A DNA stretch of 50,476 nt from Clostridia bacterium. Lineage in GTDB: Bacteria; Bacillota; Clostridia; Christensenellales; Aristaeellaceae. This document shows, piece after piece, positions 1 to 50,476 of the stretch; positions within the stretch are counted from its first letter, which is position 1; every line of letters starts with the position of its first letter. The stretch is taken from NCBI GenBank assembly GCA_017481825.1, contig JAFUOR010000002.1:1-50476 (forward strand), given 5' to 3'. The position numbers were made by a program, and so were the translations under genes. The notes under the pieces were generated by a model. It was not told the DNA's origin. It ran no database searches and saw nothing but the letters and a program-made list of their open reading frames with translations.

Positions 1-501
1 CATGGCCACGGGCTGCCCCCAGTGGCTGGCCAGCATGCCGTACATCAGGTGCTGGAGCTGATAGGTCGCGTCTGAGGTGCCGGAGTGGCGCACCATCACC
101 TGCACGATCTGCTTGGCCAGGTACATCTGGCTGGGCAGCGCGCCCATCTTGCGCACCACCATGGGTGCCAGGGGGCCCTCCAGGGCGATCCATACGCAGC
201 GGCACTGCTCGCTGATGGCAAGGCTGGCTTCCTTTTCGCCCGCGGGCAGGAAACAGGTATCATCCGCCTTCAGCTTAAGCTCCGTGCCCTGCCAGGTCAG
301 GGTGACCTCGCCTGCCTCCACGGCGAACCATACCCATTGCTCATGGGAGCAAAGGGGATATACGCCTTTATCAAACATGGCCGTGCCGGCAGCATGAATC
401 CATGCGCCGCTGGCCTTGGTCAGGCTGCCAGGCTTATGCCACCCCTCGACGACGAGGGGGTTGGCCTCAATCTGAATATCAGCAAAAAGGAAGGATTCCA
501 T
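1..501 (-). CDS. AraC-type regulator, N-terminal part (runs off window)
   Basis: The reading frame opens with ATG at 501 and stays open for 167 codons to the window edge, so the C-terminus is missing. An AAAGGAGG box lies 9 nt upstream. The visible part looks like the cupin-type ligand-binding domain of AraC regulators: a Trp/His-rich N-terminus, a VEAGEVTL strand, then LPAGEKEASLAIS and a helical stretch ending in QLQHLMYGML. The HTH domain expected at the C-terminus would lie outside the window, so the family call is inferred. It is divergent from the M48 protease gene and has its own consensus promoter. Alternative: another cupin protein without a DNA-binding domain. Confidence 0.6.
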   Translation of the reverse strand, partial: MESFLFADIQIEANPLVVEGWHKPGSLTKASGAWIHAAGTAMFDKGVYPLCSHEQWVWFAVEAGEVTLTWQGTELKLKADDTCFLPAGEKEASLAISEQCRCVWIALEGPLAPMVVRKMGALPSQMYLAKQIVQVMVRHSGTSDATYQLQHLMYGMLASHWGQPVAM

Positions 502-548
502 GCTTCATCCGCCTCCTTTGACCAAATCGTACATTTTCCATTATGGAC

Positions 549-577
549 ATTATATCGCCCAAAGGCAACAGTGTCAA
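549..577 (-). promoter_or_regulatory. Sigma-A promoter of the AraC-type gene
   Basis: On the minus strand TTGACA (572-577) and TATAAT (549-554) are perfect consensus boxes with a 17-bp spacer, about 50 bp upstream of the start at 501. Confidence 0.8.
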
Positions 578-666
578 GGCGGGAAACGACGTTTTCGTAG
601 TGTTTTCGTAGATTTTTTGTCAAAGGGGCTGCTTTGTCTTTTCCAGGCTTTTTCGCCGCAGGAGGC

Positions 667-695
667 TTGCAGGCTCTTTCCGGGTGTGGTATGCT
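667..695 (+). promoter_or_regulatory. Sigma-A promoter of the M48 peptidase gene
   Basis: TTGCAG (667-672), a 17-bp spacer and TATGCT (690-695) lie about 30 bp upstream of the ATG at 727. Confidence 0.6.
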
Positions 696-726
696 ATCCC
701 TTGATACCGAAAAGGAGGAATCAACC

Positions 727-1944
727 ATGGATTGGAAGGTATTCATGCTCGTGCTGCTGACAGCGGAGCGGGCATTCCTGCTGCTCAAGCAGATCGTGCA
801 GTACCGCAGCGCCAATAACCCCACGCCTGCGAATCTTGCGGATGTATACGATGCGCAGACCTATCAGCAATGGAAGCGTTACAGCGCCGAAAAGTGCCGC
901 CTGGATATTGTCAGCACCCTGATCAGCTATGGGCTGATGCTGGTTTTGCTGAGCCTGGATGTGCATGCGAAGGTGGCGGGGCTCTTCCCCGGCGGCGTGT
1001 ATGTGCAGTTGATCGCCGTGCTGGTGTTCCAGACGCTGGTGGACAGCCTTGTCAGCGTTGGCCTCAACTACGTGGAGACCATGGTGATTGAGGAGAAATA
1101 CGGCTTTAACCGCTCCTCCATGAAGACTTTTGTGATGGATCAGATCCGCTCCTTCCTGCTGGAGGTGCTTTTGTCTGTGGGCATGATGAGCGCCCTGGCG
1201 GCGCTGCATCTGGCCATGGGTGACTGGGTGGTGGTGCTCTTCACGGGCGTGCTGTTTGCTTTCACGCTGGTGATGAGCTTCCTGTACCCCATCTTCTCCC
1301 GCCTGGGCAACAAGTTCACCCCTCTGGAGGAGGGCGAGCTTAAGGATAAGCTGACCGCGCTTCTGACCAAGCATGGCTATCACGTCAAGGCCATCGAGGT
1401 CATGGACGCCTCCCGCCGCACCACCAAGAGCAATGCTTACTTTACCGGCTTTGGCCGCATGAAGACCATCGTGTTGTTTGACAATCTGCTCAGCACCATG
1501 TCCACGGATGAGATCTGCGCGGTGTTTGCCCATGAGCTGGGTCACGGCCTGCACAAGGATGTGCTCAAGAAGCAGGCGATGAACATCATCAACCTGTTTG
1601 CGATGGCAGCGCTGGTATGGCTGACGGTGCGCGAGCCTGCGCTGCATCAGGCCTTTGGCTTTGGCGGCGTGAATTACGGATTTGCCTTTATTCTCCTGGG
1701 CTTTGAGCTGGGGCTGGTACAGCCGGTGTTGGGCATGGTGATGAATGCATACAGCCGCTATGCGGAATACCGGGCGGACCGTCAGGCGGTGGCGGAGGGC
1801 TATGGCGAGGCGCTGGTCAGTGGTTTGAAGAAGCTGGCGCGGGGCAATTTTGCGCATCTTGCGCCCTCGCCTCTGCTGGTAGTCCTGGAATACAGTCACC
1901 CGCCCCTCGGCGCCAGAATAAAAGCCATCCAACAAGGGACCTAA
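727..1944 (+). CDS. M48 (Ste24-type) integral membrane zinc metallopeptidase
   Basis: 405 residues. ATG at 727 is chosen because AAAGGAGGA sits 8 nt upstream; an in-frame ATG at 634 would give an unconvincing extension. Hydrophobic segments at about 4-20, 60-80, 95-115, 135-190 and 285-330 flank the zinc site HELGH at residues 269-273, and Glu347 in the YAEYRAD motif supplies the third ligand. This layout matches CAAX prenyl protease 1 (Ste24) and bacterial M48 peptidases, which cleave membrane or exported proteins. All catalytic residues are present, so it should be active. The bacterial substrate is unknown. It stands alone behind its own promoter and is followed by a hairpin repeat. Confidence 0.9.
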   Translation: MDWKVFMLVLLTAERAFLLLKQIVQYRSANNPTPANLADVYDAQTYQQWKRYSAEKCRLDIVSTLISYGLMLVLLSLDVHAKVAGLFPGGVYVQLIAVLVFQTLVDSLVSVGLNYVETMVIEEKYGFNRSSMKTFVMDQIRSFLLEVLLSVGMMSALAALHLAMGDWVVVLFTGVLFAFTLVMSFLYPIFSRLGNKFTPLEEGELKDKLTALLTKHGYHVKAIEVMDASRRTTKSNAYFTGFGRMKTIVLFDNLLSTMSTDEICAVFAHELGHGLHKDVLKKQAMNIINLFAMAALVWLTVREPALHQAFGFGGVNYGFAFILLGFELGLVQPVLGMVMNAYSRYAEYRADRQAVAEGYGEALVSGLKKLARGNFAHLAPSPLLVVLEYSHPPLGARIKAIQQGT

Positions 1945-1958
1945 AAGAAGGGGTGCAA

Positions 1959-2001
1959 AAGGGCTCTTGGCCCTTCGCGGTGTTAAGGGGCAGAGCCCCT
2001 T
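1959..2001 (+). repeat. Double-hairpin intergenic repeat, copy 1
   Basis: Two adjacent short palindromes follow the M48 gene: AAGGGC/GCCCTT (1959-1964 with 1970-1975) and AAGGGGC/GCCCCTT (1985-1991 with 1995-2001). The same arrangement, with related sequence, recurs at 7119-7170, so this is probably a dispersed intergenic repeat. It may also end transcription, but no T-run follows. Confidence 0.55.
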
Positions 2002-2121
2002 GCCGTCGGATGTATTCCGCGCCGCAGTGCAAATCCCCACAACGATACTCGTCATTTCCCGCTCCCGGGAAATAGGAGAGAGTTCCCCCCTACAAAGGAA
2101 CAGAAAAAACCGGAGGCATCC

Positions 2122-3279
2122 ATGTTCCATCTTCTCTTAGCCGTCATCTACGCAGCCTTCATCAGCCTTGGTCTCCCTGACGCCCTCCTTGGCGCCGCAT
2201 GGCCTATCATGTACACCCAATTCGACGTCCCCGTATCCTATGCGGGGATCGTATCCATGCTTATAGCAGGCTGCACGGTCATTTCCGGCCTTGCGAGCGA
2301 TCGCCTCACCCGCTGGCTGGGCGCAGGGCGGGTCACGGCGCTGAGCGTCGGCATGACGGCCCTGGCGCTGCTGGGCTTTTCCTTCAGCAGTCAGTACTGG
2401 ATGCTGCTCCTCTTTGCGATTCCCTACGGCCTTGGCGCAGGCAGCGTTGATGCGGCGCTGAACAACTACGTCGCCCTGCACTATTCCAGCCGCCATATGA
2501 GCTGGCTGCACTGCATGTGGGGCATCGGCGCGTCGGCAGGCCCAGTGATCATGGGATGGGTGCTGACAGGCAATGCCGCCAACTGGCCGATGGGCTACCG
2601 CATCGTGGGCATCATTCAGGTGGCGTTGACGGCGGTGATTCTGCTGAGCCTGCCGATGTGGAAGACCCGTCCGCAGGATGAGGCGGCGCAGATCAATCCG
2701 CAGGCGCTGTCGCTCAAGGCCCTCGTCTGCATGCCCGGCGCGAAGGAAGTGCTGGTGACGTTCTTCTGCTACTGTGCGCTGGAGTCCACGGCAGGACTGT
2801 GGGCCAGCAGCTTCCTGGTGCTTCATCATGCCCTGACGGAGGAGGTCGCGGCTCGGTGCGCGAGCCTGTTTTATATCGGCATCACCGTGGGGCGTGCCAT
2901 CAGCGGCTTTGCCACGATACGCTTTGATGATACGCAAATGGTACGCATCGGTCTTGGCGTCATGGCGGCGGGCATGCTGGTGATGCTTCTGCCCCTGGGC
3001 GAGATCGCTGCGATGGCGGGACTGATCATCTTCGGCCTGGGCTGTGCGCCGACGTATCCGTGCATCATCCATGCCACGCCCATCCGGTTCGGCACGGAGA
3101 AATCCCAGGCCTTCATCGGCGTGCAGATGGCCAGTGCCTATATGGGTACGACCCTCATGCCGCCGCTGTTCGGGCTGATTGCCAACAACATCAGCGCCGG
3201 GCTGTATCCGGTGTATCTCGCGGCGCTGCTGGTGCTGATGATCGTGATGCATGAGCGGCTGATTAAGGTAACGGAATAA
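2122..3279 (+). CDS. MFS transporter
   Basis: 385 residues, almost entirely hydrophobic, with about 12 predicted membrane segments in two halves split by a loop near residues 175-200 (PMWKTRPQDEAAQ). The first cytoplasmic loop has the MFS-like pattern GLASDRLTRWLGAGRV near residues 55-70. A GGAGG box ends 5 nt before the ATG. The N-terminus (GLPDALLGAAWP, about residues 18-29) resembles MFS sugar permeases of the FucP/YfkF type, but the substrate cannot be read from sequence. It is flanked by intergenic regions and not evidently in an operon. Confidence 0.85.
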   Translation: MFHLLLAVIYAAFISLGLPDALLGAAWPIMYTQFDVPVSYAGIVSMLIAGCTVISGLASDRLTRWLGAGRVTALSVGMTALALLGFSFSSQYWMLLLFAIPYGLGAGSVDAALNNYVALHYSSRHMSWLHCMWGIGASAGPVIMGWVLTGNAANWPMGYRIVGIIQVALTAVILLSLPMWKTRPQDEAAQINPQALSLKALVCMPGAKEVLVTFFCYCALESTAGLWASSFLVLHHALTEEVAARCASLFYIGITVGRAISGFATIRFDDTQMVRIGLGVMAAGMLVMLLPLGEIAAMAGLIIFGLGCAPTYPCIIHATPIRFGTEKSQAFIGVQMASAYMGTTLMPPLFGLIANNISAGLYPVYLAALLVLMIVMHERLIKVTE

Positions 3280-3318
3280 CAGGCAGATCCGCTGTGCAGG
3301 TGCGCAGCGGACTTTGCG

Positions 3319-3347
3319 TTGACAGCAGGGGGCGGCTGTGCTATACT
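3319..3347 (+). promoter_or_regulatory. Sigma-A promoter of the erm leader transcript
   Basis: TTGACA (3319-3324), a 17-bp spacer and TATACT (3342-3347). Transcription would begin about 25 bp before the leader-peptide ATG, leaving a leader of roughly 180 nt ahead of the methylase gene. Confidence 0.85.
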
Positions 3348-3379
3348 GACCCTATCCTGCAGAAAGCGAAGGTGACACC

Positions 3380-3433
3380 ATGGGTGTACGCATGACGGCC
3401 TTCTGCATCCGGATCGCCCGGATGTGGAAGTAA
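3380..3433 (+). CDS. Erm leader peptide, 17 residues
   Basis: ATG at 3380 opens a 17-codon frame, MGVRMTAFCIRIARMWK, ending at TAA 3431-3433, with AAGGTG a few bases upstream. A short peptide between a strong promoter and an erm gene, followed at once by nested inverted repeats, is the classic layout of macrolide-induced attenuation: an antibiotic-bound ribosome stalls on the peptide and frees the methylase start. It is rich in Arg and Ile but matches none of the ErmC (IFVI), ErmA (IAVV) or ErmD (RLR) stall motifs exactly. The role is inferred from layout. Confidence 0.7.
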   Translation: MGVRMTAFCIRIARMWK

Positions 3434-3540
3434 AGGCACGACGGACTGAGCAGCAGTCATGAACTGTCATGAGGACAGTTTATTTGTCGTGCCTTGTTTG
3501 CTGCCGTCATCGCTTACAAACGAGGTGTTTTTTCGTGCCT
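3433..3540 (+). promoter_or_regulatory. Translation attenuator with alternative hairpins before erm
   Basis: The leader stop codon overlaps AAGGCACGAC (3433-3442). This can pair with GTCGTGCCTT (3486-3495, 10 bp) or, through its AGGCACGA part (3434-3441), with TCGTGCCT (3533-3540), which contains the erm GTG start. Smaller nested hairpins are GACTG/CAGTC (3444-3448 with 3454-3458) and ACTGTC/GACAGT (3463-3468 with 3474-3479). Mutually exclusive pairings that can bury or expose the start are typical of inducible erm genes. Confidence 0.7.
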
Positions 3541-4275
3541 AAAAATGAATACAGCATATCACAGAATTTCCTGACCAGCACGCGTACCATCGAACGCCTG
3601 CTGGCACTGACCGATTTGTCCGCTGCCGATACCGTGCTGGAGATCGGCACGGGCAAGGGACATATCACCCGGGCGCTGAGCCGCCGCTGCGGACGCGTCC
3701 TGACCTATGAGATCGACCCGGTGCTGGCGTCGCGGCTGCGGGGGACGCTGCCGCCTAATGTGCGCTTGTACCAGGCGGATTTCCTCCGCGCGCCGCTGCC
3801 CAAAGGCACATACAGCGTCTTTGCCAACATCCCCTTCAACATCACCACCGGCATTATCCGTAATCTGACGCAGGGGAAAAATCCGCCCCGGGCGGCCTGG
3901 CTGATTGTCGAGCGCGGCGCGGCCATGCGCTTTTGCGGCTTGCCCCGGGAGACGGCGGCCAGCCTGATGCTCAAGCCCTGGTGGGAGGTTCGCATCGTCC
4001 GCCATCTGCGGCGGGAGGACTTCCATCCCATGCCATCGGTGGACTGCGTGCTGCTGGAGCTGCGCCGCAGGGAGGCGCCCGACCTTTCTGTCGGGGAGCG
4101 AAGGGATTGGGAGCTGTTCACCACCCGCGTGCTGCGGCAGGGCCTTCGGGGGCTGCTGACGCCCAGGCAGATATCCCGTGCATTCAAAGAGACGGATATC
4201 CCCATGTCAGCCACGATGCGCTATGTGCAGTGGCTCTGCCTTTTTCGATGTTTCCGCGCTTCCCGGCATTCCTGA
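3535..4275 (+). CDS. erm: Erm-type 23S rRNA (adenine-N6) methyltransferase
   Basis: 246 residues from GTG at 3535, which has GAGGTG 8 nt upstream and begins just before the conserved YSISQNFLTS motif; an in-frame ATG at 3469 would add a Cys-rich tail foreign to the family. SAM-binding motif I is LEIGTGKGHITR (about residues 36-47), followed by the acidic YEID and the NIPF catalytic motif (about residue 100), then the C-terminal lobe with EDFHPMPSVDCVLLEL. Erm enzymes dimethylate A2058 and give resistance to macrolides, lincosamides and streptogramin B. SQNF and NIPF separate it from housekeeping KsgA. Its base composition matches the neighbours, which suggests a long-resident gene. Confidence 0.85.
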   Translation: MPKNEYSISQNFLTSTRTIERLLALTDLSAADTVLEIGTGKGHITRALSRRCGRVLTYEIDPVLASRLRGTLPPNVRLYQADFLRAPLPKGTYSVFANIPFNITTGIIRNLTQGKNPPRAAWLIVERGAAMRFCGLPRETAASLMLKPWWEVRIVRHLRREDFHPMPSVDCVLLELRRREAPDLSVGERRDWELFTTRVLRQGLRGLLTPRQISRAFKETDIPMSATMRYVQWLCLFRCFRASRHS

Positions 4276-4305
4276 TGCAGGATAGTCCCGGTTCAATGAC
4301 GAATA

Positions 4306-4336
4306 CTACCTCCCTGAACGGACTTCGGGGAGGTAG
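4306..4336 (+). promoter_or_regulatory. Hairpin burying the cinA ribosome binding site
   Basis: CTACCTCCCTGAA (4306-4318) pairs with TTCGGGGAGGTAG (4324-4336) in a 13-bp stem (one G-U pair) with a 5-nt loop. The 3' arm contains the GGGGAGG ribosome binding site of cinA. No T-run follows, so a role in translation is more likely than termination. Confidence 0.65.
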
Positions 4337-4340
4337 CTTT

Positions 4341-5621
4341 ATGATTGCGGAAATCCTGTGTGTCGGCACCGAATTATTGATGGGTCAGGTGCTCAATACC
4401 AACGCGCAGTTTTTGTCCCGGCGCTTGTCGGCACTGGGGGTAAGCCAGTATCATCAGACGGTGGTGGGAGATAATGCCGACCGTCTGGAGGCGGCGTATC
4501 GTCTGGCACTGTCCCGGGCGGATGTGGTGATCACCTCCGGCGGCCTCGGCCCCACGGTGGACGATATCACCAAACGCGTGGCGGCAAAGGTCGCGGGCAA
4601 GGAGCTGGTGATTTTTCCGGAGGCGGAGGAAATGGTGCGCTCAAGGTTCCGCCAGTACCATCGCGACATGACGCAGAACAATCTGTCCCAGGCCATGTTT
4701 ACGCCCGATACCACGCTGCTGCTCAATCCCAACGGAACCGCGCCGGGCGCGATCGTCCCCATGGGCGGGGGCAAGGTGGTCATTCACCTGCCGGGGCCGC
4801 CGGTGGAGCTGCAGCCGATGTTCATCGATCAGGTAGAGCCCTATCTGCACCGCCGTTCCGGCCGGGTGCTGGTGAGCCGCTACATCCGTATCTTCGGCAT
4901 GGGCGAGGCGGAGGTGGACAGCCGCCTGAGCGATCTTGAAACCGGGGGCAACCCGACGCTGTCGCCCTATTGTTCCCTGGGGGAGGTGCAGCTGCGGGCC
5001 ACTGCGGGTGCGAAGACGAAGGAGGAGGCCGAGGCACTCCTGCAGCCCCTGCTGGATACGGTGAAGGAGCGCCTTGGCAGCGTCATCTACGCCATCGAGG
5101 AGGACGATGCGGGTTCGCTGGCGAAGTCTGCCGTGGAGGCCCTGAAGGCCCGCGGCTGGACCTGTGCGGCCTGCGAAAGCCTCACGGGCGGCATGATTGC
5201 GGCGAATCTGGTGGATATCCCCGGTTCGTCCTCAGTGGTGCGCGGCGGACTGGTGACCTACCAGACGGACACGAAAACCCTGCTGGCGGATGTTCCGGCG
5301 GAGGTCATCGCGCTCAAGGGCGTGGTGAGCGCCGAGGTGGCCATCGCCATGGCGGAAGGAACGCGCAGACGTCTGGGTACGGATATTGCTGTGAGCGCCA
5401 CGGGCGTCGCCGGCCCTGACGGCGGCACACCCGAATGTCCGGTGGGCACGGTGTTCCTGGGCGTTTCGACGGTGGACAGGCGGTATGCCATCCCCCTGGC
5501 GCTCACTGGTAACCGCAGCCGCATCCGTACGCTGGCAATGAAAAATGCGGTCAATGCCCTCCGCCTGGAGGCGCTGGGGCTGGAACCGGCGACCATCCGC
5601 GAGGGAAATGCACACAAATAA
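4341..5621 (+). CDS. cinA: CinA, nicotinamide-nucleotide amidohydrolase family
   Basis: 426 residues, the usual length. ATG at 4341 follows GGGGAGG and begins the conserved MIAEILCVGTELLMGQ. The N-terminal MoaB/Mog-like COG1058 domain (about 1-170) carries TSGGLGPTVDD. The C-terminal PncC domain (about 265-420) carries ACESLTGG, with the catalytic Ser, and GVAGPDGG. CinA proteins combine ADP-ribose pyrophosphatase-type and NMN deamidase activities in pyridine-nucleotide recycling and were first noticed as competence/damage-inducible genes. It sits 65 nt after erm, probably co-transcribed in part, with its ribosome binding site inside a hairpin. Confidence 0.95.
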   Translation: MIAEILCVGTELLMGQVLNTNAQFLSRRLSALGVSQYHQTVVGDNADRLEAAYRLALSRADVVITSGGLGPTVDDITKRVAAKVAGKELVIFPEAEEMVRSRFRQYHRDMTQNNLSQAMFTPDTTLLLNPNGTAPGAIVPMGGGKVVIHLPGPPVELQPMFIDQVEPYLHRRSGRVLVSRYIRIFGMGEAEVDSRLSDLETGGNPTLSPYCSLGEVQLRATAGAKTKEEAEALLQPLLDTVKERLGSVIYAIEEDDAGSLAKSAVEALKARGWTCAACESLTGGMIAANLVDIPGSSSVVRGGLVTYQTDTKTLLADVPAEVIALKGVVSAEVAIAMAEGTRRRLGTDIAVSATGVAGPDGGTPECPVGTVFLGVSTVDRRYAIPLALTGNRSRIRTLAMKNAVNALRLEALGLEPATIREGNAHK

Positions 5622-5624
5622 AAT

Positions 5625-5652
5625 CACGCCGGCCATTCATGTGGTCGGCGTG
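5625..5652. terminator. Terminator between convergent cinA and esterase genes
   Basis: CACGCCGGCCA (5625-5635) pairs with TGGTCGGCGTG (5642-5652) with one G-U pair and a 6-nt loop. On the minus strand it runs into ATTTTATTT, so it can serve the esterase gene as well as cinA. Confidence 0.7.
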
Positions 5653-5668
5653 TATTCATTGGAACGGC

Positions 5669-6430
5669 TTACTTTTCCAGCATCCAGGGGATGAACTTGG
5701 CGATCTCCCGATCCCAGAAGCCCCATTCGTGCACCGCATCCGGCTCGTCGTAGGAGGTTACGTCCCACCCGTTTTTCTGGAGCGCGGGGACGAATTTGCG
5801 GTGCTGGTCGTAGAGGAAATCCGCTGTGCCGCAGGAGACGTACAGGCGGGGCTTGACGGGCGCATCAGCGTTGACCTTCATGAGGTGATAGAGGTCGTTT
5901 TCCGAACCACGTACGGCCTTGCGGCCATAGATGCGTTCCCAGTCGTCCTGACGGCGGCGGGCCATGCTGGCGATGTCCGACGCGCCGGAGAAGCTTGCTG
6001 CGGCGGCAAAGCGTTCCGGATGGGAGAGCGCCAGCTTCATCGCGCCGTAGCCGCCCATTGAAAGTCCAGCAACAAAGGTGTCCTCAGGCTTGGCGGAAAT
6101 GCGGAAGAAACGCTGCATCTGGGTGGGCAGCTCCTCGCTGACATAGTCCCAGTAGCGTTCGCCGTGCACCTCATTGCAGTAGAAGGAGTGGTTCACCGCA
6201 GGCATGATGACGGCCAGGTTGTGCCGGGCGGCATAGCGTTCAATGCTGGTGCGGCGCTGCCAGATGGTATGGTCGTCGCTGTATCCATGCAGGAGATAGA
6301 GCACCTTGGGCAGCTCGCCGGCGCCGGAGGCCGTCACGCCAATGCCCTGATCGCTCTCGGGCAGAATGACCTCAACGCTGGAAGCAACATTGAGCGCTTT
6401 GGAGAAGAAATGCGCATGCATCAGAGCCAT
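5669..6430 (-). CDS. Alpha/beta-hydrolase esterase (esterase D / tributyrin esterase type)
   Basis: 253 residues. ATG at 6430 follows AAGGAGG. The early LYLLHGYSDDHTIW gives the oxyanion region, GLSMGGYG carries the nucleophilic Ser (about residue 125), the SCGTADFLYD stretch holds the likely acid, and VHEWGFWD holds the catalytic His. The fold matches the esterase D / feruloyl or acetyl-xylan esterase family. No signal peptide is seen, so it is probably cytoplasmic, acting on short acyl esters of sugars or on S-formylglutathione-like substrates; the true substrate is not readable. It lies 15 nt downstream of the small secreted protein gene, in the same transcript. Confidence 0.85.
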   Translation of the reverse strand: MALMHAHFFSKALNVASSVEVILPESDQGIGVTASGAGELPKVLYLLHGYSDDHTIWQRRTSIERYAARHNLAVIMPAVNHSFYCNEVHGERYWDYVSEELPTQMQRFFRISAKPEDTFVAGLSMGGYGAMKLALSHPERFAAAASFSGASDIASMARRRQDDWERIYGRKAVRGSENDLYHLMKVNADAPVKPRLYVSCGTADFLYDQHRKFVPALQKNGWDVTSYDEPDAVHEWGFWDREIAKFIPWMLEK

Positions 6431-6445
6431 GGGGAGACCTCCTTA

Positions 6446-6931
6446 TCATTCGTGCGGCAGGATGGATACGCCGTTGACAGTGGCAAGAGCCAGCAGCTCA
6501 TCCAGGAGGAGCTGCACCTTTTCTTCATCGCCCCCCAGATCATAGCCGGCGAGGATGAGCAGATCGCCCTCAAAGAGCACCATGACCGTCAGCTGGTCAA
6601 CGCCCACGCCGAGGCGGTCAGGTGTCACGGCCTGCAGGCCATGAAAGCCCTCGGTCAGCACCAGCGCCTCGCCGGGTACGGCTGCTGCCTCGAACTGCGC
6701 CATCAGCATGGGCAGAGAGGCCGCAGGGTCTTCATCCGGGATGCGGGGAATGACCATCGCCACCACGCGCGTGCCGGTGCGTACATAGGTACGGCTGGCT
6801 TCGTTCTCTTCAATGACCACATCAGCCGGAGCCGTCAACACAAAGGGCAAAAACGGATCAACAGCCGTCTCCGCCAGGGCAGGCGTCAGGAGCATAAGCG
6901 CCATAAGCAGCGCAAGCAGTGTCTTTTTCAC
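6446..6931 (-). CDS. Small secreted protein, function unknown
   Basis: 161 residues from GTG at 6931, with AGGAGGG 7 nt upstream; the nearby ATG is out of frame and meets a stop at once. MKKTLLALLMALMLLTPALA is a clear signal peptide with cleavage near AETAV. The mature part has no Cys and alternates strands and helices (VVIEENEASRTYVRTGTR, LTVMVLFEGDLLILAGYDLGG), a pattern seen in small periplasmic-type domains such as DUF4367- or PsbP-like folds, but I do not recognise the family. It is first in a two-gene transcript with the esterase. Confidence 0.75.
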   Translation of the reverse strand: MKKTLLALLMALMLLTPALAETAVDPFLPFVLTAPADVVIEENEASRTYVRTGTRVVAMVIPRIPDEDPAASLPMLMAQFEAAAVPGEALVLTEGFHGLQAVTPDRLGVGVDQLTVMVLFEGDLLILAGYDLGGDEEKVQLLLDELLALATVNGVSILPHE

Positions 6932-6960
6932 ATCGATCCCTCCTATCAGGTGGTGTTTTC

Positions 6961-6990
6961 ATGATACATCAGGCGGACAGGGATTGTCAA
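6961..6990 (-). promoter_or_regulatory. Sigma-A promoter of the secreted protein / esterase transcript
   Basis: On the minus strand TTGACA (6985-6990), an 18-bp spacer and TATCAT (6961-6966), about 30 bp upstream of the GTG start. Confidence 0.7.
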
Positions 6991-7118
6991 TTCGCGAGTT
7001 GTAACAAAGTTTGTTCACGGATCTGAGCCAAAGCGTGATCAACAAGGTACACAGGATTTCGTCTCCGCAATAACCACGCGCGCGCAATGCCAACCGAAGG
7101 TACGCAAGCGAGATCGCA

Positions 7119-7170
7119 AAAAGGGGTTCTTGGGGGCGAAGCGCTTCCTAAGCAGGGGGCAGGCCCCTGG
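7119..7170 (+). repeat. Double-hairpin intergenic repeat, copy 2
   Basis: It has the same plan as 1959-2001: an AAAAGGGGTTCTTGGGGG-like first palindrome, then AGGGGGCAGGCCCCT. Shared words include TTCTTGG/CTCTTGG and the GGGGCAG-GCCCC core. Such GC-rich paired palindromes are common dispersed repeats in gut Clostridia. Confidence 0.5.
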
Positions 7171-7175
7171 TTCCC

Positions 7176-7205
7176 TTGACAGAGGACTTCCCCGGGTGCT
7201 ATGAT
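7176..7205 (+). promoter_or_regulatory. Sigma-A promoter of the sugar-transferase operon
   Basis: TTGACA (7176-7181), an 18-bp spacer and TATGAT (7200-7205), 38 bp before the ATG at 7244. Confidence 0.75.
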
Positions 7206-7243
7206 GGCACTGTAAAAGGCCCGGGGCCGGAAGGGAGGCAGCG

Positions 7244-8584
7244 ATGCATCAGAGGAACCGTCGGATTATTGCGTGTTTGTGCGCCGCGTCGGATGCGGTG
7301 CTGATGCTTTTGTCGTATTGGTTTGCCTCCTGGTTCTGGCTGGATGTGGTGGTGCATCTGGATAATATGGCGCGCCTGCCCTTGACGGTGGTATCCGCTT
7401 GTGTTTATGCGGTGTGCGCGGTGGTGCTGCTGGCGTTCACCGGGGCGTACAATCCACCCCGGCGGGGGGGCTTCCTGCGGGAAACAGCGCAGCTTTGGCT
7501 GATCAATCTGCTGGGCGTGGGTGCAGCGGCGGCGATTCTGTACATGCTGTGGCTGATGCATTTCTCCCGAGGCGTGCTGGCGGTATTCTATGTGACCAGC
7601 TGCACGCTGATGACGCTGCGTCGCCTTGTGCAGCGGCTGATTGCCCAGCCTCCGCGTCAGGTGATCGTCTGCGGCAGGGGGCCGCTGGCGCAGCGGTATG
7701 TGCAGAGTGTTCAGCGGGAGGCGCCGGAAATCGCCATCGCCGGTTGCCTGGACGATTATACCGCGCTGGAGGAGCGTTTGCAGGATCCCGCGATCACGGA
7801 GGTCGTGGCGGCGCTGGAGCCAGAGGATACCGGCAGTATGAGCGAGATCATCCGCATCTGCGAGAAGTGCGGTACCAAGATCAGCATCGTCCCCTTTTAT
7901 CATGAAATCATCCCCGCCAGCGCGGCCATTGAGTCCGTGGGCGATACGAAGGTCATCAACCTGCGCGCCAACCCGCTGGATAATCTGGGGTGTGCCATCG
8001 TCAAGCGGGGGTGCGATATCATGCTGTCGCTGCTGCTGATCATCTTGCTCCTGCCGGTGCTGCTGCTCACGGCGCTGCTGGTAAAGCTCACCAGCACCGG
8101 GCCGGTGCTGTTCCGGCAGCAGCGGGTAGGCCGGGGAAAGCGGCTTTTCACGATGTACAAATTCCGCAGCATGAGCCGCTCGGATGCGGAGAATTCTGCC
8201 TGGTCCACGCCGGATGATCCCCGCAAGACGCCCTTTGGCGCCTTCATGCGCAAGTTTTCCATCGATGAGCTGCCCCAGCTGTTCAACGTCCTCAAGGGCG
8301 ATATGTCTCTTGTGGGGCCGAGGCCGGAGATCCCCCACTTTGTGGAGCAGTTCCGCGACAGTGTGCCGCTGTATATGGTCAAGCACCAGGTGCGCCCGGG
8401 AATGACCGGCTGGGCGCAGGTCAACGGCTGGCGGGGCGATACGAGCATTGTGCGGCGAATTGAGCATGATGTGTGGTATATCGAGCACTGGTCGCTGCAT
8501 CTGGATGCGATGATCCTCCTCAGGACGCTCTTTGGCGGCTTTATCAACCGGGAGCACCTGCGCCGGAAGGGGGACAGGTCATGA
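7244..8584 (+). CDS. Polyprenyl-phosphate sugar-1-phosphate transferase (WcaJ/WbaP type)
   Basis: 446 residues. ATG at 7244 follows GGAAGGGAGG. Four N-terminal membrane segments (about 10-120), a Rossmann-like cytoplasmic region (VIVCGRGPLAQRYVQ, about 140-235), a further membrane hairpin (about 255-280) and the C-terminal catalytic bacterial-transferase domain with KFRSM, DELPQLFNVLKGDMS and LVGPRPE. These enzymes load the first sugar phosphate onto undecaprenyl phosphate to start exopolysaccharide or cell-surface glycan synthesis at the inner face of the membrane. The next gene overlaps by 4 nt and looks like a partner in glycan assembly, but no full polysaccharide cluster follows. Confidence 0.92.
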   Translation: MHQRNRRIIACLCAASDAVLMLLSYWFASWFWLDVVVHLDNMARLPLTVVSACVYAVCAVVLLAFTGAYNPPRRGGFLRETAQLWLINLLGVGAAAAILYMLWLMHFSRGVLAVFYVTSCTLMTLRRLVQRLIAQPPRQVIVCGRGPLAQRYVQSVQREAPEIAIAGCLDDYTALEERLQDPAITEVVAALEPEDTGSMSEIIRICEKCGTKISIVPFYHEIIPASAAIESVGDTKVINLRANPLDNLGCAIVKRGCDIMLSLLLIILLLPVLLLTALLVKLTSTGPVLFRQQRVGRGKRLFTMYKFRSMSRSDAENSAWSTPDDPRKTPFGAFMRKFSIDELPQLFNVLKGDMSLVGPRPEIPHFVEQFRDSVPLYMVKHQVRPGMTGWAQVNGWRGDTSIVRRIEHDVWYIEHWSLHLDAMILLRTLFGGFINREHLRRKGDRS

Positions 8585-9345
8585 AATGCGTCATGGCGGT
8601 AGCCCTGCACAAGGCTGCGGTGGTGCCGGAGGATGAGCTCTATCTGCCCGTCCAGGTGGGCGGCGCGGAACTGGGATATACGGGGGACGACACGGGCGAT
8701 CACATCAGCGGCAGGAATGCAACTTTCTGCGAGCTGACGGCGCATTACTGGCTCTGGAAGAATGTCCAGGCCGATGCGTATGGCCTGTGCCATTACCGCC
8801 GCTATTTCACCCGCAGTCCCATGGGCAAAGGAGTATCAGCAGCGCTGTCCCTTGCGGAGGCAGAGAAGTTGCTGGAGGCTGCGGACGTGATCGTCCCCAA
8901 GCCCCGCATCTATCTGATTGAAACGAACTACACTCAGTATGCCCATGCCCACCACGCGGCGGATCTGGAGGCCGTGCGCGCCATCCTGGCGGAGCGCCAT
9001 CCGGACGATCTGGCTGCCTATGACCGGGTGATGAAGCGCTGTTGGGGCCGCCGGTTCAACATGTGCCTGATGAAAAAGGCGCCGTTTGAGGCGTACTCAG
9101 CATGGCTGTTCGATATCCTGTTTGAGCTGGAGAGGCGGCTGGACATCAGCGCATACAGCGAGCGGGACAGGCGCGTCTTCGGCTATGTGGCGGAGCGTCT
9201 GATGGACGTGTGGCTGGAGAGGAATCAGCCGCGCATGCATGCGCTGCGGGTGATGAATCTGGAAAGCCAGCATTGGTTCAGGAAGATTGCTACCTTTTTG
9301 CGGCGGCGGTTGATACCGGAAGAAAAATGGCATCTTCAGGGATGA
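8581..9345 (+). CDS. DUF4422 family putative glycosyltransferase
   Basis: 254 residues. ATG at 8581 overlaps the stop of the previous gene (ATGA), so translation is coupled. The family markers are GDHISGRNATFCELTAHYW, WLWKNVQADAYGLCHYRRYF and, later, RFNMCLMKK and FGYVAERL. DUF4422 proteins sit in capsule and exopolysaccharide clusters and are treated as glycosyltransferases; the sugar and linkage are unknown. Coupling to the lipid-carrier transferase suggests it adds the second sugar, which is inference. Confidence 0.85.
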   Translation: MKCVMAVALHKAAVVPEDELYLPVQVGGAELGYTGDDTGDHISGRNATFCELTAHYWLWKNVQADAYGLCHYRRYFTRSPMGKGVSAALSLAEAEKLLEAADVIVPKPRIYLIETNYTQYAHAHHAADLEAVRAILAERHPDDLAAYDRVMKRCWGRRFNMCLMKKAPFEAYSAWLFDILFELERRLDISAYSERDRRVFGYVAERLMDVWLERNQPRMHALRVMNLESQHWFRKIATFLRRRLIPEEKWHLQG

Positions 9346-9400
9346 AATGGCAGCGCTGCTGCGTTTGATGGGCAGAGACGGATACAGAGGAGGTCTGCCG

Positions 9401-11281
9401 ATGAAACGTGCAGCGCTGTTTTTGCTGGTACTAATGGTGTGCCTGAGCGCCGCGCAGGCGGAGACGCTTGATCTGGAGGCACATTTTCCCGGGCATACCT
9501 ATGTGGACGGTCATGTGGGCGAAAAAAACGCCGTGATGCTGCTGAAAACGCCGGAGGGCAGCTGTGTGCTGGCGGGCTGCGAGCTGACGCAAGCAGGCTG
9601 GCAGGTCACGCATAGCACGCCGATGCCTGCGCAGTCCTCCATGGAGCCGCGGGCGGATGGAGGCGTGACGCTGTATATCCCGCTGCGCACGGGCGCCGAC
9701 GCACGGGAGAATGGCGTTGATATGGCCTGCACGGTGCAGCTGGTGGACGGCGTCTGGCGGCTGACGCAGCTGCATTTTGAGGATAGGGTCTTTCAGGTGC
9801 GGGATTGCGGCTACTTTGGCACATGGGCGTTTTACGGCGATGTGACCTTTGAAACGGATGTGACCAGGATCGACTGGCTGTCCATCCCCACCACGGTGGA
9901 GCAATCCTTCGCTGCACTCGACCTGTCTGCGTGGCGCGTGGTCGGCAGGGAAAGGACCGCGCTCTACGAGCGCCCGGATGCAGCCTCGCTCTGCCTTGGC
10001 CGATATGAAGACGGCACTCCCGTGCGCATCTGCGCACAGCAGGAGGGCTGGGCGCAGGTGGCGATCCTCGGCGGCGATGTGACGGGCTGGATGCAGCTGG
10101 AGGGCATGGAAAGCGCCGATACGCAGATGGAGGAGGACGGATATATCGGGTGGTGGAACCCCTGGTGGCTGCCGGAGGTGGAGATCACGCCGGATATGGC
10201 TGTACCGGTATTGTATGACGCTCCGGACGGTGAAGTCAAACATGCGCTGACTGTCGGAGGTGCGTATGGACTGAGCATCCTTGGCGCGTGCGGCGGTGGC
10301 TGGTATCATGCGGCGGTGTTCAGCGGGGATGTGGACGGCTATGTCCATGTGGATGAGCTTCCATCAGGCGAGCCTTTCGTGCTGGCGGCGCAGCTGATGC
10401 CGGATGACACCTATCATGCGGGCAAGATCAGCGAGGACGCCGCGTGGTTCATGATGACCAAGCCGGATGGCACGCTGGTCTTTGTCGGCTGTGAGGCGGC
10501 GGAGCAGGCTTGGCGCATCACCCAAAGTACACCCCTGCCGGAGGATGTGGACTGCGACAGCTACCATGCCAGCGGGTCCTCGGTGGAGCTGTGCAGGCTC
10601 TTTATGCAGGATGATGAGGAGCAGTATGCCGGTTATATCGTCGAATTACAGGAGGACGGACGCTGGCTGGTAACGATGACCCGCAATGATTTCGGCGTGG
10701 TCGATTTCGGGCCGCAGTGCATCCGCGATGACTTTGGCACGGTCTACTATGGTGACGTCCAGATTGAGCGGGATATCACCCGGGTGGACTGGCTGTCTCT
10801 GCCGACGAATTTTGAAGAGGCGATTCCGCTGGTGGATGCATCCGCCTGGGCAGTGGTCGCTGCGGATGATACGCCGCTCATGGAAGCTCCGGATGCGCAG
10901 GCTGCGCGGCTTGGCGGCTACTGTGCCGGTGCGCCGGTGCGCGTGCTGGACATGCAGTCCGGCTGGACGCAGGTGGCGATCCTCGGCGGCGACACCATCG
11001 GCTGGATGCCTTCAGCGGCGCTGCTGAGGGGTGAGGCGCAGCTGGTGTGGGACGAGGAATGGTACTGGCACAACCCGGCGGAGCTGCCCTATGTGGAATT
11101 GGTGAATGAGGCAGCGGTGCTCCGCGAATCCCCCGATGGCGTGCCCTGTGCCATGCAGCCGGACCGGTTCTCTCTTCCCAGGCTGATGGGTACGACGGAG
11201 GATGGCTGGTGCCACGTTTATGATTGGTGGACGGGCCTGCAGGGATACCTGCGGGCTGAGGATGTGCAGAGCAGCGAGTGA
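9401..11281 (+). CDS. Secreted protein with duplicated SH3-like modules
   Basis: 626 residues from ATG at 9401 (AGGAGG 9 nt upstream), starting with the signal peptide MKRAALFLLVLMVCLSAAQA. The mature part is a tandem duplication: each half has an N-terminal beta-rich domain (ending DITRVDWLSLPT or TDVTRIDWLSIPT) followed by a bacterial SH3 domain. The two SH3 copies share RPDAASLCLGRYEDGTPVRI / APDAQAARLGGYCAGAPVRV and the words QVAILGGD and GWM. A third SH3-like part follows each. SH3b domains bind cell-wall peptides or glycans, so this is probably a wall-associated protein. No catalytic domain is seen. It is 55 nt after the DUF4422 gene. Confidence 0.8.
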   Translation: MKRAALFLLVLMVCLSAAQAETLDLEAHFPGHTYVDGHVGEKNAVMLLKTPEGSCVLAGCELTQAGWQVTHSTPMPAQSSMEPRADGGVTLYIPLRTGADARENGVDMACTVQLVDGVWRLTQLHFEDRVFQVRDCGYFGTWAFYGDVTFETDVTRIDWLSIPTTVEQSFAALDLSAWRVVGRERTALYERPDAASLCLGRYEDGTPVRICAQQEGWAQVAILGGDVTGWMQLEGMESADTQMEEDGYIGWWNPWWLPEVEITPDMAVPVLYDAPDGEVKHALTVGGAYGLSILGACGGGWYHAAVFSGDVDGYVHVDELPSGEPFVLAAQLMPDDTYHAGKISEDAAWFMMTKPDGTLVFVGCEAAEQAWRITQSTPLPEDVDCDSYHASGSSVELCRLFMQDDEEQYAGYIVELQEDGRWLVTMTRNDFGVVDFGPQCIRDDFGTVYYGDVQIERDITRVDWLSLPTNFEEAIPLVDASAWAVVAADDTPLMEAPDAQAARLGGYCAGAPVRVLDMQSGWTQVAILGGDTIGWMPSAALLRGEAQLVWDEEWYWHNPAELPYVELVNEAAVLRESPDGVPCAMQPDRFSLPRLMGTTEDGWCHVYDWWTGLQGYLRAEDVQSSE

Positions 11282-11296
11282 GGAGGCGGCGAAATC

Positions 11297-11857
11297 ATGT
11301 CCAGGAAGCTGTCTGAAATGACGCTTGAAGAGCTGTGGGTGCTTTTTCCGATCATCCTGACGGAGCACCAGCCCTGCTGGGCAGATTGGTATGCCGGGGA
11401 GGAGAAGCGCCTGCGCGGCGTATTGCCACCGGAAATGATAGCGCGCATCCAGCATATCGGCAGCACGGCGATTGACGGGATCTGGGCGAAGCCGATCATT
11501 GATATCCTGCTGGAGGTGCCGGAGGATTTCGATTTGCCCCAGGCGGATGCACTTCTTGCCCGGGCCGGATACCGGTGCATGGCTGCGAAGGAAGATAATC
11601 GCTCCTACAACAAGGGCTATACCGAGGCGGGCTTTGCTTCGCAGGTGTATCATCTGCACCTGCGTCCTCTGGGAGATCATGATGAAGTGTGGTTCCGGGA
11701 TTACCTCAATGCGCATCCTGACGAGGCAAAGGACTATGAGGCGCTGAAGCTGTCCCTGTGGAAGCCCTATGAGCATGACCGCGACGGCTATACAGCGGCG
11801 AAGGGCTCCTTTGTGGCAGATGTTGTACGCAGAGCACGAATGGAAGGAAAACAGTAA
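11297..11857 (+). CDS. GrpB / UPF0157 nucleotidyltransferase-fold protein
   Basis: 186 residues, the usual size. ATG at 11297 follows GAGGAGGCGG. The diagnostic core is HIGSTAIDGIWAKPIIDILLEV (GST motif and paired Asp of the nucleotidyltransferase superfamily), with YHLHLRPLGD and WFRDYLNAHP later. The molecular role of GrpB proteins is unproven; some are fused to dephospho-CoA kinase. It is 15 nt after the SH3 gene, so probably in the same transcript, which ends at the strong hairpin just downstream. Confidence 0.9.
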   Translation: MSRKLSEMTLEELWVLFPIILTEHQPCWADWYAGEEKRLRGVLPPEMIARIQHIGSTAIDGIWAKPIIDILLEVPEDFDLPQADALLARAGYRCMAAKEDNRSYNKGYTEAGFASQVYHLHLRPLGDHDEVWFRDYLNAHPDEAKDYEALKLSLWKPYEHDRDGYTAAKGSFVADVVRRARMEGKQ

Positions 11858-11861
11858 AAAG

Positions 11862-11893
11862 CGGGCAGCCTCCCTCAAAAGGGAGGCTGCCCG
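11862..11893. terminator. Bidirectional terminator
   Basis: CGGGCAGCCTCCC (11862-11874) and GGGAGGCTGCCCG (11881-11893) form a perfect 13-bp stem with a 6-nt loop between two convergent genes. The upstream AAAAA gives the T-run for the minus-strand operon. Confidence 0.85.
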
Positions 11894-11927
11894 TTGCTGT
11901 TGCTATGTTGGTGTCCTGTTCATTTAT

Positions 11928-12476
11928 CTACATCCACCCTAATGCATGCAGCACCACGCCGTAAAGGCCGCAAGCTGCCATCACAGGGATGGGGCTGCAT
12001 TTTTTCCAGCGCAGAACGATAAAAGCTGCCGCCATCAGCACTGCACCGGGCCAGGAGAAAGTCCCTTCCATGGTGATGCATGCTACCTGAATGATCGACA
12101 GCGCTGCCGAAGCGATAAGCGCCACCACGGCAGGGCGCAGCGTGCCCAGCACGGTCTGCATGGCTGCACCGGAGCGATAGCGGGCGTAGAGCCATGAAAG
12201 CAGCGTGACGATCACAAGGGAGGGCAATATGCATCCCAAGGTTGCTGCCAGTGAGCCGGGGATCCCCGCCACCCTTAGACCTACGAAGGTGGCTGCGTTG
12301 ATGGCAATGGGACCGGGCGTCATTTCAGCAATGGTGACAAGGTCGGTGAATTCCTGCATGGTCAACCAGGCATGGGTATCCACGGTGAGGGATTGGATCA
12401 GCGGCATGGCTGCATAGCCGCCGCCCACGCTGAAGGCGCCCACCTGCATGAAGACCAGCATCAGCCGTAGGATCAT
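11928..12476 (-). CDS. Chromate transporter family subunit (second half)
   Basis: 182 residues. ATG at 12476, with GGGAGG upstream, overlaps the stop of the first half (ATGA). CHR family markers are FSVGGGYAAMPLI near the start, EFTDLVTIAEMTPGPIAINAATFVG and GIPGSLAATLGCILPSL, with about six hydrophobic segments. Short-chain CHR proteins occur as adjacent pairs that together equal one long ChrA and export chromate or take up sulfate-like anions. The pair here is complete. It is last in a four-gene minus-strand run. Confidence 0.9.
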   Translation of the reverse strand: MILRLMLVFMQVGAFSVGGGYAAMPLIQSLTVDTHAWLTMQEFTDLVTIAEMTPGPIAINAATFVGLRVAGIPGSLAATLGCILPSLVIVTLLSWLYARYRSGAAMQTVLGTLRPAVVALIASAALSIIQVACITMEGTFSWPGAVLMAAAFIVLRWKKCSPIPVMAACGLYGVVLHALGWM

Positions 12477-13036
12477 GTCCGTGGGCCTCCCTTCGCCGCA
12501 AGGATGGCTCGTGCTGCGCCCACAAGGGCGGCTCCAAGGATGATGAAGATCACATTCACCCGCAGGAAGCAGGCGCAGAGGAAGGCCACGGTCATCAGTG
12601 CGATGTTCAGCCAGTCGCCGCCGCGCAGGACTTTGCCGCCAAGACCGGCCACTACATCTGCAATGACCGCCGCGACACCGCACTGCATGCCGCAAAGCGC
12701 TGCCTTGACCCACTCGTTTTCGCAAAACTGATTGTAAATGAGCGATATGAGGCTGATGATCACCACCGGCGGGATGATGGTGCCCAGCACCGCAGTGATC
12801 AATCCGGGAATTCCTGCGGCGCGACGCCCTGCCAGGATGGCGGCATTCACGGCGATTGCTCCGGGAGCCGATTGTGCCAGGGCGGTCATGTCCAGCATTT
12901 CATCCTCGGTGAGCCAATGAAGGTCATCTACCAGCTTGCGCTTCATCAGCGACACGATGACAAAGCCGCCGCCAAAGGTGAAGCTGCTGATGGAGAGCAT
13001 GGTGGTGAAGAGCGTCCACAGACGCGGTTTTTGCAT
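12473..13036 (-). CDS. Chromate transporter family subunit (first half)
   Basis: 187 residues. ATG at 13036 follows AAAGGAAC. FTFGGGFVIVSLMKRKLVDD, WLTEDEMLDMTALAQSAPGAIAVNAAILAG and GIPGLITAVLGTIIPPVVI are the CHR signature elements matching those of its partner, and membrane segments alternate along the whole chain. It begins 17 nt after the stop of the trypsin-like protein gene, so it is likely expressed with it, and is coupled to the second half by a 4-nt overlap. Confidence 0.9.
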   Translation of the reverse strand: MQKPRLWTLFTTMLSISSFTFGGGFVIVSLMKRKLVDDLHWLTEDEMLDMTALAQSAPGAIAVNAAILAGRRAAGIPGLITAVLGTIIPPVVIISLISLIYNQFCENEWVKAALCGMQCGVAAVIADVVAGLGGKVLRGGDWLNIALMTVAFLCACFLRVNVIFIILGAALVGAARAILAAKGGPRT

Positions 13037-13052
13037 GGGGTGTTCCTTTCCG

Positions 13053-14375
13053 TTATTCCACGGTGAACGTGCACTCGCCTGCCCAGCCGCCGCCGATGGC
13101 GTAGCGAAGGGTGTACATGCCAGGCTGCATGATCTCGTCCTCGCTGTAGGCGGCGCAGGATTCAAACAGCGCAGCCAGCTCCATGGCGAAGCGGTCGCTC
13201 GCCTGCAGGGAAGGGTCGAAGATGTACATGGCGGGCTCGGCATAGCACTGCCCGTCTGGTGCGACGAGTTCGACGATCAGAGAGGTCTCGATCATCTCGG
13301 AGACGGCGTAGGTGTTGTTGATCTGATAGTAGAAATCAACGCTGCCTGACAGCAGGTCTTCGGTGGCGACGGTGGCGACGGGCGTGTCCTGATAATCTGT
13401 GGGGTCAGCGCCGGAGGGCGTGCTGATGAGATAGGAACTTTCCTGAAAATCATACCCCTCGAAGGTCGCTTCCGGCACAGTGATGGGGAAGGCCTTGTCA
13501 GCCGGCAGGGAGTAGGCGAAGGATGGCGCCTCCTCGGCACACTGCACCAGCACGTACAGATTGCTTCCGGGGGATACGGGCAGCTCAATGCTGGTGCTTC
13601 CCGCGTCTGCCACATAGGTGTTGTAGAACAGATTGCCCTCGCGGATGAGCATGATGTAGCAGGTGCCGCTCTCGCGTGCATCACCAGACCAGTCGATGGT
13701 CAGGAAGCCCTCGGCGTAGGTGAGATTGGCGTCCAGCCAGGCAATGCCCTCTGGCGTCTCGACGGATACCGGCTCCGCGCCGGTCAGCCGGGCGATGGTA
13801 TCCCCGTGGACGGCGATGTAATGCCCTTCTCCCTCTGCCTGTGCGCTGAGAATGACGCCCGCGATGCCGCCGTCCGCACCCAGCAGCACGCCGCCGGGCA
13901 GCAGACCCGCATCGGTGGTCAGCAGATAGGCGGGGTCATCGCCGTGCAGGCCCTTGCGCACCTGCGTCACTGCGTAGGGAACGAGCAGACCATTGGCATC
14001 GTAGCTGTTCACGACGGGCCGCTCCGGCAATCCGGTGGCGGAAAGCGTCAGCGGCGCAGCAACGGCAGCCTCGCTCAGCTGCAGCAGCGCCAGATCGCTG
14101 TCCGGGAACTGTCCGATGGACGATACGGCAATGACCTCCTGCCCATCCAGGCTGATGGCATAGAGCGCCGTGTCAGCCATGCAGCAGCCCTGGGAGGTCA
14201 GCAGAATATTGCTTTCCTGATAGAGCACGCCGGTGCCGAGGATGGCAAAGCTCCCATCCTCCGCCATAACGGCAATGCGGTACAGCGCGCTGCCCGCAGC
14301 CTCCTGCGCCGCAACGGGCGCCACGGTGCACAGCAGCATCAGGGTCAGCAGGAAGGAAACAAGTCTCTTTTGCAT
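13053..14375 (-). CDS. Secreted degenerate trypsin-like (HtrA-fold) protein
   Basis: 440 residues; ATG at 14375 follows AAAGGAGG. Signal peptide MQKRLVSFLLTLMLLCTVAPVAAQ. Residues about 30-205 follow the order of a trypsin-2/HtrA protease: GTGVLYQESNILLTSQGCC at the catalytic-His site, PDSDLALLQL at the Asp site, TTDAGLLPGGVLLGADGG at the Ser site. The Asp is kept, but the His position reads SQGCC instead of an AHV motif and the Ser box has lost GNSGGP, so it should not be a protease. The C-terminal half is beta-rich (WSGDARESGTCYIML onward). It probably binds a ligand or partner at the cell surface; the partner is unknown. Confidence 0.75.
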   Translation of the reverse strand: MQKRLVSFLLTLMLLCTVAPVAAQEAAGSALYRIAVMAEDGSFAILGTGVLYQESNILLTSQGCCMADTALYAISLDGQEVIAVSSIGQFPDSDLALLQLSEAAVAAPLTLSATGLPERPVVNSYDANGLLVPYAVTQVRKGLHGDDPAYLLTTDAGLLPGGVLLGADGGIAGVILSAQAEGEGHYIAVHGDTIARLTGAEPVSVETPEGIAWLDANLTYAEGFLTIDWSGDARESGTCYIMLIREGNLFYNTYVADAGSTSIELPVSPGSNLYVLVQCAEEAPSFAYSLPADKAFPITVPEATFEGYDFQESSYLISTPSGADPTDYQDTPVATVATEDLLSGSVDFYYQINNTYAVSEMIETSLIVELVAPDGQCYAEPAMYIFDPSLQASDRFAMELAALFESCAAYSEDEIMQPGMYTLRYAIGGGWAGECTFTVE

Positions 14376-14407
14376 GGAGAAGCCTCCTTTGCAGATAATC
14401 TGTGTCT

Positions 14408-14436
14408 ATTATACTGCATTGACCCGCAGTTGTAAA
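14408..14436 (-). promoter_or_regulatory. Sigma-A promoter of the trypsin-like / CHR operon
   Basis: On the minus strand TTTACA (14431-14436), a 17-bp spacer and TATAAT (14408-14413), about 33 bp upstream of the ATG at 14375. Confidence 0.8.
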
Positions 14437-14494
14437 TTGCTCAGGGGATGAAATCTTGCAGTGCTTTGATGCCTGCGTCTGGATAAGGTTTGTC

Positions 14495-14524
14495 TTGACT
14501 AACACAATGCCTGCATGCTATGGT
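14495..14524 (+). promoter_or_regulatory. Sigma-A promoter of the mntP riboswitch transcript
   Basis: TTGACT (14495-14500), an 18-bp spacer and TATGGT (14519-14524), just upstream of the riboswitch aptamer. Confidence 0.65.
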
Positions 14525-14530
14525 ACATAT

Positions 14531-14630
14531 CGTGTAAGGGAGTAGTCGGCACAGCGTATCCTGTGCGACAGAGTCAACACAATGGGGGAATATCCCTCTG
14601 GCTTTGTACGAAGTGACGAGACTTACCCGC
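14531..14630 (+). promoter_or_regulatory. yybP-ykoY manganese riboswitch aptamer
   Basis: The aptamer carries the family's fixed elements in order: GTAAGGGAGTAG (14534-14545), AGTCAACA (14572-14579), GGCTTTGT (14600-14607), CGAAG (14609-14613) and GACGAGACTTACC (14615-14627). The closing helix pairs GTAAG (14534-14538) with CTTAC (14622-14626), and that same CTTAC is part of the downstream terminator stem. Mn2+ binding should therefore stabilise the aptamer, block the terminator and switch mntP on. This family binds Mn2+ and commonly precedes mntP, which is the next gene. Confidence 0.93.
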
Positions 14631-14671
14631 ATTTTTCTGTACGCAGAAAGCGGGTAGAGTCTCGTTTTTTT
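14617..14671 (+). terminator. Riboswitch-controlled terminator before mntP
   Basis: CGAGACTTACCCGC (14617-14630) pairs with GCGGGTAGAGTCTCG (14650-14664), with one bulge, and is followed by seven T (14665-14671). It shares bases with the aptamer closing helix. Confidence 0.92.
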
Positions 14672-14706
14672 GTGCATATACTTTTCGCATCAGGAGGACG
14701 AAAGAC

Positions 14707-15270
14707 ATGAGTATCGTTGAACTGCTGCTCATCGCGGTGAGCATGAGTATGGACGCTTTCGCGGTGTCGATCTGCAAGGGACTGTCCGTCCGGAAGGTGG
14801 AGCCGAAGCATATGCTGGCGGTCGGTGCGTATTTTGGCGGCTTTCAGGGGTTGATGCCGATCATCGGCTTCCTGCTGGCGTCGCTGTTTGCATCGCTCAT
14901 TACCAGCATCAGCCATTGGGTGGCCTTTGTGCTGCTGCTGTTCATCGGCGGCAACATGATCCGCGAATCCCTTGACAAGGAGGCGGAGGAGGTTGATGAT
15001 TCCTTCTCCGTGAAGACCATGCTGACCCTGGCGGTGGCCACCAGCATCGACGCTCTGGCCATGGGCGTGACGCTCTCTTTGCAAAATGCCAACATCTGGA
15101 TCGCCGCGCCCCTGATTGCGGGGACAACCTTTGTGCTCTCACCCGTGGGCCTGAAGGTAGGCAACATCTTCGGCACCAGGTACAAGAACAAGGCGGAGTT
15201 TATCGGCGGATTGGTGCTGGTGCTCCTGGGCGTGAAGATCCTGCTGGAGGGTCTTGGCGTTATCGGATAA
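14707..15270 (+). CDS. mntP: Manganese efflux pump MntP
   Basis: 187 residues, the usual length, with six membrane segments. ATG at 14707 follows CAGGAGGAC. The two repeated family motifs are present: SMSMDAFAVSICKG (about 12-25) and ATSIDALAMGVTL (about 111-123), whose Asp residues line the Mn2+ path. MntP exports excess Mn2+ across the cytoplasmic membrane. The Mn2+ riboswitch and its terminator lie directly upstream, which confirms the function and the mode of control. Confidence 0.97.
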   Translation: MSIVELLLIAVSMSMDAFAVSICKGLSVRKVEPKHMLAVGAYFGGFQGLMPIIGFLLASLFASLITSISHWVAFVLLLFIGGNMIRESLDKEAEEVDDSFSVKTMLTLAVATSIDALAMGVTLSLQNANIWIAAPLIAGTTFVLSPVGLKVGNIFGTRYKNKAEFIGGLVLVLLGVKILLEGLGVIG

Positions 15271-15279
15271 ACAAAAAAT

Positions 15280-15307
15280 CCCCGGAGCCTTCTGTGAGGC
15301 TTCGGGG
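15280..15307. terminator. Bidirectional terminator after mntP
   Basis: CCCCGGAGCCT (15280-15290) pairs with AGGCTTCGGGG (15297-15307), with one G-U pair. The minus direction runs into TTTTTTG, so it also ends the convergent XRE gene. Confidence 0.75.
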
Positions 15308-15316
15308 AGCTGCATT

Positions 15317-15988
15317 TTACCGGCGATGCGCATTGAGCAGCGGGATCAGCAGGAACACCAGCCAGCCTGGATGCCACAGATTGCACAGGCAGCCCAGGAG
15401 CAGGTAAATGATGGTCACCATCACCGGATTGCCCAGCAGGCGGACGGGCTCGCGCTCGCTTTCGGGCAGATAGAACAGCGGGATGGTCAGGAAGATGATC
15501 CAGCCCGGGTGCCACTGGTGGAACACGAAGCCCAGCACGAGATACGCCGCCGTGACCAGGAGGGGGTAGGGATAACGGCTGCGGCGGCGCGCCCGTTCAC
15601 GGGCGGCCTCCTGCTCCTGGTGCTCGTAGAAGCTGCCATTGGGCAGATCAACGTTGCTGGTATCGACAGCGTCGGCTTCTTCAGGCTCGGGCTCTGCGGG
15701 GGCTTGCGCGGCAGCGGGTTCGTCCTCGGGCAGCTCCGTGCTGGCCTCGAATTCAGCCTCGCCCTCATCCAGCGGGCGCTGGGGCACCTGCAGACCCAGC
15801 AGCACATCCAGCGACACGCCGTAGAGCTGCGCCAGGGCGATGAGGTTATCCGTGTCCGGCGAAGATTCCGCCCGCTCCCACTTGGAGATGGCCTGACGGC
15901 TGATGTTCAGCTTTTCCGCCAGCTCCTCCTGGCTCAGGCCGTGTGCGCGGCGCATCTCGGCGAGGCGGTTGGCGTTTTCGATTGTCAT
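15317..15988 (-). CDS. XRE-family regulator with C-terminal membrane segments
   Basis: 223 residues. ATG at 15988 has GGAGGAAAC upstream. An HTH_3 domain at about 5-62 (MRRAHGLSQEELAEKLNISR, AISKWERAESSPDTDN) is followed by an acidic, Pro/Ala-rich linker (about 70-125), a basic patch and four hydrophobic segments in two similar pairs, each with WHPGW (HQWHPGWIIFL and NLWHPGWLVFL). XRE-membrane fusions are common in Clostridia and may tether a repressor or sense an envelope signal; the target is unknown. On the minus strand a TATAAT box lies at 16055-16060 upstream, without a clear -35. Confidence 0.85.
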   Translation of the reverse strand: MTIENANRLAEMRRAHGLSQEELAEKLNISRQAISKWERAESSPDTDNLIALAQLYGVSLDVLLGLQVPQRPLDEGEAEFEASTELPEDEPAAAQAPAEPEPEEADAVDTSNVDLPNGSFYEHQEQEAARERARRRSRYPYPLLVTAAYLVLGFVFHQWHPGWIIFLTIPLFYLPESEREPVRLLGNPVMVTIIYLLLGCLCNLWHPGWLVFLLIPLLNAHRR

Positions 15989-16292
15989 GGAAGTTTCCTC
16001 CTTTGATCAGCGGTCGGGCTTGTGCCGACGCGGTGTTATCATCCATACGGTGACATTATACGGAAAAATACCCGGTTGCGCTATATATTTTGGCTTGAAT
16101 TTTGGATGCAACCAAAAGTTGCGGCCGTTTTTTGCGAATTTATGAGTAAAAAATCGTCGTTTTTGTGTCGGAAGGATAAAAATTTTCAAATGTTACATAA
16201 AAAAGAGAACATTTCCGGTAGGCAATGCGTCTAATTTGATGTAGAATTGTAAACGGATATGTTGGCATACATATTTGAAAGGGGGGACGGCC
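15989..16292. other. AT-rich intergenic region between divergent genes
   Basis: No gene is seen. It holds a minus-strand TATAAT (16055-16060) for the XRE gene and a weak plus-strand TTGATG (16236-16241), 16-bp spacer, TATGTT (16258-16263) about 30 bp before the caspase-like gene. The middle (16120-16215) is A/T-rich without obvious symmetry. Confidence 0.5.
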
Positions 16293-17813
16293 ATGCGCCT
16301 GCGCGTGATGCTCACGATCATGACGCTGTGGCTCTGTCTGCCCTTTTTGGCCTTTGGCGAGGAAGCTGGCGGCTCGGATGAGCGCGTCAATCGAGCGCTG
16401 CTGGTGGGGTGTGACCGGTTTATCAGCCAGATGGATACCGTGCCCTCCTCGGCGAACAATGTGAACCTGATGGCGCAGGCTCTTTCCGGCGGCACGATGG
16501 AGCTGGCCAACCTCGTTACCCGTCCCGAGGGAATCACCACCACAAGCGAGCTGGCGGCCCTGATGGACGAGACCTTCGCCGGTGCGGACGACAATGATGT
16601 GAGCTACTTCTATATCAGTACCCACGGCGTCTGGGAGGAGGGCACGGGCAGCGGCGGCATGATGCTGCTCCTGTCCGATGGCGAGCGGGAGTCCTCGGTC
16701 ACTGCGCGCCAGCTGCGCCGCCTCTTTGACGGCGTCCCCGGCAAAAAGGTGCTGCTGCTGGACGCCTGCCATGCCGGCGCGATGATCGGCAAGGGCGTGA
16801 ACGAGCATCTCAGCAACATCTTTGCCGGGTCGGATTATGTGGTCATCTGCTCCTCCGGCGGCGCGGAGGAGAGCTGGTTCTGGTCGGGCGATATCGACGG
16901 CGAACGGCTGGCAGGCGCGGGATACTTCTCCGGCGCGCTGGTGCGTGCGTTGTCGGATGAGGGCGGCTACGGTGCGGACGACAACCGCGACGGCAGCATC
17001 ACCCTGACGGAGCTGCGCCGGTATCTGCTGGATAACCACGGCGCGTCCACCGTGCGGACCTATCCCGAAAACAGCGATTTCGCCCTGCTCACCTATGATG
17101 CGGCTGCCTACACCGGGCGAGGCCGTGATGCCCTTATCGAGGGCGTGACCTTTGAGGCGGATGTGCTCAGCACGGAAGAACCCACCGTTTATTTCACCTA
17201 CAATGTGGTGCGCAGCGTGCAGGTGGCGTATCAGCTGGTATACCACCGCAATGGCCGCTGGGATTTTGACAACGCGCAGCTTATCTACGATAACAACGGA
17301 CAGTACAGCAATTACAGCATAGCGGGGCGCACCCTGTCCCCCGGCATGAAGGAGCGCGCTATCGTCATCGAACGTGCGGATGCAGGAAGCTCCGGCTATG
17401 TCCTTTTGCAGCTGCTGACCATTGAGCGGGGCATGCCTGCGGTGGTGAGCTCCCGGGTGCTGTGCGTGCCGCCGGATAAGGGCGATCCCGCGCTGTCGGT
17501 GGAGATGAAGGCGGATTTCTGCCCCGGCGCCTATGAGGAAATGACCTTCATCGTTCGCCATGGAATTCCCTGCGAAATGACAGTCACCATCATCGACAGC
17601 GAGGGTAAGACCGTCAGCCGCCTTGCCTCCCGCCAGCCGACCCGTCCGGAGCATTTGTCCCCCTCCGGCACGTCCTTCACCTGGGATGGCATGCGTTCCA
17701 ATGGCGATCCGGCGGAGGAGGGCGCATATCGCATCAAGATCAAAGCCTATGTGGGTGGGGAGACTTACGAGCTGATATCGGATGAATTCCTGCTCCTGGC
17801 GCTTATCGGATGA
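16293..17813 (+). CDS. Secreted caspase-fold (C14/metacaspase-like) cysteine peptidase
   Basis: 506 residues. ATG at 16293 follows AAAGGGGGGA and starts the signal peptide MRLRVMLTIMTLWLCLPFLAFG. The caspase-like domain covers about 30-270: NRALLVGCDRF, a YFYISTHGV strand with catalytic His111, and LLLDACHAG with catalytic Cys159, both intact. The rest is beta-rich and ends with a FlgD-type Ig-like domain (SFTWDGMRSNGDPAEEGAY, about 465-495). Bacterial caspase homologues cut after Arg/Lys or Asp; an exported one should act in or beyond the wall. It is a single gene; no obvious partner is adjacent. Confidence 0.85.
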   Translation: MRLRVMLTIMTLWLCLPFLAFGEEAGGSDERVNRALLVGCDRFISQMDTVPSSANNVNLMAQALSGGTMELANLVTRPEGITTTSELAALMDETFAGADDNDVSYFYISTHGVWEEGTGSGGMMLLLSDGERESSVTARQLRRLFDGVPGKKVLLLDACHAGAMIGKGVNEHLSNIFAGSDYVVICSSGGAEESWFWSGDIDGERLAGAGYFSGALVRALSDEGGYGADDNRDGSITLTELRRYLLDNHGASTVRTYPENSDFALLTYDAAAYTGRGRDALIEGVTFEADVLSTEEPTVYFTYNVVRSVQVAYQLVYHRNGRWDFDNAQLIYDNNGQYSNYSIAGRTLSPGMKERAIVIERADAGSSGYVLLQLLTIERGMPAVVSSRVLCVPPDKGDPALSVEMKADFCPGAYEEMTFIVRHGIPCEMTVTIIDSEGKTVSRLASRQPTRPEHLSPSGTSFTWDGMRSNGDPAEEGAYRIKIKAYVGGETYELISDEFLLLALIG

Positions 17814-17832
17814 TTGTTCTACGCTGCGTAGG

Positions 17833-17861
17833 TTGCGGTTTTGGCCCTCTGCGGGTATGAT
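17833..17861 (+). promoter_or_regulatory. Sigma-A promoter of the XRE-desulfoferrodoxin gene
   Basis: TTGCGG (17833-17838), a 17-bp spacer and TATGAT (17856-17861), 25 bp before the ATG. Confidence 0.65.
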
Positions 17862-17886
17862 GGATGACGAAAGCGAGGGATCCATC

Positions 17887-18492
17887 ATGAACCACTACAT
17901 TACCGGAGCGACGATCAAGCGCCTGAGGGAGGCGGCGGGCATGACGCAGGTGGAGCTGGCGGCAAAGCTCTGCGTCAGCGACAAGACCATTTCCAAATGG
18001 GAGACGGCCAAGGGCCTGCCGGACATCACGCTCATCGAGCCCCTTGCCAATGCTCTGAAAATCTCCGTGATCGAGCTGCTCAGTGGCGACTGCGTGACCA
18101 ATGCCAACCGTTCCTGCAACATGAAGCGCTCGAAGTTTTACCTCTGCCCGATCTGTGGCAATGTGATCCACACGACCGGCGAGACCGTCATCAGCTGCTG
18201 CGGCATTACGCTGCCCGCGCTGGAAGCGGAGGAGCCGGACGAACACCATGCCCTGCAGGTTGAATATGCCGATGGTGAATACCATGTGACCGTACAGCAT
18301 GGCATGAGCAAGGCACATTACATCTCCTTCATTGCCTACGTCACGGACGCCAGCGTTGAGATGGTCAAGCTGTACCCCGAGGGGAGTGCAGAGGCGCGGT
18401 TCTTCTCCCGCGGACGCGGGGATGTTTACTGCTGCTGCAATCAGCATGGGCTGATGAGGGTTCGAGTGCAGCCCGGCAGGATCGGGAGATAA
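17887..18492 (+). CDS. XRE regulator fused to a desulfoferrodoxin-like domain
   Basis: 201 residues from ATG at 17887 (GAGGG upstream). The HTH_3 domain at about 8-62 has TQVELAAKLCVSDKTISKWE. Residues about 84-108 match a desulforedoxin Fe(Cys)4 site (CPICG, then SCCG). The C-terminal part matches superoxide reductase: DEHHALQV, HGMSKAHYISFI and CNQHG, so the four His and one Cys expected for the Fe(His4Cys) centre appear to be present. Either it is a redox- or iron-sensing repressor or a bifunctional reductase; the first fits an HTH protein better. It is a single gene with its own promoter and terminator. Confidence 0.85.
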   Translation: MNHYITGATIKRLREAAGMTQVELAAKLCVSDKTISKWETAKGLPDITLIEPLANALKISVIELLSGDCVTNANRSCNMKRSKFYLCPICGNVIHTTGETVISCCGITLPALEAEEPDEHHALQVEYADGEYHVTVQHGMSKAHYISFIAYVTDASVEMVKLYPEGSAEARFFSRGRGDVYCCCNQHGLMRVRVQPGRIGR

Positions 18493-18522
18493 CGGTTCGT
18501 TACTGCCAATGGCAGGAGGCTT

Positions 18523-18555
18523 AAAAGCCGCTGGAGAGGCATCCAGCGGCTTTTT
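18523..18555 (+). terminator. Rho-independent terminator
   Basis: AAAAGCCGCTGG (18523-18534) and CCAGCGGCTTTTT (18543-18555): a 12-bp stem, 8-nt loop and T-run. Confidence 0.92.
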
Positions 18556-18599
18556 GCTTGCAAATCGGTGATGTTTCTCCTGAATTGTTACAAGTTTGG

Positions 18600-18629
18600 T
18601 TGACAATTCCCTGTGAAGTGCCGTACAAT
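18600..18629 (+). promoter_or_regulatory. Sigma-A promoter of the peptidoglycan-binding protein gene
   Basis: TTGACA (18600-18605), an 18-bp spacer and TACAAT (18624-18629), 46 bp before the ATG. Confidence 0.8.
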
Positions 18630-18675
18630 GATACTGGTATAGTATCTGTACTTTTGCATGCGGAGGAATGTGTCC

Positions 18676-21348
18676 ATGCGTTTTTGGGAGCTGTTGAAGA
18701 ATAAGCTTGGTTATGTGGCGGGGCTGGCGCTGCTGCTGGTGCTGGTAATCGGCGCTGCGTTGGCGGAGAGCTATCCGTTCACTGGCGTCACCACCGACGA
18801 TACCAACATGCGCCGCACGGCCAATTCGTCCACGGCGAATGTCATTGCGCGCATCCCCGAGGGGGAGACTGTCACCGTTGTGGGTGCGGCGGGCAATTTC
18901 TACCGCATTGAGTATGACGGAAAGACGGGCTATGTCTTCAAGCAGTATGTGGACAAGAGCAGCGCAGGCACGTCCTCCGGCGACAGCTTCACGGCTGCGG
19001 GCTATCCCTATCAGACTGTGACCACGGGCAGTGTGAATCTGCGCAAGGCCCGTTCTACCTCCGCCAAGCGCCTGGCGTCGATCCCCGAGGGGGCGGCGGT
19101 GACGGTGGAGGGCGTCAACGGTATCTGGGCCAAGGTGACCTACAATGGTACCACCGGCTACTGCCAGAAGAAGTACCTGCGCCTGGCGACCATCGTAGTG
19201 GCCACAGCCATGCCCAATCCCGGCGCGACCCTGGAACCCACCACCGACATGGGCAGCTATCAGGTGCTGCAGTCCGGCGCGGACGGCGATCAGGTCATGG
19301 CGTTGCAGGAGGCCCTCATTGAGCTGGGCTACCTCAACGGTACGGCGGACGGCATCTATGGCGCTGGCACGGCTCAGGCGGTCATGGCCCTCCAGCGGGT
19401 GAATGAGTATCCCATCACCGGCATTGCTGATGCCAATCTGCAGGCCTTCATCTTCAACGGCAAGCCCAAGAACAGCAAGGGAACGAAGACCGAGATCAGG
19501 ACATTGCCCGCCATCAGCGGATTGTCTGTCAAGAGCGGCGACAAGGGCATCATCGTGCGTACCATCCAGAGCAAGCTTTCCGAGCTGGGCTATTACACCG
19601 GCAGCATCTCCGGCACCTATGACAGCGCCACCGTTAAGGCGGTGAAGGCCTTCCAGAAGAAGAATGGCCTGACCCAGGATGGTGTGTGCGGTGCGGAAAC
19701 CCAGGCGTTGCTGCTGGACCTGGGCGGTCTGTCCGCCAATGCCACGCCCACCCCGACGCCTACGCCCACCCCCACGGCGCTGCCGACCTTCACCATGCCA
19801 GGCGACGTCGTCCGCAAGGGCGATACGGGTAGTGATGCGAAGCTCGTGCAGCAGCGCCTTATCGATCTGGGCTATCTCTCCGGCAAGGCGGATGGCGTAT
19901 TCGGCACGGCCAGCGTCGCAGCCCTGAAGGCCTTCCAGAACAAGAACGGCCTGGAAAGCGACGGTGTGGCAGGCACGGACACCAACAAGGTTCTCTTCTC
20001 CTACATGGCACTTTCGGCCAGCTATGTGCCGCTGGGCACGCCGGCGCCGACGGTAGCAACCACCACGGTGGCGACGGCCACGCCCGCGCCCATCACCGAG
20101 GATAACGTTGTGGTGATCCGCAAGGGCACCAAGGGCGATGCGGTGCTGCGCCTTCAGCAGCGTCTGACCCAGCTGGGTTACTATGATTCCATCCTGGATG
20201 GCGAGTGTAAGGCGGACGATGTGGCGGCCATCCGTGCCTTCCAGCGCAACAACGGCCTGACGGTCGATGGCGTGGCGGGCTATGACACCCAGGTGGCGCT
20301 CTATGCGTCTACCGCCATCATGGATAACGGCGCCATGGCCGGCGGTGCGGTGGAGACCTTCACCACGCTGAAAAAGGGCATGCGCGGCACGGACGTGACC
20401 AATCTTCAGGAGCGCCTGATCACGCTGGGCTATCTCTCCGGCACGGCGGACGGCATCTACGGCACTGACACGGCCGAGGCGGTTTACAACTTCCAGAAAC
20501 GCAACGGCCTGGTGCGTGACGGTGTGGCGGGTGCGAAGACCCTCGCAGCGCTGTACAGCACCACGGCGGTTACCCCCACGGCGACGCCTGCTCCCACCGG
20601 TACCCCGGAGCCCGCTACCATCCAGACTGCCCTTGTTCGCAAGGGTGATGTGGGCGATGCGGTCACGCTCATTCAGGAGCGTCTGATTGCTCTGGGCTAT
20701 CTCTCCGGCGTGGCGGACGGCAAGTTCGGCATCAAGACCTACCGCGCGCTGGTGGAATTCCAGAAGGCCAATGCCCTCACGGCGGATGGTATTGCGGGTT
20801 CGCAGACCATCGCGGCGCTCAACAACCTCAACACGGGCAGCGGCGATACCCCCTCTGCGCCTGCTGTTACCACGGCACCGGATGCGAGCCTCGGCCTTGG
20901 CACCACCGTGCGCGTCACGGCAGCCAACGTCGTGTACGAATACTGGTACTCCACCGTGCGCAACGCCTGCCGTCAGTACCCCTATGCCACCGTGTATGAT
21001 TATTCCACGGGCATCTCCTGGCAGGTGCACATGTTCTCCTATGGCAAGCATGCCGAGGCTGAGCCGCTGACCGCGGCGGACACAGCCAAGATGGAGGAAG
21101 CCTTTGGCGGCAACACCTGGACGCCCAAGTCTGTCTGGGTCATCTTCGCCGATGGAACCATCCGCATGGCGACCACCCATTCTGTCCCCCATGAAGTGCA
21201 GCACATCACCGACAACAACTTCCCTGGCCACACCTGCATTCACTTCCCGCGCACTCAGGCGCAGGTGACTGCCATCGGTCCCTACGCCACCAAGCATCAG
21301 GCCGAGGTCGAGCGCGGCTGGGCGGAGACGCAGGCAATGATCAAATAA
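18676..21348 (+). CDS. Large secreted SH3 / peptidoglycan-binding repeat protein
   Basis: 890 residues from ATG at 18676 (CGGAGG 10 nt upstream). Signal or anchor segment at about 12-30, two SH3b domains (about 38-95 and 115-172), then six PG_binding_1 repeats between about 195 and 715, recognised by GDxGxxVxxLQxRLIxLGYLSGxADG and FQxxNGLxxDGVAG-type words, with Thr/Pro linkers (ATPTPTPTP). The C-terminal 150 residues form another domain with HEVQH (from His839) and GHTCIHF (His852, Cys854, His856), whose spacing recalls the L,D-transpeptidase SHGC box. Probably a wall-bound protein that remodels peptidoglycan; the activity is unproven. Confidence 0.88.
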   Translation: MRFWELLKNKLGYVAGLALLLVLVIGAALAESYPFTGVTTDDTNMRRTANSSTANVIARIPEGETVTVVGAAGNFYRIEYDGKTGYVFKQYVDKSSAGTSSGDSFTAAGYPYQTVTTGSVNLRKARSTSAKRLASIPEGAAVTVEGVNGIWAKVTYNGTTGYCQKKYLRLATIVVATAMPNPGATLEPTTDMGSYQVLQSGADGDQVMALQEALIELGYLNGTADGIYGAGTAQAVMALQRVNEYPITGIADANLQAFIFNGKPKNSKGTKTEIRTLPAISGLSVKSGDKGIIVRTIQSKLSELGYYTGSISGTYDSATVKAVKAFQKKNGLTQDGVCGAETQALLLDLGGLSANATPTPTPTPTPTALPTFTMPGDVVRKGDTGSDAKLVQQRLIDLGYLSGKADGVFGTASVAALKAFQNKNGLESDGVAGTDTNKVLFSYMALSASYVPLGTPAPTVATTTVATATPAPITEDNVVVIRKGTKGDAVLRLQQRLTQLGYYDSILDGECKADDVAAIRAFQRNNGLTVDGVAGYDTQVALYASTAIMDNGAMAGGAVETFTTLKKGMRGTDVTNLQERLITLGYLSGTADGIYGTDTAEAVYNFQKRNGLVRDGVAGAKTLAALYSTTAVTPTATPAPTGTPEPATIQTALVRKGDVGDAVTLIQERLIALGYLSGVADGKFGIKTYRALVEFQKANALTADGIAGSQTIAALNNLNTGSGDTPSAPAVTTAPDASLGLGTTVRVTAANVVYEYWYSTVRNACRQYPYATVYDYSTGISWQVHMFSYGKHAEAEPLTAADTAKMEEAFGGNTWTPKSVWVIFADGTIRMATTHSVPHEVQHITDNNFPGHTCIHFPRTQAQVTAIGPYATKHQAEVERGWAETQAMIK

Positions 21349-21427
21349 TATCAAAGAGACGATTTGTCCTGTTCGCCAGCGCGGCGTAGTTTTCAGCATA
21401 CGGTCTCATGCACAGAAAGGAACCTAC

Positions 21428-21919
21428 ATGGCATTCAAGCTGATTTACATCCTTCTCCTGCTGATTGTATCGGCAGCAGGCGCGGTCTACACCTTCCTGA
21501 CCGGCAAGAAGGGCCGCGATGCGGATATGTACCTGCCCGGCAGGCTGGTGGCGATGGGCGCGGCGATCATGGCAGCGGGCATCGGCGCTGCGATTGCGGC
21601 GGCAACCCGTCCGGCGGACAAATATACTGTGCTGCTCTACATCGGCGGTGCAACGCTGGTGGTGCTGGGCATGGCCGCACTGCTGTGCTGGAAGAATCAG
21701 AAGGTGTATATCATTTCTGATACGGAATTCACCTACACCACCTTCCTGGGACATACGTTCACCTACCGCTTTGATGAGATTGAGGGACTCAAGCGCAGCA
21801 GGGATTCCATGAAGCTGATCCTCAAATATGGTAAGGTGCATATTGAATCGATGGCCGTGCTGAGCGAGCGCTTCCAGGCGAAGATCGTCGAGGCGCTGCA
21901 GCAGAAGTCCCAGGCATGA
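21428..21919 (+). CDS. Small membrane protein with PH-like cytoplasmic domain
   Basis: 163 residues; ATG at 21428 follows AAAGGAAC. Three hydrophobic segments (about 4-22, 38-60, 66-88) are followed by a soluble beta-rich domain (KVYIISDTEFTYTTFLG to HTFTYRFDEIEGLKR) ending in a helix, which resembles bacterial PH domains. The family is not otherwise recognised. It is 79 nt after the peptidoglycan-binding gene and ends at a hairpin. Confidence 0.7.
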   Translation: MAFKLIYILLLLIVSAAGAVYTFLTGKKGRDADMYLPGRLVAMGAAIMAAGIGAAIAAATRPADKYTVLLYIGGATLVVLGMAALLCWKNQKVYIISDTEFTYTTFLGHTFTYRFDEIEGLKRSRDSMKLILKYGKVHIESMAVLSERFQAKIVEALQQKSQA

Positions 21920-21925
21920 GAAACG

Positions 21926-21947
21926 CCGCTTCCCACTCGGGAAGCGG
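21926..21947 (+). terminator. Rho-independent terminator
   Basis: CCGCTTCCC (21926-21934) pairs with GGGAAGCGG (21939-21947), loop ACTC, followed by TTCTCTTTT. Confidence 0.85.
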
Positions 21948-22101
21948 TTCTCTTTTGCATGCGAAAAAATAACGCCCATTTTGTTAAAAATCATCGTTCC
22001 TCCAGCAGGAATTCTCCTTTCTGTCACGAATCATGATTCAGCCTGATTTGCATATCCACATCGGGTGATAAAAACGGGTCGAAGGCCCTGGAGGTACATC
22101 C

Positions 22102-23565
22102 ATGTCTGCGAAGATTAAGATGAACGCCGCCCAGACCGGCGCTGTCATCAACAAGAACATCTATGGCCACTTTTCCGAGCATCTGGGCCGCTGCATTTAT
22201 GGCGGCCTGTTCGTGGGGGAAAACAGCCCCATCCCCAACAAGAACGGCATGCGCACTGACGTGGTGGAGGCCCTCCGTCACATCAAGGTGCCGGTTCTGC
22301 GCTGGCCCGGCGGCTGCTTTGCCGATGAGTACCACTGGGAGGACGGCATTGGCCCCAGGGAAGAGCGCAAGCGCATGGTCAACACCCACTGGGGCGGTGT
22401 GGTGGAGGATAACTCCTTCGGCACCCATGAGTTCATGGAGCTGTGCGAGCAGATCGGCTGCGAACCCTATGTGAACGGCAATGTCGGCAGCGGGACTGTG
22501 CGCGAAATGTCGGAGTGGGTCGAGTACCTGAACAGCCCCGGCGATTCCACGGTGGTCAAGCGCCGCTGGGCCAATGGCCGCAAGGAGCCCTTCAACGTCA
22601 AGTACTGGGGCGTGGGTAATGAGAACTGGGGCTGCGGCGGCAATATGCGTCCGGAGTTCTACGGCGATCTGTACCGCCGTTTCAATACCTACTGCCGCAA
22701 TTATGGCGACAACAAGCTCTACCGTATCGCCTGCGGCCCCAATGTGGATGATTGGGCCTGGATGGACGGCGTGATGAAGGTGGCCGGCCGCTTCTGCGAC
22801 GCCATCACCCTGCACTACTACACCCATCCTCATGGCTGGGAGGAGAAGGGCAGCGCCACTGAGTTTGACGGTGACGAGTATTACCTGACCCTGCGTAAGA
22901 CCGCCTACATGGAGCAGCTGATCAAGGGGCATCTGGCGATCATGGACAAGTATGATCCCAGGCACAAGGTCGGCCTGATCGTGGACGAGTGGGGCACCTG
23001 GTACAACGTTGAGCCTGGTACGAACCCTGGTTTCCTCTACCAGCAGAACACCATGCGCGACGCGATGGTTGCTGCCATCAACCTGAACATCTTCAACAGT
23101 CATGCCGACCGCGTGGTGATGGCGAACCTGGCGCAGATGGTGAATGTGTTGCAGGCTGTGATCCTGACCGACGGCGATCAGATGATCCTGACGCCTACCT
23201 ATCATGTCTTCGACCTGTACAAGGCCCATCAGGACGCGAACCTCGTGCCCTCTACCGTGGCTTGCAACGAGGTCGAGGGTGTGCAGCAGGTGACGGCCTC
23301 CGCCTCTCTGAAGGATGGCGTGCTGACCGTGACCGCCGCCAACGTCTCCTGCACCGACGCCGAGGAGGTTGTGCTGGATATCGCGAATTTCGATGCGAAG
23401 GACGTGTCCGTGCGCATCCTGACGGGCGACATGCACGACATGAATACCTTCGAGAACCAGAACGCCGTACAGATCAGGGAGTTCACCGATTTCACCGTGA
23501 ACGAGCAGGGCATCGTGCTGAATATGCCTGCCTGCTCCGTGGTGGAGGTCACCGTCCGTGGCTGA
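22102..23565 (+). CDS. GH51 alpha-L-arabinofuranosidase
   Basis: 487 residues, full length, with no signal peptide, so intracellular. ATG at 22102 has GGAGGTACATCC upstream. The (beta/alpha)8 barrel carries the acid/base Glu174 in GVGNENWG and the nucleophile Glu296 in [29 protein letters not shown] at the start and [20 protein letters not shown] are GH51 signatures. The C-terminal 110 residues form the beta-sandwich of the family. It removes terminal arabinofuranose from imported arabino-oligosaccharides. No transporter is adjacent. The DUF6171 gene overlaps its end. Confidence 0.96.
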
Positions 23566-23830
23566 TCCCCGGAAGCAATGCCGGTGCCTGCTGGCAGAGG
23601 CCGGACAGGCGGACATGGCGCGGATCATTGCGGAATACGTGGCCTCGCTGGATGATGGCATCCGCACGCCGGAGGAAGCCTATCGTGTGCGGCTGGCTAT
23701 CTGCCAGGGCTGTGATCAGCTGCTGAGCGGCACCTGCCGCCTCTGCGGCTGCTATGTGGAAACCCGCGCGGCCAAGAAGGGCCTGCAGTGCCCGATGGTG
23801 CCGGCAAGGTGGACGAAAATCGAAAGCTGA
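23558..23830 (+). CDS. Small Cys-rich DUF6171-type protein
   Basis: 90 residues from GTG at 23558, overlapping the arabinofuranosidase stop by 8 nt, with GGAGG upstream inside that gene. The centre has C-X2-C then C-X2-C-X-C ([19 protein letters not shown]) and ends [11 protein letters not shown]: six Cys in a compact zinc-ribbon pattern. Proteins of this type are widespread in Clostridia without known function. Coupling to the glycosidase may be only positional. Confidence 0.75.
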
Positions 23831-23836
23831 CCTTTC

Positions 23837-23867
23837 AGAGACGACCCGAATCCGGGCCGTCTCTTTT
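23837..23867 (+). terminator. Rho-independent terminator
   Basis: AGAGACG-ACCCG (23837-23848) pairs with CGGG-CCGTCTCT (23853-23864) with one internal mismatch, followed by TTTT. Confidence 0.85.
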
Positions 23868-23869
23868 GC

Positions 23870-23898
23870 TTGACAGCAAAAACGCTGGATTGTACAAT
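23870..23898 (+). promoter_or_regulatory. Sigma-A promoter
   Basis: TTGACA (23870-23875), a 17-bp spacer and TACAAT (23893-23898), immediately after the terminator and 20 bp before the next ATG. Confidence 0.85.
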
Positions 23899-23917
23899 GA
23901 AAACAGAGGTGATATGC

Positions 23918-25252
23918 ATGAAAAAGCTTTTCAGGCGCATATTGAAGGGGATCGGCTGCGTCATTTTGACGGGCCTGATCCTGCTGCTGGCATGGCGTTT
24001 TTTGTGGGGCAGGAACTGGAGCGGCAGCCTGCGTCCGCAGCGGTGGATCGACATTTCCTATGAATCCGCCATGGACGACGGCATGCTGACCGATGAAGAG
24101 ATCGCCATCCACTATGCGCCGCAGATCGATGCGGCGGTGAATGTGCTGCTTTCCGGCGGCAAGGGCGATTTTATCACAGCCGTCGATTATGACGGCGACT
24201 GGGTTACCCTCAACAACTGGGAGAACATGACTGAATATCCGCTGAATGCCGTGGTGTACTACTCCGTGCAGGAGACGGACACGCATTATTTTATCGGCTA
24301 TTACTTCTACCATCCCCGCGATGATGCGGAGATCTGGCTTGATCGCCATGAGAATGATCTGGAGGGCATCATGCTGGCCGTTCCCAAGGGGGACGATGGC
24401 TACCTGCCGCCGGAGATCATGTATACGCAGGGGCATGGCAATGTGTATTTTTATTTCGGCGACGGCCTGCTGGATGGCAGCAAAATGCAGGAAGGCTCTG
24501 TCTACGGCGGCGCGCTGGCGCGGACGGGAGACCGGGCATGGGTCTACATCACGCCCAACGGCACGCTGGTGAACGCTGGTCACAGCGTCGAATCAGCGGA
24601 TAACCATTCCGTCTACTGGTCTGTGGGCGACAGCGGTGTGCGCTATACTTACGGCGGCGAGGCGCAGGAGCCTGTCAGCTTCAACGGCGCCTTTGAGGAT
24701 CATCCCTGCTCCTACGAGCTGCGTTCGCTGGATGAATTGTGGGCGCTGCGCAACGGCCCCTATGGAGATGAATCCGCGTTTGGCTCCTTCGGTGCGTTTC
24801 GCGGGGACAACTTCGGCACGGACAAGGCCAATCCGCCATGGGGCTGGCGCAACAAGAATGCCTTTGGATACAGCGGCTCCTTCCTGTCCGATCCGGCGTG
24901 GACGATCAATCATGCCATGGCCATTGAACCGCTGAGTGCGGAGTATATCAGCAACGACTATGCCGACTGGCGCATCACCCTTGGCCAGGCGGTGATTCCC
25001 ACCACGGTGGATGTATCGGATTGCACGGTTCACCTCATCCGAGATGGCTGGGAGATGTCCCAGCCCACATGGTTCGAGTTGACGAAGCGTGCGGATGGCA
25101 GCTACTGCATGAACATCACTGGTGAAAGCCGAAGCGTTCTGTATGTGGCCGCGCCGAAGAACACCATCTGGCGCATGGAGATTCGCAATAGCGCCGGTCA
25201 GGTTGTCCTGGGCAGCGTTGCAGTCTTCACGGCAGAATACATCGGCGAATAA
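23918..25252 (+). CDS. Membrane-anchored protein, Vps62/NPP1-like region
   Basis: 444 residues; ATG at 23918 follows AGAGGTG. The N-terminus (KKLFRRILKGIGCVILTGLI onward) is a single membrane anchor. The following domain has YYFYHPRDDAEIWLDRHEND with LEGIMLAVPK next to it, a pattern like the HEGDWE box of Vps62/DUF946 and NPP1-type proteins, then YTQGHGNVYFYFG and NPPWGWRNKN. The C-terminal 90 residues look beta-rich. These similarities are weak, so the family is tentative. The promoter and terminator make it a single-gene unit, 61 nt before spoIVB. Confidence 0.6.
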   Translation: MKKLFRRILKGIGCVILTGLILLLAWRFLWGRNWSGSLRPQRWIDISYESAMDDGMLTDEEIAIHYAPQIDAAVNVLLSGGKGDFITAVDYDGDWVTLNNWENMTEYPLNAVVYYSVQETDTHYFIGYYFYHPRDDAEIWLDRHENDLEGIMLAVPKGDDGYLPPEIMYTQGHGNVYFYFGDGLLDGSKMQEGSVYGGALARTGDRAWVYITPNGTLVNAGHSVESADNHSVYWSVGDSGVRYTYGGEAQEPVSFNGAFEDHPCSYELRSLDELWALRNGPYGDESAFGSFGAFRGDNFGTDKANPPWGWRNKNAFGYSGSFLSDPAWTINHAMAIEPLSAEYISNDYADWRITLGQAVIPTTVDVSDCTVHLIRDGWEMSQPTWFELTKRADGSYCMNITGESRSVLYVAAPKNTIWRMEIRNSAGQVVLGSVAVFTAEYIGE

Positions 25253-25313
25253 TACCAGCATAGCGGCGGACAAAGTGCGCAACACTTCCCCTTGAGAATG
25301 GGAGGTTGTTGCC

Positions 25314-26570
25314 ATGAACCGCAAGCCATCAAACCTGCGGCGCGCGATGGGCGTCGTGCTGTCGCTGTTCCTGACCCTGTCATGGTTTTCACCGATGCAG
25401 CAGACGCTGCGGACGCTGCCTGACCGTCTGACGCTGACCGCCGGACAGACGCAGACCTTCACCCTTGGCGGGCTGACGCTGTCGGGTGAAGCCGTCTCCG
25501 TCACCGCCTCGGAGGACGAAACCCTTGCTGCGGTAGGCGCCGTGAATATCGTCAGCGAAACCAGCGGCACGTCGGAGCTGCTGCTGTCCCTCTTCGGGAT
25601 CCCCCTGCGGCGGGTCGAGGTGGAGGTCAGCCCGGAAAAACGGCTGATCCCCGGTGGGCAGGCGCTGGGTGTGGCGATGCGAACCGACGGCGTGCTGGTG
25701 GTGGGTGTGAGTGAAATCAGTGATGGCGTGAGCCCAGCCCGGGACTGCGGCTTGCAGGCGGGCGACGTCATCCGCCGGGTGAACGGCAAGGCCATCACTA
25801 CCGCCGAGGAGCTGACTGCGATCATTACCGGAGCGGGCAGTCAACCACTGACCATCGAATATTGGCGGAATAATCAGGCCATCACGGCGACTCTGACCCC
25901 GCAAAAGGATGAAACCACCGGCGCCGTTCGCCTGGGTGCCTGGGTGCGCGACAGCACCGCCGGCGTAGGCACGCTCTCCTTCTACGACCCGGACACGGGG
26001 AAATACGCGGCGCTGGGTCACGCTATCACCGACGGCGATACGGGTGCGGTGCTGTCCGTCAGCCGGGGGCAGATTTTGAAGGCCTCCATCGTAGCGGTGC
26101 AGAAGGGGCAGAAGGGGGCGCCGGGCGAGCTCAAGGGCAGCTTCCTGCGGGAGGGTGAGGTGATGGGCGACATCCGCCGCAACTCCATCCTGGGCATCTA
26201 CGGTGAGATGGACGAGGCGGCAAGCAACCCGCTCTATCCGGACGGACTGCCCATCGGACTGCGCTCTGGTGTGCACACGGGTGCGGCGAGCATCCTGTCT
26301 TCGGTGGACGGCACGGGTATCCAGGAGTACGCCATCGAAATCACCCGCGTGAACCAGCAATCGAGCCCCGCCCCTAAGAGCATGGTCATCCGCGTGACGG
26401 ATGAGCGCCTGCTGGAAGCCACCGGCGGCATCGTACAGGGAATGAGCGGCAGCCCGATCCTGCAGGATGGACGGATTGTGGGCGCGGTGACCCATGTGTT
26501 TGTGAGTGATCCGACACAGGGGTATGGGCTGTATGTGGACTGGATGCTGCAGGAGGCGGAGAGCGAATAA
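25314..26570 (+). CDS. spoIVB: SpoIVB sporulation signalling protease
   Basis: 418 residues; ATG at 25314 follows GGGAGG. An N-terminal membrane anchor, a PDZ domain (about 120-200, with GLQAGDVIRRVNGKAITTAEE) and an S55 serine-protease domain with His236 (AALGHAITDGDTG) and Ser378 (GMSGSP), the same numbers as in Bacillus subtilis. In the forespore SpoIVB cuts SpoIVFA and so triggers sigma-K activation. The gene is intact, but its last 27 codons (from 26490) are copied three times downstream with different cargo between, so the 3' end seems to be an insertion site that is rebuilt each time. Confidence 0.96.
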   Translation: MNRKPSNLRRAMGVVLSLFLTLSWFSPMQQTLRTLPDRLTLTAGQTQTFTLGGLTLSGEAVSVTASEDETLAAVGAVNIVSETSGTSELLLSLFGIPLRRVEVEVSPEKRLIPGGQALGVAMRTDGVLVVGVSEISDGVSPARDCGLQAGDVIRRVNGKAITTAEELTAIITGAGSQPLTIEYWRNNQAITATLTPQKDETTGAVRLGAWVRDSTAGVGTLSFYDPDTGKYAALGHAITDGDTGAVLSVSRGQILKASIVAVQKGQKGAPGELKGSFLREGEVMGDIRRNSILGIYGEMDEAASNPLYPDGLPIGLRSGVHTGAASILSSVDGTGIQEYAIEITRVNQQSSPAPKSMVIRVTDERLLEATGGIVQGMSGSPILQDGRIVGAVTHVFVSDPTQGYGLYVDWMLQEAESE

Positions 26571-26571
26571 G

Positions 26572-26603
26572 AAAGTGCGCGCCTTGTTTGTGGCGCGCAC
26601 TTT
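26572..26603. terminator. Bidirectional terminator after spoIVB
   Basis: AAAGTGCGCGCC (26572-26583) and GGCGCGCACTTT (26592-26603) form a perfect 12-bp stem with an 8-nt loop between convergent genes. Confidence 0.88.
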
Positions 26604-26616
26604 ACATGTATCAGGT

Positions 26617-27837
26617 TTACTCGTGATGCTCCATGACAAATGACTTTATCTGCTTGTTAAAGCAAAGGAATAGCATGGGCAGAATAGAGATGATATTACC
26701 AGCGGCAAAGACCAGATACAGCGGGACAATATCTCCCAGAAAACCGTATATGACCGACGAGAGAGCTGCGCCCCCAACAGAGGCGGACTGGACAAAGCCG
26801 AGAATCGCACTTCTGTTTTTTTCTGGCAGCGCCAGCATGAGGGCGGCGCTGAATATGGTATTTCCTGCACTGTTTGCCAATCCGGCAAGGAAGATTGTTA
26901 CACACATAGGGATGAACTGCGTGGAGAAATAGGTGATGGCGTAGAAAACAACGGACAGCGAAAATCCGACCGCCATGATCCAGAAGCGCACTTTGGGTGA
27001 TAGCTTCACGATGCCCAGAACCAGCACACACAGCAAGGAGGCTGCTGTTGTGACCGCTGTCAGGTATCCGTACATATCGACGGTGAATCCCTTTTCCACG
27101 CAGAAGGGAAGCATCAGCATCATCGGCCCTGCGCACAGAAGATTCAGAAGCAATGCACAGGGAACAAAAAGTCGCAGACAGCCGTCGGAGAAGATAGTCT
27201 TGACAGCACTCTTTGTATCCTGTAGGATGCTGCCGACTGAAACCTGCGTGCCCTGCTGAAGAGTCCGGGGCACATGTACGAACATCTCCGTAACAGACGA
27301 ATACAGATTGCTCAGACCATTGATTACTACGATCAGGGGAACACCCAAGAATGCGACCATGGCGCCGCTGAAGGCTGTCCCCACCAGATTAATCAGAGAA
27401 GAGATGCCCGAATGGATGGATTGTCCGCGCACCATATCGTTGCGGGGGATGATGTCAAGCATCAGCGTGCTGACAGCCGGGGAATAAAAAACGCTGCCAA
27501 ATGCGGCCAGCAAGGCGACAGACAGTACGATAGGTACACTCAATGCATTCCGCCAAGCCAATATACCCACGCCCAGCATGAGTACGCCCTGCATGATATC
27601 GATGCCAACGATCAGCCATTTGCGGTTGCACTTATCCACGATGCTGCCGCATATCGGAGAGAGAAACATGGTCACAAACATCGATATGGAGGACATGATT
27701 CCCATCAGGGCACTGGAACCGGTCTGTTGATAGACCCAGTAGCCAATAGCCACGCTGTACATCAAATCACCGATGGTGCTGACGGCGTTTCCCTGTAGAA
27801 GGAGGATATAATCTTTATTCCATAGCTTCTTCTGCAT
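26617..27837 (-). CDS. MFS exporter of the macrolide-efflux (MFS_3) type
   Basis: 406 residues. ATG at 27837 has AAAGGAG 8 nt upstream; a GTG at 27855 would overlap that box. Twelve hydrophobic segments; near the start NAVSTIGDLMYSVAIGYWVY and PICGSIVDKCNRKWLIVGID match MFS_3 exporters such as Mef-type drug pumps. The substrate is not readable. The gene uses more A/T than spoIVB and lies between the native spoIVB end and the first 3'-end copy, so it is cargo of an insertion unit. It has its own promoter. Confidence 0.85.
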   Translation of the reverse strand: MQKKLWNKDYILLLQGNAVSTIGDLMYSVAIGYWVYQQTGSSALMGIMSSISMFVTMFLSPICGSIVDKCNRKWLIVGIDIMQGVLMLGVGILAWRNALSVPIVLSVALLAAFGSVFYSPAVSTLMLDIIPRNDMVRGQSIHSGISSLINLVGTAFSGAMVAFLGVPLIVVINGLSNLYSSVTEMFVHVPRTLQQGTQVSVGSILQDTKSAVKTIFSDGCLRLFVPCALLLNLLCAGPMMLMLPFCVEKGFTVDMYGYLTAVTTAASLLCVLVLGIVKLSPKVRFWIMAVGFSLSVVFYAITYFSTQFIPMCVTIFLAGLANSAGNTIFSAALMLALPEKNRSAILGFVQSASVGGAALSSVIYGFLGDIVPLYLVFAAGNIISILPMLFLCFNKQIKSFVMEHHE

Positions 27838-27867
27838 AAGGAAGACTCCTTTCACAATAACGAAAGA

Positions 27868-27896
27868 ATTATAACATAATCCTTTGCTGAAAGCAA
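27868..27896 (-). promoter_or_regulatory. Sigma-A promoter of the MFS exporter
   Basis: On the minus strand TTGCTT (27891-27896), a 17-bp spacer and TATAAT (27868-27873). Confidence 0.75.
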
Positions 27897-27940
27897 TGAT
27901 GGCAGCTTTGAAATAAGATTAGAATTGCGAGAGAAGCTTA

Positions 27941-28035
27941 GGTATCACCGCCACACCCATGTGTTTGTGAGTGATCCGACACAGGGGTATGGGCTGTATG
28001 TGGATTGGATGTTGGAGGAAGCTGCGGGAATTTGA
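27941..28035 (+). repeat. spoIVB 3'-end copy B (95 nt)
   Basis: It starts GGTATCACCGCCACAC and continues with the last codons of spoIVB (THVFVSDPTQGYGLYVDW...) to TGA at 28033-28035. Positions 27955-28004 are identical to 26490-26539 of the native gene over 50 nt, then the ends diverge (ending EEAAGI instead of QEAESE). It has no start codon and is not a gene by itself. Same length and frame as copies C and D. Confidence 0.93.
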
Positions 28036-28044
28036 GTATAAGAA

Positions 28045-28073
28045 AAGCGGCGGAGTGTCAACTCTGCCGCCTT
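28045..28073. terminator. Terminator for the small HTH gene
   Basis: AAGCGGCGGAGT (28045-28056) pairs with ACTCTGCCGCCTT (28061-28073) with one bulge; on the minus strand it runs into CTTTTCTTA. Confidence 0.65.
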
Positions 28074-28102
28074 ACAAGTATTGTTGAAGCGTACGATGAC
28101 GA

Positions 28103-28438
28103 TTATTTCTTCCTAAGAACATTCGAAACGGTCGATTGAGAAATATCCAGCATCGCTGCAATGGTTTCTTGCGTGAGCTTCTTTTTCGCAAGATCTTTGA
28201 TGACCTCGTTTCTCTGCGCGACTGAAAGGATTTCTGGGATCCTGTGAACTGTCTCCGTAACAACACCCGATGCTGTTATAGTCTTTATGAGAGTTCTGCC
28301 ATCGTCAAGCATAGCGCGTGCCATTCGCTCTCCGGTTTTCATGTTTGGCTTGAAGGCCAAAGAAATGATGTTAGCGGTGGTCTTTCCAATCTCTTTCAAG
28401 TCAGCATTCTTGAAGATGGTAAGCAAATCAATCCCCAT
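28103..28438 (-). CDS. Small HTH regulator
   Basis: 111 residues. ATG at 28438 follows GGAGGG. The C-terminus (about 72-111) is a clear helix-turn-helix: AQRNEVIKDLAKKKLTQ, TIAAMLDISQSTVSNVLRKK. The N-terminal 65 residues are charged and helical with no family I recognise. It is the only gene between spoIVB end copies B and C. Its promoter is embedded in repeated TAATATTA sites, which suggests it represses itself. Confidence 0.75.
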   Translation of the reverse strand: MGIDLLTIFKNADLKEIGKTTANIISLAFKPNMKTGERMARAMLDDGRTLIKTITASGVVTETVHRIPEILSVAQRNEVIKDLAKKKLTQETIAAMLDISQSTVSNVLRKK

Positions 28439-28449
28439 ACTCGCCCTCC

Positions 28450-28496
28450 TAATATTAGATTAATATTATTATAATATTATTTTAATACTCTGTCAA
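28450..28496 (-). promoter_or_regulatory. Promoter with TAATATTA operator repeats
   Basis: On the minus strand TTGACA (28491-28496), a 17-bp spacer and TATAAT (28468-28473). TAATATTA occurs at 28450-28457 and 28461-28468, and a perfect palindrome TAATATTAT-T-ATAATATTA spans 28461-28479 across the -10 box. This is a likely operator for the HTH protein it drives. Confidence 0.75.
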
Positions 28497-28520
28497 GCGG
28501 ATTTTTTGAAATTAAGCTTT

Positions 28521-28615
28521 GGTATCATCGACACACCCATGTGCTTGTGAGTGATCCAACCCAGGGATATGGATTGTATATCGACTGGATGATACAGGAG
28601 GCTGGTGCTCATTGA
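28521..28615 (+). repeat. spoIVB 3'-end copy C (95 nt)
   Basis: GGTATCATCGACACAC followed by the spoIVB terminal codons to TGA at 28613-28615 (ending IQEAGAH). It differs from the native end mostly at third codon positions (for example CCA ACC for CCG ACA) while the peptide SDPTQGYGLY is kept. Confidence 0.93.
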
Positions 28616-28668
28616 CAAACTATACATGAATGGATAATGAGTTCTACCGTTATTCACTATGGTTCATA

Positions 28669-28697
28669 TTGATGTCCGAAATTCGCTGTGGTATAAT
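28669..28697 (+). promoter_or_regulatory. Sigma-A promoter of the ECF / XRE-AAA-CYTH unit
   Basis: TTGATG (28669-28674), a 17-bp spacer and TATAAT (28692-28697). Confidence 0.75.
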
Positions 28698-28755
28698 TGG
28701 GCCAGGAAGAGACACAGGAAACTTCATCACAGTACGAGCGGAGGATGTGTATGGA

Positions 28756-29286
28756 ATGATCAACAAAAATGGTTTGTTTGTATGCGATGGGAATTGCTTT
28801 GTTCGTTGTTCTGACCATGTGTTTGCAGGTACCTGTATTTGAAAATTACTATCTATGTTTAGGATATGTGGTTGTTGTGGTATATTGCTATTCCTTTGGG
28901 CCAACAGGCGGTGCTGTGGTCGGTGCTGTAGGCGTTGTGATCTACTGCTTGTTGACAAACGGGCTGCGAGGTATGCCTGGCTGGGCCTTGGGCAATGTGC
29001 TGATCGGATTGGGTTTGGGTATTGTTTTCCGTGTGACAAAAAAGTTCCGAAGAAAACACTGCAATGGATGCTTAATGCTTTGGCTGTCGTTGTTTTTGTT
29101 GCTGCAGGGATTCTGATAGTAAAGTCTGGCGTTGAGTATGTTATTTATGGCCAGCCGTTCATGTTCAGGGTGGCAAAGAATATATATGCATTCATTGCTG
29201 ATGTGGTTCTTCTGTTGGTCAGCTTGCCGGTGTGCTGGAAAATGGATGAATATCTGCATCGGTATGTGAGGATAAGCAATGAATGA
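28756..29286 (+). pseudogene. ECF transporter S-component, frame broken
   Basis: The product is readable only across frames. Frame from ATG 28769 gives AMGIALFVVLTMCLQVPVFE, then YCYSFGPTGGAVVGAVG and TNGLRGMPGWALGNVLIGLG to a stop at 29116. From about 29040 the next frame continues the same protein (LNALAVVVFVAAGILIVKSG, then RVAKNIYAFIADVVLLLVSL) to 29286. The switch occurs at ACA AAA AAG. The N-terminus may also be broken: ATG 28756, nearer the GGAGG at 28740, gives MINKNGLFVC in a third frame. Together it is a 5-6-segment membrane protein like ECF S-components, which capture vitamins. Alternative: a -1 programmed frameshift at A-AAA-AAG. Confidence 0.65.
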
Positions 29287-30583
29287 TTTCAATTTTGGCA
29301 ACTATCTCTGCGGACTGCGGCGCAAGGCCGGCTTGACACAACGTGCGCTGGCACAGAAGCTCGGCGTTACTGACAAAGCTGTGTCAAAATGGGAAAACGG
29401 AGCGGCGAAACCTACGACTAATTTGATCAGAAAGCTTGCCGAGGTGTTTTGTGTATCAATCGAAGAAATACTGTATGCAAAGGAGACAAAAAGGAGTATG
29501 CAAATAACAAAGATTGTTATTACCGGTGGCCCTTGCGCAGGAAAAACCACGGCTATGAGTTGGATTCAGAATTTTTTTACCAAGCTGGGCTATGCTGTTC
29601 TGTTTGTTCCGGAAACCGCGACTGAATTGATCAGCGGCGGTCTTGCACCGTGGACTTGTGGAACAGGTGTGGATTTTCAGAAATGTCTGTTGCAGTTGCA
29701 GTTGGAAAAAGAAAGAGTGTTTGAGCAGGGAGCTGCAACCATGAAGGCTGATAAGGTGCTGATCGTTTGCGATCGCGGTGCGCTTGATAACAAAGCCTAT
29801 ATGACTGAGCTGGAGTTTGCTATGGTTGCTTCTGCTGTGAACAGTAACGAAGTGGAACTGAGAGATAATTACGACGCAGTGTTCCATCTTGTCACGGCAG
29901 CCAAGGGCGCGGAACAGTTTTATACAACAGCCAATAACGCAGCCCGCACTGAAACACCGGAACAGGCAGCTGCTCTTGACGATAAACTGATTGCCGCATG
30001 GACAGGACACCCTCATTTGCGAATTGTTGATAATTCGTCCGATTTTGAAGACAAGCTCAAACGCTTGGTGGCAGAGATTTCCGTGTTTCTGGGAGAACCT
30101 GCACCCTGTGAAATTGAACGTAAATATCTCATAGCATATCCCGACATTGCATGGTTGGAGGCGCAGCCCAACTGCCAGCGTGTTGAAATCATCCAGACCT
30201 ATCTGAAAACGGACGATGGAAGCGAAACCCGTGTTCGCCAGCGTGGTATGGACGGGCATTACATCTATTCTCAGACAACGAAAAAGACCGTCAGCGACAT
30301 GAAACGCGTTGAAATCGAGCGCAGGCTGAGCAAAGACGAATACCTTCGTTGCCTGATGGACGCCGATTCGGCTTGCCGGCCTATTCGCAAGACGCGTTAT
30401 TGCCTGACGTATGAGAATCAGTATTTTGAAATTGATCTGTATCCATTCTGGTCAGATCAGGCGATTATTGAAATCGAACTTCGGGAAGAAACGCAGGGAA
30501 TTCATTTTCCAGAACAGTTGGATATTTTGAAGGAAGTTACGACAGACCCAGCGTATAAGAATGTGGCGCTGGCCAGAATCTAA
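29279..30583 (+). CDS. XRE-AAA-CYTH fusion protein
   Basis: 434 residues. ATG at 29279 overlaps the S-component end by 8 nt; GAGGAT lies upstream. Three parts: XRE HTH at about 6-64 (TQRALAQKLGVTDKAVSKWE); a P-loop ATPase/kinase of the AAA_28/NadR kinase type at about 76-270, with GGPCAGKTT (83-91) and VCDRGALDNKAY; and a CYTH triphosphate-binding domain at about 276-432, with the EIERK signature (278-282). CYTH proteins hydrolyse or bind triphosphates such as thiamine triphosphate or polyphosphate. The layout suggests a regulator that phosphorylates a small molecule, possibly the ligand of the adjoining transporter; that is inference. Confidence 0.85.
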   Translation: MNDFNFGNYLCGLRRKAGLTQRALAQKLGVTDKAVSKWENGAAKPTTNLIRKLAEVFCVSIEEILYAKETKRSMQITKIVITGGPCAGKTTAMSWIQNFFTKLGYAVLFVPETATELISGGLAPWTCGTGVDFQKCLLQLQLEKERVFEQGAATMKADKVLIVCDRGALDNKAYMTELEFAMVASAVNSNEVELRDNYDAVFHLVTAAKGAEQFYTTANNAARTETPEQAAALDDKLIAAWTGHPHLRIVDNSSDFEDKLKRLVAEISVFLGEPAPCEIERKYLIAYPDIAWLEAQPNCQRVEIIQTYLKTDDGSETRVRQRGMDGHYIYSQTTKKTVSDMKRVEIERRLSKDEYLRCLMDADSACRPIRKTRYCLTYENQYFEIDLYPFWSDQAIIEIELREETQGIHFPEQLDILKEVTTDPAYKNVALARI

Positions 30584-30585
30584 TC

Positions 30586-30680
30586 GGTATCATCGCCACA
30601 CTCATGTGTTTGTCAGTGACCCTACTCAGGGGTATGGCCTGTATGTGGATTGGATGCTGCAGGAGGCAAATGCAATCTGA
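30586..30680 (+). repeat. spoIVB 3'-end copy D (95 nt)
   Basis: GGTATCATCGCCACAC followed by the spoIVB terminal codons to TGA at 30678-30680 (ending LQEANAI). It starts 3 nt after the XRE-AAA-CYTH stop. Several synonymous differences (GAC CCT ACT for GAT CCG ACA) separate it from the native end. As the outermost copy it may be the oldest. Confidence 0.93.
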
Positions 30681-30715
30681 CCCTGTGCAGTGGACTTCTA
30701 CAGCAGCTTGCGCAT

Positions 30716-30842
30716 TCTCCCTCAGTCGCCTGCGGGCGACAGCTCCCTCCCGGAGGGGGCCAAGAGTTGCCGCGGATTGTCTGTTTCCTGCAGCTTGTTC
30801 CGAACTGCTGCAAAGGGGCAGAAAGGCTCCCTCTGGGGGAGC
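30716..30842. repeat. MITE-like short repeat
   Basis: CTCCCTCAG (30717-30725) and CTGGGGGAG (30833-30841) are terminal inverted repeats with one mismatch. Inside are GTCGCCTGCGGGCGAC and GCTCCCTCCCGGAGGGGGCC palindromes. The CTCCCTCAGTC...GACAGCTCCCTC pattern is a familiar dispersed repeat of gut Clostridia genomes. Confidence 0.6.
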
Positions 30843-30844
30843 GG

Positions 30845-30925
30845 TTTGTCAAGGGTTAATTTATCTACAAATAAAAAAATCCGAACTTGATTCCGATTGG
30901 AAATGGGTTCGGATTTCTTTATTTC
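30845..30925 (+). repeat. Direct repeat and hairpin repeat, left copy
   Basis: TTTGTCAAGGGTT (30845-30857) recurs at 41321-41333. The 49-nt block 30877-30925, with the hairpin AAATCCGAAC/GTTCGGATTT, recurs at 41391-41439 with 4 differences. Same order and orientation; the spacing between the two parts differs. Confidence 0.75.
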
Positions 30926-31060
30926 ATTGTGATGGAGTAAACTTATGCAGGTCCAATGTTCGATGTGACCAAAAGGGGTCTACTAAGCGTCATAAAGATC
31001 CACGAGTTGATTCTTTCGTTGCGCCTGTAGAGAGATATACTATATTGGGACATAAGGCTA

Positions 31061-31089
31061 TTGTCGAGGAAGAACATATTTGGTATAAT
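31061..31089 (+). promoter_or_regulatory. Sigma-A promoter of the AbiG pair
   Basis: TTGTCG (31061-31066), a 17-bp spacer and TATAAT (31084-31089), 29 bp before the ATG. Confidence 0.7.
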
Positions 31090-31118
31090 GAGTATACGTA
31101 TGAATAAGGGGTGTTATT

Positions 31119-31958
31119 ATGGAGACTATTGAGCGTAGTATTGATCTCGGTAAAGCTGAGCCGACCGTAGAAGCTGTCTCTACGCATATCCCGTCTGAGA
31201 TTCAAGCAGACACACTGTTTACGTTCATGAAGCAACCTGAATACCTTCATACGATACTTCAGAAGGCTATGATTTCACCACGCTATTGTACAGAGGACAT
31301 TGCCTATCTACAGATTGAAGGCATATCACGCGTCTCTATCCCGATGAAATGTTTTTGTGACATCAATCTTCATCGGTTAGGTAAGCATTTGGCATGCTAT
31401 GGTTATTACGGCATTGCCTTTACGAAAGAATGGGGAATGCATAAGCATATCCAGCCAGTACAGTATATTAACCCTGCGTCCGATTTGTGTGCAGACTATT
31501 CGGCTTCATTTAATCATGCTCTACAGGCAGCAGGAGCATCACATAGCGAGATCGAAAAGCATTTGAAGGGACTCATGCTGCATCAGTTGATGTACCTAAA
31601 ACCTTATTCCGGAAAATTTGAGAACAGGGTGAAATGCGAGTTTGAAGATCGCTGCTTTGCAGACGAATGTGAATGGCGATACATTCCTAATCTTGAAGCT
31701 TCTGATTTCCAGCCCCTGTACTTCGATGAGCAGCTTATCAAGATCAAAGTTCCAGACGAAATGAGCAAAGCAATGGCACGGGAATCATCATTGGCACTGA
31801 ACTTCGAGTACGGTGAAGTCAAGCATATCATAGTCCGGTCTCGCAATGACTTTCATGCTCTTACAGATGTCATTGACGCATTGTCGATTGACAGCTCGAT
31901 CAAGTACGACTTGATTTCAAAGGTTATTGTCTGGGATGAGGCAAAGGGGGATTTCTGA
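31119..31958 (+). CDS. abiGi: AbiGi-like abortive-infection antitoxin
   Basis: 279 residues; ATG at 31119 follows AAGGGG. The N-terminal half matches the AbiGi pattern: TLFTFMKQPEYLHTILQKAM, SPRYCTEDIAYL, SIPMKCFCDINLHRLGKH, YGYYGIAFTKEWG and HIQPVQYINPASDL. In Lactococcus AbiG, AbiGi pairs with AbiGii and the system stops phage growth by killing or arresting the infected cell; Pfam describes AbiGi as the antitoxin. The next gene overlaps by 1 nt (TGATG), as expected for a toxin-antitoxin pair. The AT-rich composition is unlike the core genes, which fits recent transfer. Confidence 0.75.
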   Translation: METIERSIDLGKAEPTVEAVSTHIPSEIQADTLFTFMKQPEYLHTILQKAMISPRYCTEDIAYLQIEGISRVSIPMKCFCDINLHRLGKHLACYGYYGIAFTKEWGMHKHIQPVQYINPASDLCADYSASFNHALQAAGASHSEIEKHLKGLMLHQLMYLKPYSGKFENRVKCEFEDRCFADECEWRYIPNLEASDFQPLYFDEQLIKIKVPDEMSKAMARESSLALNFEYGEVKHIIVRSRNDFHALTDVIDALSIDSSIKYDLISKVIVWDEAKGDF

Positions 31959-33199
31959 TGTTTTTTGATTTTGATAAGGTCTTCTCAGATAAGCGTCAGA
32001 CGGGATTGCCAATACCACAGGCAATGGTAGATCACCTGAATGATCAGCTTCCGTCTGGATTGAAATATGTCAAGGATAAGCAATGCCTTCACGTTGAGCC
32101 TGTGAACGGTACTTCCTTGCGATTTAGTGGCATTCTCTTTGATCCTACAGAAGAACAGAAAGCAATATTGGGCGATAAGTATACTGAGAAGGATGTTCTG
32201 GCTTATTCGTATAACGCTCAAGAGCGAATTCCATTAAAATTAGAACGGGATGGCATGATAATCATCAATGATAAAGAACTCCCCCTGAATATGATGGTAC
32301 AGTCTCCACATAATCCTGTAAACTTTGTCGACGGTTCCTTGTATATGTTCCCAGAGAAATTCGATCCTCCGTTTACCCTATGTGTTGGCTCTGGGAAGTA
32401 CGAGCAGACTCTAACGGTTAGTCGGATCCCCAATAAAAGCGTACATACTTGGGCGTTTGCATCTGACAAGAGCAAGCCGCTGATAATCAGTTATCAGCTC
32501 GATACAGAAAAGGATACCATGTCCATGAACCTTTCCTTTAATCTGTCGGCAGCTCGGTCGATCCGGGACTATGTCGTAGCTATGGCGATATATAATGCCT
32601 TTATTGAAGGAACTGGATTTATTGGCGGTGTTCCTTTTCAAGGCCGTCTGAATGGAGAGCAAGTTCAGAAATATGATGAGGATAGCTTGTCTTTCTGGGA
32701 GAAGGTATTACAAATCGAGGACATATTGGATGTATGCTTTATTCCTCCGCATGATGATGTAGGTTTTGAAACAATATGTGATGTTGAACAGTTATATCAG
32801 AACCTTATTAATCAGGTGCCGATAAGGGATACAAATAAAATAGATTCAATTGATGGCGACTGGACGCTTGAACGCCAAAACAGTATTGAGAACTCTATTG
32901 GCCAAGCATTGCATTTTGAGTTTGAAGCCACTGCGAGAATCTCTTTGTTTAGTGTTGATCTTTCATTACCTTGCTTTCTCATGGTATTTAATTCCATACT
33001 TACTAAGGTCGTTCAAGAAGAAGGAAAGCAAAAGTTAATTTTGGACGATGAAAGTGAAACAAAACCGCGGTTTACATCCATGCTATGCTTCAAAGACAAT
33101 GATAGCATGGTAGCTTATAAAAAAGGTGACCGCAATACGATGCTTACGTCATTCCACGATGCCAAGCGTGCACGAGAATACGTAATCAGTACATCCTGA
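31958..33199 (+). CDS. abiGii: AbiGii-like abortive-infection toxin
   Basis: 413 residues, close to the roughly 400 of lactococcal AbiGii. ATG at 31958 shares its A with the stop of the antitoxin gene. It starts MFFDFDKVFSDKR followed by IPQAMVDHLNDQLPSGLKYV, like the opening of AbiGii-family toxins. No catalytic motif stands out to me, so the call rests on length, the opening and coupling to the AbiGi-like gene. AbiGii toxins are described as nucleotidyltransferase-type or bacteriostatic. A hairpin terminator follows. Confidence 0.65.
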   Translation: MFFDFDKVFSDKRQTGLPIPQAMVDHLNDQLPSGLKYVKDKQCLHVEPVNGTSLRFSGILFDPTEEQKAILGDKYTEKDVLAYSYNAQERIPLKLERDGMIIINDKELPLNMMVQSPHNPVNFVDGSLYMFPEKFDPPFTLCVGSGKYEQTLTVSRIPNKSVHTWAFASDKSKPLIISYQLDTEKDTMSMNLSFNLSAARSIRDYVVAMAIYNAFIEGTGFIGGVPFQGRLNGEQVQKYDEDSLSFWEKVLQIEDILDVCFIPPHDDVGFETICDVEQLYQNLINQVPIRDTNKIDSIDGDWTLERQNSIENSIGQALHFEFEATARISLFSVDLSLPCFLMVFNSILTKVVQEEGKQKLILDDESETKPRFTSMLCFKDNDSMVAYKKGDRNTMLTSFHDAKRAREYVISTS

Positions 33200-33271
33200 T
33201 TATTTTTCCGCCTCCAAGGTCAATCGTCTGTGAAGCTATCCTCTCACAGTTGATTTCTGTACATACACAAC

Positions 33272-33307
33272 GCCTCCTGCTGTAGAGACCATTCTACAAC
33301 AGGAGGC
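33272..33307 (+). terminator. Terminator after the AbiG pair
   Basis: GCCTCCTGCTGTAGA (33272-33286) pairs with TCTACAACAGGAGGC (33293-33307), with one mismatch and a 6-nt loop. Confidence 0.75.
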
Positions 33308-33379
33308 ATCATTAATTAGCTGTTATTCAAGGAACAGTTCTCCGAAGCATGATCGTTAATTGTTACGCAATCACACTAA

Positions 33380-34660
33380 TCACTCAATCCTGCGATAGCG
33401 ATATACTGTTCGAGTCTCTACATCTCGTTCTGAGTTTTCTCCAATCCACGAGTCTGACCACTCCGACCATTTGCCAAACGTATTCTTCGTCACCACATCT
33501 CTGGTACGATAGCGATACAGCGTCCTTATTTGCACTTCACGTGTGGATGTAGCCGTTACCGCTGTGGGAGACCAACTGGACCATGAGCCAGTAACCGGCA
33601 CCTGCTGCTCAGTACGGGTGCGATAGCGATAGTATGTTATTGTTTCTACCTTTTCCTTTTTGGTTTGGTAATACCAACTAACGCCACCAGACCTGTATCT
33701 CGCGTGGCCATCTTTGGTGCCGTCTTGAGGAAGCGGACTTGTCGTTGTTTTGTATTCCCATTTTCCACTCCCTTCAACGTATTTACTCCCTTTATATTCG
33801 GCGTATGAATTCTGCCATCCATTCTCGCTATGCTTATAATGCCAATGTTTATAGGAATAGGTATAGGTAACATTTTCTTCCGTTTTGGTTTCTACATCTC
33901 GTAGGGCCGTTTCGGAAGTAGCGGTAGTACTCCAGTCGCTCCAAGAACTCCAATTGCTATACTGCGTTTGATTGGTAGTATCGCGATAGCGGTATTCAGT
34001 CTTTGTTTCAACATTTCGTGTTGAGGATTCAGATGCTGCAGTAGTACTCCAATCACTCCAGCTGCTCCAGCTTGAATAGTCTTGATTCTTATATATAGTT
34101 CTGGAACGGTATTGTGTCTTCTTTTCAACTTGGGTTGAATTGTTTGCTTCCACAGGAGTTGTGTTCCAACTACTCCATGCACCCCAAGAAGTAGCATCTT
34201 CGGTTACGATTTCTCTATTGTCATCTGCCTCAATACCGATCAGAGCGTTCAAAAACGCTTCGTAATCGTTATATTGCTCTGCGTCAGAGACAGATGCTGC
34301 CGTAAAATCGTCTGGATATTGTTTAGCTGACATATCGGAAAAATCAATGTAGACAGTCTTAATTGGCTCGTTACACAGTGCATTCGCAACATAACCTTCC
34401 AGCGCATCACTGCGAACAATTTCCCAAGCGTTCAGCTGTTCTGCATCGTCAGACAACTTATACAGGATTACAATACCCTCACCCGGGAAGAAGCAAATTG
34501 TGATCCCTGTATCATATACGTCGGTATTCTCTGACATCAGGACGGGTTGACCGTATTGTTCTACCAACCATTTCGGCTGTGTTTCATTGCCAGCTAATGC
34601 TGTGGATGATACGCACAGTATGAACAGTATGAACGTGCATATCCACCGTTTTACCCTCAT
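33380..34660 (-). CDS. Secreted WSxWS-repeat protein
   Basis: 426 residues; ATG at 34660 follows AAAGGAGG. Signal peptide MRVKRWICTFILFILCVSSTALA. After a non-repeated region (about 24-150) come repeats of the form WSxWSxWSTT...ETxxRxVETKTxYRYR: clear units near 157, 198, 236, 350 and 395, each pairing a Trp-Ser run with a Tyr-Arg run. A 90-residue block between units (TYSYKHWHYKHSENGWQNSY to GGVSWYYQTKKEKVE) is shared with the next gene upstream. WSxWS resembles thrombospondin type-1 repeats, which bind glycans or proteins. Second gene of a two-gene operon. Confidence 0.75.
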   Translation of the reverse strand: MRVKRWICTFILFILCVSSTALAGNETQPKWLVEQYGQPVLMSENTDVYDTGITICFFPGEGIVILYKLSDDAEQLNAWEIVRSDALEGYVANALCNEPIKTVYIDFSDMSAKQYPDDFTAASVSDAEQYNDYEAFLNALIGIEADDNREIVTEDATSWGAWSSWNTTPVEANNSTQVEKKTQYRSRTIYKNQDYSSWSSWSDWSTTAASESSTRNVETKTEYRYRDTTNQTQYSNWSSWSDWSTTATSETALRDVETKTEENVTYTYSYKHWHYKHSENGWQNSYAEYKGSKYVEGSGKWEYKTTTSPLPQDGTKDGHARYRSGGVSWYYQTKKEKVETITYYRYRTRTEQQVPVTGSWSSWSPTAVTATSTREVQIRTLYRYRTRDVVTKNTFGKWSEWSDSWIGENSERDVETRTVYRYRRIE

Positions 34661-34679
34661 GACTCATGCCTCCTTTATG

Positions 34680-36296
34680 TTATTTCTGCAAGTCACGGTA
34701 ACGGTAATAGGTTACCTGTTCCGTTGTTTCTTTCTTCGTTTCCCAGTACCAACTCACACCATTTACTTTATAGCGCTTGTGGCCATCTTTAGTATCTGTT
34801 TGTTTCAGAGGTTTGTCCGTCGTCTTATACTCCCACTTTCCGCTGCCTTCTACATACTGACTACCCTTGTACTCTGCGTAAGAGTTTTGCGCACCGTTTT
34901 TCTTGTGAGTATAGTGCCAATGCTTATAGGTGTATGTAGTTTTCGTTACAGTTTCTGTCTTTGTTTCCACCTGACGGGTCTCGCTGGCTGTCACTTTCGT
35001 GGTGCTCCAGTCACTCCAACTTCCCCATGTGCCAGTTGATTCTTCCGACTCGTCGTAGTCATCGTCTATTTCCTGGTCTTCACAATCGTCGTAGTCTTCA
35101 TCCTCAGAGGGCTTGCTCGTTTCACTGTATACCGTAAAAGTTTTTTGTACCAGTGTTTCCTGTACGGTTTCCCCACTTGCAGTTACTGCTGTAGCAGTAA
35201 GTATGTAGGTGTAAGTACCAGACGCCAGTTTTCCAAACTTCAAATCATTGTTGATGGAATTGCGAATATCATGAGATGTAGCATTCAGCGAACGACTGCC
35301 ACTCAAAACCGTCTTGCCAGACGCGCTGATCACTTGTCCAGATACTCTCGTCAGGGTGCAGTTTTCTGCCGTAATAACGCCACGCAAGCCGTAGTTGCTT
35401 CCTTTTTTCAGCGAGCTCGGTGCTGACACGGAACTAATGGAGATCTTATACTGTTTCTTGGGGAGCGTGCCGCTGACATTAACACGCTGTCCAATAACAG
35501 TTTCTTCCACTTTGTGATAACCATTTTCAGCAGTCGCTATGACGCTGTAATAGTGGCTGCCGCCGTCCAATTGCTTCGTTTCCGGCATAGTGCCAACGTT
35601 AGCGCCCAAATCGAAGGTCGTACTGTTGGGGGTAAAGGTTCTCACGGTCGTACCGTTGATTTGCACAACAACCTTTGTCAGTTTTCCATGACTGGTTTTG
35701 ATTTTCCCCGTAATAGCAAAGCCGGTTCCTGCGGTCATGGCGCTTGTACCAGAGCTTCCGGAAATGCTGATTTCAGGCTTCTCATAACTTTTGCCATCAT
35801 CTGAAATGGAAAAGGTGGAAGAAGCAATCGTCTCGGTTTCAGTATCGATCTTGCCTTTATATGTTACACTTAATGAGTATCTGTAATCACCAGTCGGCAA
35901 ACTTGCAATGTCCTGTGCAATTGCAGACGAATAGTCCCCCAGGTTTACTTGCTTTTTGTTGATACTATACTCCCTATTGGCGACATTCTTTCCCCAAATT
36001 CCGGTCTCTGAAATGCTAAACCTAATACTAAGTATTTTACCGCTGTTTCCAGTCAAACTCTGCAGTTTCAATGTTCCAGATACTGGGAAAGCAGTTCCCT
36101 TCTTGATTGAACCGGAGGGTGATGTTACCTTGGAGTAAGTCAGAGTAGTCGAAATAATCCCCTCGCCTTGATATATGAACCAGTAGTGATCTGTCACTCT
36201 ATCAAACAAGCTCTTTGAGTCGGTCTGTGTATCGGCATATGCCAGACTGGGAAAAGCCAGCAACAGGATCATCACAAATACTAACATTCTTTTCAT
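34680..36296 (-). CDS. Secreted Ig-like protein with WSxWS tail
   Basis: 538 residues; ATG at 36296 follows GGGAGGGG. Signal peptide MKRMLVFVMILLLAFPSLAYA. Three Ig-like beta domains (about 50-170, 175-285, 290-400; each with a SxxxLKKGxxxxxxGxI-type opening, such as SGSIKKGTAFPVSGTL and APSSLKKGSNYGLRGVI) are followed by an acidic linker (SEDEDYDDCEDQEIDDDYDE) and a C-terminal WSDWS unit plus the 90-residue block shared with its partner. It lies 19 nt upstream of the partner gene, so the two are co-expressed. Probably a surface adhesin or binding protein carried as island cargo. Confidence 0.75.
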   Translation of the reverse strand: MKRMLVFVMILLLAFPSLAYADTQTDSKSLFDRVTDHYWFIYQGEGIISTTLTYSKVTSPSGSIKKGTAFPVSGTLKLQSLTGNSGKILSIRFSISETGIWGKNVANREYSINKKQVNLGDYSSAIAQDIASLPTGDYRYSLSVTYKGKIDTETETIASSTFSISDDGKSYEKPEISISGSSGTSAMTAGTGFAITGKIKTSHGKLTKVVVQINGTTVRTFTPNSTTFDLGANVGTMPETKQLDGGSHYYSVIATAENGYHKVEETVIGQRVNVSGTLPKKQYKISISSVSAPSSLKKGSNYGLRGVITAENCTLTRVSGQVISASGKTVLSGSRSLNATSHDIRNSINNDLKFGKLASGTYTYILTATAVTASGETVQETLVQKTFTVYSETSKPSEDEDYDDCEDQEIDDDYDESEESTGTWGSWSDWSTTKVTASETRQVETKTETVTKTTYTYKHWHYTHKKNGAQNSYAEYKGSQYVEGSGKWEYKTTDKPLKQTDTKDGHKRYKVNGVSWYWETKKETTEQVTYYRYRDLQK

Positions 36297-36386
36297 GTTA
36301 TTCCCCTCCCACTTTATCATCGTCGAAAGCAAGTTGTGTTTGTTGCTCATGATATCCTATACCCCTTTCTTGTGATATATTTGCTA

Positions 36387-36566
36387 AAGGTGTACCTTTT
36401 GCCAAACTTGCCGGATTACGATAGCAAACTAAATCAAGGGCCATTTTCTTCGAATTTTCCATATTTCAGCACAGCAAACTATTGAAAAATGGTAAAATAT
36501 CTCGTATAATATGACATGAGCCATGCTGGAAAGCATTGTTCAAAATGCCTTCAAAAGGTACACCTT
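36387..36566. repeat. 15-bp inverted repeats flanking a 150-bp segment
   Basis: AAGGTGTACCTTTTG (36387-36401) and CAAAAGGTACACCTT (36552-36566) are perfect inverted copies. They flank an AT-rich segment with no gene. The right copy ends 9 bp from the resolvase stop codon, so they may be element ends or resolvase binding sites. Confidence 0.7.
36482..36510 (+). promoter_or_regulatory. Orphan sigma-A-like promoter
   Basis: TTGAAA (36482-36487), a 17-bp spacer and TATAAT (36505-36510). It points into the 3' end of the opposite-strand resolvase gene and has no sense gene of its own. Confidence 0.45.
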
Positions 36567-36574
36567 ATGAAGGC

Positions 36575-37210
<636 letters not shown>

Positions 37211-37285
37211 TCATCACATCCTTTTCTGCGGGATGAATATGAGTTTGTTGACAATGTGTATGGTACAATAATTCATGGAAAAAAG

Positions 37286-37322
37286 CAGACCCGCCATCTA
37301 ACAAACATGGATGGCGGGTCTG
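37286..37322 (-). terminator. Terminator of the relaxase gene
   Basis: CAGACCCGCCATC (37286-37298) pairs with GATGGCGGGTCTG (37310-37322), a perfect 13-bp stem. On the minus strand it is followed by CTTTTTTCC. Confidence 0.88.
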
Positions 37323-37324
37323 TG

Positions 37325-38947
37325 TCATAGGGTTTCATTGCGCTGACGGTACGCTTCTCGATGGACTTCTTCCTGCTGAGGTGCGATGACCTGCTTTGCT
37401 GTGCGATCCAGCAGATTTTCCAGCTCGTTTGTATTCTGCGATTCCTCCAAGGTGTTTCGCAGAGAGGATGCGCCGCTCTCAGTACGGCTTGGCAACGCAT
37501 CAGGAATGACCTTGCGAACCCAATAGCGTACTGTCTTCAGCTCGTCCAGTTCAGCCTGCACGGCTTCCACATCGGGACGCAGCACTTCACCTTCCTGTTC
37601 AAGCTGTGCCTTTTCTGCATGTAGCGACTTACGGTCAATCGGGTGGGATACACCAAACTTGTGCAAGAGTCGCTGTGCTTTCTTGTACTGTTCAAGCTCG
37701 TCAGCATGGGTGGTGGCGAAGCGTTCCTTTGCGCCCTTCCAGCGGATACTGCTGTACTCATCGTAAACAGGATGCAAGTCATGAATTGTCTTGTCAGCCG
37801 CCAGCAGAGCATCAATATCACGGATGCGCTGCTCCTTGCTGTGTACAGTCCTGCGCAGCTCATTCAAACGAGCGCCGGTGCGGGACAAGTACGAGACAAG
37901 TGTATGTACCGTGTCGATCTTCCGCGCTTGCAGAAATGTAATGGCGTTGTGGACGGCCTGCAAGTCCTTCAGTGACGCTTTTGTCTGCGCCTTATGTGCC
38001 CAGAATTCCCGGTCAGCTTTGCGAAGATCAAGGTAGCTGAGCAGCACTTCTCCAAGGTTGTAATCGTCCGGGTTGGAGATGGTTTCGTGCCGGGTCAGTG
38101 TCTCCTTAATGCCTTGCAGCCACTCGACCAAAGCAGCAATGCTTTTCTGCAAACTGGCGATGATGGCATTGACACGCTTGATTTCCCGGTTGCGATTGCC
38201 GCGAGTTGTGGGGATGCCTTTGTGCTCCAGCGCAGCCGATTCCGGGCCAAGATGTATCTGTGGTTCCAGATCTATAATGCCTTGACGCTCGTAGGATCGC
38301 ATATCAATTCGTTCAGGTCGCCCGGCGGCTTCCAGCGCTTTGTTCTGCGCAACTTCCCATTCATGCCGCCAGATTTCGCCATTCTGCGGATTACTCCAGT
38401 CCACGGTGTTCTGGCGGTCACGCAGCCAGCGGCCGTTTTTGCCACGGATGCGCTCTCCGTTTTCATCCAGCACATAGGTGGTTTTCGTCTTGGGTAGCCA
38501 GCGACCTTGCTCGTCCATTGCACGCATGGTCAGCAGCAGATGCACATGGGGATTCCCGTCGTGTTCATCGTGATAATACAGATCGCAGATCATGCCTTTG
38601 GAGACAAATTGCGCCTGACAATAGGCACGGATCAGCGAAAGATTTTGCTCATAGGTCAGCTCCTTCGGCAGCGTGATGACAAACCGTCGGGCGGTCTGCG
38701 CGTCAGCACGTTTCTCTGCCTCATCGACGGCGTTCCACAGAGTCTGTCGGTCGGCGTACTCCGCCGGAGCGTTGGGCGGCAGCATGACCTCTGTGTAGCG
38801 AACACGCTGTGGGCTGCTGTGGGGATATTTCCATTTGCCGTCGTGAGCTGAATAGAGCTTCTGTCCAAGGCAGTAGGAAGCGGCAGCCATGACGGACTGA
38901 CCGCTGCCCCGACTGACGACGGAGATGGAATAATGGGGACATGGCAT
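37325..38947 (-). CDS. MOBQ-type relaxase (MobA/MobL family)
   Basis: 540 residues; ATG at 38947 follows GGAGGCGAC. The N-terminal relaxase domain (about 1-230) begins YSISVVSRGSGQSVMAAASY and has the family words FVITLPKEL and GNPHVHLLLTMR, whose His residues bind the metal. The rest is a long charged coiled-coil region (about 245-520). Relaxases nick oriT and pilot single-stranded DNA into the recipient, relying on a helper conjugation system. It is read away from the oriT-like region just upstream. Confidence 0.92.
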   Translation of the reverse strand: MPCPHYSISVVSRGSGQSVMAAASYCLGQKLYSAHDGKWKYPHSSPQRVRYTEVMLPPNAPAEYADRQTLWNAVDEAEKRADAQTARRFVITLPKELTYEQNLSLIRAYCQAQFVSKGMICDLYYHDEHDGNPHVHLLLTMRAMDEQGRWLPKTKTTYVLDENGERIRGKNGRWLRDRQNTVDWSNPQNGEIWRHEWEVAQNKALEAAGRPERIDMRSYERQGIIDLEPQIHLGPESAALEHKGIPTTRGNRNREIKRVNAIIASLQKSIAALVEWLQGIKETLTRHETISNPDDYNLGEVLLSYLDLRKADREFWAHKAQTKASLKDLQAVHNAITFLQARKIDTVHTLVSYLSRTGARLNELRRTVHSKEQRIRDIDALLAADKTIHDLHPVYDEYSSIRWKGAKERFATTHADELEQYKKAQRLLHKFGVSHPIDRKSLHAEKAQLEQEGEVLRPDVEAVQAELDELKTVRYWVRKVIPDALPSRTESGASSLRNTLEESQNTNELENLLDRTAKQVIAPQQEEVHREAYRQRNETL

Positions 38948-38959
38948 AAGTCGCCTCCT

Positions 38960-39130
38960 TCAGCGCCGTGCGCTGTAACAGTGGGTAGACGCCACCGGCG
39001 GCGCAGGGAGGGCTTGCCTCCCTGTTGAAGTCATCAGGCTTGCCGGATGACTTCGGGCACCACGCAGTGCCCCTCGGAGAGCGCAATGTACGGGCACCGT
39101 ACGTATAATTGCGCCCTCACAAAGTGAGGG
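38960..39130. other. oriT-like region
   Basis: Between relaxase and DUF3847 genes lie stacked inverted repeats: CAGGGAGG/CCTCCCTG, GAAGTCATC/GATGACTTC, GGGCAC/GTGCCC, GTACGG/CCGTAC (39088-39093 with 39097-39102) inside GCGCAAT/ATTGCGC (39081-39087 with 39108-39114), and CCCTCAC/GTGAGGG. The words TAATTGCGCCCTC (39106-39118) resemble the RSF1010-type MOBQ nick region TAAGTGCGCCCT. Exact nick position not determined. Confidence 0.7.
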
Positions 39131-39131
39131 G

Positions 39132-39518
39132 TCAGCTTGTCTGAACATCGTTGCCCCGGAAAGGTGCCCTTCCGTACCCAGACATGGCGCTCTGCACCAG
39201 CTCCTCCACGGTGCCATCGGCCTCACCGCGCCGGATCGCCAGCATATCGCTGACCAGCTTTTGCGTCCGGCTGAAGCTGAACACATAGTTCAGGAACAGC
39301 TTGATGTCCTCGTCGGTCAGCAGCTCGGCCTTGTCCTGAAGGTGTTGGGTCAGTTCGCCGCCACGGAAATAGAGGTAGGCGTTGCGCTCCTTGCGGGCAG
39401 TCTCGTTGATTTGCTTGCGCAGGTCTTTTTTCTCTGCTTGAAGCCTTGCGATCTCCTGATCAACATGATCTGCCGCTGCCTGCAGCTCCACAGTGGTCTT
39501 GTTCTTTTTTCTGCTCAT
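39132..39518 (-). CDS. DUF3847-type mobilization accessory protein
   Basis: 128 residues. ATG at 39518, with AGGAGGAACC upstream, is preferred over an earlier ATG at 39572. The N-terminal half is a charged coiled coil (VDQEIARLQAEKKDLRKQIN), then NAYLYFRGGELTQHLQ and FLNYVFSFSRTQ, typical of the small proteins encoded next to MobA/MobL relaxases in Clostridia. It probably helps assemble the relaxosome; not proven. The oriT-like region lies just downstream. Confidence 0.8.
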   Translation of the reverse strand: MSRKKNKTTVELQAAADHVDQEIARLQAEKKDLRKQINETARKERNAYLYFRGGELTQHLQDKAELLTDEDIKLFLNYVFSFSRTQKLVSDMLAIRRGEADGTVEELVQSAMSGYGRAPFRGNDVQTS

Positions 39519-39559
39519 GGGTGGTTCCTCCTGAAATGTTGGATTGTTATTGAAATGGT

Positions 39560-39592
39560 AACGGCGACCCACTGCATGAGCGGGTCGCCGTT
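39560..39592 (-). terminator. Hairpin after the large serine recombinase
   Basis: AACGGCGACCC (39560-39570) pairs with GGGTCGCCGTT (39582-39592), 4 nt beyond the recombinase stop codon on the minus strand. The T-run is weak. Confidence 0.6.
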
Positions 39593-39596
39593 TGCG

Positions 39597-41324
39597 TTAT
39601 GCGGTTGCGTTGGTGTCTTGGCTGTCAGCCTGTACTGCTTTTGATTCACGCTGGGCTTTCAGTTCCTTGCGGCGCTGGTACTTCTTCCGGTACTCAGCTC
39701 GTTTGGCTTCCAGTTCATCCTGTGCAGCCTGCTCCTCAGGTGAAAGTTGCACCGTTTCCTCCGGAATGCAGAACTGCCCGATGAATTTGAAGTAGATGTC
39801 CACCTGCTGTGTACGGTGGCCGCTGCTGCGGTCAGGGGCATGGACGATGATCTTCTCCACGAACTCTTTAATCATGGGTGTGGTCAGTTCTGTGAAGTCA
39901 GTGTACCGTTTCGTCAGTTCAAGGAACTTGTCGATGCGGTCTTCATCCTGCATATAGTTGTCCAGCTCCCGCTGCCCATCCACAATGCGCTGCTCCAAAT
40001 CGGCTTGCTCCGCATCATAGTTGGCAGCCATCATATCAAAACGTTTCTCCGTGATCTTACCTGTAGCATACGACTCATACAGTTTTTGAAACAGTGCATC
40101 CAGCTCAGCACAACGCTTCAGGTCACGGGCAAGACGCCGCTTCAGTTCCTTGGCTGCGGCTTCATGCTGAATCTGAGCTTCGGCGCGGATTTGCTGTGCA
40201 AAAGCATTCGGGTCTGCAATGGCATACTGACTGATCTTGCGGATGGCTTCCAACAGCAGCGTGCGCACAGCCTTGGTGCTGATGTGGTGATTGGTGCAGA
40301 TTTTCGTTTCTCTCAGGCGGGTGCGTGAGTACGTCGAACAGTTATAGGAATCCTGCTGTAAACCAGATGCCTCATTATCCTGTTCATTCCTGCGACGGGA
40401 GTTATACATCTTCTCGCCGCAGTCTGCACAAAACATCAACCCTGTCAACGGGTTGGCCAAGCCGGTGGAATCAATGCGCGTCTTTGTCCCCACAACATGC
40501 TGCGCCAGATGCCATGTATCAGGATCAATAATCGCCTCATGGGTGTTCTCGAAGATAACCCATTCCTCGGGCGGGTTCTTCTTCTTTTTCTTGCTCTTGT
40601 AGGACACCTTATGGGTTCTGAAATTGACCGTGTGCCCCATGTATTCTTGCCTGCTCAGGATTTTCAACACGGTCGTCCCCACCCAGTCATACTTACGCGC
40701 AAGATCACACCTGCTTCGTGGAGAGCTGCTGTTCTGCTTTGAGAAATAGTAACCAGGGCTCTCTACCTTCGCGCGCGTCAGGATGGTTGCAATCTCATAC
40801 GGCCCATGTCCCTCAACAGAAAGATGGAAAATCCGGCGCACAACTGCCGCCGCCTCTTCATCCACAATCCAGTGATTATGATCTGCAGGATCTTTCTTGT
40901 AGCCATACGGTGCGTTGGTTGTAATGGGCTTCCCGGATCTGCCTTTCTGTTGAACAGCCGCCCGCATCTTCCGGGATTGATCGCGTAAGTACCACTCGTT
41001 CATGATGTTCATAAACGGTGTAAACTCATTACTGGTCGGATCATTGCTATCTACATTATTGGCAATGGCGACGAATCGTACCTCATGCTGCCGGAACAAC
41101 ACCTCGGTGAAATATCCGGTTTGCAGATAGTTACGACCAATACGGCTCATGTCCTTCACCAGAACAGTAGCAACTTTGCCCGCTTCGATGTCTGACACAA
41201 GCTGCTTCCATGCCGGACGATCAAAGTTGCCGCCCGACCAGCCGTCGTCGGTGTAATGAACGCAGTTGGAAAAGCCATGCAGATCAGCATAGCTCTGGAG
41301 GTAACTTTTTTGTGATTCAATTTG
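39597..41324 (-). pseudogene. Large serine recombinase, 5' end missing
   Basis: From a GTG at 41198 the frame encodes 533 residues: end of the resolvase domain (VATVLVKDMSRIGRNYLQTG), recombinase domain, a zinc ribbon (MFCADCGEKMYNS with a later Cys) and a coiled-coil C-terminus. The protein homology continues upstream in frame without a start codon: HYTDDGWSGGNFDRP and, before it, ESQKSYLQSYADLHGF, to about 41321. There it meets an in-frame TGA inside the direct repeat TTTGTCAAGGGTT. The first 20-25 residues, including the catalytic Ser, are absent. So it is inactive here, unless recombination restores the 5' end. Confidence 0.85.
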
Positions 41325-41439
41325 TCAAGGGTTTTTTCACCACAAAGTGCTTAATGTGTGCTTTGTACGCTATACTCCACTCCACAGGAGAAATCCGAAC
41401 CTGATTCCGGTTGGAAACGGGTTCGGATTTCTCTATTTC
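41321..41439 (+). repeat. Direct repeat and hairpin repeat, right copy
   Basis: TTTGTCAAGGGTT (41321-41333) and the 49-nt block 41391-41439 match 30845-30857 and 30877-30925 (13/13 and 45/49). The recombinase homology ends exactly at the 13-bp repeat. Confidence 0.75.
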
Positions 41440-41750
41440 TTCGAAACAACGAGTATATCTTGACCAAACTCAACTTCGTGCCAACTTGTAATTCAATTCG
41501 GCAAAGGATGTTTCTCCTCAAAGTGCACTACTCTTTACCAAGAAGTACTCTGCTGCTGATTGTTTTGCTTAGCATCATCATACTGTAAGAAACTGAACTT
41601 GTGATCTCATAAAAGACTGACGTAGACGCTGCACCGTTGTTGGCGGGCAAGTGTGTAGTTAAGCCGGATACGGTCTGCAAGTATGCCACAAGGGTAGGTT
41701 TTGCTGTCAGGCTGCCAGAAACTGTGCAAAGACAAAACAGGTAAATAGCA
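41440..41750. other. Gene-free right border of the island
   Basis: No complete gene. On the minus strand an open stretch around 41610-41735 reads HSFWQPDSKTYPCGILADRI and on for about 20 more codons to a stop; it has no start and no family I recognise, and may be a gene relic. Confidence 0.5.
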
Positions 41751-41792
41751 AACAGCTACCGGAAGATCATTCACGATCCGCTGGTAGCTGTT
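41751..41792. terminator. Terminator of the PTS operon
   Basis: AACAGCTACC (41751-41760) pairs with GGTAGCTGTT (41783-41792), with an inner GATC/GATC pairing. It lies 26 nt beyond the ptsI stop on the minus strand. Confidence 0.75.
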
Positions 41793-41817
41793 TTATGGCG
41801 ATTCAACAGTGTATTTC

Positions 41818-43473
41818 TTAACACTCCAGCATTTCCAGTGTGCAGGTCTTGGCAATGCTCTTACGGAGTGCCGCACGCAGCGGAAGCACCGCAGAGGGAG
41901 ATACTGACAGCTCGTCAATCCCAATCGCCAGGAAGGTGGGCAGCATGCTCACATCCGCGCCCAGCTCGCCGCAGATGCCGATCCAGATGCCTGCCTTGTG
42001 TGCTGCATCTGCCGCCATCTTGAGTGCACGCAGTACCGCCGGGTGATGGGGATCGAAGAACTTGCCCAGATCGTTTGCCTGACGATCGCAGGCAAGGGTG
42101 TACTGTGTCAGATCGTTGGTGCCCACGGAGAAGAAGTCAACCTCCTTGGCCAGTTCTTCGGCAACAAATACGGAAGCGGGCGTTTCAATCATCACACCAA
42201 TTTCCGTATCCTTGTTGAAGGGGATGCCTTCCTTCTCCAGCTCCGCCATGACCTTCTGGCAGGCTCGCTTACATTCACGCACCTCCCAGACGGAGGTGAT
42301 CATGGGGAACATGATGGCGATCTTACCGTAGGCCGAGGCACGGTAGAGTGCGCGCAGCTGCGCACGGAATACCTCCGGGCGATTCAGGCAGATACGGATC
42401 GCCCGCACACCCAGCGCAGGGTTTTCCTCCTTCTTCATGTCGAAGTAGGCGACCTGCTTGTCTGCGCCGATGTCCAGCGTGCGGATGATGACACGCTTGC
42501 CATCCATGGCGGCGGCGACGCTCTTGTAAGCCTCAAACTGCGTGTCCTCGCTGGGATAATCGTCCGCAGCAAGATACAGGAACTCTGAACGGAACAGGCC
42601 GATTCCCTGGCCATCGTTAGACAGGACGGCTGCTACATCCTCCGGGGAGCCGATGTTGCAATAGACGTTAACCTTCTTGCCATCCAGAGTCACGTCCTCC
42701 TGACCTTTCATGGTCTGATAGAGGGCGTTCATTTCCTGCTGACGGGCGTACTTCTCCCGCATGGTTGCAAGGGTCAGCTCGTCTGGCTCCAGTACGACGC
42801 TGCCGGTTTCACCGTCCACATAGGCAAGGCGTCCTGCATAGTCTTCCTTGAGCGCATCACCAAGGCCGCACACGGCAGGGATCCCCATCGTCCGGGCGAG
42901 AATGGCGGTGTGGCTGTTGCCGGAGCCGCCCTGCGTCACAAAGCCGAGGATCTTCGACTTGTCCAGCTGGATGGTCTCCGAGGGCGCGAGATCATCCGCA
43001 GCCACAATGACTGGCTCGTCGGAGTCAATGCCACCCTCCACAACGCCCATCAGGTTATTCAGAATGCGGCGGGACACATCGCGGATGTCGGCAGCACGGG
43101 CCTGCATGTAGGCGTCGTCCATCGCGGCAAACATGGCGGCGAACTGCTCGCCGGCGGTCTGTACGGCGTACTCGGCGTTGCAGCCTTCTTCCTCCATGGT
43201 GGACTGGATGCACTCGACGAAATCTTCGTCCTCCACGAACATGGCGTGGGTTTCGAACAGTACAGCGGATTCGTCGCCTGCTTCCTCGCGGCAGCGCTCC
43301 GCCAGTGCTTCCAGTTGGGCGACAGCCCTCTCCTGTGCCTGCTGCAAACGAGCCTGCTCGGCAGACTGGTCATTAACGGTGGTCTTTACAACGGTCGTGT
43401 CCTGACGGCGGAAGAAGTACAGCGGCCCCTTCACAACGCCCTTGGATACGCCTTTACCCTGCATGAGAATCAT
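41818..43473 (-). CDS. ptsI: PTS Enzyme I
   Basis: 551 residues. The start at 43473 gives MILMQGKGVSKGVVKGP, as is usual. The phosphorylated His188 lies in GGSGNSHTAILARTMGIPAV; the C-terminal PEP-binding barrel has GLFRSEFLYL, RTLDIGADKQ, PMITSVWEVRE and FFSVGTNDLTQYTLACDR. Enzyme I passes phosphate from PEP to HPr in the cytoplasm. It is the last gene of the operon, 30 nt after ptsH. Placing the general PTS genes in a sugar-specific operon suggests this may be the cell's only or a dedicated PTS; inference. Confidence 0.97.
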   Translation of the reverse strand: MILMQGKGVSKGVVKGPLYFFRRQDTTVVKTTVNDQSAEQARLQQAQERAVAQLEALAERCREEAGDESAVLFETHAMFVEDEDFVECIQSTMEEEGCNAEYAVQTAGEQFAAMFAAMDDAYMQARAADIRDVSRRILNNLMGVVEGGIDSDEPVIVAADDLAPSETIQLDKSKILGFVTQGGSGNSHTAILARTMGIPAVCGLGDALKEDYAGRLAYVDGETGSVVLEPDELTLATMREKYARQQEMNALYQTMKGQEDVTLDGKKVNVYCNIGSPEDVAAVLSNDGQGIGLFRSEFLYLAADDYPSEDTQFEAYKSVAAAMDGKRVIIRTLDIGADKQVAYFDMKKEENPALGVRAIRICLNRPEVFRAQLRALYRASAYGKIAIMFPMITSVWEVRECKRACQKVMAELEKEGIPFNKDTEIGVMIETPASVFVAEELAKEVDFFSVGTNDLTQYTLACDRQANDLGKFFDPHHPAVLRALKMAADAAHKAGIWIGICGELGADVSMLPTFLAIGIDELSVSPSAVLPLRAALRKSIAKTCTLEMLEC

Positions 43474-43503
43474 TTTCTGTACCTCTTCCGTGTGTCAGTC
43501 CGA

Positions 43504-43764
43504 TCACAGATTCGCCTTGAAGAAAGCCTCCATGGCAGCGATCGCAGCATCCTCGTTCGCGCCATCAGCCGTCACGGTCACGACGTCGCCCTGCTTCACG
43601 CCCAGGCTCATCAGCTTCATCAGCTGGCTGGCCTTCACGGCATTGCCGCCCTTGGCAACGGTGATCACGGTGTCGGCAAAGGCCTTGGCTTCCTTGGCCA
43701 GCAGGCCGGCAGGACGGGCGTGAATGCCCAGCGCATCGGTAATGGTGTACTCAAACGTCTTCAT
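43504..43764 (-). CDS. ptsH: PTS phosphocarrier HPr
   Basis: 86 residues, the usual size, with MKTFEYTITDALGIHARPAG. The PTS phosphorylation site His15 and the regulatory Ser46 (KASQLMKLMSLG) are at canonical positions, so it can serve both sugar transport and HPr kinase/CcpA-type catabolite control. It begins 15 nt after malQ and precedes ptsI by 30 nt. Confidence 0.97.
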   Translation of the reverse strand: MKTFEYTITDALGIHARPAGLLAKEAKAFADTVITVAKGGNAVKASQLMKLMSLGVKQGDVVTVTADGANEDAAIAAMEAFFKANL

Positions 43765-43779
43765 CGTGGTGTCCTCCCT

Positions 43780-45330
43780 TTATTTCTCTGCCTTGTCGGC
43801 AGTGGTTTCTGTTTTTTCAGGTTCGTTGTCCCAGTTCAGACGGCCGTAGCGTCTGGCCGTCTCGTGCATGCTTTCCCGCAGCGCATCGCTCAACTGCTCC
43901 TTCGTTACCCGCCAGCGCCAGTTGGTGCCGACAGTGGACGGCTTGTTAATGCGGGCGCTGTTGTCCTGGCCGAGGTAATCCTGCATCGGGATGATACATG
44001 TCTTTGCCGCAGAGCGCATCGCCAGCGCGATGAAGGAACGGTGCAGATGCTTGACCGGCGTGTGCTGGTCGCACAGGTAATCTCGCGCCATCTGACGTTC
44101 TTCCTTGCTGATGACGCTGAACCAGCCTGCGAGCGTCTCGTTGTCATGGGTGCCGGTGTAGGCGACGCTGTTGACGGGATAGTTGTGGGGCAGGTAGTCG
44201 CTGGCGGAGCCGGTATCGCGGGCGTCGAAGGCGAATTCGAGCACCTTCATCCCCGGGAAGCCGCTGTCCTGCACCAGCTGCCGCACGGAGTCCGTCACAT
44301 AGCCCAGATCCTCCGCGATCACCTCATGCCAGCCGAGGTTCTGCTCCGCACATCGGAACAGGTCAATGCCGGGGCCCTTTTCCCAGTGGCCGCCAATGGC
44401 CGTTTCCGCGCCGTAGGGGATGCTGTAGTACTCATCGAAGCCACGGAAGTGGTCGATGCGGGTCACGTCGTAGAGCTGGTAGCAGTACCACAAACGGCTC
44501 AGCCACCACTGATAGCCCGTCTCACGGTGATAGTCCCAACGATACAGCGGGTTGCCCCACAGCTGACCCGTCGCAGAGAAGCCATCCGGCGGACAGCCTG
44601 CCACTGCCGTGGGCATGCAGCGCTCGTCCAGTTGGAACAGCTGTGGATTGGCCCATGTGTCGGCACTGTCCATGGCGACGTAGATCGGGATATCGCCGAT
44701 GAGCTTCACATGGCTGGCGTTGGCATAGGCCTTCAGAGCCTTGTACTGCTGGAAAAACTTGAACTGCAGATACTTCTGGAATTCAATGTCATAGTACAGC
44801 TCCCGGCGGTAATAGTCAAGCGCAAAACCCCAGCGGAGTCGGATATCCTCCGGCCACTCATACCAGCATTGACCGCCAAAGAAGTTTTTCAGCGCCATGA
44901 ACAGCGCGTAGTCATCCAGCCACCAGGCATTGTCCGCGATGAATCGCAGGTACTCGCCGTTTTCTGTCACATGGCTGCGCTCATAAGCTTTTCGCAGCAG
45001 GGGGTATCGGGCATTGTAGAGCTTTGCGTAATCAACGCTGGAAGGATCAGCGCCGAAGTCTGCCGAATCGCATTCTGTCTGCGTCAGCACGCCTTCGTCG
45101 ATCAGCGCTTCAAGGCTGATGAAGTAGGGATTACCCGCGAAGGTGGAGAAGCTCTGGTAGGGGGAGTCGCCGTAGGAGGTGGGGCAGATCGGCAGGAACT
45201 GCCAGAAGGTCTGGCCGGCCTCCTTTAGATAGTCCACAAATTCATAGGCGCACCGGTCAAAGCAGCCCACACCGTATCGGGACGGCAGGCTGGTGATGGG
45301 CAGCAGCACGCCAGCAGCTCGGTTCATCAT
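43780..45330 (-). CDS. malQ: 4-alpha-glucanotransferase (GH77, MalQ)
   Basis: 516 residues. ATG at 45330 overlaps the stop of the upstream phosphatase gene by 4 nt; a second ATG is at 45327. Family motifs: GVLLPITSLPSRYGVGCFD, WQFLPICPTSYGDSPYQSF, the nucleophile Asp in RIDHFRGFDEYYSIP, the acid Glu in EDLGYVT, and YTGTHDNETLAGW. It transfers glucan chains between malto-oligosaccharides in the cytoplasm, turning maltose into longer chains that phosphorylase can use. Cytoplasmic, no signal peptide. The C-terminus carries a short charged tail. Confidence 0.97.
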   Translation of the reverse strand: MMNRAAGVLLPITSLPSRYGVGCFDRCAYEFVDYLKEAGQTFWQFLPICPTSYGDSPYQSFSTFAGNPYFISLEALIDEGVLTQTECDSADFGADPSSVDYAKLYNARYPLLRKAYERSHVTENGEYLRFIADNAWWLDDYALFMALKNFFGGQCWYEWPEDIRLRWGFALDYYRRELYYDIEFQKYLQFKFFQQYKALKAYANASHVKLIGDIPIYVAMDSADTWANPQLFQLDERCMPTAVAGCPPDGFSATGQLWGNPLYRWDYHRETGYQWWLSRLWYCYQLYDVTRIDHFRGFDEYYSIPYGAETAIGGHWEKGPGIDLFRCAEQNLGWHEVIAEDLGYVTDSVRQLVQDSGFPGMKVLEFAFDARDTGSASDYLPHNYPVNSVAYTGTHDNETLAGWFSVISKEERQMARDYLCDQHTPVKHLHRSFIALAMRSAAKTCIIPMQDYLGQDNSARINKPSTVGTNWRWRVTKEQLSDALRESMHETARRYGRLNWDNEPEKTETTADKAEK

Positions 45331-46247
45331 TCGTCATCCTCCGTATCAAGGGCAAAGTCGCCCCAGGGTGACTTTGGCTTTTCTACTTTATCGTTTCCAC
45401 AAGGCAGCGTCTCGATCATCACGCCGAAGTGATCGGACACGACCGGGTGATTCTCTCCGTTGAACACGACGCGGGAGGCAGCGATCTTCTCCGGCAGAGA
45501 GCACCAGATCAGGTCGATGCGCATGCCCTCTGCGGCTGTATCTGCCATCTTGCCGCGCCAGCCGTCGATCACGCCGGGCACAGTCACACCGCTGTCGTGT
45601 TCGCAGGCGCGCAGGAAGGTATCATACCAGCCGGTAGCAGTCATCTTATCATAGCCTTCGCCGCGCACCTCTGCCGGGGAATTGAAGTCTCCCATCAGCC
45701 AGACCGGTGCGTAGCGAGGCTTGGTGGTCACGAACGCATTGAGCACCTTCCACTGGGCAAGGAAGGGCTCTTGCTCATCCTGCCACCAGCCCATGTGAAC
45801 GGTATAGAACCAGTCGGTCAGCCCTTCCACCTGAATGCCCAGTACCTTGCGGGTCTTCCAGTTGGCGTAGTCGTCGGCGCGGCTGATCAGGAAGCTTTCT
45901 ACATGGCTGATCTTCCGGTTCAGGGACAGCATCGCCAGGCCCTCGTCATACTTCCGGTAGCCTACCTTGATGGGCAAATAGGTCCAGCTGCACTGCACGC
46001 CTGCTTCCCGTAGGAGCTTCGCGACATTGGCGACATGGTTGTCCGCCCGGACGGGAACGGCGGTCTGTGCCGGCACGTAGCCGGTCAGCAGTGCTTCGTT
46101 CGCCAGGGGGGCGGCAATGGTCTGGTTGACCTCCTGCAGCGCGACAACGTCCGGCATTTCTTCCAGCACGCCGCGCACAAACTGCTGCAGCTTCTCCTCG
46201 TAGTTCGTCTCCACCAGAGAATGGGTATTGAGCGTCATGATTTTCAT
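45327..46247 (-). CDS. EEP-family phosphatase (maltose 6'-phosphate phosphatase-like)
   Basis: 306 residues; ATG at 46247 follows GGGAGGCATTCTC. Endonuclease/exonuclease/phosphatase fold: MKIMTLNTHS, VVALQEVNQT (metal-binding Glu), LMGDFNSPAE and VVSDHFGVMIE (catalytic His). No signal peptide, so cytoplasmic. In Enterococcus and Lactobacillus an EEP-fold enzyme, MapP, dephosphorylates maltose 6'-phosphate made by a maltose PTS and its gene neighbours the PTS gene. Position between a glucose-family PTS permease and malQ supports the same role, but the substrate is inferred. Confidence 0.8.
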   Translation of the reverse strand: MKIMTLNTHSLVETNYEEKLQQFVRGVLEEMPDVVALQEVNQTIAAPLANEALLTGYVPAQTAVPVRADNHVANVAKLLREAGVQCSWTYLPIKVGYRKYDEGLAMLSLNRKISHVESFLISRADDYANWKTRKVLGIQVEGLTDWFYTVHMGWWQDEQEPFLAQWKVLNAFVTTKPRYAPVWLMGDFNSPAEVRGEGYDKMTATGWYDTFLRACEHDSGVTVPGVIDGWRGKMADTAAEGMRIDLIWCSLPEKIAASRVVFNGENHPVVSDHFGVMIETLPCGNDKVEKPKSPWGDFALDTEDDE

Positions 46248-46304
46248 GAGAATGCCTCCCTTCGGGAAGGGACGGCGCAGCAGCTCGCCGCGCCGCCGGG
46301 GTTA

Positions 46305-48491
46305 TCAAAGAATGTCGTTGATGTCGGACTTGATTACGTCTGCCTTGGGGCCGTAAACTGCCTGGATGCCATTGCCCTTGACGAGCAGGCTCATGGCGCC
46401 CTCCGCTTTCCATGCGTCCTTATCTGCAACCTTTGCAGCGTCCTTGACGGTGACGCGCAGACGGGTCATGCAGGCGTCCACCAGGGTGATGTTCTCGCGG
46501 CCGCCCAGCAGCGCGATGATCCGCTCCGCCTGGCTGCCTTCCTTGCCGGTGGCCACGTTCTGCTGTGCAACGGTCGCAGACTCTTCGGCGCTCTCGTCGT
46601 TGTAGTTGCCCAGACGGCCGGGAGTTGCAAACTTCATCTTGCCGATCATGAAGTATGCCACGACAAAGCCGATACCGAGGAACACTACGCAGGCAATGAT
46701 GAAGTTGATGATATCACCGCCCAGACCAGCCTTCAGGCTCATGGGTACGCGGGTCAGGAACTCCAGGTTGCCAAAGGAGTGCAGACGCAGGTCAACGAGG
46801 CCCGCCAGCGCGAAGGCACAGCCCTGCAGGATCGCATACACAATATACAGCGGCAGAGCACAGAACATGAACATGAACTCGATGGGCTCCGTCACACCGG
46901 TGAGGAACACCGCCAGCGCGGTGGACACGAACATGGAGCGATAGCGCTTGCGCTTGTCGGGATCAACGCGGCGGTACATCGCCAGTGCAATGCCCATCAG
47001 CAGGCCCGTCGCACCAATCATCTGACCGACCTTGAAGCGCGCGGGAATGACGGTCGCCATCAGGTTCTCGGCGGCAGCCACGTTGCCCGCATCCTTGAAG
47101 TTGATCAGATCGGTCACCCAGGCCAGCCACAGGGGGTCCTGACCGTAGACCATCGTACCCGCAGACGCGCCGGTCTGGATCAGGTATTCGCCGCCGAAGG
47201 AGGTGTAGTTCATGGGGATGGTGAGCATGTGGTGCAGGCCGAAGGGCAGCAGCAGACGCTCCAGCGTGCCGTAGATGAAAGGTGCCAGAACGGGGGAGGT
47301 CTCAGAGGAATTGGCGATCCAGACGCCGAAGGCATTGATGCCGGACTGGATCAGAGGCCAGATCACAGACAGGATCAGGGAGATCACCACGGAGTACGCA
47401 ATGACCATCAGGGGCACGAAGCGCTTGCCATTGAAGAAAGCCAGCGCATCCGGCAGCTTGCGGAAGTTGTAGAACTTGTTGTACACCACGCCGCCCACAA
47501 AGCCTGCGATGATGCCGATGAATACGCCCATGTTCAGCGCAGGACGGCCCAGTACCTCGGTGAAGTAATTCTCCACCAGCATCTCCTGGCCAAAGAGGCT
47601 GTGCACCACCGCGCCCTCAGTCGTGAGCATATCACTGGTCACGCCAAAGACGGAGCCGGTGATGCAGTTGATGAGCACGAAGGCGATGATTGCCGCAAAC
47701 GCGCCGCCTGCGCGCTCCTTGGCCCAGCTGCCGCCGATGGCCGCAGCGAACAGGATATGCAGGTTGCCAATGATGGCCCAGCCGATCTGCTCCATCGTCG
47801 CGCCGATGGTCATGAGGATCGACACATCCGCACCAGCCATCTGGATCAGCTTGCCGATGGAGAGCATCAGACCTGCTGCGGGCATGACCGCAATGACGGT
47901 CATAAGCACCTTGCCCAGCTTTTGCAGGAAGTCGAAGTTGATCTTCCCCTTCTTTTCGGGCGTCGCCGGTTTTGCATCTTCTTTCACAGCAGGCTCTTCC
48001 ACCGCGGGCTCTGTCACCGCAGCTTCTGCATCCTTCAGGGTGATCGCAGCGTGTTGACCAGCCGTCACATGGGAAGTGGCAGGGCAGAGCTGTTTTTCAT
48101 CCGCGCCGTCGCAGATGATGACAGGCGTAATGGTATTCAAGCCTTGCGCCTTGATGTATTCCAGGTCGATCTCAGCCACCAGATCGCCGACCTTCACCTT
48201 ATCGCCCTCCTTGACGCAGGGCTTGAAGCCTGTGCCCTTGAGGCCCACGGTGTCCAGACCCACATGGACCAGGATTTCCAGGCCATCATCGGAGGTGAAG
48301 CCGTAGGCATGGAGCGTCTCGGCAACCGTAGAGATCTCGCCGTTCACGGGGCTGTACAGCTTGCCGTCATCGGGAATGATGGCCACGCCATCGCCCAGCA
48401 CCTTCTGGGAGAATACCTCGTCCGGCACTTCGCTCAGCAGTACGGGCTGTCCGCTCAGTGGGGCGATGACCATTTGCAACTTGTTCGTCAT
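46305..48491 (-). CDS. PTS permease EIIA-EIIC-EIIB, glucose/maltose family
   Basis: 728 residues; ATG at 48491 has GCGAGG about 11 nt upstream. The N-terminal EIIA domain (about 1-155) has His76 in EILVHVGLDTV; after an Ala/Glu/Pro-rich linker (155-190) the EIIC domain (about 190-610) has ten or so membrane segments with PEP-glucose-family words such as GVTEPIEFMFMF and PFGLHHMLTIP; the C-terminal EIIB (about 650-728) has Cys674 in VDACMTRLRV. It imports and phosphorylates a glucoside. The neighbours (EEP phosphatase, MalQ) point to maltose or maltodextrin. EIIA at the N-terminus is a less usual domain order. Confidence 0.93.
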   Translation of the reverse strand: MTNKLQMVIAPLSGQPVLLSEVPDEVFSQKVLGDGVAIIPDDGKLYSPVNGEISTVAETLHAYGFTSDDGLEILVHVGLDTVGLKGTGFKPCVKEGDKVKVGDLVAEIDLEYIKAQGLNTITPVIICDGADEKQLCPATSHVTAGQHAAITLKDAEAAVTEPAVEEPAVKEDAKPATPEKKGKINFDFLQKLGKVLMTVIAVMPAAGLMLSIGKLIQMAGADVSILMTIGATMEQIGWAIIGNLHILFAAAIGGSWAKERAGGAFAAIIAFVLINCITGSVFGVTSDMLTTEGAVVHSLFGQEMLVENYFTEVLGRPALNMGVFIGIIAGFVGGVVYNKFYNFRKLPDALAFFNGKRFVPLMVIAYSVVISLILSVIWPLIQSGINAFGVWIANSSETSPVLAPFIYGTLERLLLPFGLHHMLTIPMNYTSFGGEYLIQTGASAGTMVYGQDPLWLAWVTDLINFKDAGNVAAAENLMATVIPARFKVGQMIGATGLLMGIALAMYRRVDPDKRKRYRSMFVSTALAVFLTGVTEPIEFMFMFCALPLYIVYAILQGCAFALAGLVDLRLHSFGNLEFLTRVPMSLKAGLGGDIINFIIACVVFLGIGFVVAYFMIGKMKFATPGRLGNYNDESAEESATVAQQNVATGKEGSQAERIIALLGGRENITLVDACMTRLRVTVKDAAKVADKDAWKAEGAMSLLVKGNGIQAVYGPKADVIKSDINDIL

Positions 48492-48776
48492 GCTGGTTGT
48501 TCCTCGCTTTCATCGTTTGCATTGAAGTTGCATAAATTTTGCATATATAATGTACCAAATTTGCGCAATTGTTGCAATGTTCTTTCTGGTATATAGCACA
48601 AACCGTCGAATTGACTAAATTCACAAGAACGAAAACGATGTAAATTTGTGAAACATTGTGCAAAATTTACGCAAATGACAGCGCAACTCCGTGAAAACAC
48701 ATTTGACAAATTCGACATCTTTCGCTACAATATGTCCCAGAATGCACAAGTACAGCATTAACCAAGGAGAATCAGC
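48492..48776. promoter_or_regulatory. Divergent promoter region with candidate LacI-family operators
   Basis: Minus strand: TTGCAA (48572-48577), a 17-bp spacer and TACATT (48549-48554) for the PTS operon. Plus strand: TTGACA (48703-48708), a 17-bp spacer and TACAAT (48726-48731) for the regulator. Between and around are repeated TTGC/GCAA words: TTGCGCAA (48561-48568) inside the PTS promoter, TTGCAT and TTTGCATAT near 48520-48545, and TTGTGCAAAATTTACGCAAA near 48656. These are candidate sites for the divergent LacI-type protein. Confidence 0.7.
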
Positions 48777-49808
48777 ATGGCAGTAACGATCAAGGATGTT
48801 GCAACGCTTGCAGGCGTTTCGCCGTCAACTGTTTCACGCGTATGCAACGACAATCCATCCATCAGCAAGGAGACACGCGACAGGGTTCGTAAAGCCATGC
48901 TGGAGCTTGGCTATGAGCAAGCGATTCCGATAGAGGAGCCGATCACGCCCACATTTAGAATGATCGGCGTTGTACTGCCGCCGTCCCCACGTGAAACATT
49001 TGAGAATTCCTTCTATCTGGAGACGATTCGCGGAATCGGGCAGGTATGCAACCCCAAGCAAGTCATTTGCACAACCATCACCGGCCGGGATGATGCTGAG
49101 ATCCTCCGTTCGATCCAGACACTTCACCAGACCGGACAGGCGGACGGATTCATCATGCTGTATTCCAAGAAGGACGATCCGGTTGTGGAATACCTTTGCG
49201 AGCATGGCATCCTGTACGTCATCATCGGAAAAGCCAATGCACTGGCCAGCCAGACGATTTGTATCGACAATGATAACCTCCTGGCAGGCCGGGAGGCGGC
49301 TGAACACCTCTACCAGATGGGGCATCGTCGCATTGGTTATGTAGGCAGCGGCGGCAGCTTCCTGTATTCCGCGGATCGCAAAGCAGGCTATCAGCTCGCT
49401 CTGCTGCAGCATGATCTGCCTGTCCGTCAGGATTATGTAGTAGAAATGGAAAGTCTGCGGTCAGACAGTCCTTCCGCACTGGAGCAGCTGCTTTCTCAAC
49501 CTGATCGTCCGACTGCCTTTGTTGTCAGCGACGATCTCCTTGCTGTTGGGCTGGAGCGTATGTGTGTGCAGAAAGGGCTTCGTATTCCCGAGGATATATC
49601 CATCGTATCCTTCAACAATTCGCTTCTGGCCCAGCTGGCTTCTCCCCAACTGACCAGTGTGGATGTGAATTCGTTCCAGTTGGGCTACGAGGCTGCCGCG
49701 CAAATCCTCAACCACGCCGACAACCCGAATCTGATGGCAACAAAGATCGTTGTCCCCCATCGTATTGTTTCAAGGGAGAGCTGCCAGCAGCCGAAGGGGC
49801 TTGCGTGA
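48777..49808 (+). CDS. LacI-family regulator, probably of the maltose PTS operon
   Basis: 343 residues; ATG at 48777 follows AAGGAGAATC. The HTH at residues 4-24 (IKDVATLAGVSPSTVSRVCN) and hinge helix (KAMLELGYE) are followed by a periplasmic-binding-type sugar domain: MIGVVLPPS, DGFIMLYSKKD, GREAAEHLYQMGHRRIGYVG, TAFVVSDDLLAVG and ISIVSFNNSLLAQLASPQL, closest in feel to MalR-type regulators. Divergent from the PTS operon across a shared promoter region, so it is the likely local repressor, with a maltose-related inducer. Full length. Confidence 0.93.
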   Translation: MAVTIKDVATLAGVSPSTVSRVCNDNPSISKETRDRVRKAMLELGYEQAIPIEEPITPTFRMIGVVLPPSPRETFENSFYLETIRGIGQVCNPKQVICTTITGRDDAEILRSIQTLHQTGQADGFIMLYSKKDDPVVEYLCEHGILYVIIGKANALASQTICIDNDNLLAGREAAEHLYQMGHRRIGYVGSGGSFLYSADRKAGYQLALLQHDLPVRQDYVVEMESLRSDSPSALEQLLSQPDRPTAFVVSDDLLAVGLERMCVQKGLRIPEDISIVSFNNSLLAQLASPQLTSVDVNSFQLGYEAAAQILNHADNPNLMATKIVVPHRIVSRESCQQPKGLA

Positions 49809-49861
49809 TTGAAAGCTCATCCGCTCGATATGAGGATACTTTGAGAATGATCGCGCAGGCA

Positions 49862-50476
49862 TCATGAAATGTCGGCGTAAGGTTCCGATTTTGTCCTTTG
49901 GCTTACAGTCGCAGTCTGTTGTGTCTTTGCAAGATGCAACTGCGCTCTGATAGACTCCCTCTGCCTCGGCTCCTCGCCAGCCTTGATAACTGTATCAACA
50001 CAGTAACGGATGCGCTCAATCAGATCAGGATCAACGTTCTGTTCTGTCAACGACGCACGAAGCTGTTCCCGTTCATCATGCAGCTGCTGCAATTCATCAG
50101 CGATGCGATCATGATCTGCGGCCTTGATGCCATTGGCGTTCATATACCGCACAGCCTTTGCAAACTCGTTCAGCTCCTGCTGATGCTTCTCTGCATACTG
50201 CTTGCGCATGAAGCCGAGTCCCTGTTTGCTCTTGTCGGAAATCGGTTTGAGCCGCTGGAATGTCTCCAGATGTTTGAGCGCAGTTTGCTTCTTCCTAATA
50301 GCCTTGCCCACGCCGTCAAGCTGGGTGAGGCTTTCTTGCTGTTTTCCAACAAATTCAGCGAAGTCCTGCAGCGTGCTGATGCCAGCTTCCTGCATGAAGA
50401 ACTGTACTTGTGCCGCGAATTTCAGATCGTTGATACCAGCCGTCTGCATTGCCGTTTTGCCCCAGTCTGCACGACC
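49862..50476 (-). CDS. Relaxase/mobilization protein, C-terminal part (runs off window)
   Basis: The frame is open from the window edge (GRADWGKTA then MQTAGINDL) to TGA at 49862-49864, about 204 codons. It is a charged, largely helical region with FQRLKPISDKSKQGLGFMRK and NEFAKAVRYMNANGI, the kind of C-terminal tail seen on relaxases of Bacteroides- and Clostridia-type mobilizable elements; the catalytic N-terminus would be outside. No signal or membrane segment. It lies 53 nt after the LacI gene, convergent with it, with no terminator seen, so a mobile element appears to have inserted right behind that gene. Confidence 0.6.
   Translation of the reverse strand, partial: GRADWGKTAMQTAGINDLKFAAQVQFFMQEAGISTLQDFAEFVGKQQESLTQLDGVGKAIRKKQTALKHLETFQRLKPISDKSKQGLGFMRKQYAEKHQQELNEFAKAVRYMNANGIKAADHDRIADELQQLHDEREQLRASLTEQNVDPDLIERIRYCVDTVIKAGEEPRQRESIRAQLHLAKTQQTATVSQRTKSEPYADIS

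Follow-up and report, generated by a model that had tools for sequence, protein, structure and literature searches.

The 3' end of spoIVB very probably serves large serine recombinases (LSRs) as an attachment site, and in the window (the whole stretch of 50,476 bases analysed here) three cassettes lacking an LSR appear to be stacked at this site. The gene and the displaced copies of its end are arranged as follows:

25314-26570, forward strand: spoIVB, the putative docking gene, intact, 418 amino acids (Pfam Peptidase_S55, E 5e-85; NCBIfam TIGR02860 above cut-off)
26490-26570, forward strand: native spoIVB tail, taken as the B' side of an intact B-B' site and as the start of unit 1
27941-27954, forward strand: left arm (putative P half-site), GGTATCACCGCCAC
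28521-28534, forward strand: left arm (putative P half-site), GGTATCATCGACAC
30586-30599, forward strand: left arm (putative P half-site), GGTATCATCGCCAC
30600-30680, forward strand: displaced spoIVB tail that closes the array on the right, the most distant one from the gene

A repeat search of the window returned one family of four gap-free 95-nt copies, namely the native 3' end (26476-26570) and three displaced copies (27941-28035, 28521-28615 and 30586-30680), each of which preserves the reading frame of THV-V-SDPTQGYGLY up to a separate stop codon (TGA at 28033, 28613 and 30678). In the intact gene the motif GMSGSP stands at residue 376 and THV at residue 393. Each displaced copy is preceded by a 14-nt left arm, GGTATCAYCGMCAC, which is missing from the native gene, where the same position reads GATTGTGGGCGCGGTG. 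The window of 50,476 bases contains this arm three times, solely at the displaced copies, and 100 dinucleotide shuffles of the window gave a mean of 0 and a largest count of 0. The search therefore recovered the three gap-free units, and the left flank that sets them apart from the native gene, as an earlier sequence-only reading of this DNA had described them. No further tail copy was detected in the window downstream of 30680 at E<=1, and the tail at 30600-30680 is presumably the oldest. Another contig of the same genome contains one extra copy (C39:36767-36848) with a degenerate copy adjoining it.

All units share one layout, in which a spoIVB tail is followed by one or two cargo genes and then by the P arm GGTATCAYCGMCAC; they probably represent cassettes without an LSR, with att half-sites as their boundaries. 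The first junction is the intact spoIVB (B-B') and all later ones are P-B'. The cassettes and their cargo are:

26490-27954, forward strand: cassette 1, 1465 nt, spoIVB tail, MFS transporter gene and P arm
26617-27855, reverse strand: MFS transporter, cargo of cassette 1 (Pfam MFS_1, E 2e-24)
27955-28534, forward strand: cassette 2, 580 nt, displaced tail, small HTH gene and P arm
28103-28438, reverse strand: HTH protein, 111 amino acids, cargo of cassette 2 (Pfam Trp_repressor and HTH_23 at cut-offs)
28535-30599, forward strand: cassette 3, 2065 nt, displaced tail, ECF S-component-like ORF, HTH/AAA/CYTH gene and P arm
28769-29116, forward strand: ECF transporter S-component-like ORF, 115 amino acids (Pfam PF07155, E 2e-11), perhaps broken, overlapping another frame
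29279-30583, forward strand: HTH, AAA_28 and CYTH protein (Pfam)

A Pfam search of the ORFs of 26490-30680 detected no LSR, leaving the window cassettes without a recombinase. The window's own LSR, at 39597-41198, adjoins MobA/MobL, and there is no arm in that stretch.

The distribution of the copies was analysed in a genus set of 18 draft genomes, with contig breaks frequent at repeats; 15 were assessable and three could not be judged. From one to three displaced copies lay behind spoIVB in 10 of the 15. Outside the genus, seven genera, one of which belongs to a different family, also had displaced copies, and arms and cargo were in common. The search of related genomes for varying copy number, as the earlier reading had proposed, thus gave zero to three copies behind the gene. 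The tandem direct copies of the window might by themselves suggest that the spoIVB end was duplicated locally, as a segment, within one lineage, but the occurrence in seven other genera with common arms and cargo, and an arm that is no part of spoIVB, leave this origin with hardly any credibility, and the copies are more than one local duplication, as that reading had it. The genus contains 19 displaced copies at the window's position (type A, see below); 15 well-kept copies were compared, four degenerate or truncated ones being left out. At 20 of the 23 codons the commonest residue was kept in at least 13 of the 15 copies and the differences fell at third positions, in agreement with the view that they are mostly synonymous. 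The codons immediately 5' of the stop vary more among tail copies than the rest. Within the genus, GC3 fell in the native tail by 0.21 in genomes with arrays versus 0.07 in the others (10 vs 5, p 0.04); over all loci (16 vs 11, four loci left out) the difference was not significant (p 0.07). A second attachment site, considered at L033/L038, was rejected: to the right of the L033 unit stand a degenerate arm and tail, and the unit may stem from array debris, from a rearrangement or, with contamination at 5.4%, from a mixed assembly.

The Thr codon ACG was found in 12 of 15 native genes and in none of 15 displaced copies (Fisher test), which places the exchange to the right of this codon. Around a centre between CA and TG, displaced type A copies are imperfectly palindromic over 38 bp, the best result among the centres scanned; this centre is not common to the native genes, and type B copies showed no clear palindrome. 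We infer that the crossover region in the native tail is CATGTG at 26493-26498.

Two kinds of LSR were found at spoIVB, a single LSR at the window's position (type A, T393-H-V) and an LSR trio between M377 and S378, directly before the serine of GMSGSP (type B). In four of five close relatives a displaced spoIVB tail adjoins the end of the type A LSR gene, and type B LSRs lie at the spoIVB tail in MT836038.1, G061 and G410. Two type A elements are whole on one contig and split spoIVB (G256 and G265), and the empty site is present in sister genomes (G161 for G256, G146 for G265). spoIVB is split over two contigs in each of G156, G061 and G410, and in G014:C38 the left end stands alone. P and P' are inverted repeats with GGYATCAT, the motif of the window's arm, in the type A elements of G256, G265 and G156; this motif is absent from the left half-site of G014:C38. 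The type B arm and its inverted partner are present at both ends in G061 and at the left end in G410. Resolvase and Recombinase domains were identified in P0001, P0002, P0004 and P0005, and the domain search gave no Resolvase match for P0003. These LSRs are likely the recombinases of the site. As expected of LSR integrative elements, they have the LSR gene at an att half-site junction, inverted P/P' and, for type A, empty sites; the window units carry no LSR. The proposal of an SCC-like docking site at spoIVB gains from these serine recombinases, which are of the class used by SCC and abut displaced spoIVB tails. The accompanying idea that cargo stacks there without harm to sporulation would hold at most for the cassettes, which leave spoIVB intact, and not for the LSR-bearing elements, which split the gene.

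A search of the 18 genus genomes, the window's included, with the type A LSR gave no relative at E<=1e-50 (up to four candidates scored per genome), and an order-wide search of 395 genomes (up to three candidates scored in each) gave four matches, one with a spoIVB tail. The pattern GGYATCAYCGMCAY matched in 18 of 18 genus genomes, above the reversed control, and was rejected as a sign of an LSR beside a type A arm; six GGTATCA matches outside known arrays were all coding, five being one gene in five genomes. The genus has 86 PF07508 rows, and the 12 stretches examined cover 22 of them; nine of the 12 have no arm after the last LSR, and the other three were not judged. In viral contigs neither the type A patterns nor the type B pattern gave any match. 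A looser type B pattern gave four, none followed by a spoIVB frame, and these were therefore taken as chance.

These results bear on whether the units still move. They may possibly be relics, that is, full LSR elements that integrated at spoIVB, lost recombinase and left end and are immobile now; we regard this as somewhat doubtful. Such a history agrees on the attachment site and disagrees on movement, leaving descent, deletion and homologous exchange as today's forces. It fits the lack of a detected type A LSR in the 18 genus genomes, within the candidates scored, the degenerate last copy in three of four arrays with at least two displaced copies (L035, L039 and L040, not the window), and the accretion of CIMEs (described in the part of PMC5704250 available). 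The array of G010, with three displaced copies, may be immobile, since this genome gave no PF07508 match at E<=1e-5. Against the relic reading, the same compact cassettes occupy different places in the arrays and are found in more than one genus, and independent decay would not produce the same ends. Cassette 1 (MFS) is also found behind spoIVB in G014 (L040) and, in another genus, G244 (L222), and the MFS cassette is present in both g1 and g14; the HTH gene and right end of cassette 2 recur in G016 (L065). PfkB stands at position 2 or 3 and HTH at 1 or 2, and a chromate cassette is 92.6% alike in g45 and g30. One type B cassette carries a Septu defence pair.

Homologous cargo ends at the tail copies, as the proposed check on cargo boundaries had anticipated. 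Right ends of shared cargo lay -42 to +91 nt from the THV codon of the next tail in nine of nine cassette pairs, and for five of the six testable pairs the left ends fell at -47 to +2 nt relative to a tail, the exception being the HTH pair (151-298 nt off). In three cassette pairs the similarity continues into the spoIVB body, and PfkB and AAA/CYTH relatives occur without adjoining tail copies in G003 (L036). Cargo identity was compared with that of 1 kb of the hosts' spoIVB body. PfkB cargo was 88-90% identical versus 67-82% for spoIVB, the 393-aa cargo 93 versus 82 and DUF4258 cargo 81 versus 74, whereas MFS (75 versus 72) and HTH (75 versus 74), two of the four measured cassettes shared in the genus, were barely closer than their hosts. 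Incoming DNA could also have inserted or swapped cargo by homologous recombination within the 80-nt tail, with no site-acting recombinase; tails of this length would permit exchange, and left tail parts are alike within a genome (the L065 pair; the window's native tail and first copy), as gene conversion predicts. This is nevertheless unlikely, since it leaves unaccounted for the conserved arm outside the homologous stretch, the lack of this arm in the native gene and the LSR genes at the same junction.

If spoIVB is an LSR attachment site, an LSR from a visiting element would join circular units in trans to spoIVB at CATGTG. Each insertion would give spoIVB a new tail and push the old one outward, beyond the new cargo, and the newest unit would therefore lie beside the gene. 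We give such movement in trans about an even chance. The left cassette end is B' and not P', so the cassettes have no ordinary attL and their movement would need a B-B' x P-B' reaction, which is not the standard LSR reaction.

No description of spoIVB as a docking site was found in the open-licence literature, in line with the earlier reading. The present work names it as a chromosomal site in gut Clostridia where serine recombinase elements dock, two LSR kinds using two positions of the gene, and links tandem cargo arrays behind a gene end with elements that interrupt sporulation genes, usually studied separately. The cargo (transporters, regulators, the Septu pair) makes the arrays worth mining for shared accessory genes, and the matched att sites and LSRs are candidate tools for Clostridia.

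Cargo-only relatives of SCC occur in tandem. SCC and ECC at rlmH resemble the present system in the LSR class, in having attB at the 3' end of a conserved gene and in displaced ends that form direct repeats. The target here is spoIVB instead of the rlmH 3' end, and the window units are small (0.6-2.1 kb, one or two genes) and carry ~80 nt of gene end. An intact target with its ends as direct repeats is found with the cassettes and not with the LSR elements that split spoIVB. P0001, P0002, P0003 and P0005 scored 32-97 bits, whereas the cut-offs of the Ccr models (CcrAB/CcrC) are 700-900. The SCC parallel of the earlier reading thus stands for the layout, which is SCC/CIME-like, but the units are not SCC, given these scores and the lack of a recombinase in the window cassettes. 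ECC and SCC att sites have a central TATCATAA in common (available part of PMC6222049); the window arm has TATCAY, which resembles it but lies off centre here, and the common letters may be chance.

spoIVB acts in the forespore, so an excision there would be inherited by the spore. The gin element splits the sporulation gene gerE and has three serine recombinases (as given in the part of PMC5595907 available), and type B resembles it in both respects. As in skin and gin, a sporulation gene is split by the LSR elements, whereas spoIVB is intact in the window; here the target is spoIVB, recombinase-free cassettes also use the site, and excision during sporulation is not shown. CIMEs are stacked units kept between att sites without integration genes (available part of PMC5704250), and the attR-like P-B' and missing integration genes are similar here; the left junction, in contrast, is an intact B-B' and not attL, and in several genera units of one or two genes share the same ends.

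Integron cassettes are small tandem units beside a fixed site, common to genomes. The present cassettes are likewise small, in tandem at a fixed site and found in several genomes, but they have LSR half-sites and a gene end, cargo in both orientations and LSRs at the junction instead of a tyrosine integrase. Tentatively, and with some reserve, they might represent a third cassette mode beside integrons and SCC, in which units of gene tail, cargo and P half-site would be traded between species by LSRs in trans, the B-B' x P-B' reaction always rebuilding spoIVB, while the LSR elements break spoIVB and tie their residence to sporulation.

Three displaced 95-nt copies of the spoIVB 3' end (tails) had been claimed in the sequence-only reading at 27941-28035, 28521-28615 and 30586-30680, and a repeat search found them there, in direct orientation and without gaps. 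In every copy the SpoIVB reading frame stays open up to a stop codon of that copy, as had been proposed, and the shared left flank, GGTATCAYCGMCAC, is indeed missing from native spoIVB. This 14-nt arm (half-site P; GGTATCAC or GGTATCAT in the window) occurs three times in the whole window, always at displaced copies, and never in 100 shuffles. Behind the intact gene lie three units (cassettes), all with a spoIVB tail at the start and an arm at the end:

25314-26570, intact spoIVB
Unit 1, 1465 nt, MFS transporter on the strand opposite to spoIVB
Unit 2, 580 nt, 111-aa HTH protein on the strand opposite to spoIVB
Unit 3, 2065 nt, ECF S-component-like ORF and HTH/AAA/CYTH protein
31119-33199, AbiGi and AbiGii, from abortive-infection families (antitoxin and toxin, respectively), immediately after the last displaced tail, perhaps once a cassette
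37325-41198, minus strand, beyond AbiGi/AbiGii, MobA/MobL relaxase, DUF3847 and a large serine recombinase (LSR) with DUF4368

No recombinase was found inside the three units, and a profile built from 18 copies detected no further tail at E≤1 in the rest of the window. Downstream of the array, the MobA/MobL, DUF3847 and LSR genes probably form a mobilizable element. Two neighbouring minus-strand ORFs at 33380-36350, 426 and 556 aa long, contain repeats rich in Trp and Ser and gave no Pfam match at E≤0.01. A dispersed repeat, CTCCCTCAGTCGC..., lies at about 30700-30860 and also after tails in three other stretches (L037, L039 and L043); it comes after several tails and before some arms.

Displaced copies, one to three per genome, were present behind spoIVB in 10 of the 18 genomes of the genus (G000, the window's own, G002, G003, G004, G007, G010, G011, G013, G014 and G016). 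They were absent from G001, G006, G009, G015 and G017 in the 3 to 18 kb examined behind the gene (3.3 kb in G017). The other three are not among the 15 assessable genomes: the G005 contig ends about 150 nt past spoIVB, the G012 contig begins within it, and G008 has no detectable spoIVB. A strict pattern search of genome_contigs (84,980 species) returned 11 stretches, all with MAG, Clostridia or Clostridiales in their titles. Among the four arrays with at least two displaced copies, the last copy was degenerate in three (L035, L039 and L040; the window is the exception), as expected if the gene-adjacent position is the entry point of new units; this would give the insertion order of the units.

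The same cargo recurs at different positions. MFS cargo is common to G000 and G014, and a 393-aa protein to G003 and G011; the HTH cargo is second in G000 and first in G016, and a PfkB-family kinase third in G010 and G002 and second in G014. A giant protein occupies the first place behind spoIVB in G006, and in G002 it holds the second. The MFS unit also lies behind spoIVB in G244, of another genus, where it aligned with L040 at 77% over 2447 nt, in a match that begins in the gene body, spans the cargo and reaches the next tail; by alignment, this contig (L222, G244:C62) carries a displaced tail of the window's type (type A) beyond the MFS cassette. Among nine cassette pairs, matches ended on the right -42 to +91 nt from the THV codon of the next tail. 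The left end was testable in six pairs: in five it fell -47 to +2 nt from a tail, and in the HTH pair it was 151-298 nt off. For three pairs the alignment continues into spoIVB. A tenth comparison (L204) begins at a contig end. PfkB and AAA/CYTH relatives in G003, without adjoining copies, are counterexamples. A second MFS cassette of the window's own genome, on another contig (L033, G000:C39:24000-39624, copy at 12835, minus), is 87% identical to that of the window; an arm and tail flank it at one end, and a degenerate arm and tail at the other.

Cargo identity was compared with that of the hosts' 1 kb spoIVB body; two more pairs lacked a host value. The PfkB cargo was 87.8, 89.9 and 88.8% identical versus 67.4, 81.7 and 70.3% for the spoIVB body, respectively, the 393-aa cargo 93.0 versus 82.2%, DUF4258 81.3 versus 74.4%, MFS 74.9 versus 71.5% and HTH 75.3 versus 74.1%. 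These identities indicate that some cassettes moved between species, a claim that does not extend to MFS and HTH.

Elements that split spoIVB itself were found in G256 and G265, with gene body, element and tail on a single contig. Against the empty site of G161, G256 matched over 1031 nt at 95.3%, followed by about 12.4 kb and then the tail (97.9% over 95 nt), the flanking matches overlapping by 11 nt at the target. For G265 against G146 the values were 1119 nt at 85.5%, about 7.1 kb and 97 nt at 81.4%, with an overlap of 13 nt. The G265 element carries an arabinofuranosidase C-terminal domain and a radical-SAM/SPASM protein, and that of G256 a SpoIIE/CHASE2 protein. In both, the cut SpoIVB reads THVQVI..., and in G156 THVCVNP; in all three, P shares GGYATCAT with the reverse-complemented P', the element's other half-site. 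A second spoIVB in G014 (L068, G014:C38), 49-51% identical to that of the window and perhaps a contamination, is cut at THV, reads THVCVRP and is followed by a ParA-like gene; its P' lacks GGYATCAT.

The 45-aa SpoIVB end had matches in 102 of 200 family genomes, native genes included. Clear displaced copies at the window's position (type A, T393-H-V) occurred outside the genus in G028, G030, G119, G138, G156 and G199, and a weak one in G189. Type B copies, which begin 15-16 codons earlier and have a different arm, mostly GTTGTCCCTAATGACAATCACTC, were found in G018, G061, G084 and G169. Among 308 family genomes the strict type A pattern was present in eight and the type B pattern in five (G018, G061, G169, G244, on a contig other than that of its MFS unit, and G298, where spoIVB is followed by three tandem copies, the final one partial). 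In all, displaced copies occur in seven genera besides that of the window (G410 included), one belonging to another family. G061 and G084, which belong to different genera, share a chromate-transporter cassette at 92.6% identity, and a Septu PtuA/PtuB pair is the cargo of one type B cassette (G018).

Recombinase genes adjoin several displaced tails. In MT836038.1, the last of three serine recombinase ORFs, one of them without a Resolvase-domain match, stops about 43 nt short of a type B tail. In G410 such a tail directly follows an LSR trio, and in G061 the contig ends with a trio, the arm and ATGAGCGG, in that order. The spoIVB body of both genomes stops at GIVQGM and continues into sequence with GGGACAAC, the inverted partner of the type B arm. 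This places the type B junction at M377|S378, counting from GMSGSP of the window (starting at 376); S378 is presumably the catalytic serine of SpoIVB. Type B LSR queries matched at least two of 200 family genomes (G061 and G046; E≤1e-70, at most seven candidates scored per genome) and at least four of 395 genomes order-wide (E≤1e-90, at most three scored), where the G410 locus alone among the four had a spoIVB tail. In L110 (G046:C18), TTGTCATTTGCTTGACTTCA, closely resembling the type B arm, follows the last LSR and adjoins sequence other than a spoIVB tail.

For type A, a single LSR of G156 (P0005) ends next to a displaced tail, and at least 21 matches to it were obtained in 20 of 308 family genomes (at most four candidates scored per genome). 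Four of the five with at least 65% identity, P0005 included, abut a tail, G243 being the exception; none of the remaining 16 does (one lies at a contig end). Absences in these LSR searches are soft because few candidates were scored per genome (at most seven, three and four). In eight stretches (L239, L240, L244-L247, L249 and L252) the stop of distant relatives of the type A LSR is followed by a shared sequence, ATGAATTCTTC...CTGCC or similar, which may belong to a further common target gene.

In 12 of 15 native genes the Thr residue is encoded by ACG, versus none of 15 copies (p 1e-5, a guide only because the genomes are related), and the copies (n=18) form an imperfect palindrome with its centre at CA|TG (mean 0.59 of 19 positions versus an all-centre mean of 0.255). 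Both point to CATGTG as the exchange site. The layout and its recurrence are shown directly, as are the LSR junctions and split genes; an LSR acting in trans may move the cassettes. Against movement in trans count the lack of any P0005 relative found in the genus (at most four candidates scored per genome), the three copies of G010 in a genome without a PF07508 match, and cassettes without the ordinary left half-site.

No report linking spoIVB with both an integrase and attB, with a serine recombinase, or with both a prophage and an integration site was found in the open-licence literature, and titles and opening abstract lines there on spoIVB with the skin element, or with a mobile genetic element and a recombinase, do not mention such a site. 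The SCC-like docking site of the sequence-only reading holds as a likeness of layout; membership of SCC fails on the target gene, here spoIVB, and on the recombinase. The cassette array is closest in layout to SCC/ECC (PMC6222049) and likewise to CIME accretion (PMC5704250), and the LSR elements are closest to gin (PMC5595907).
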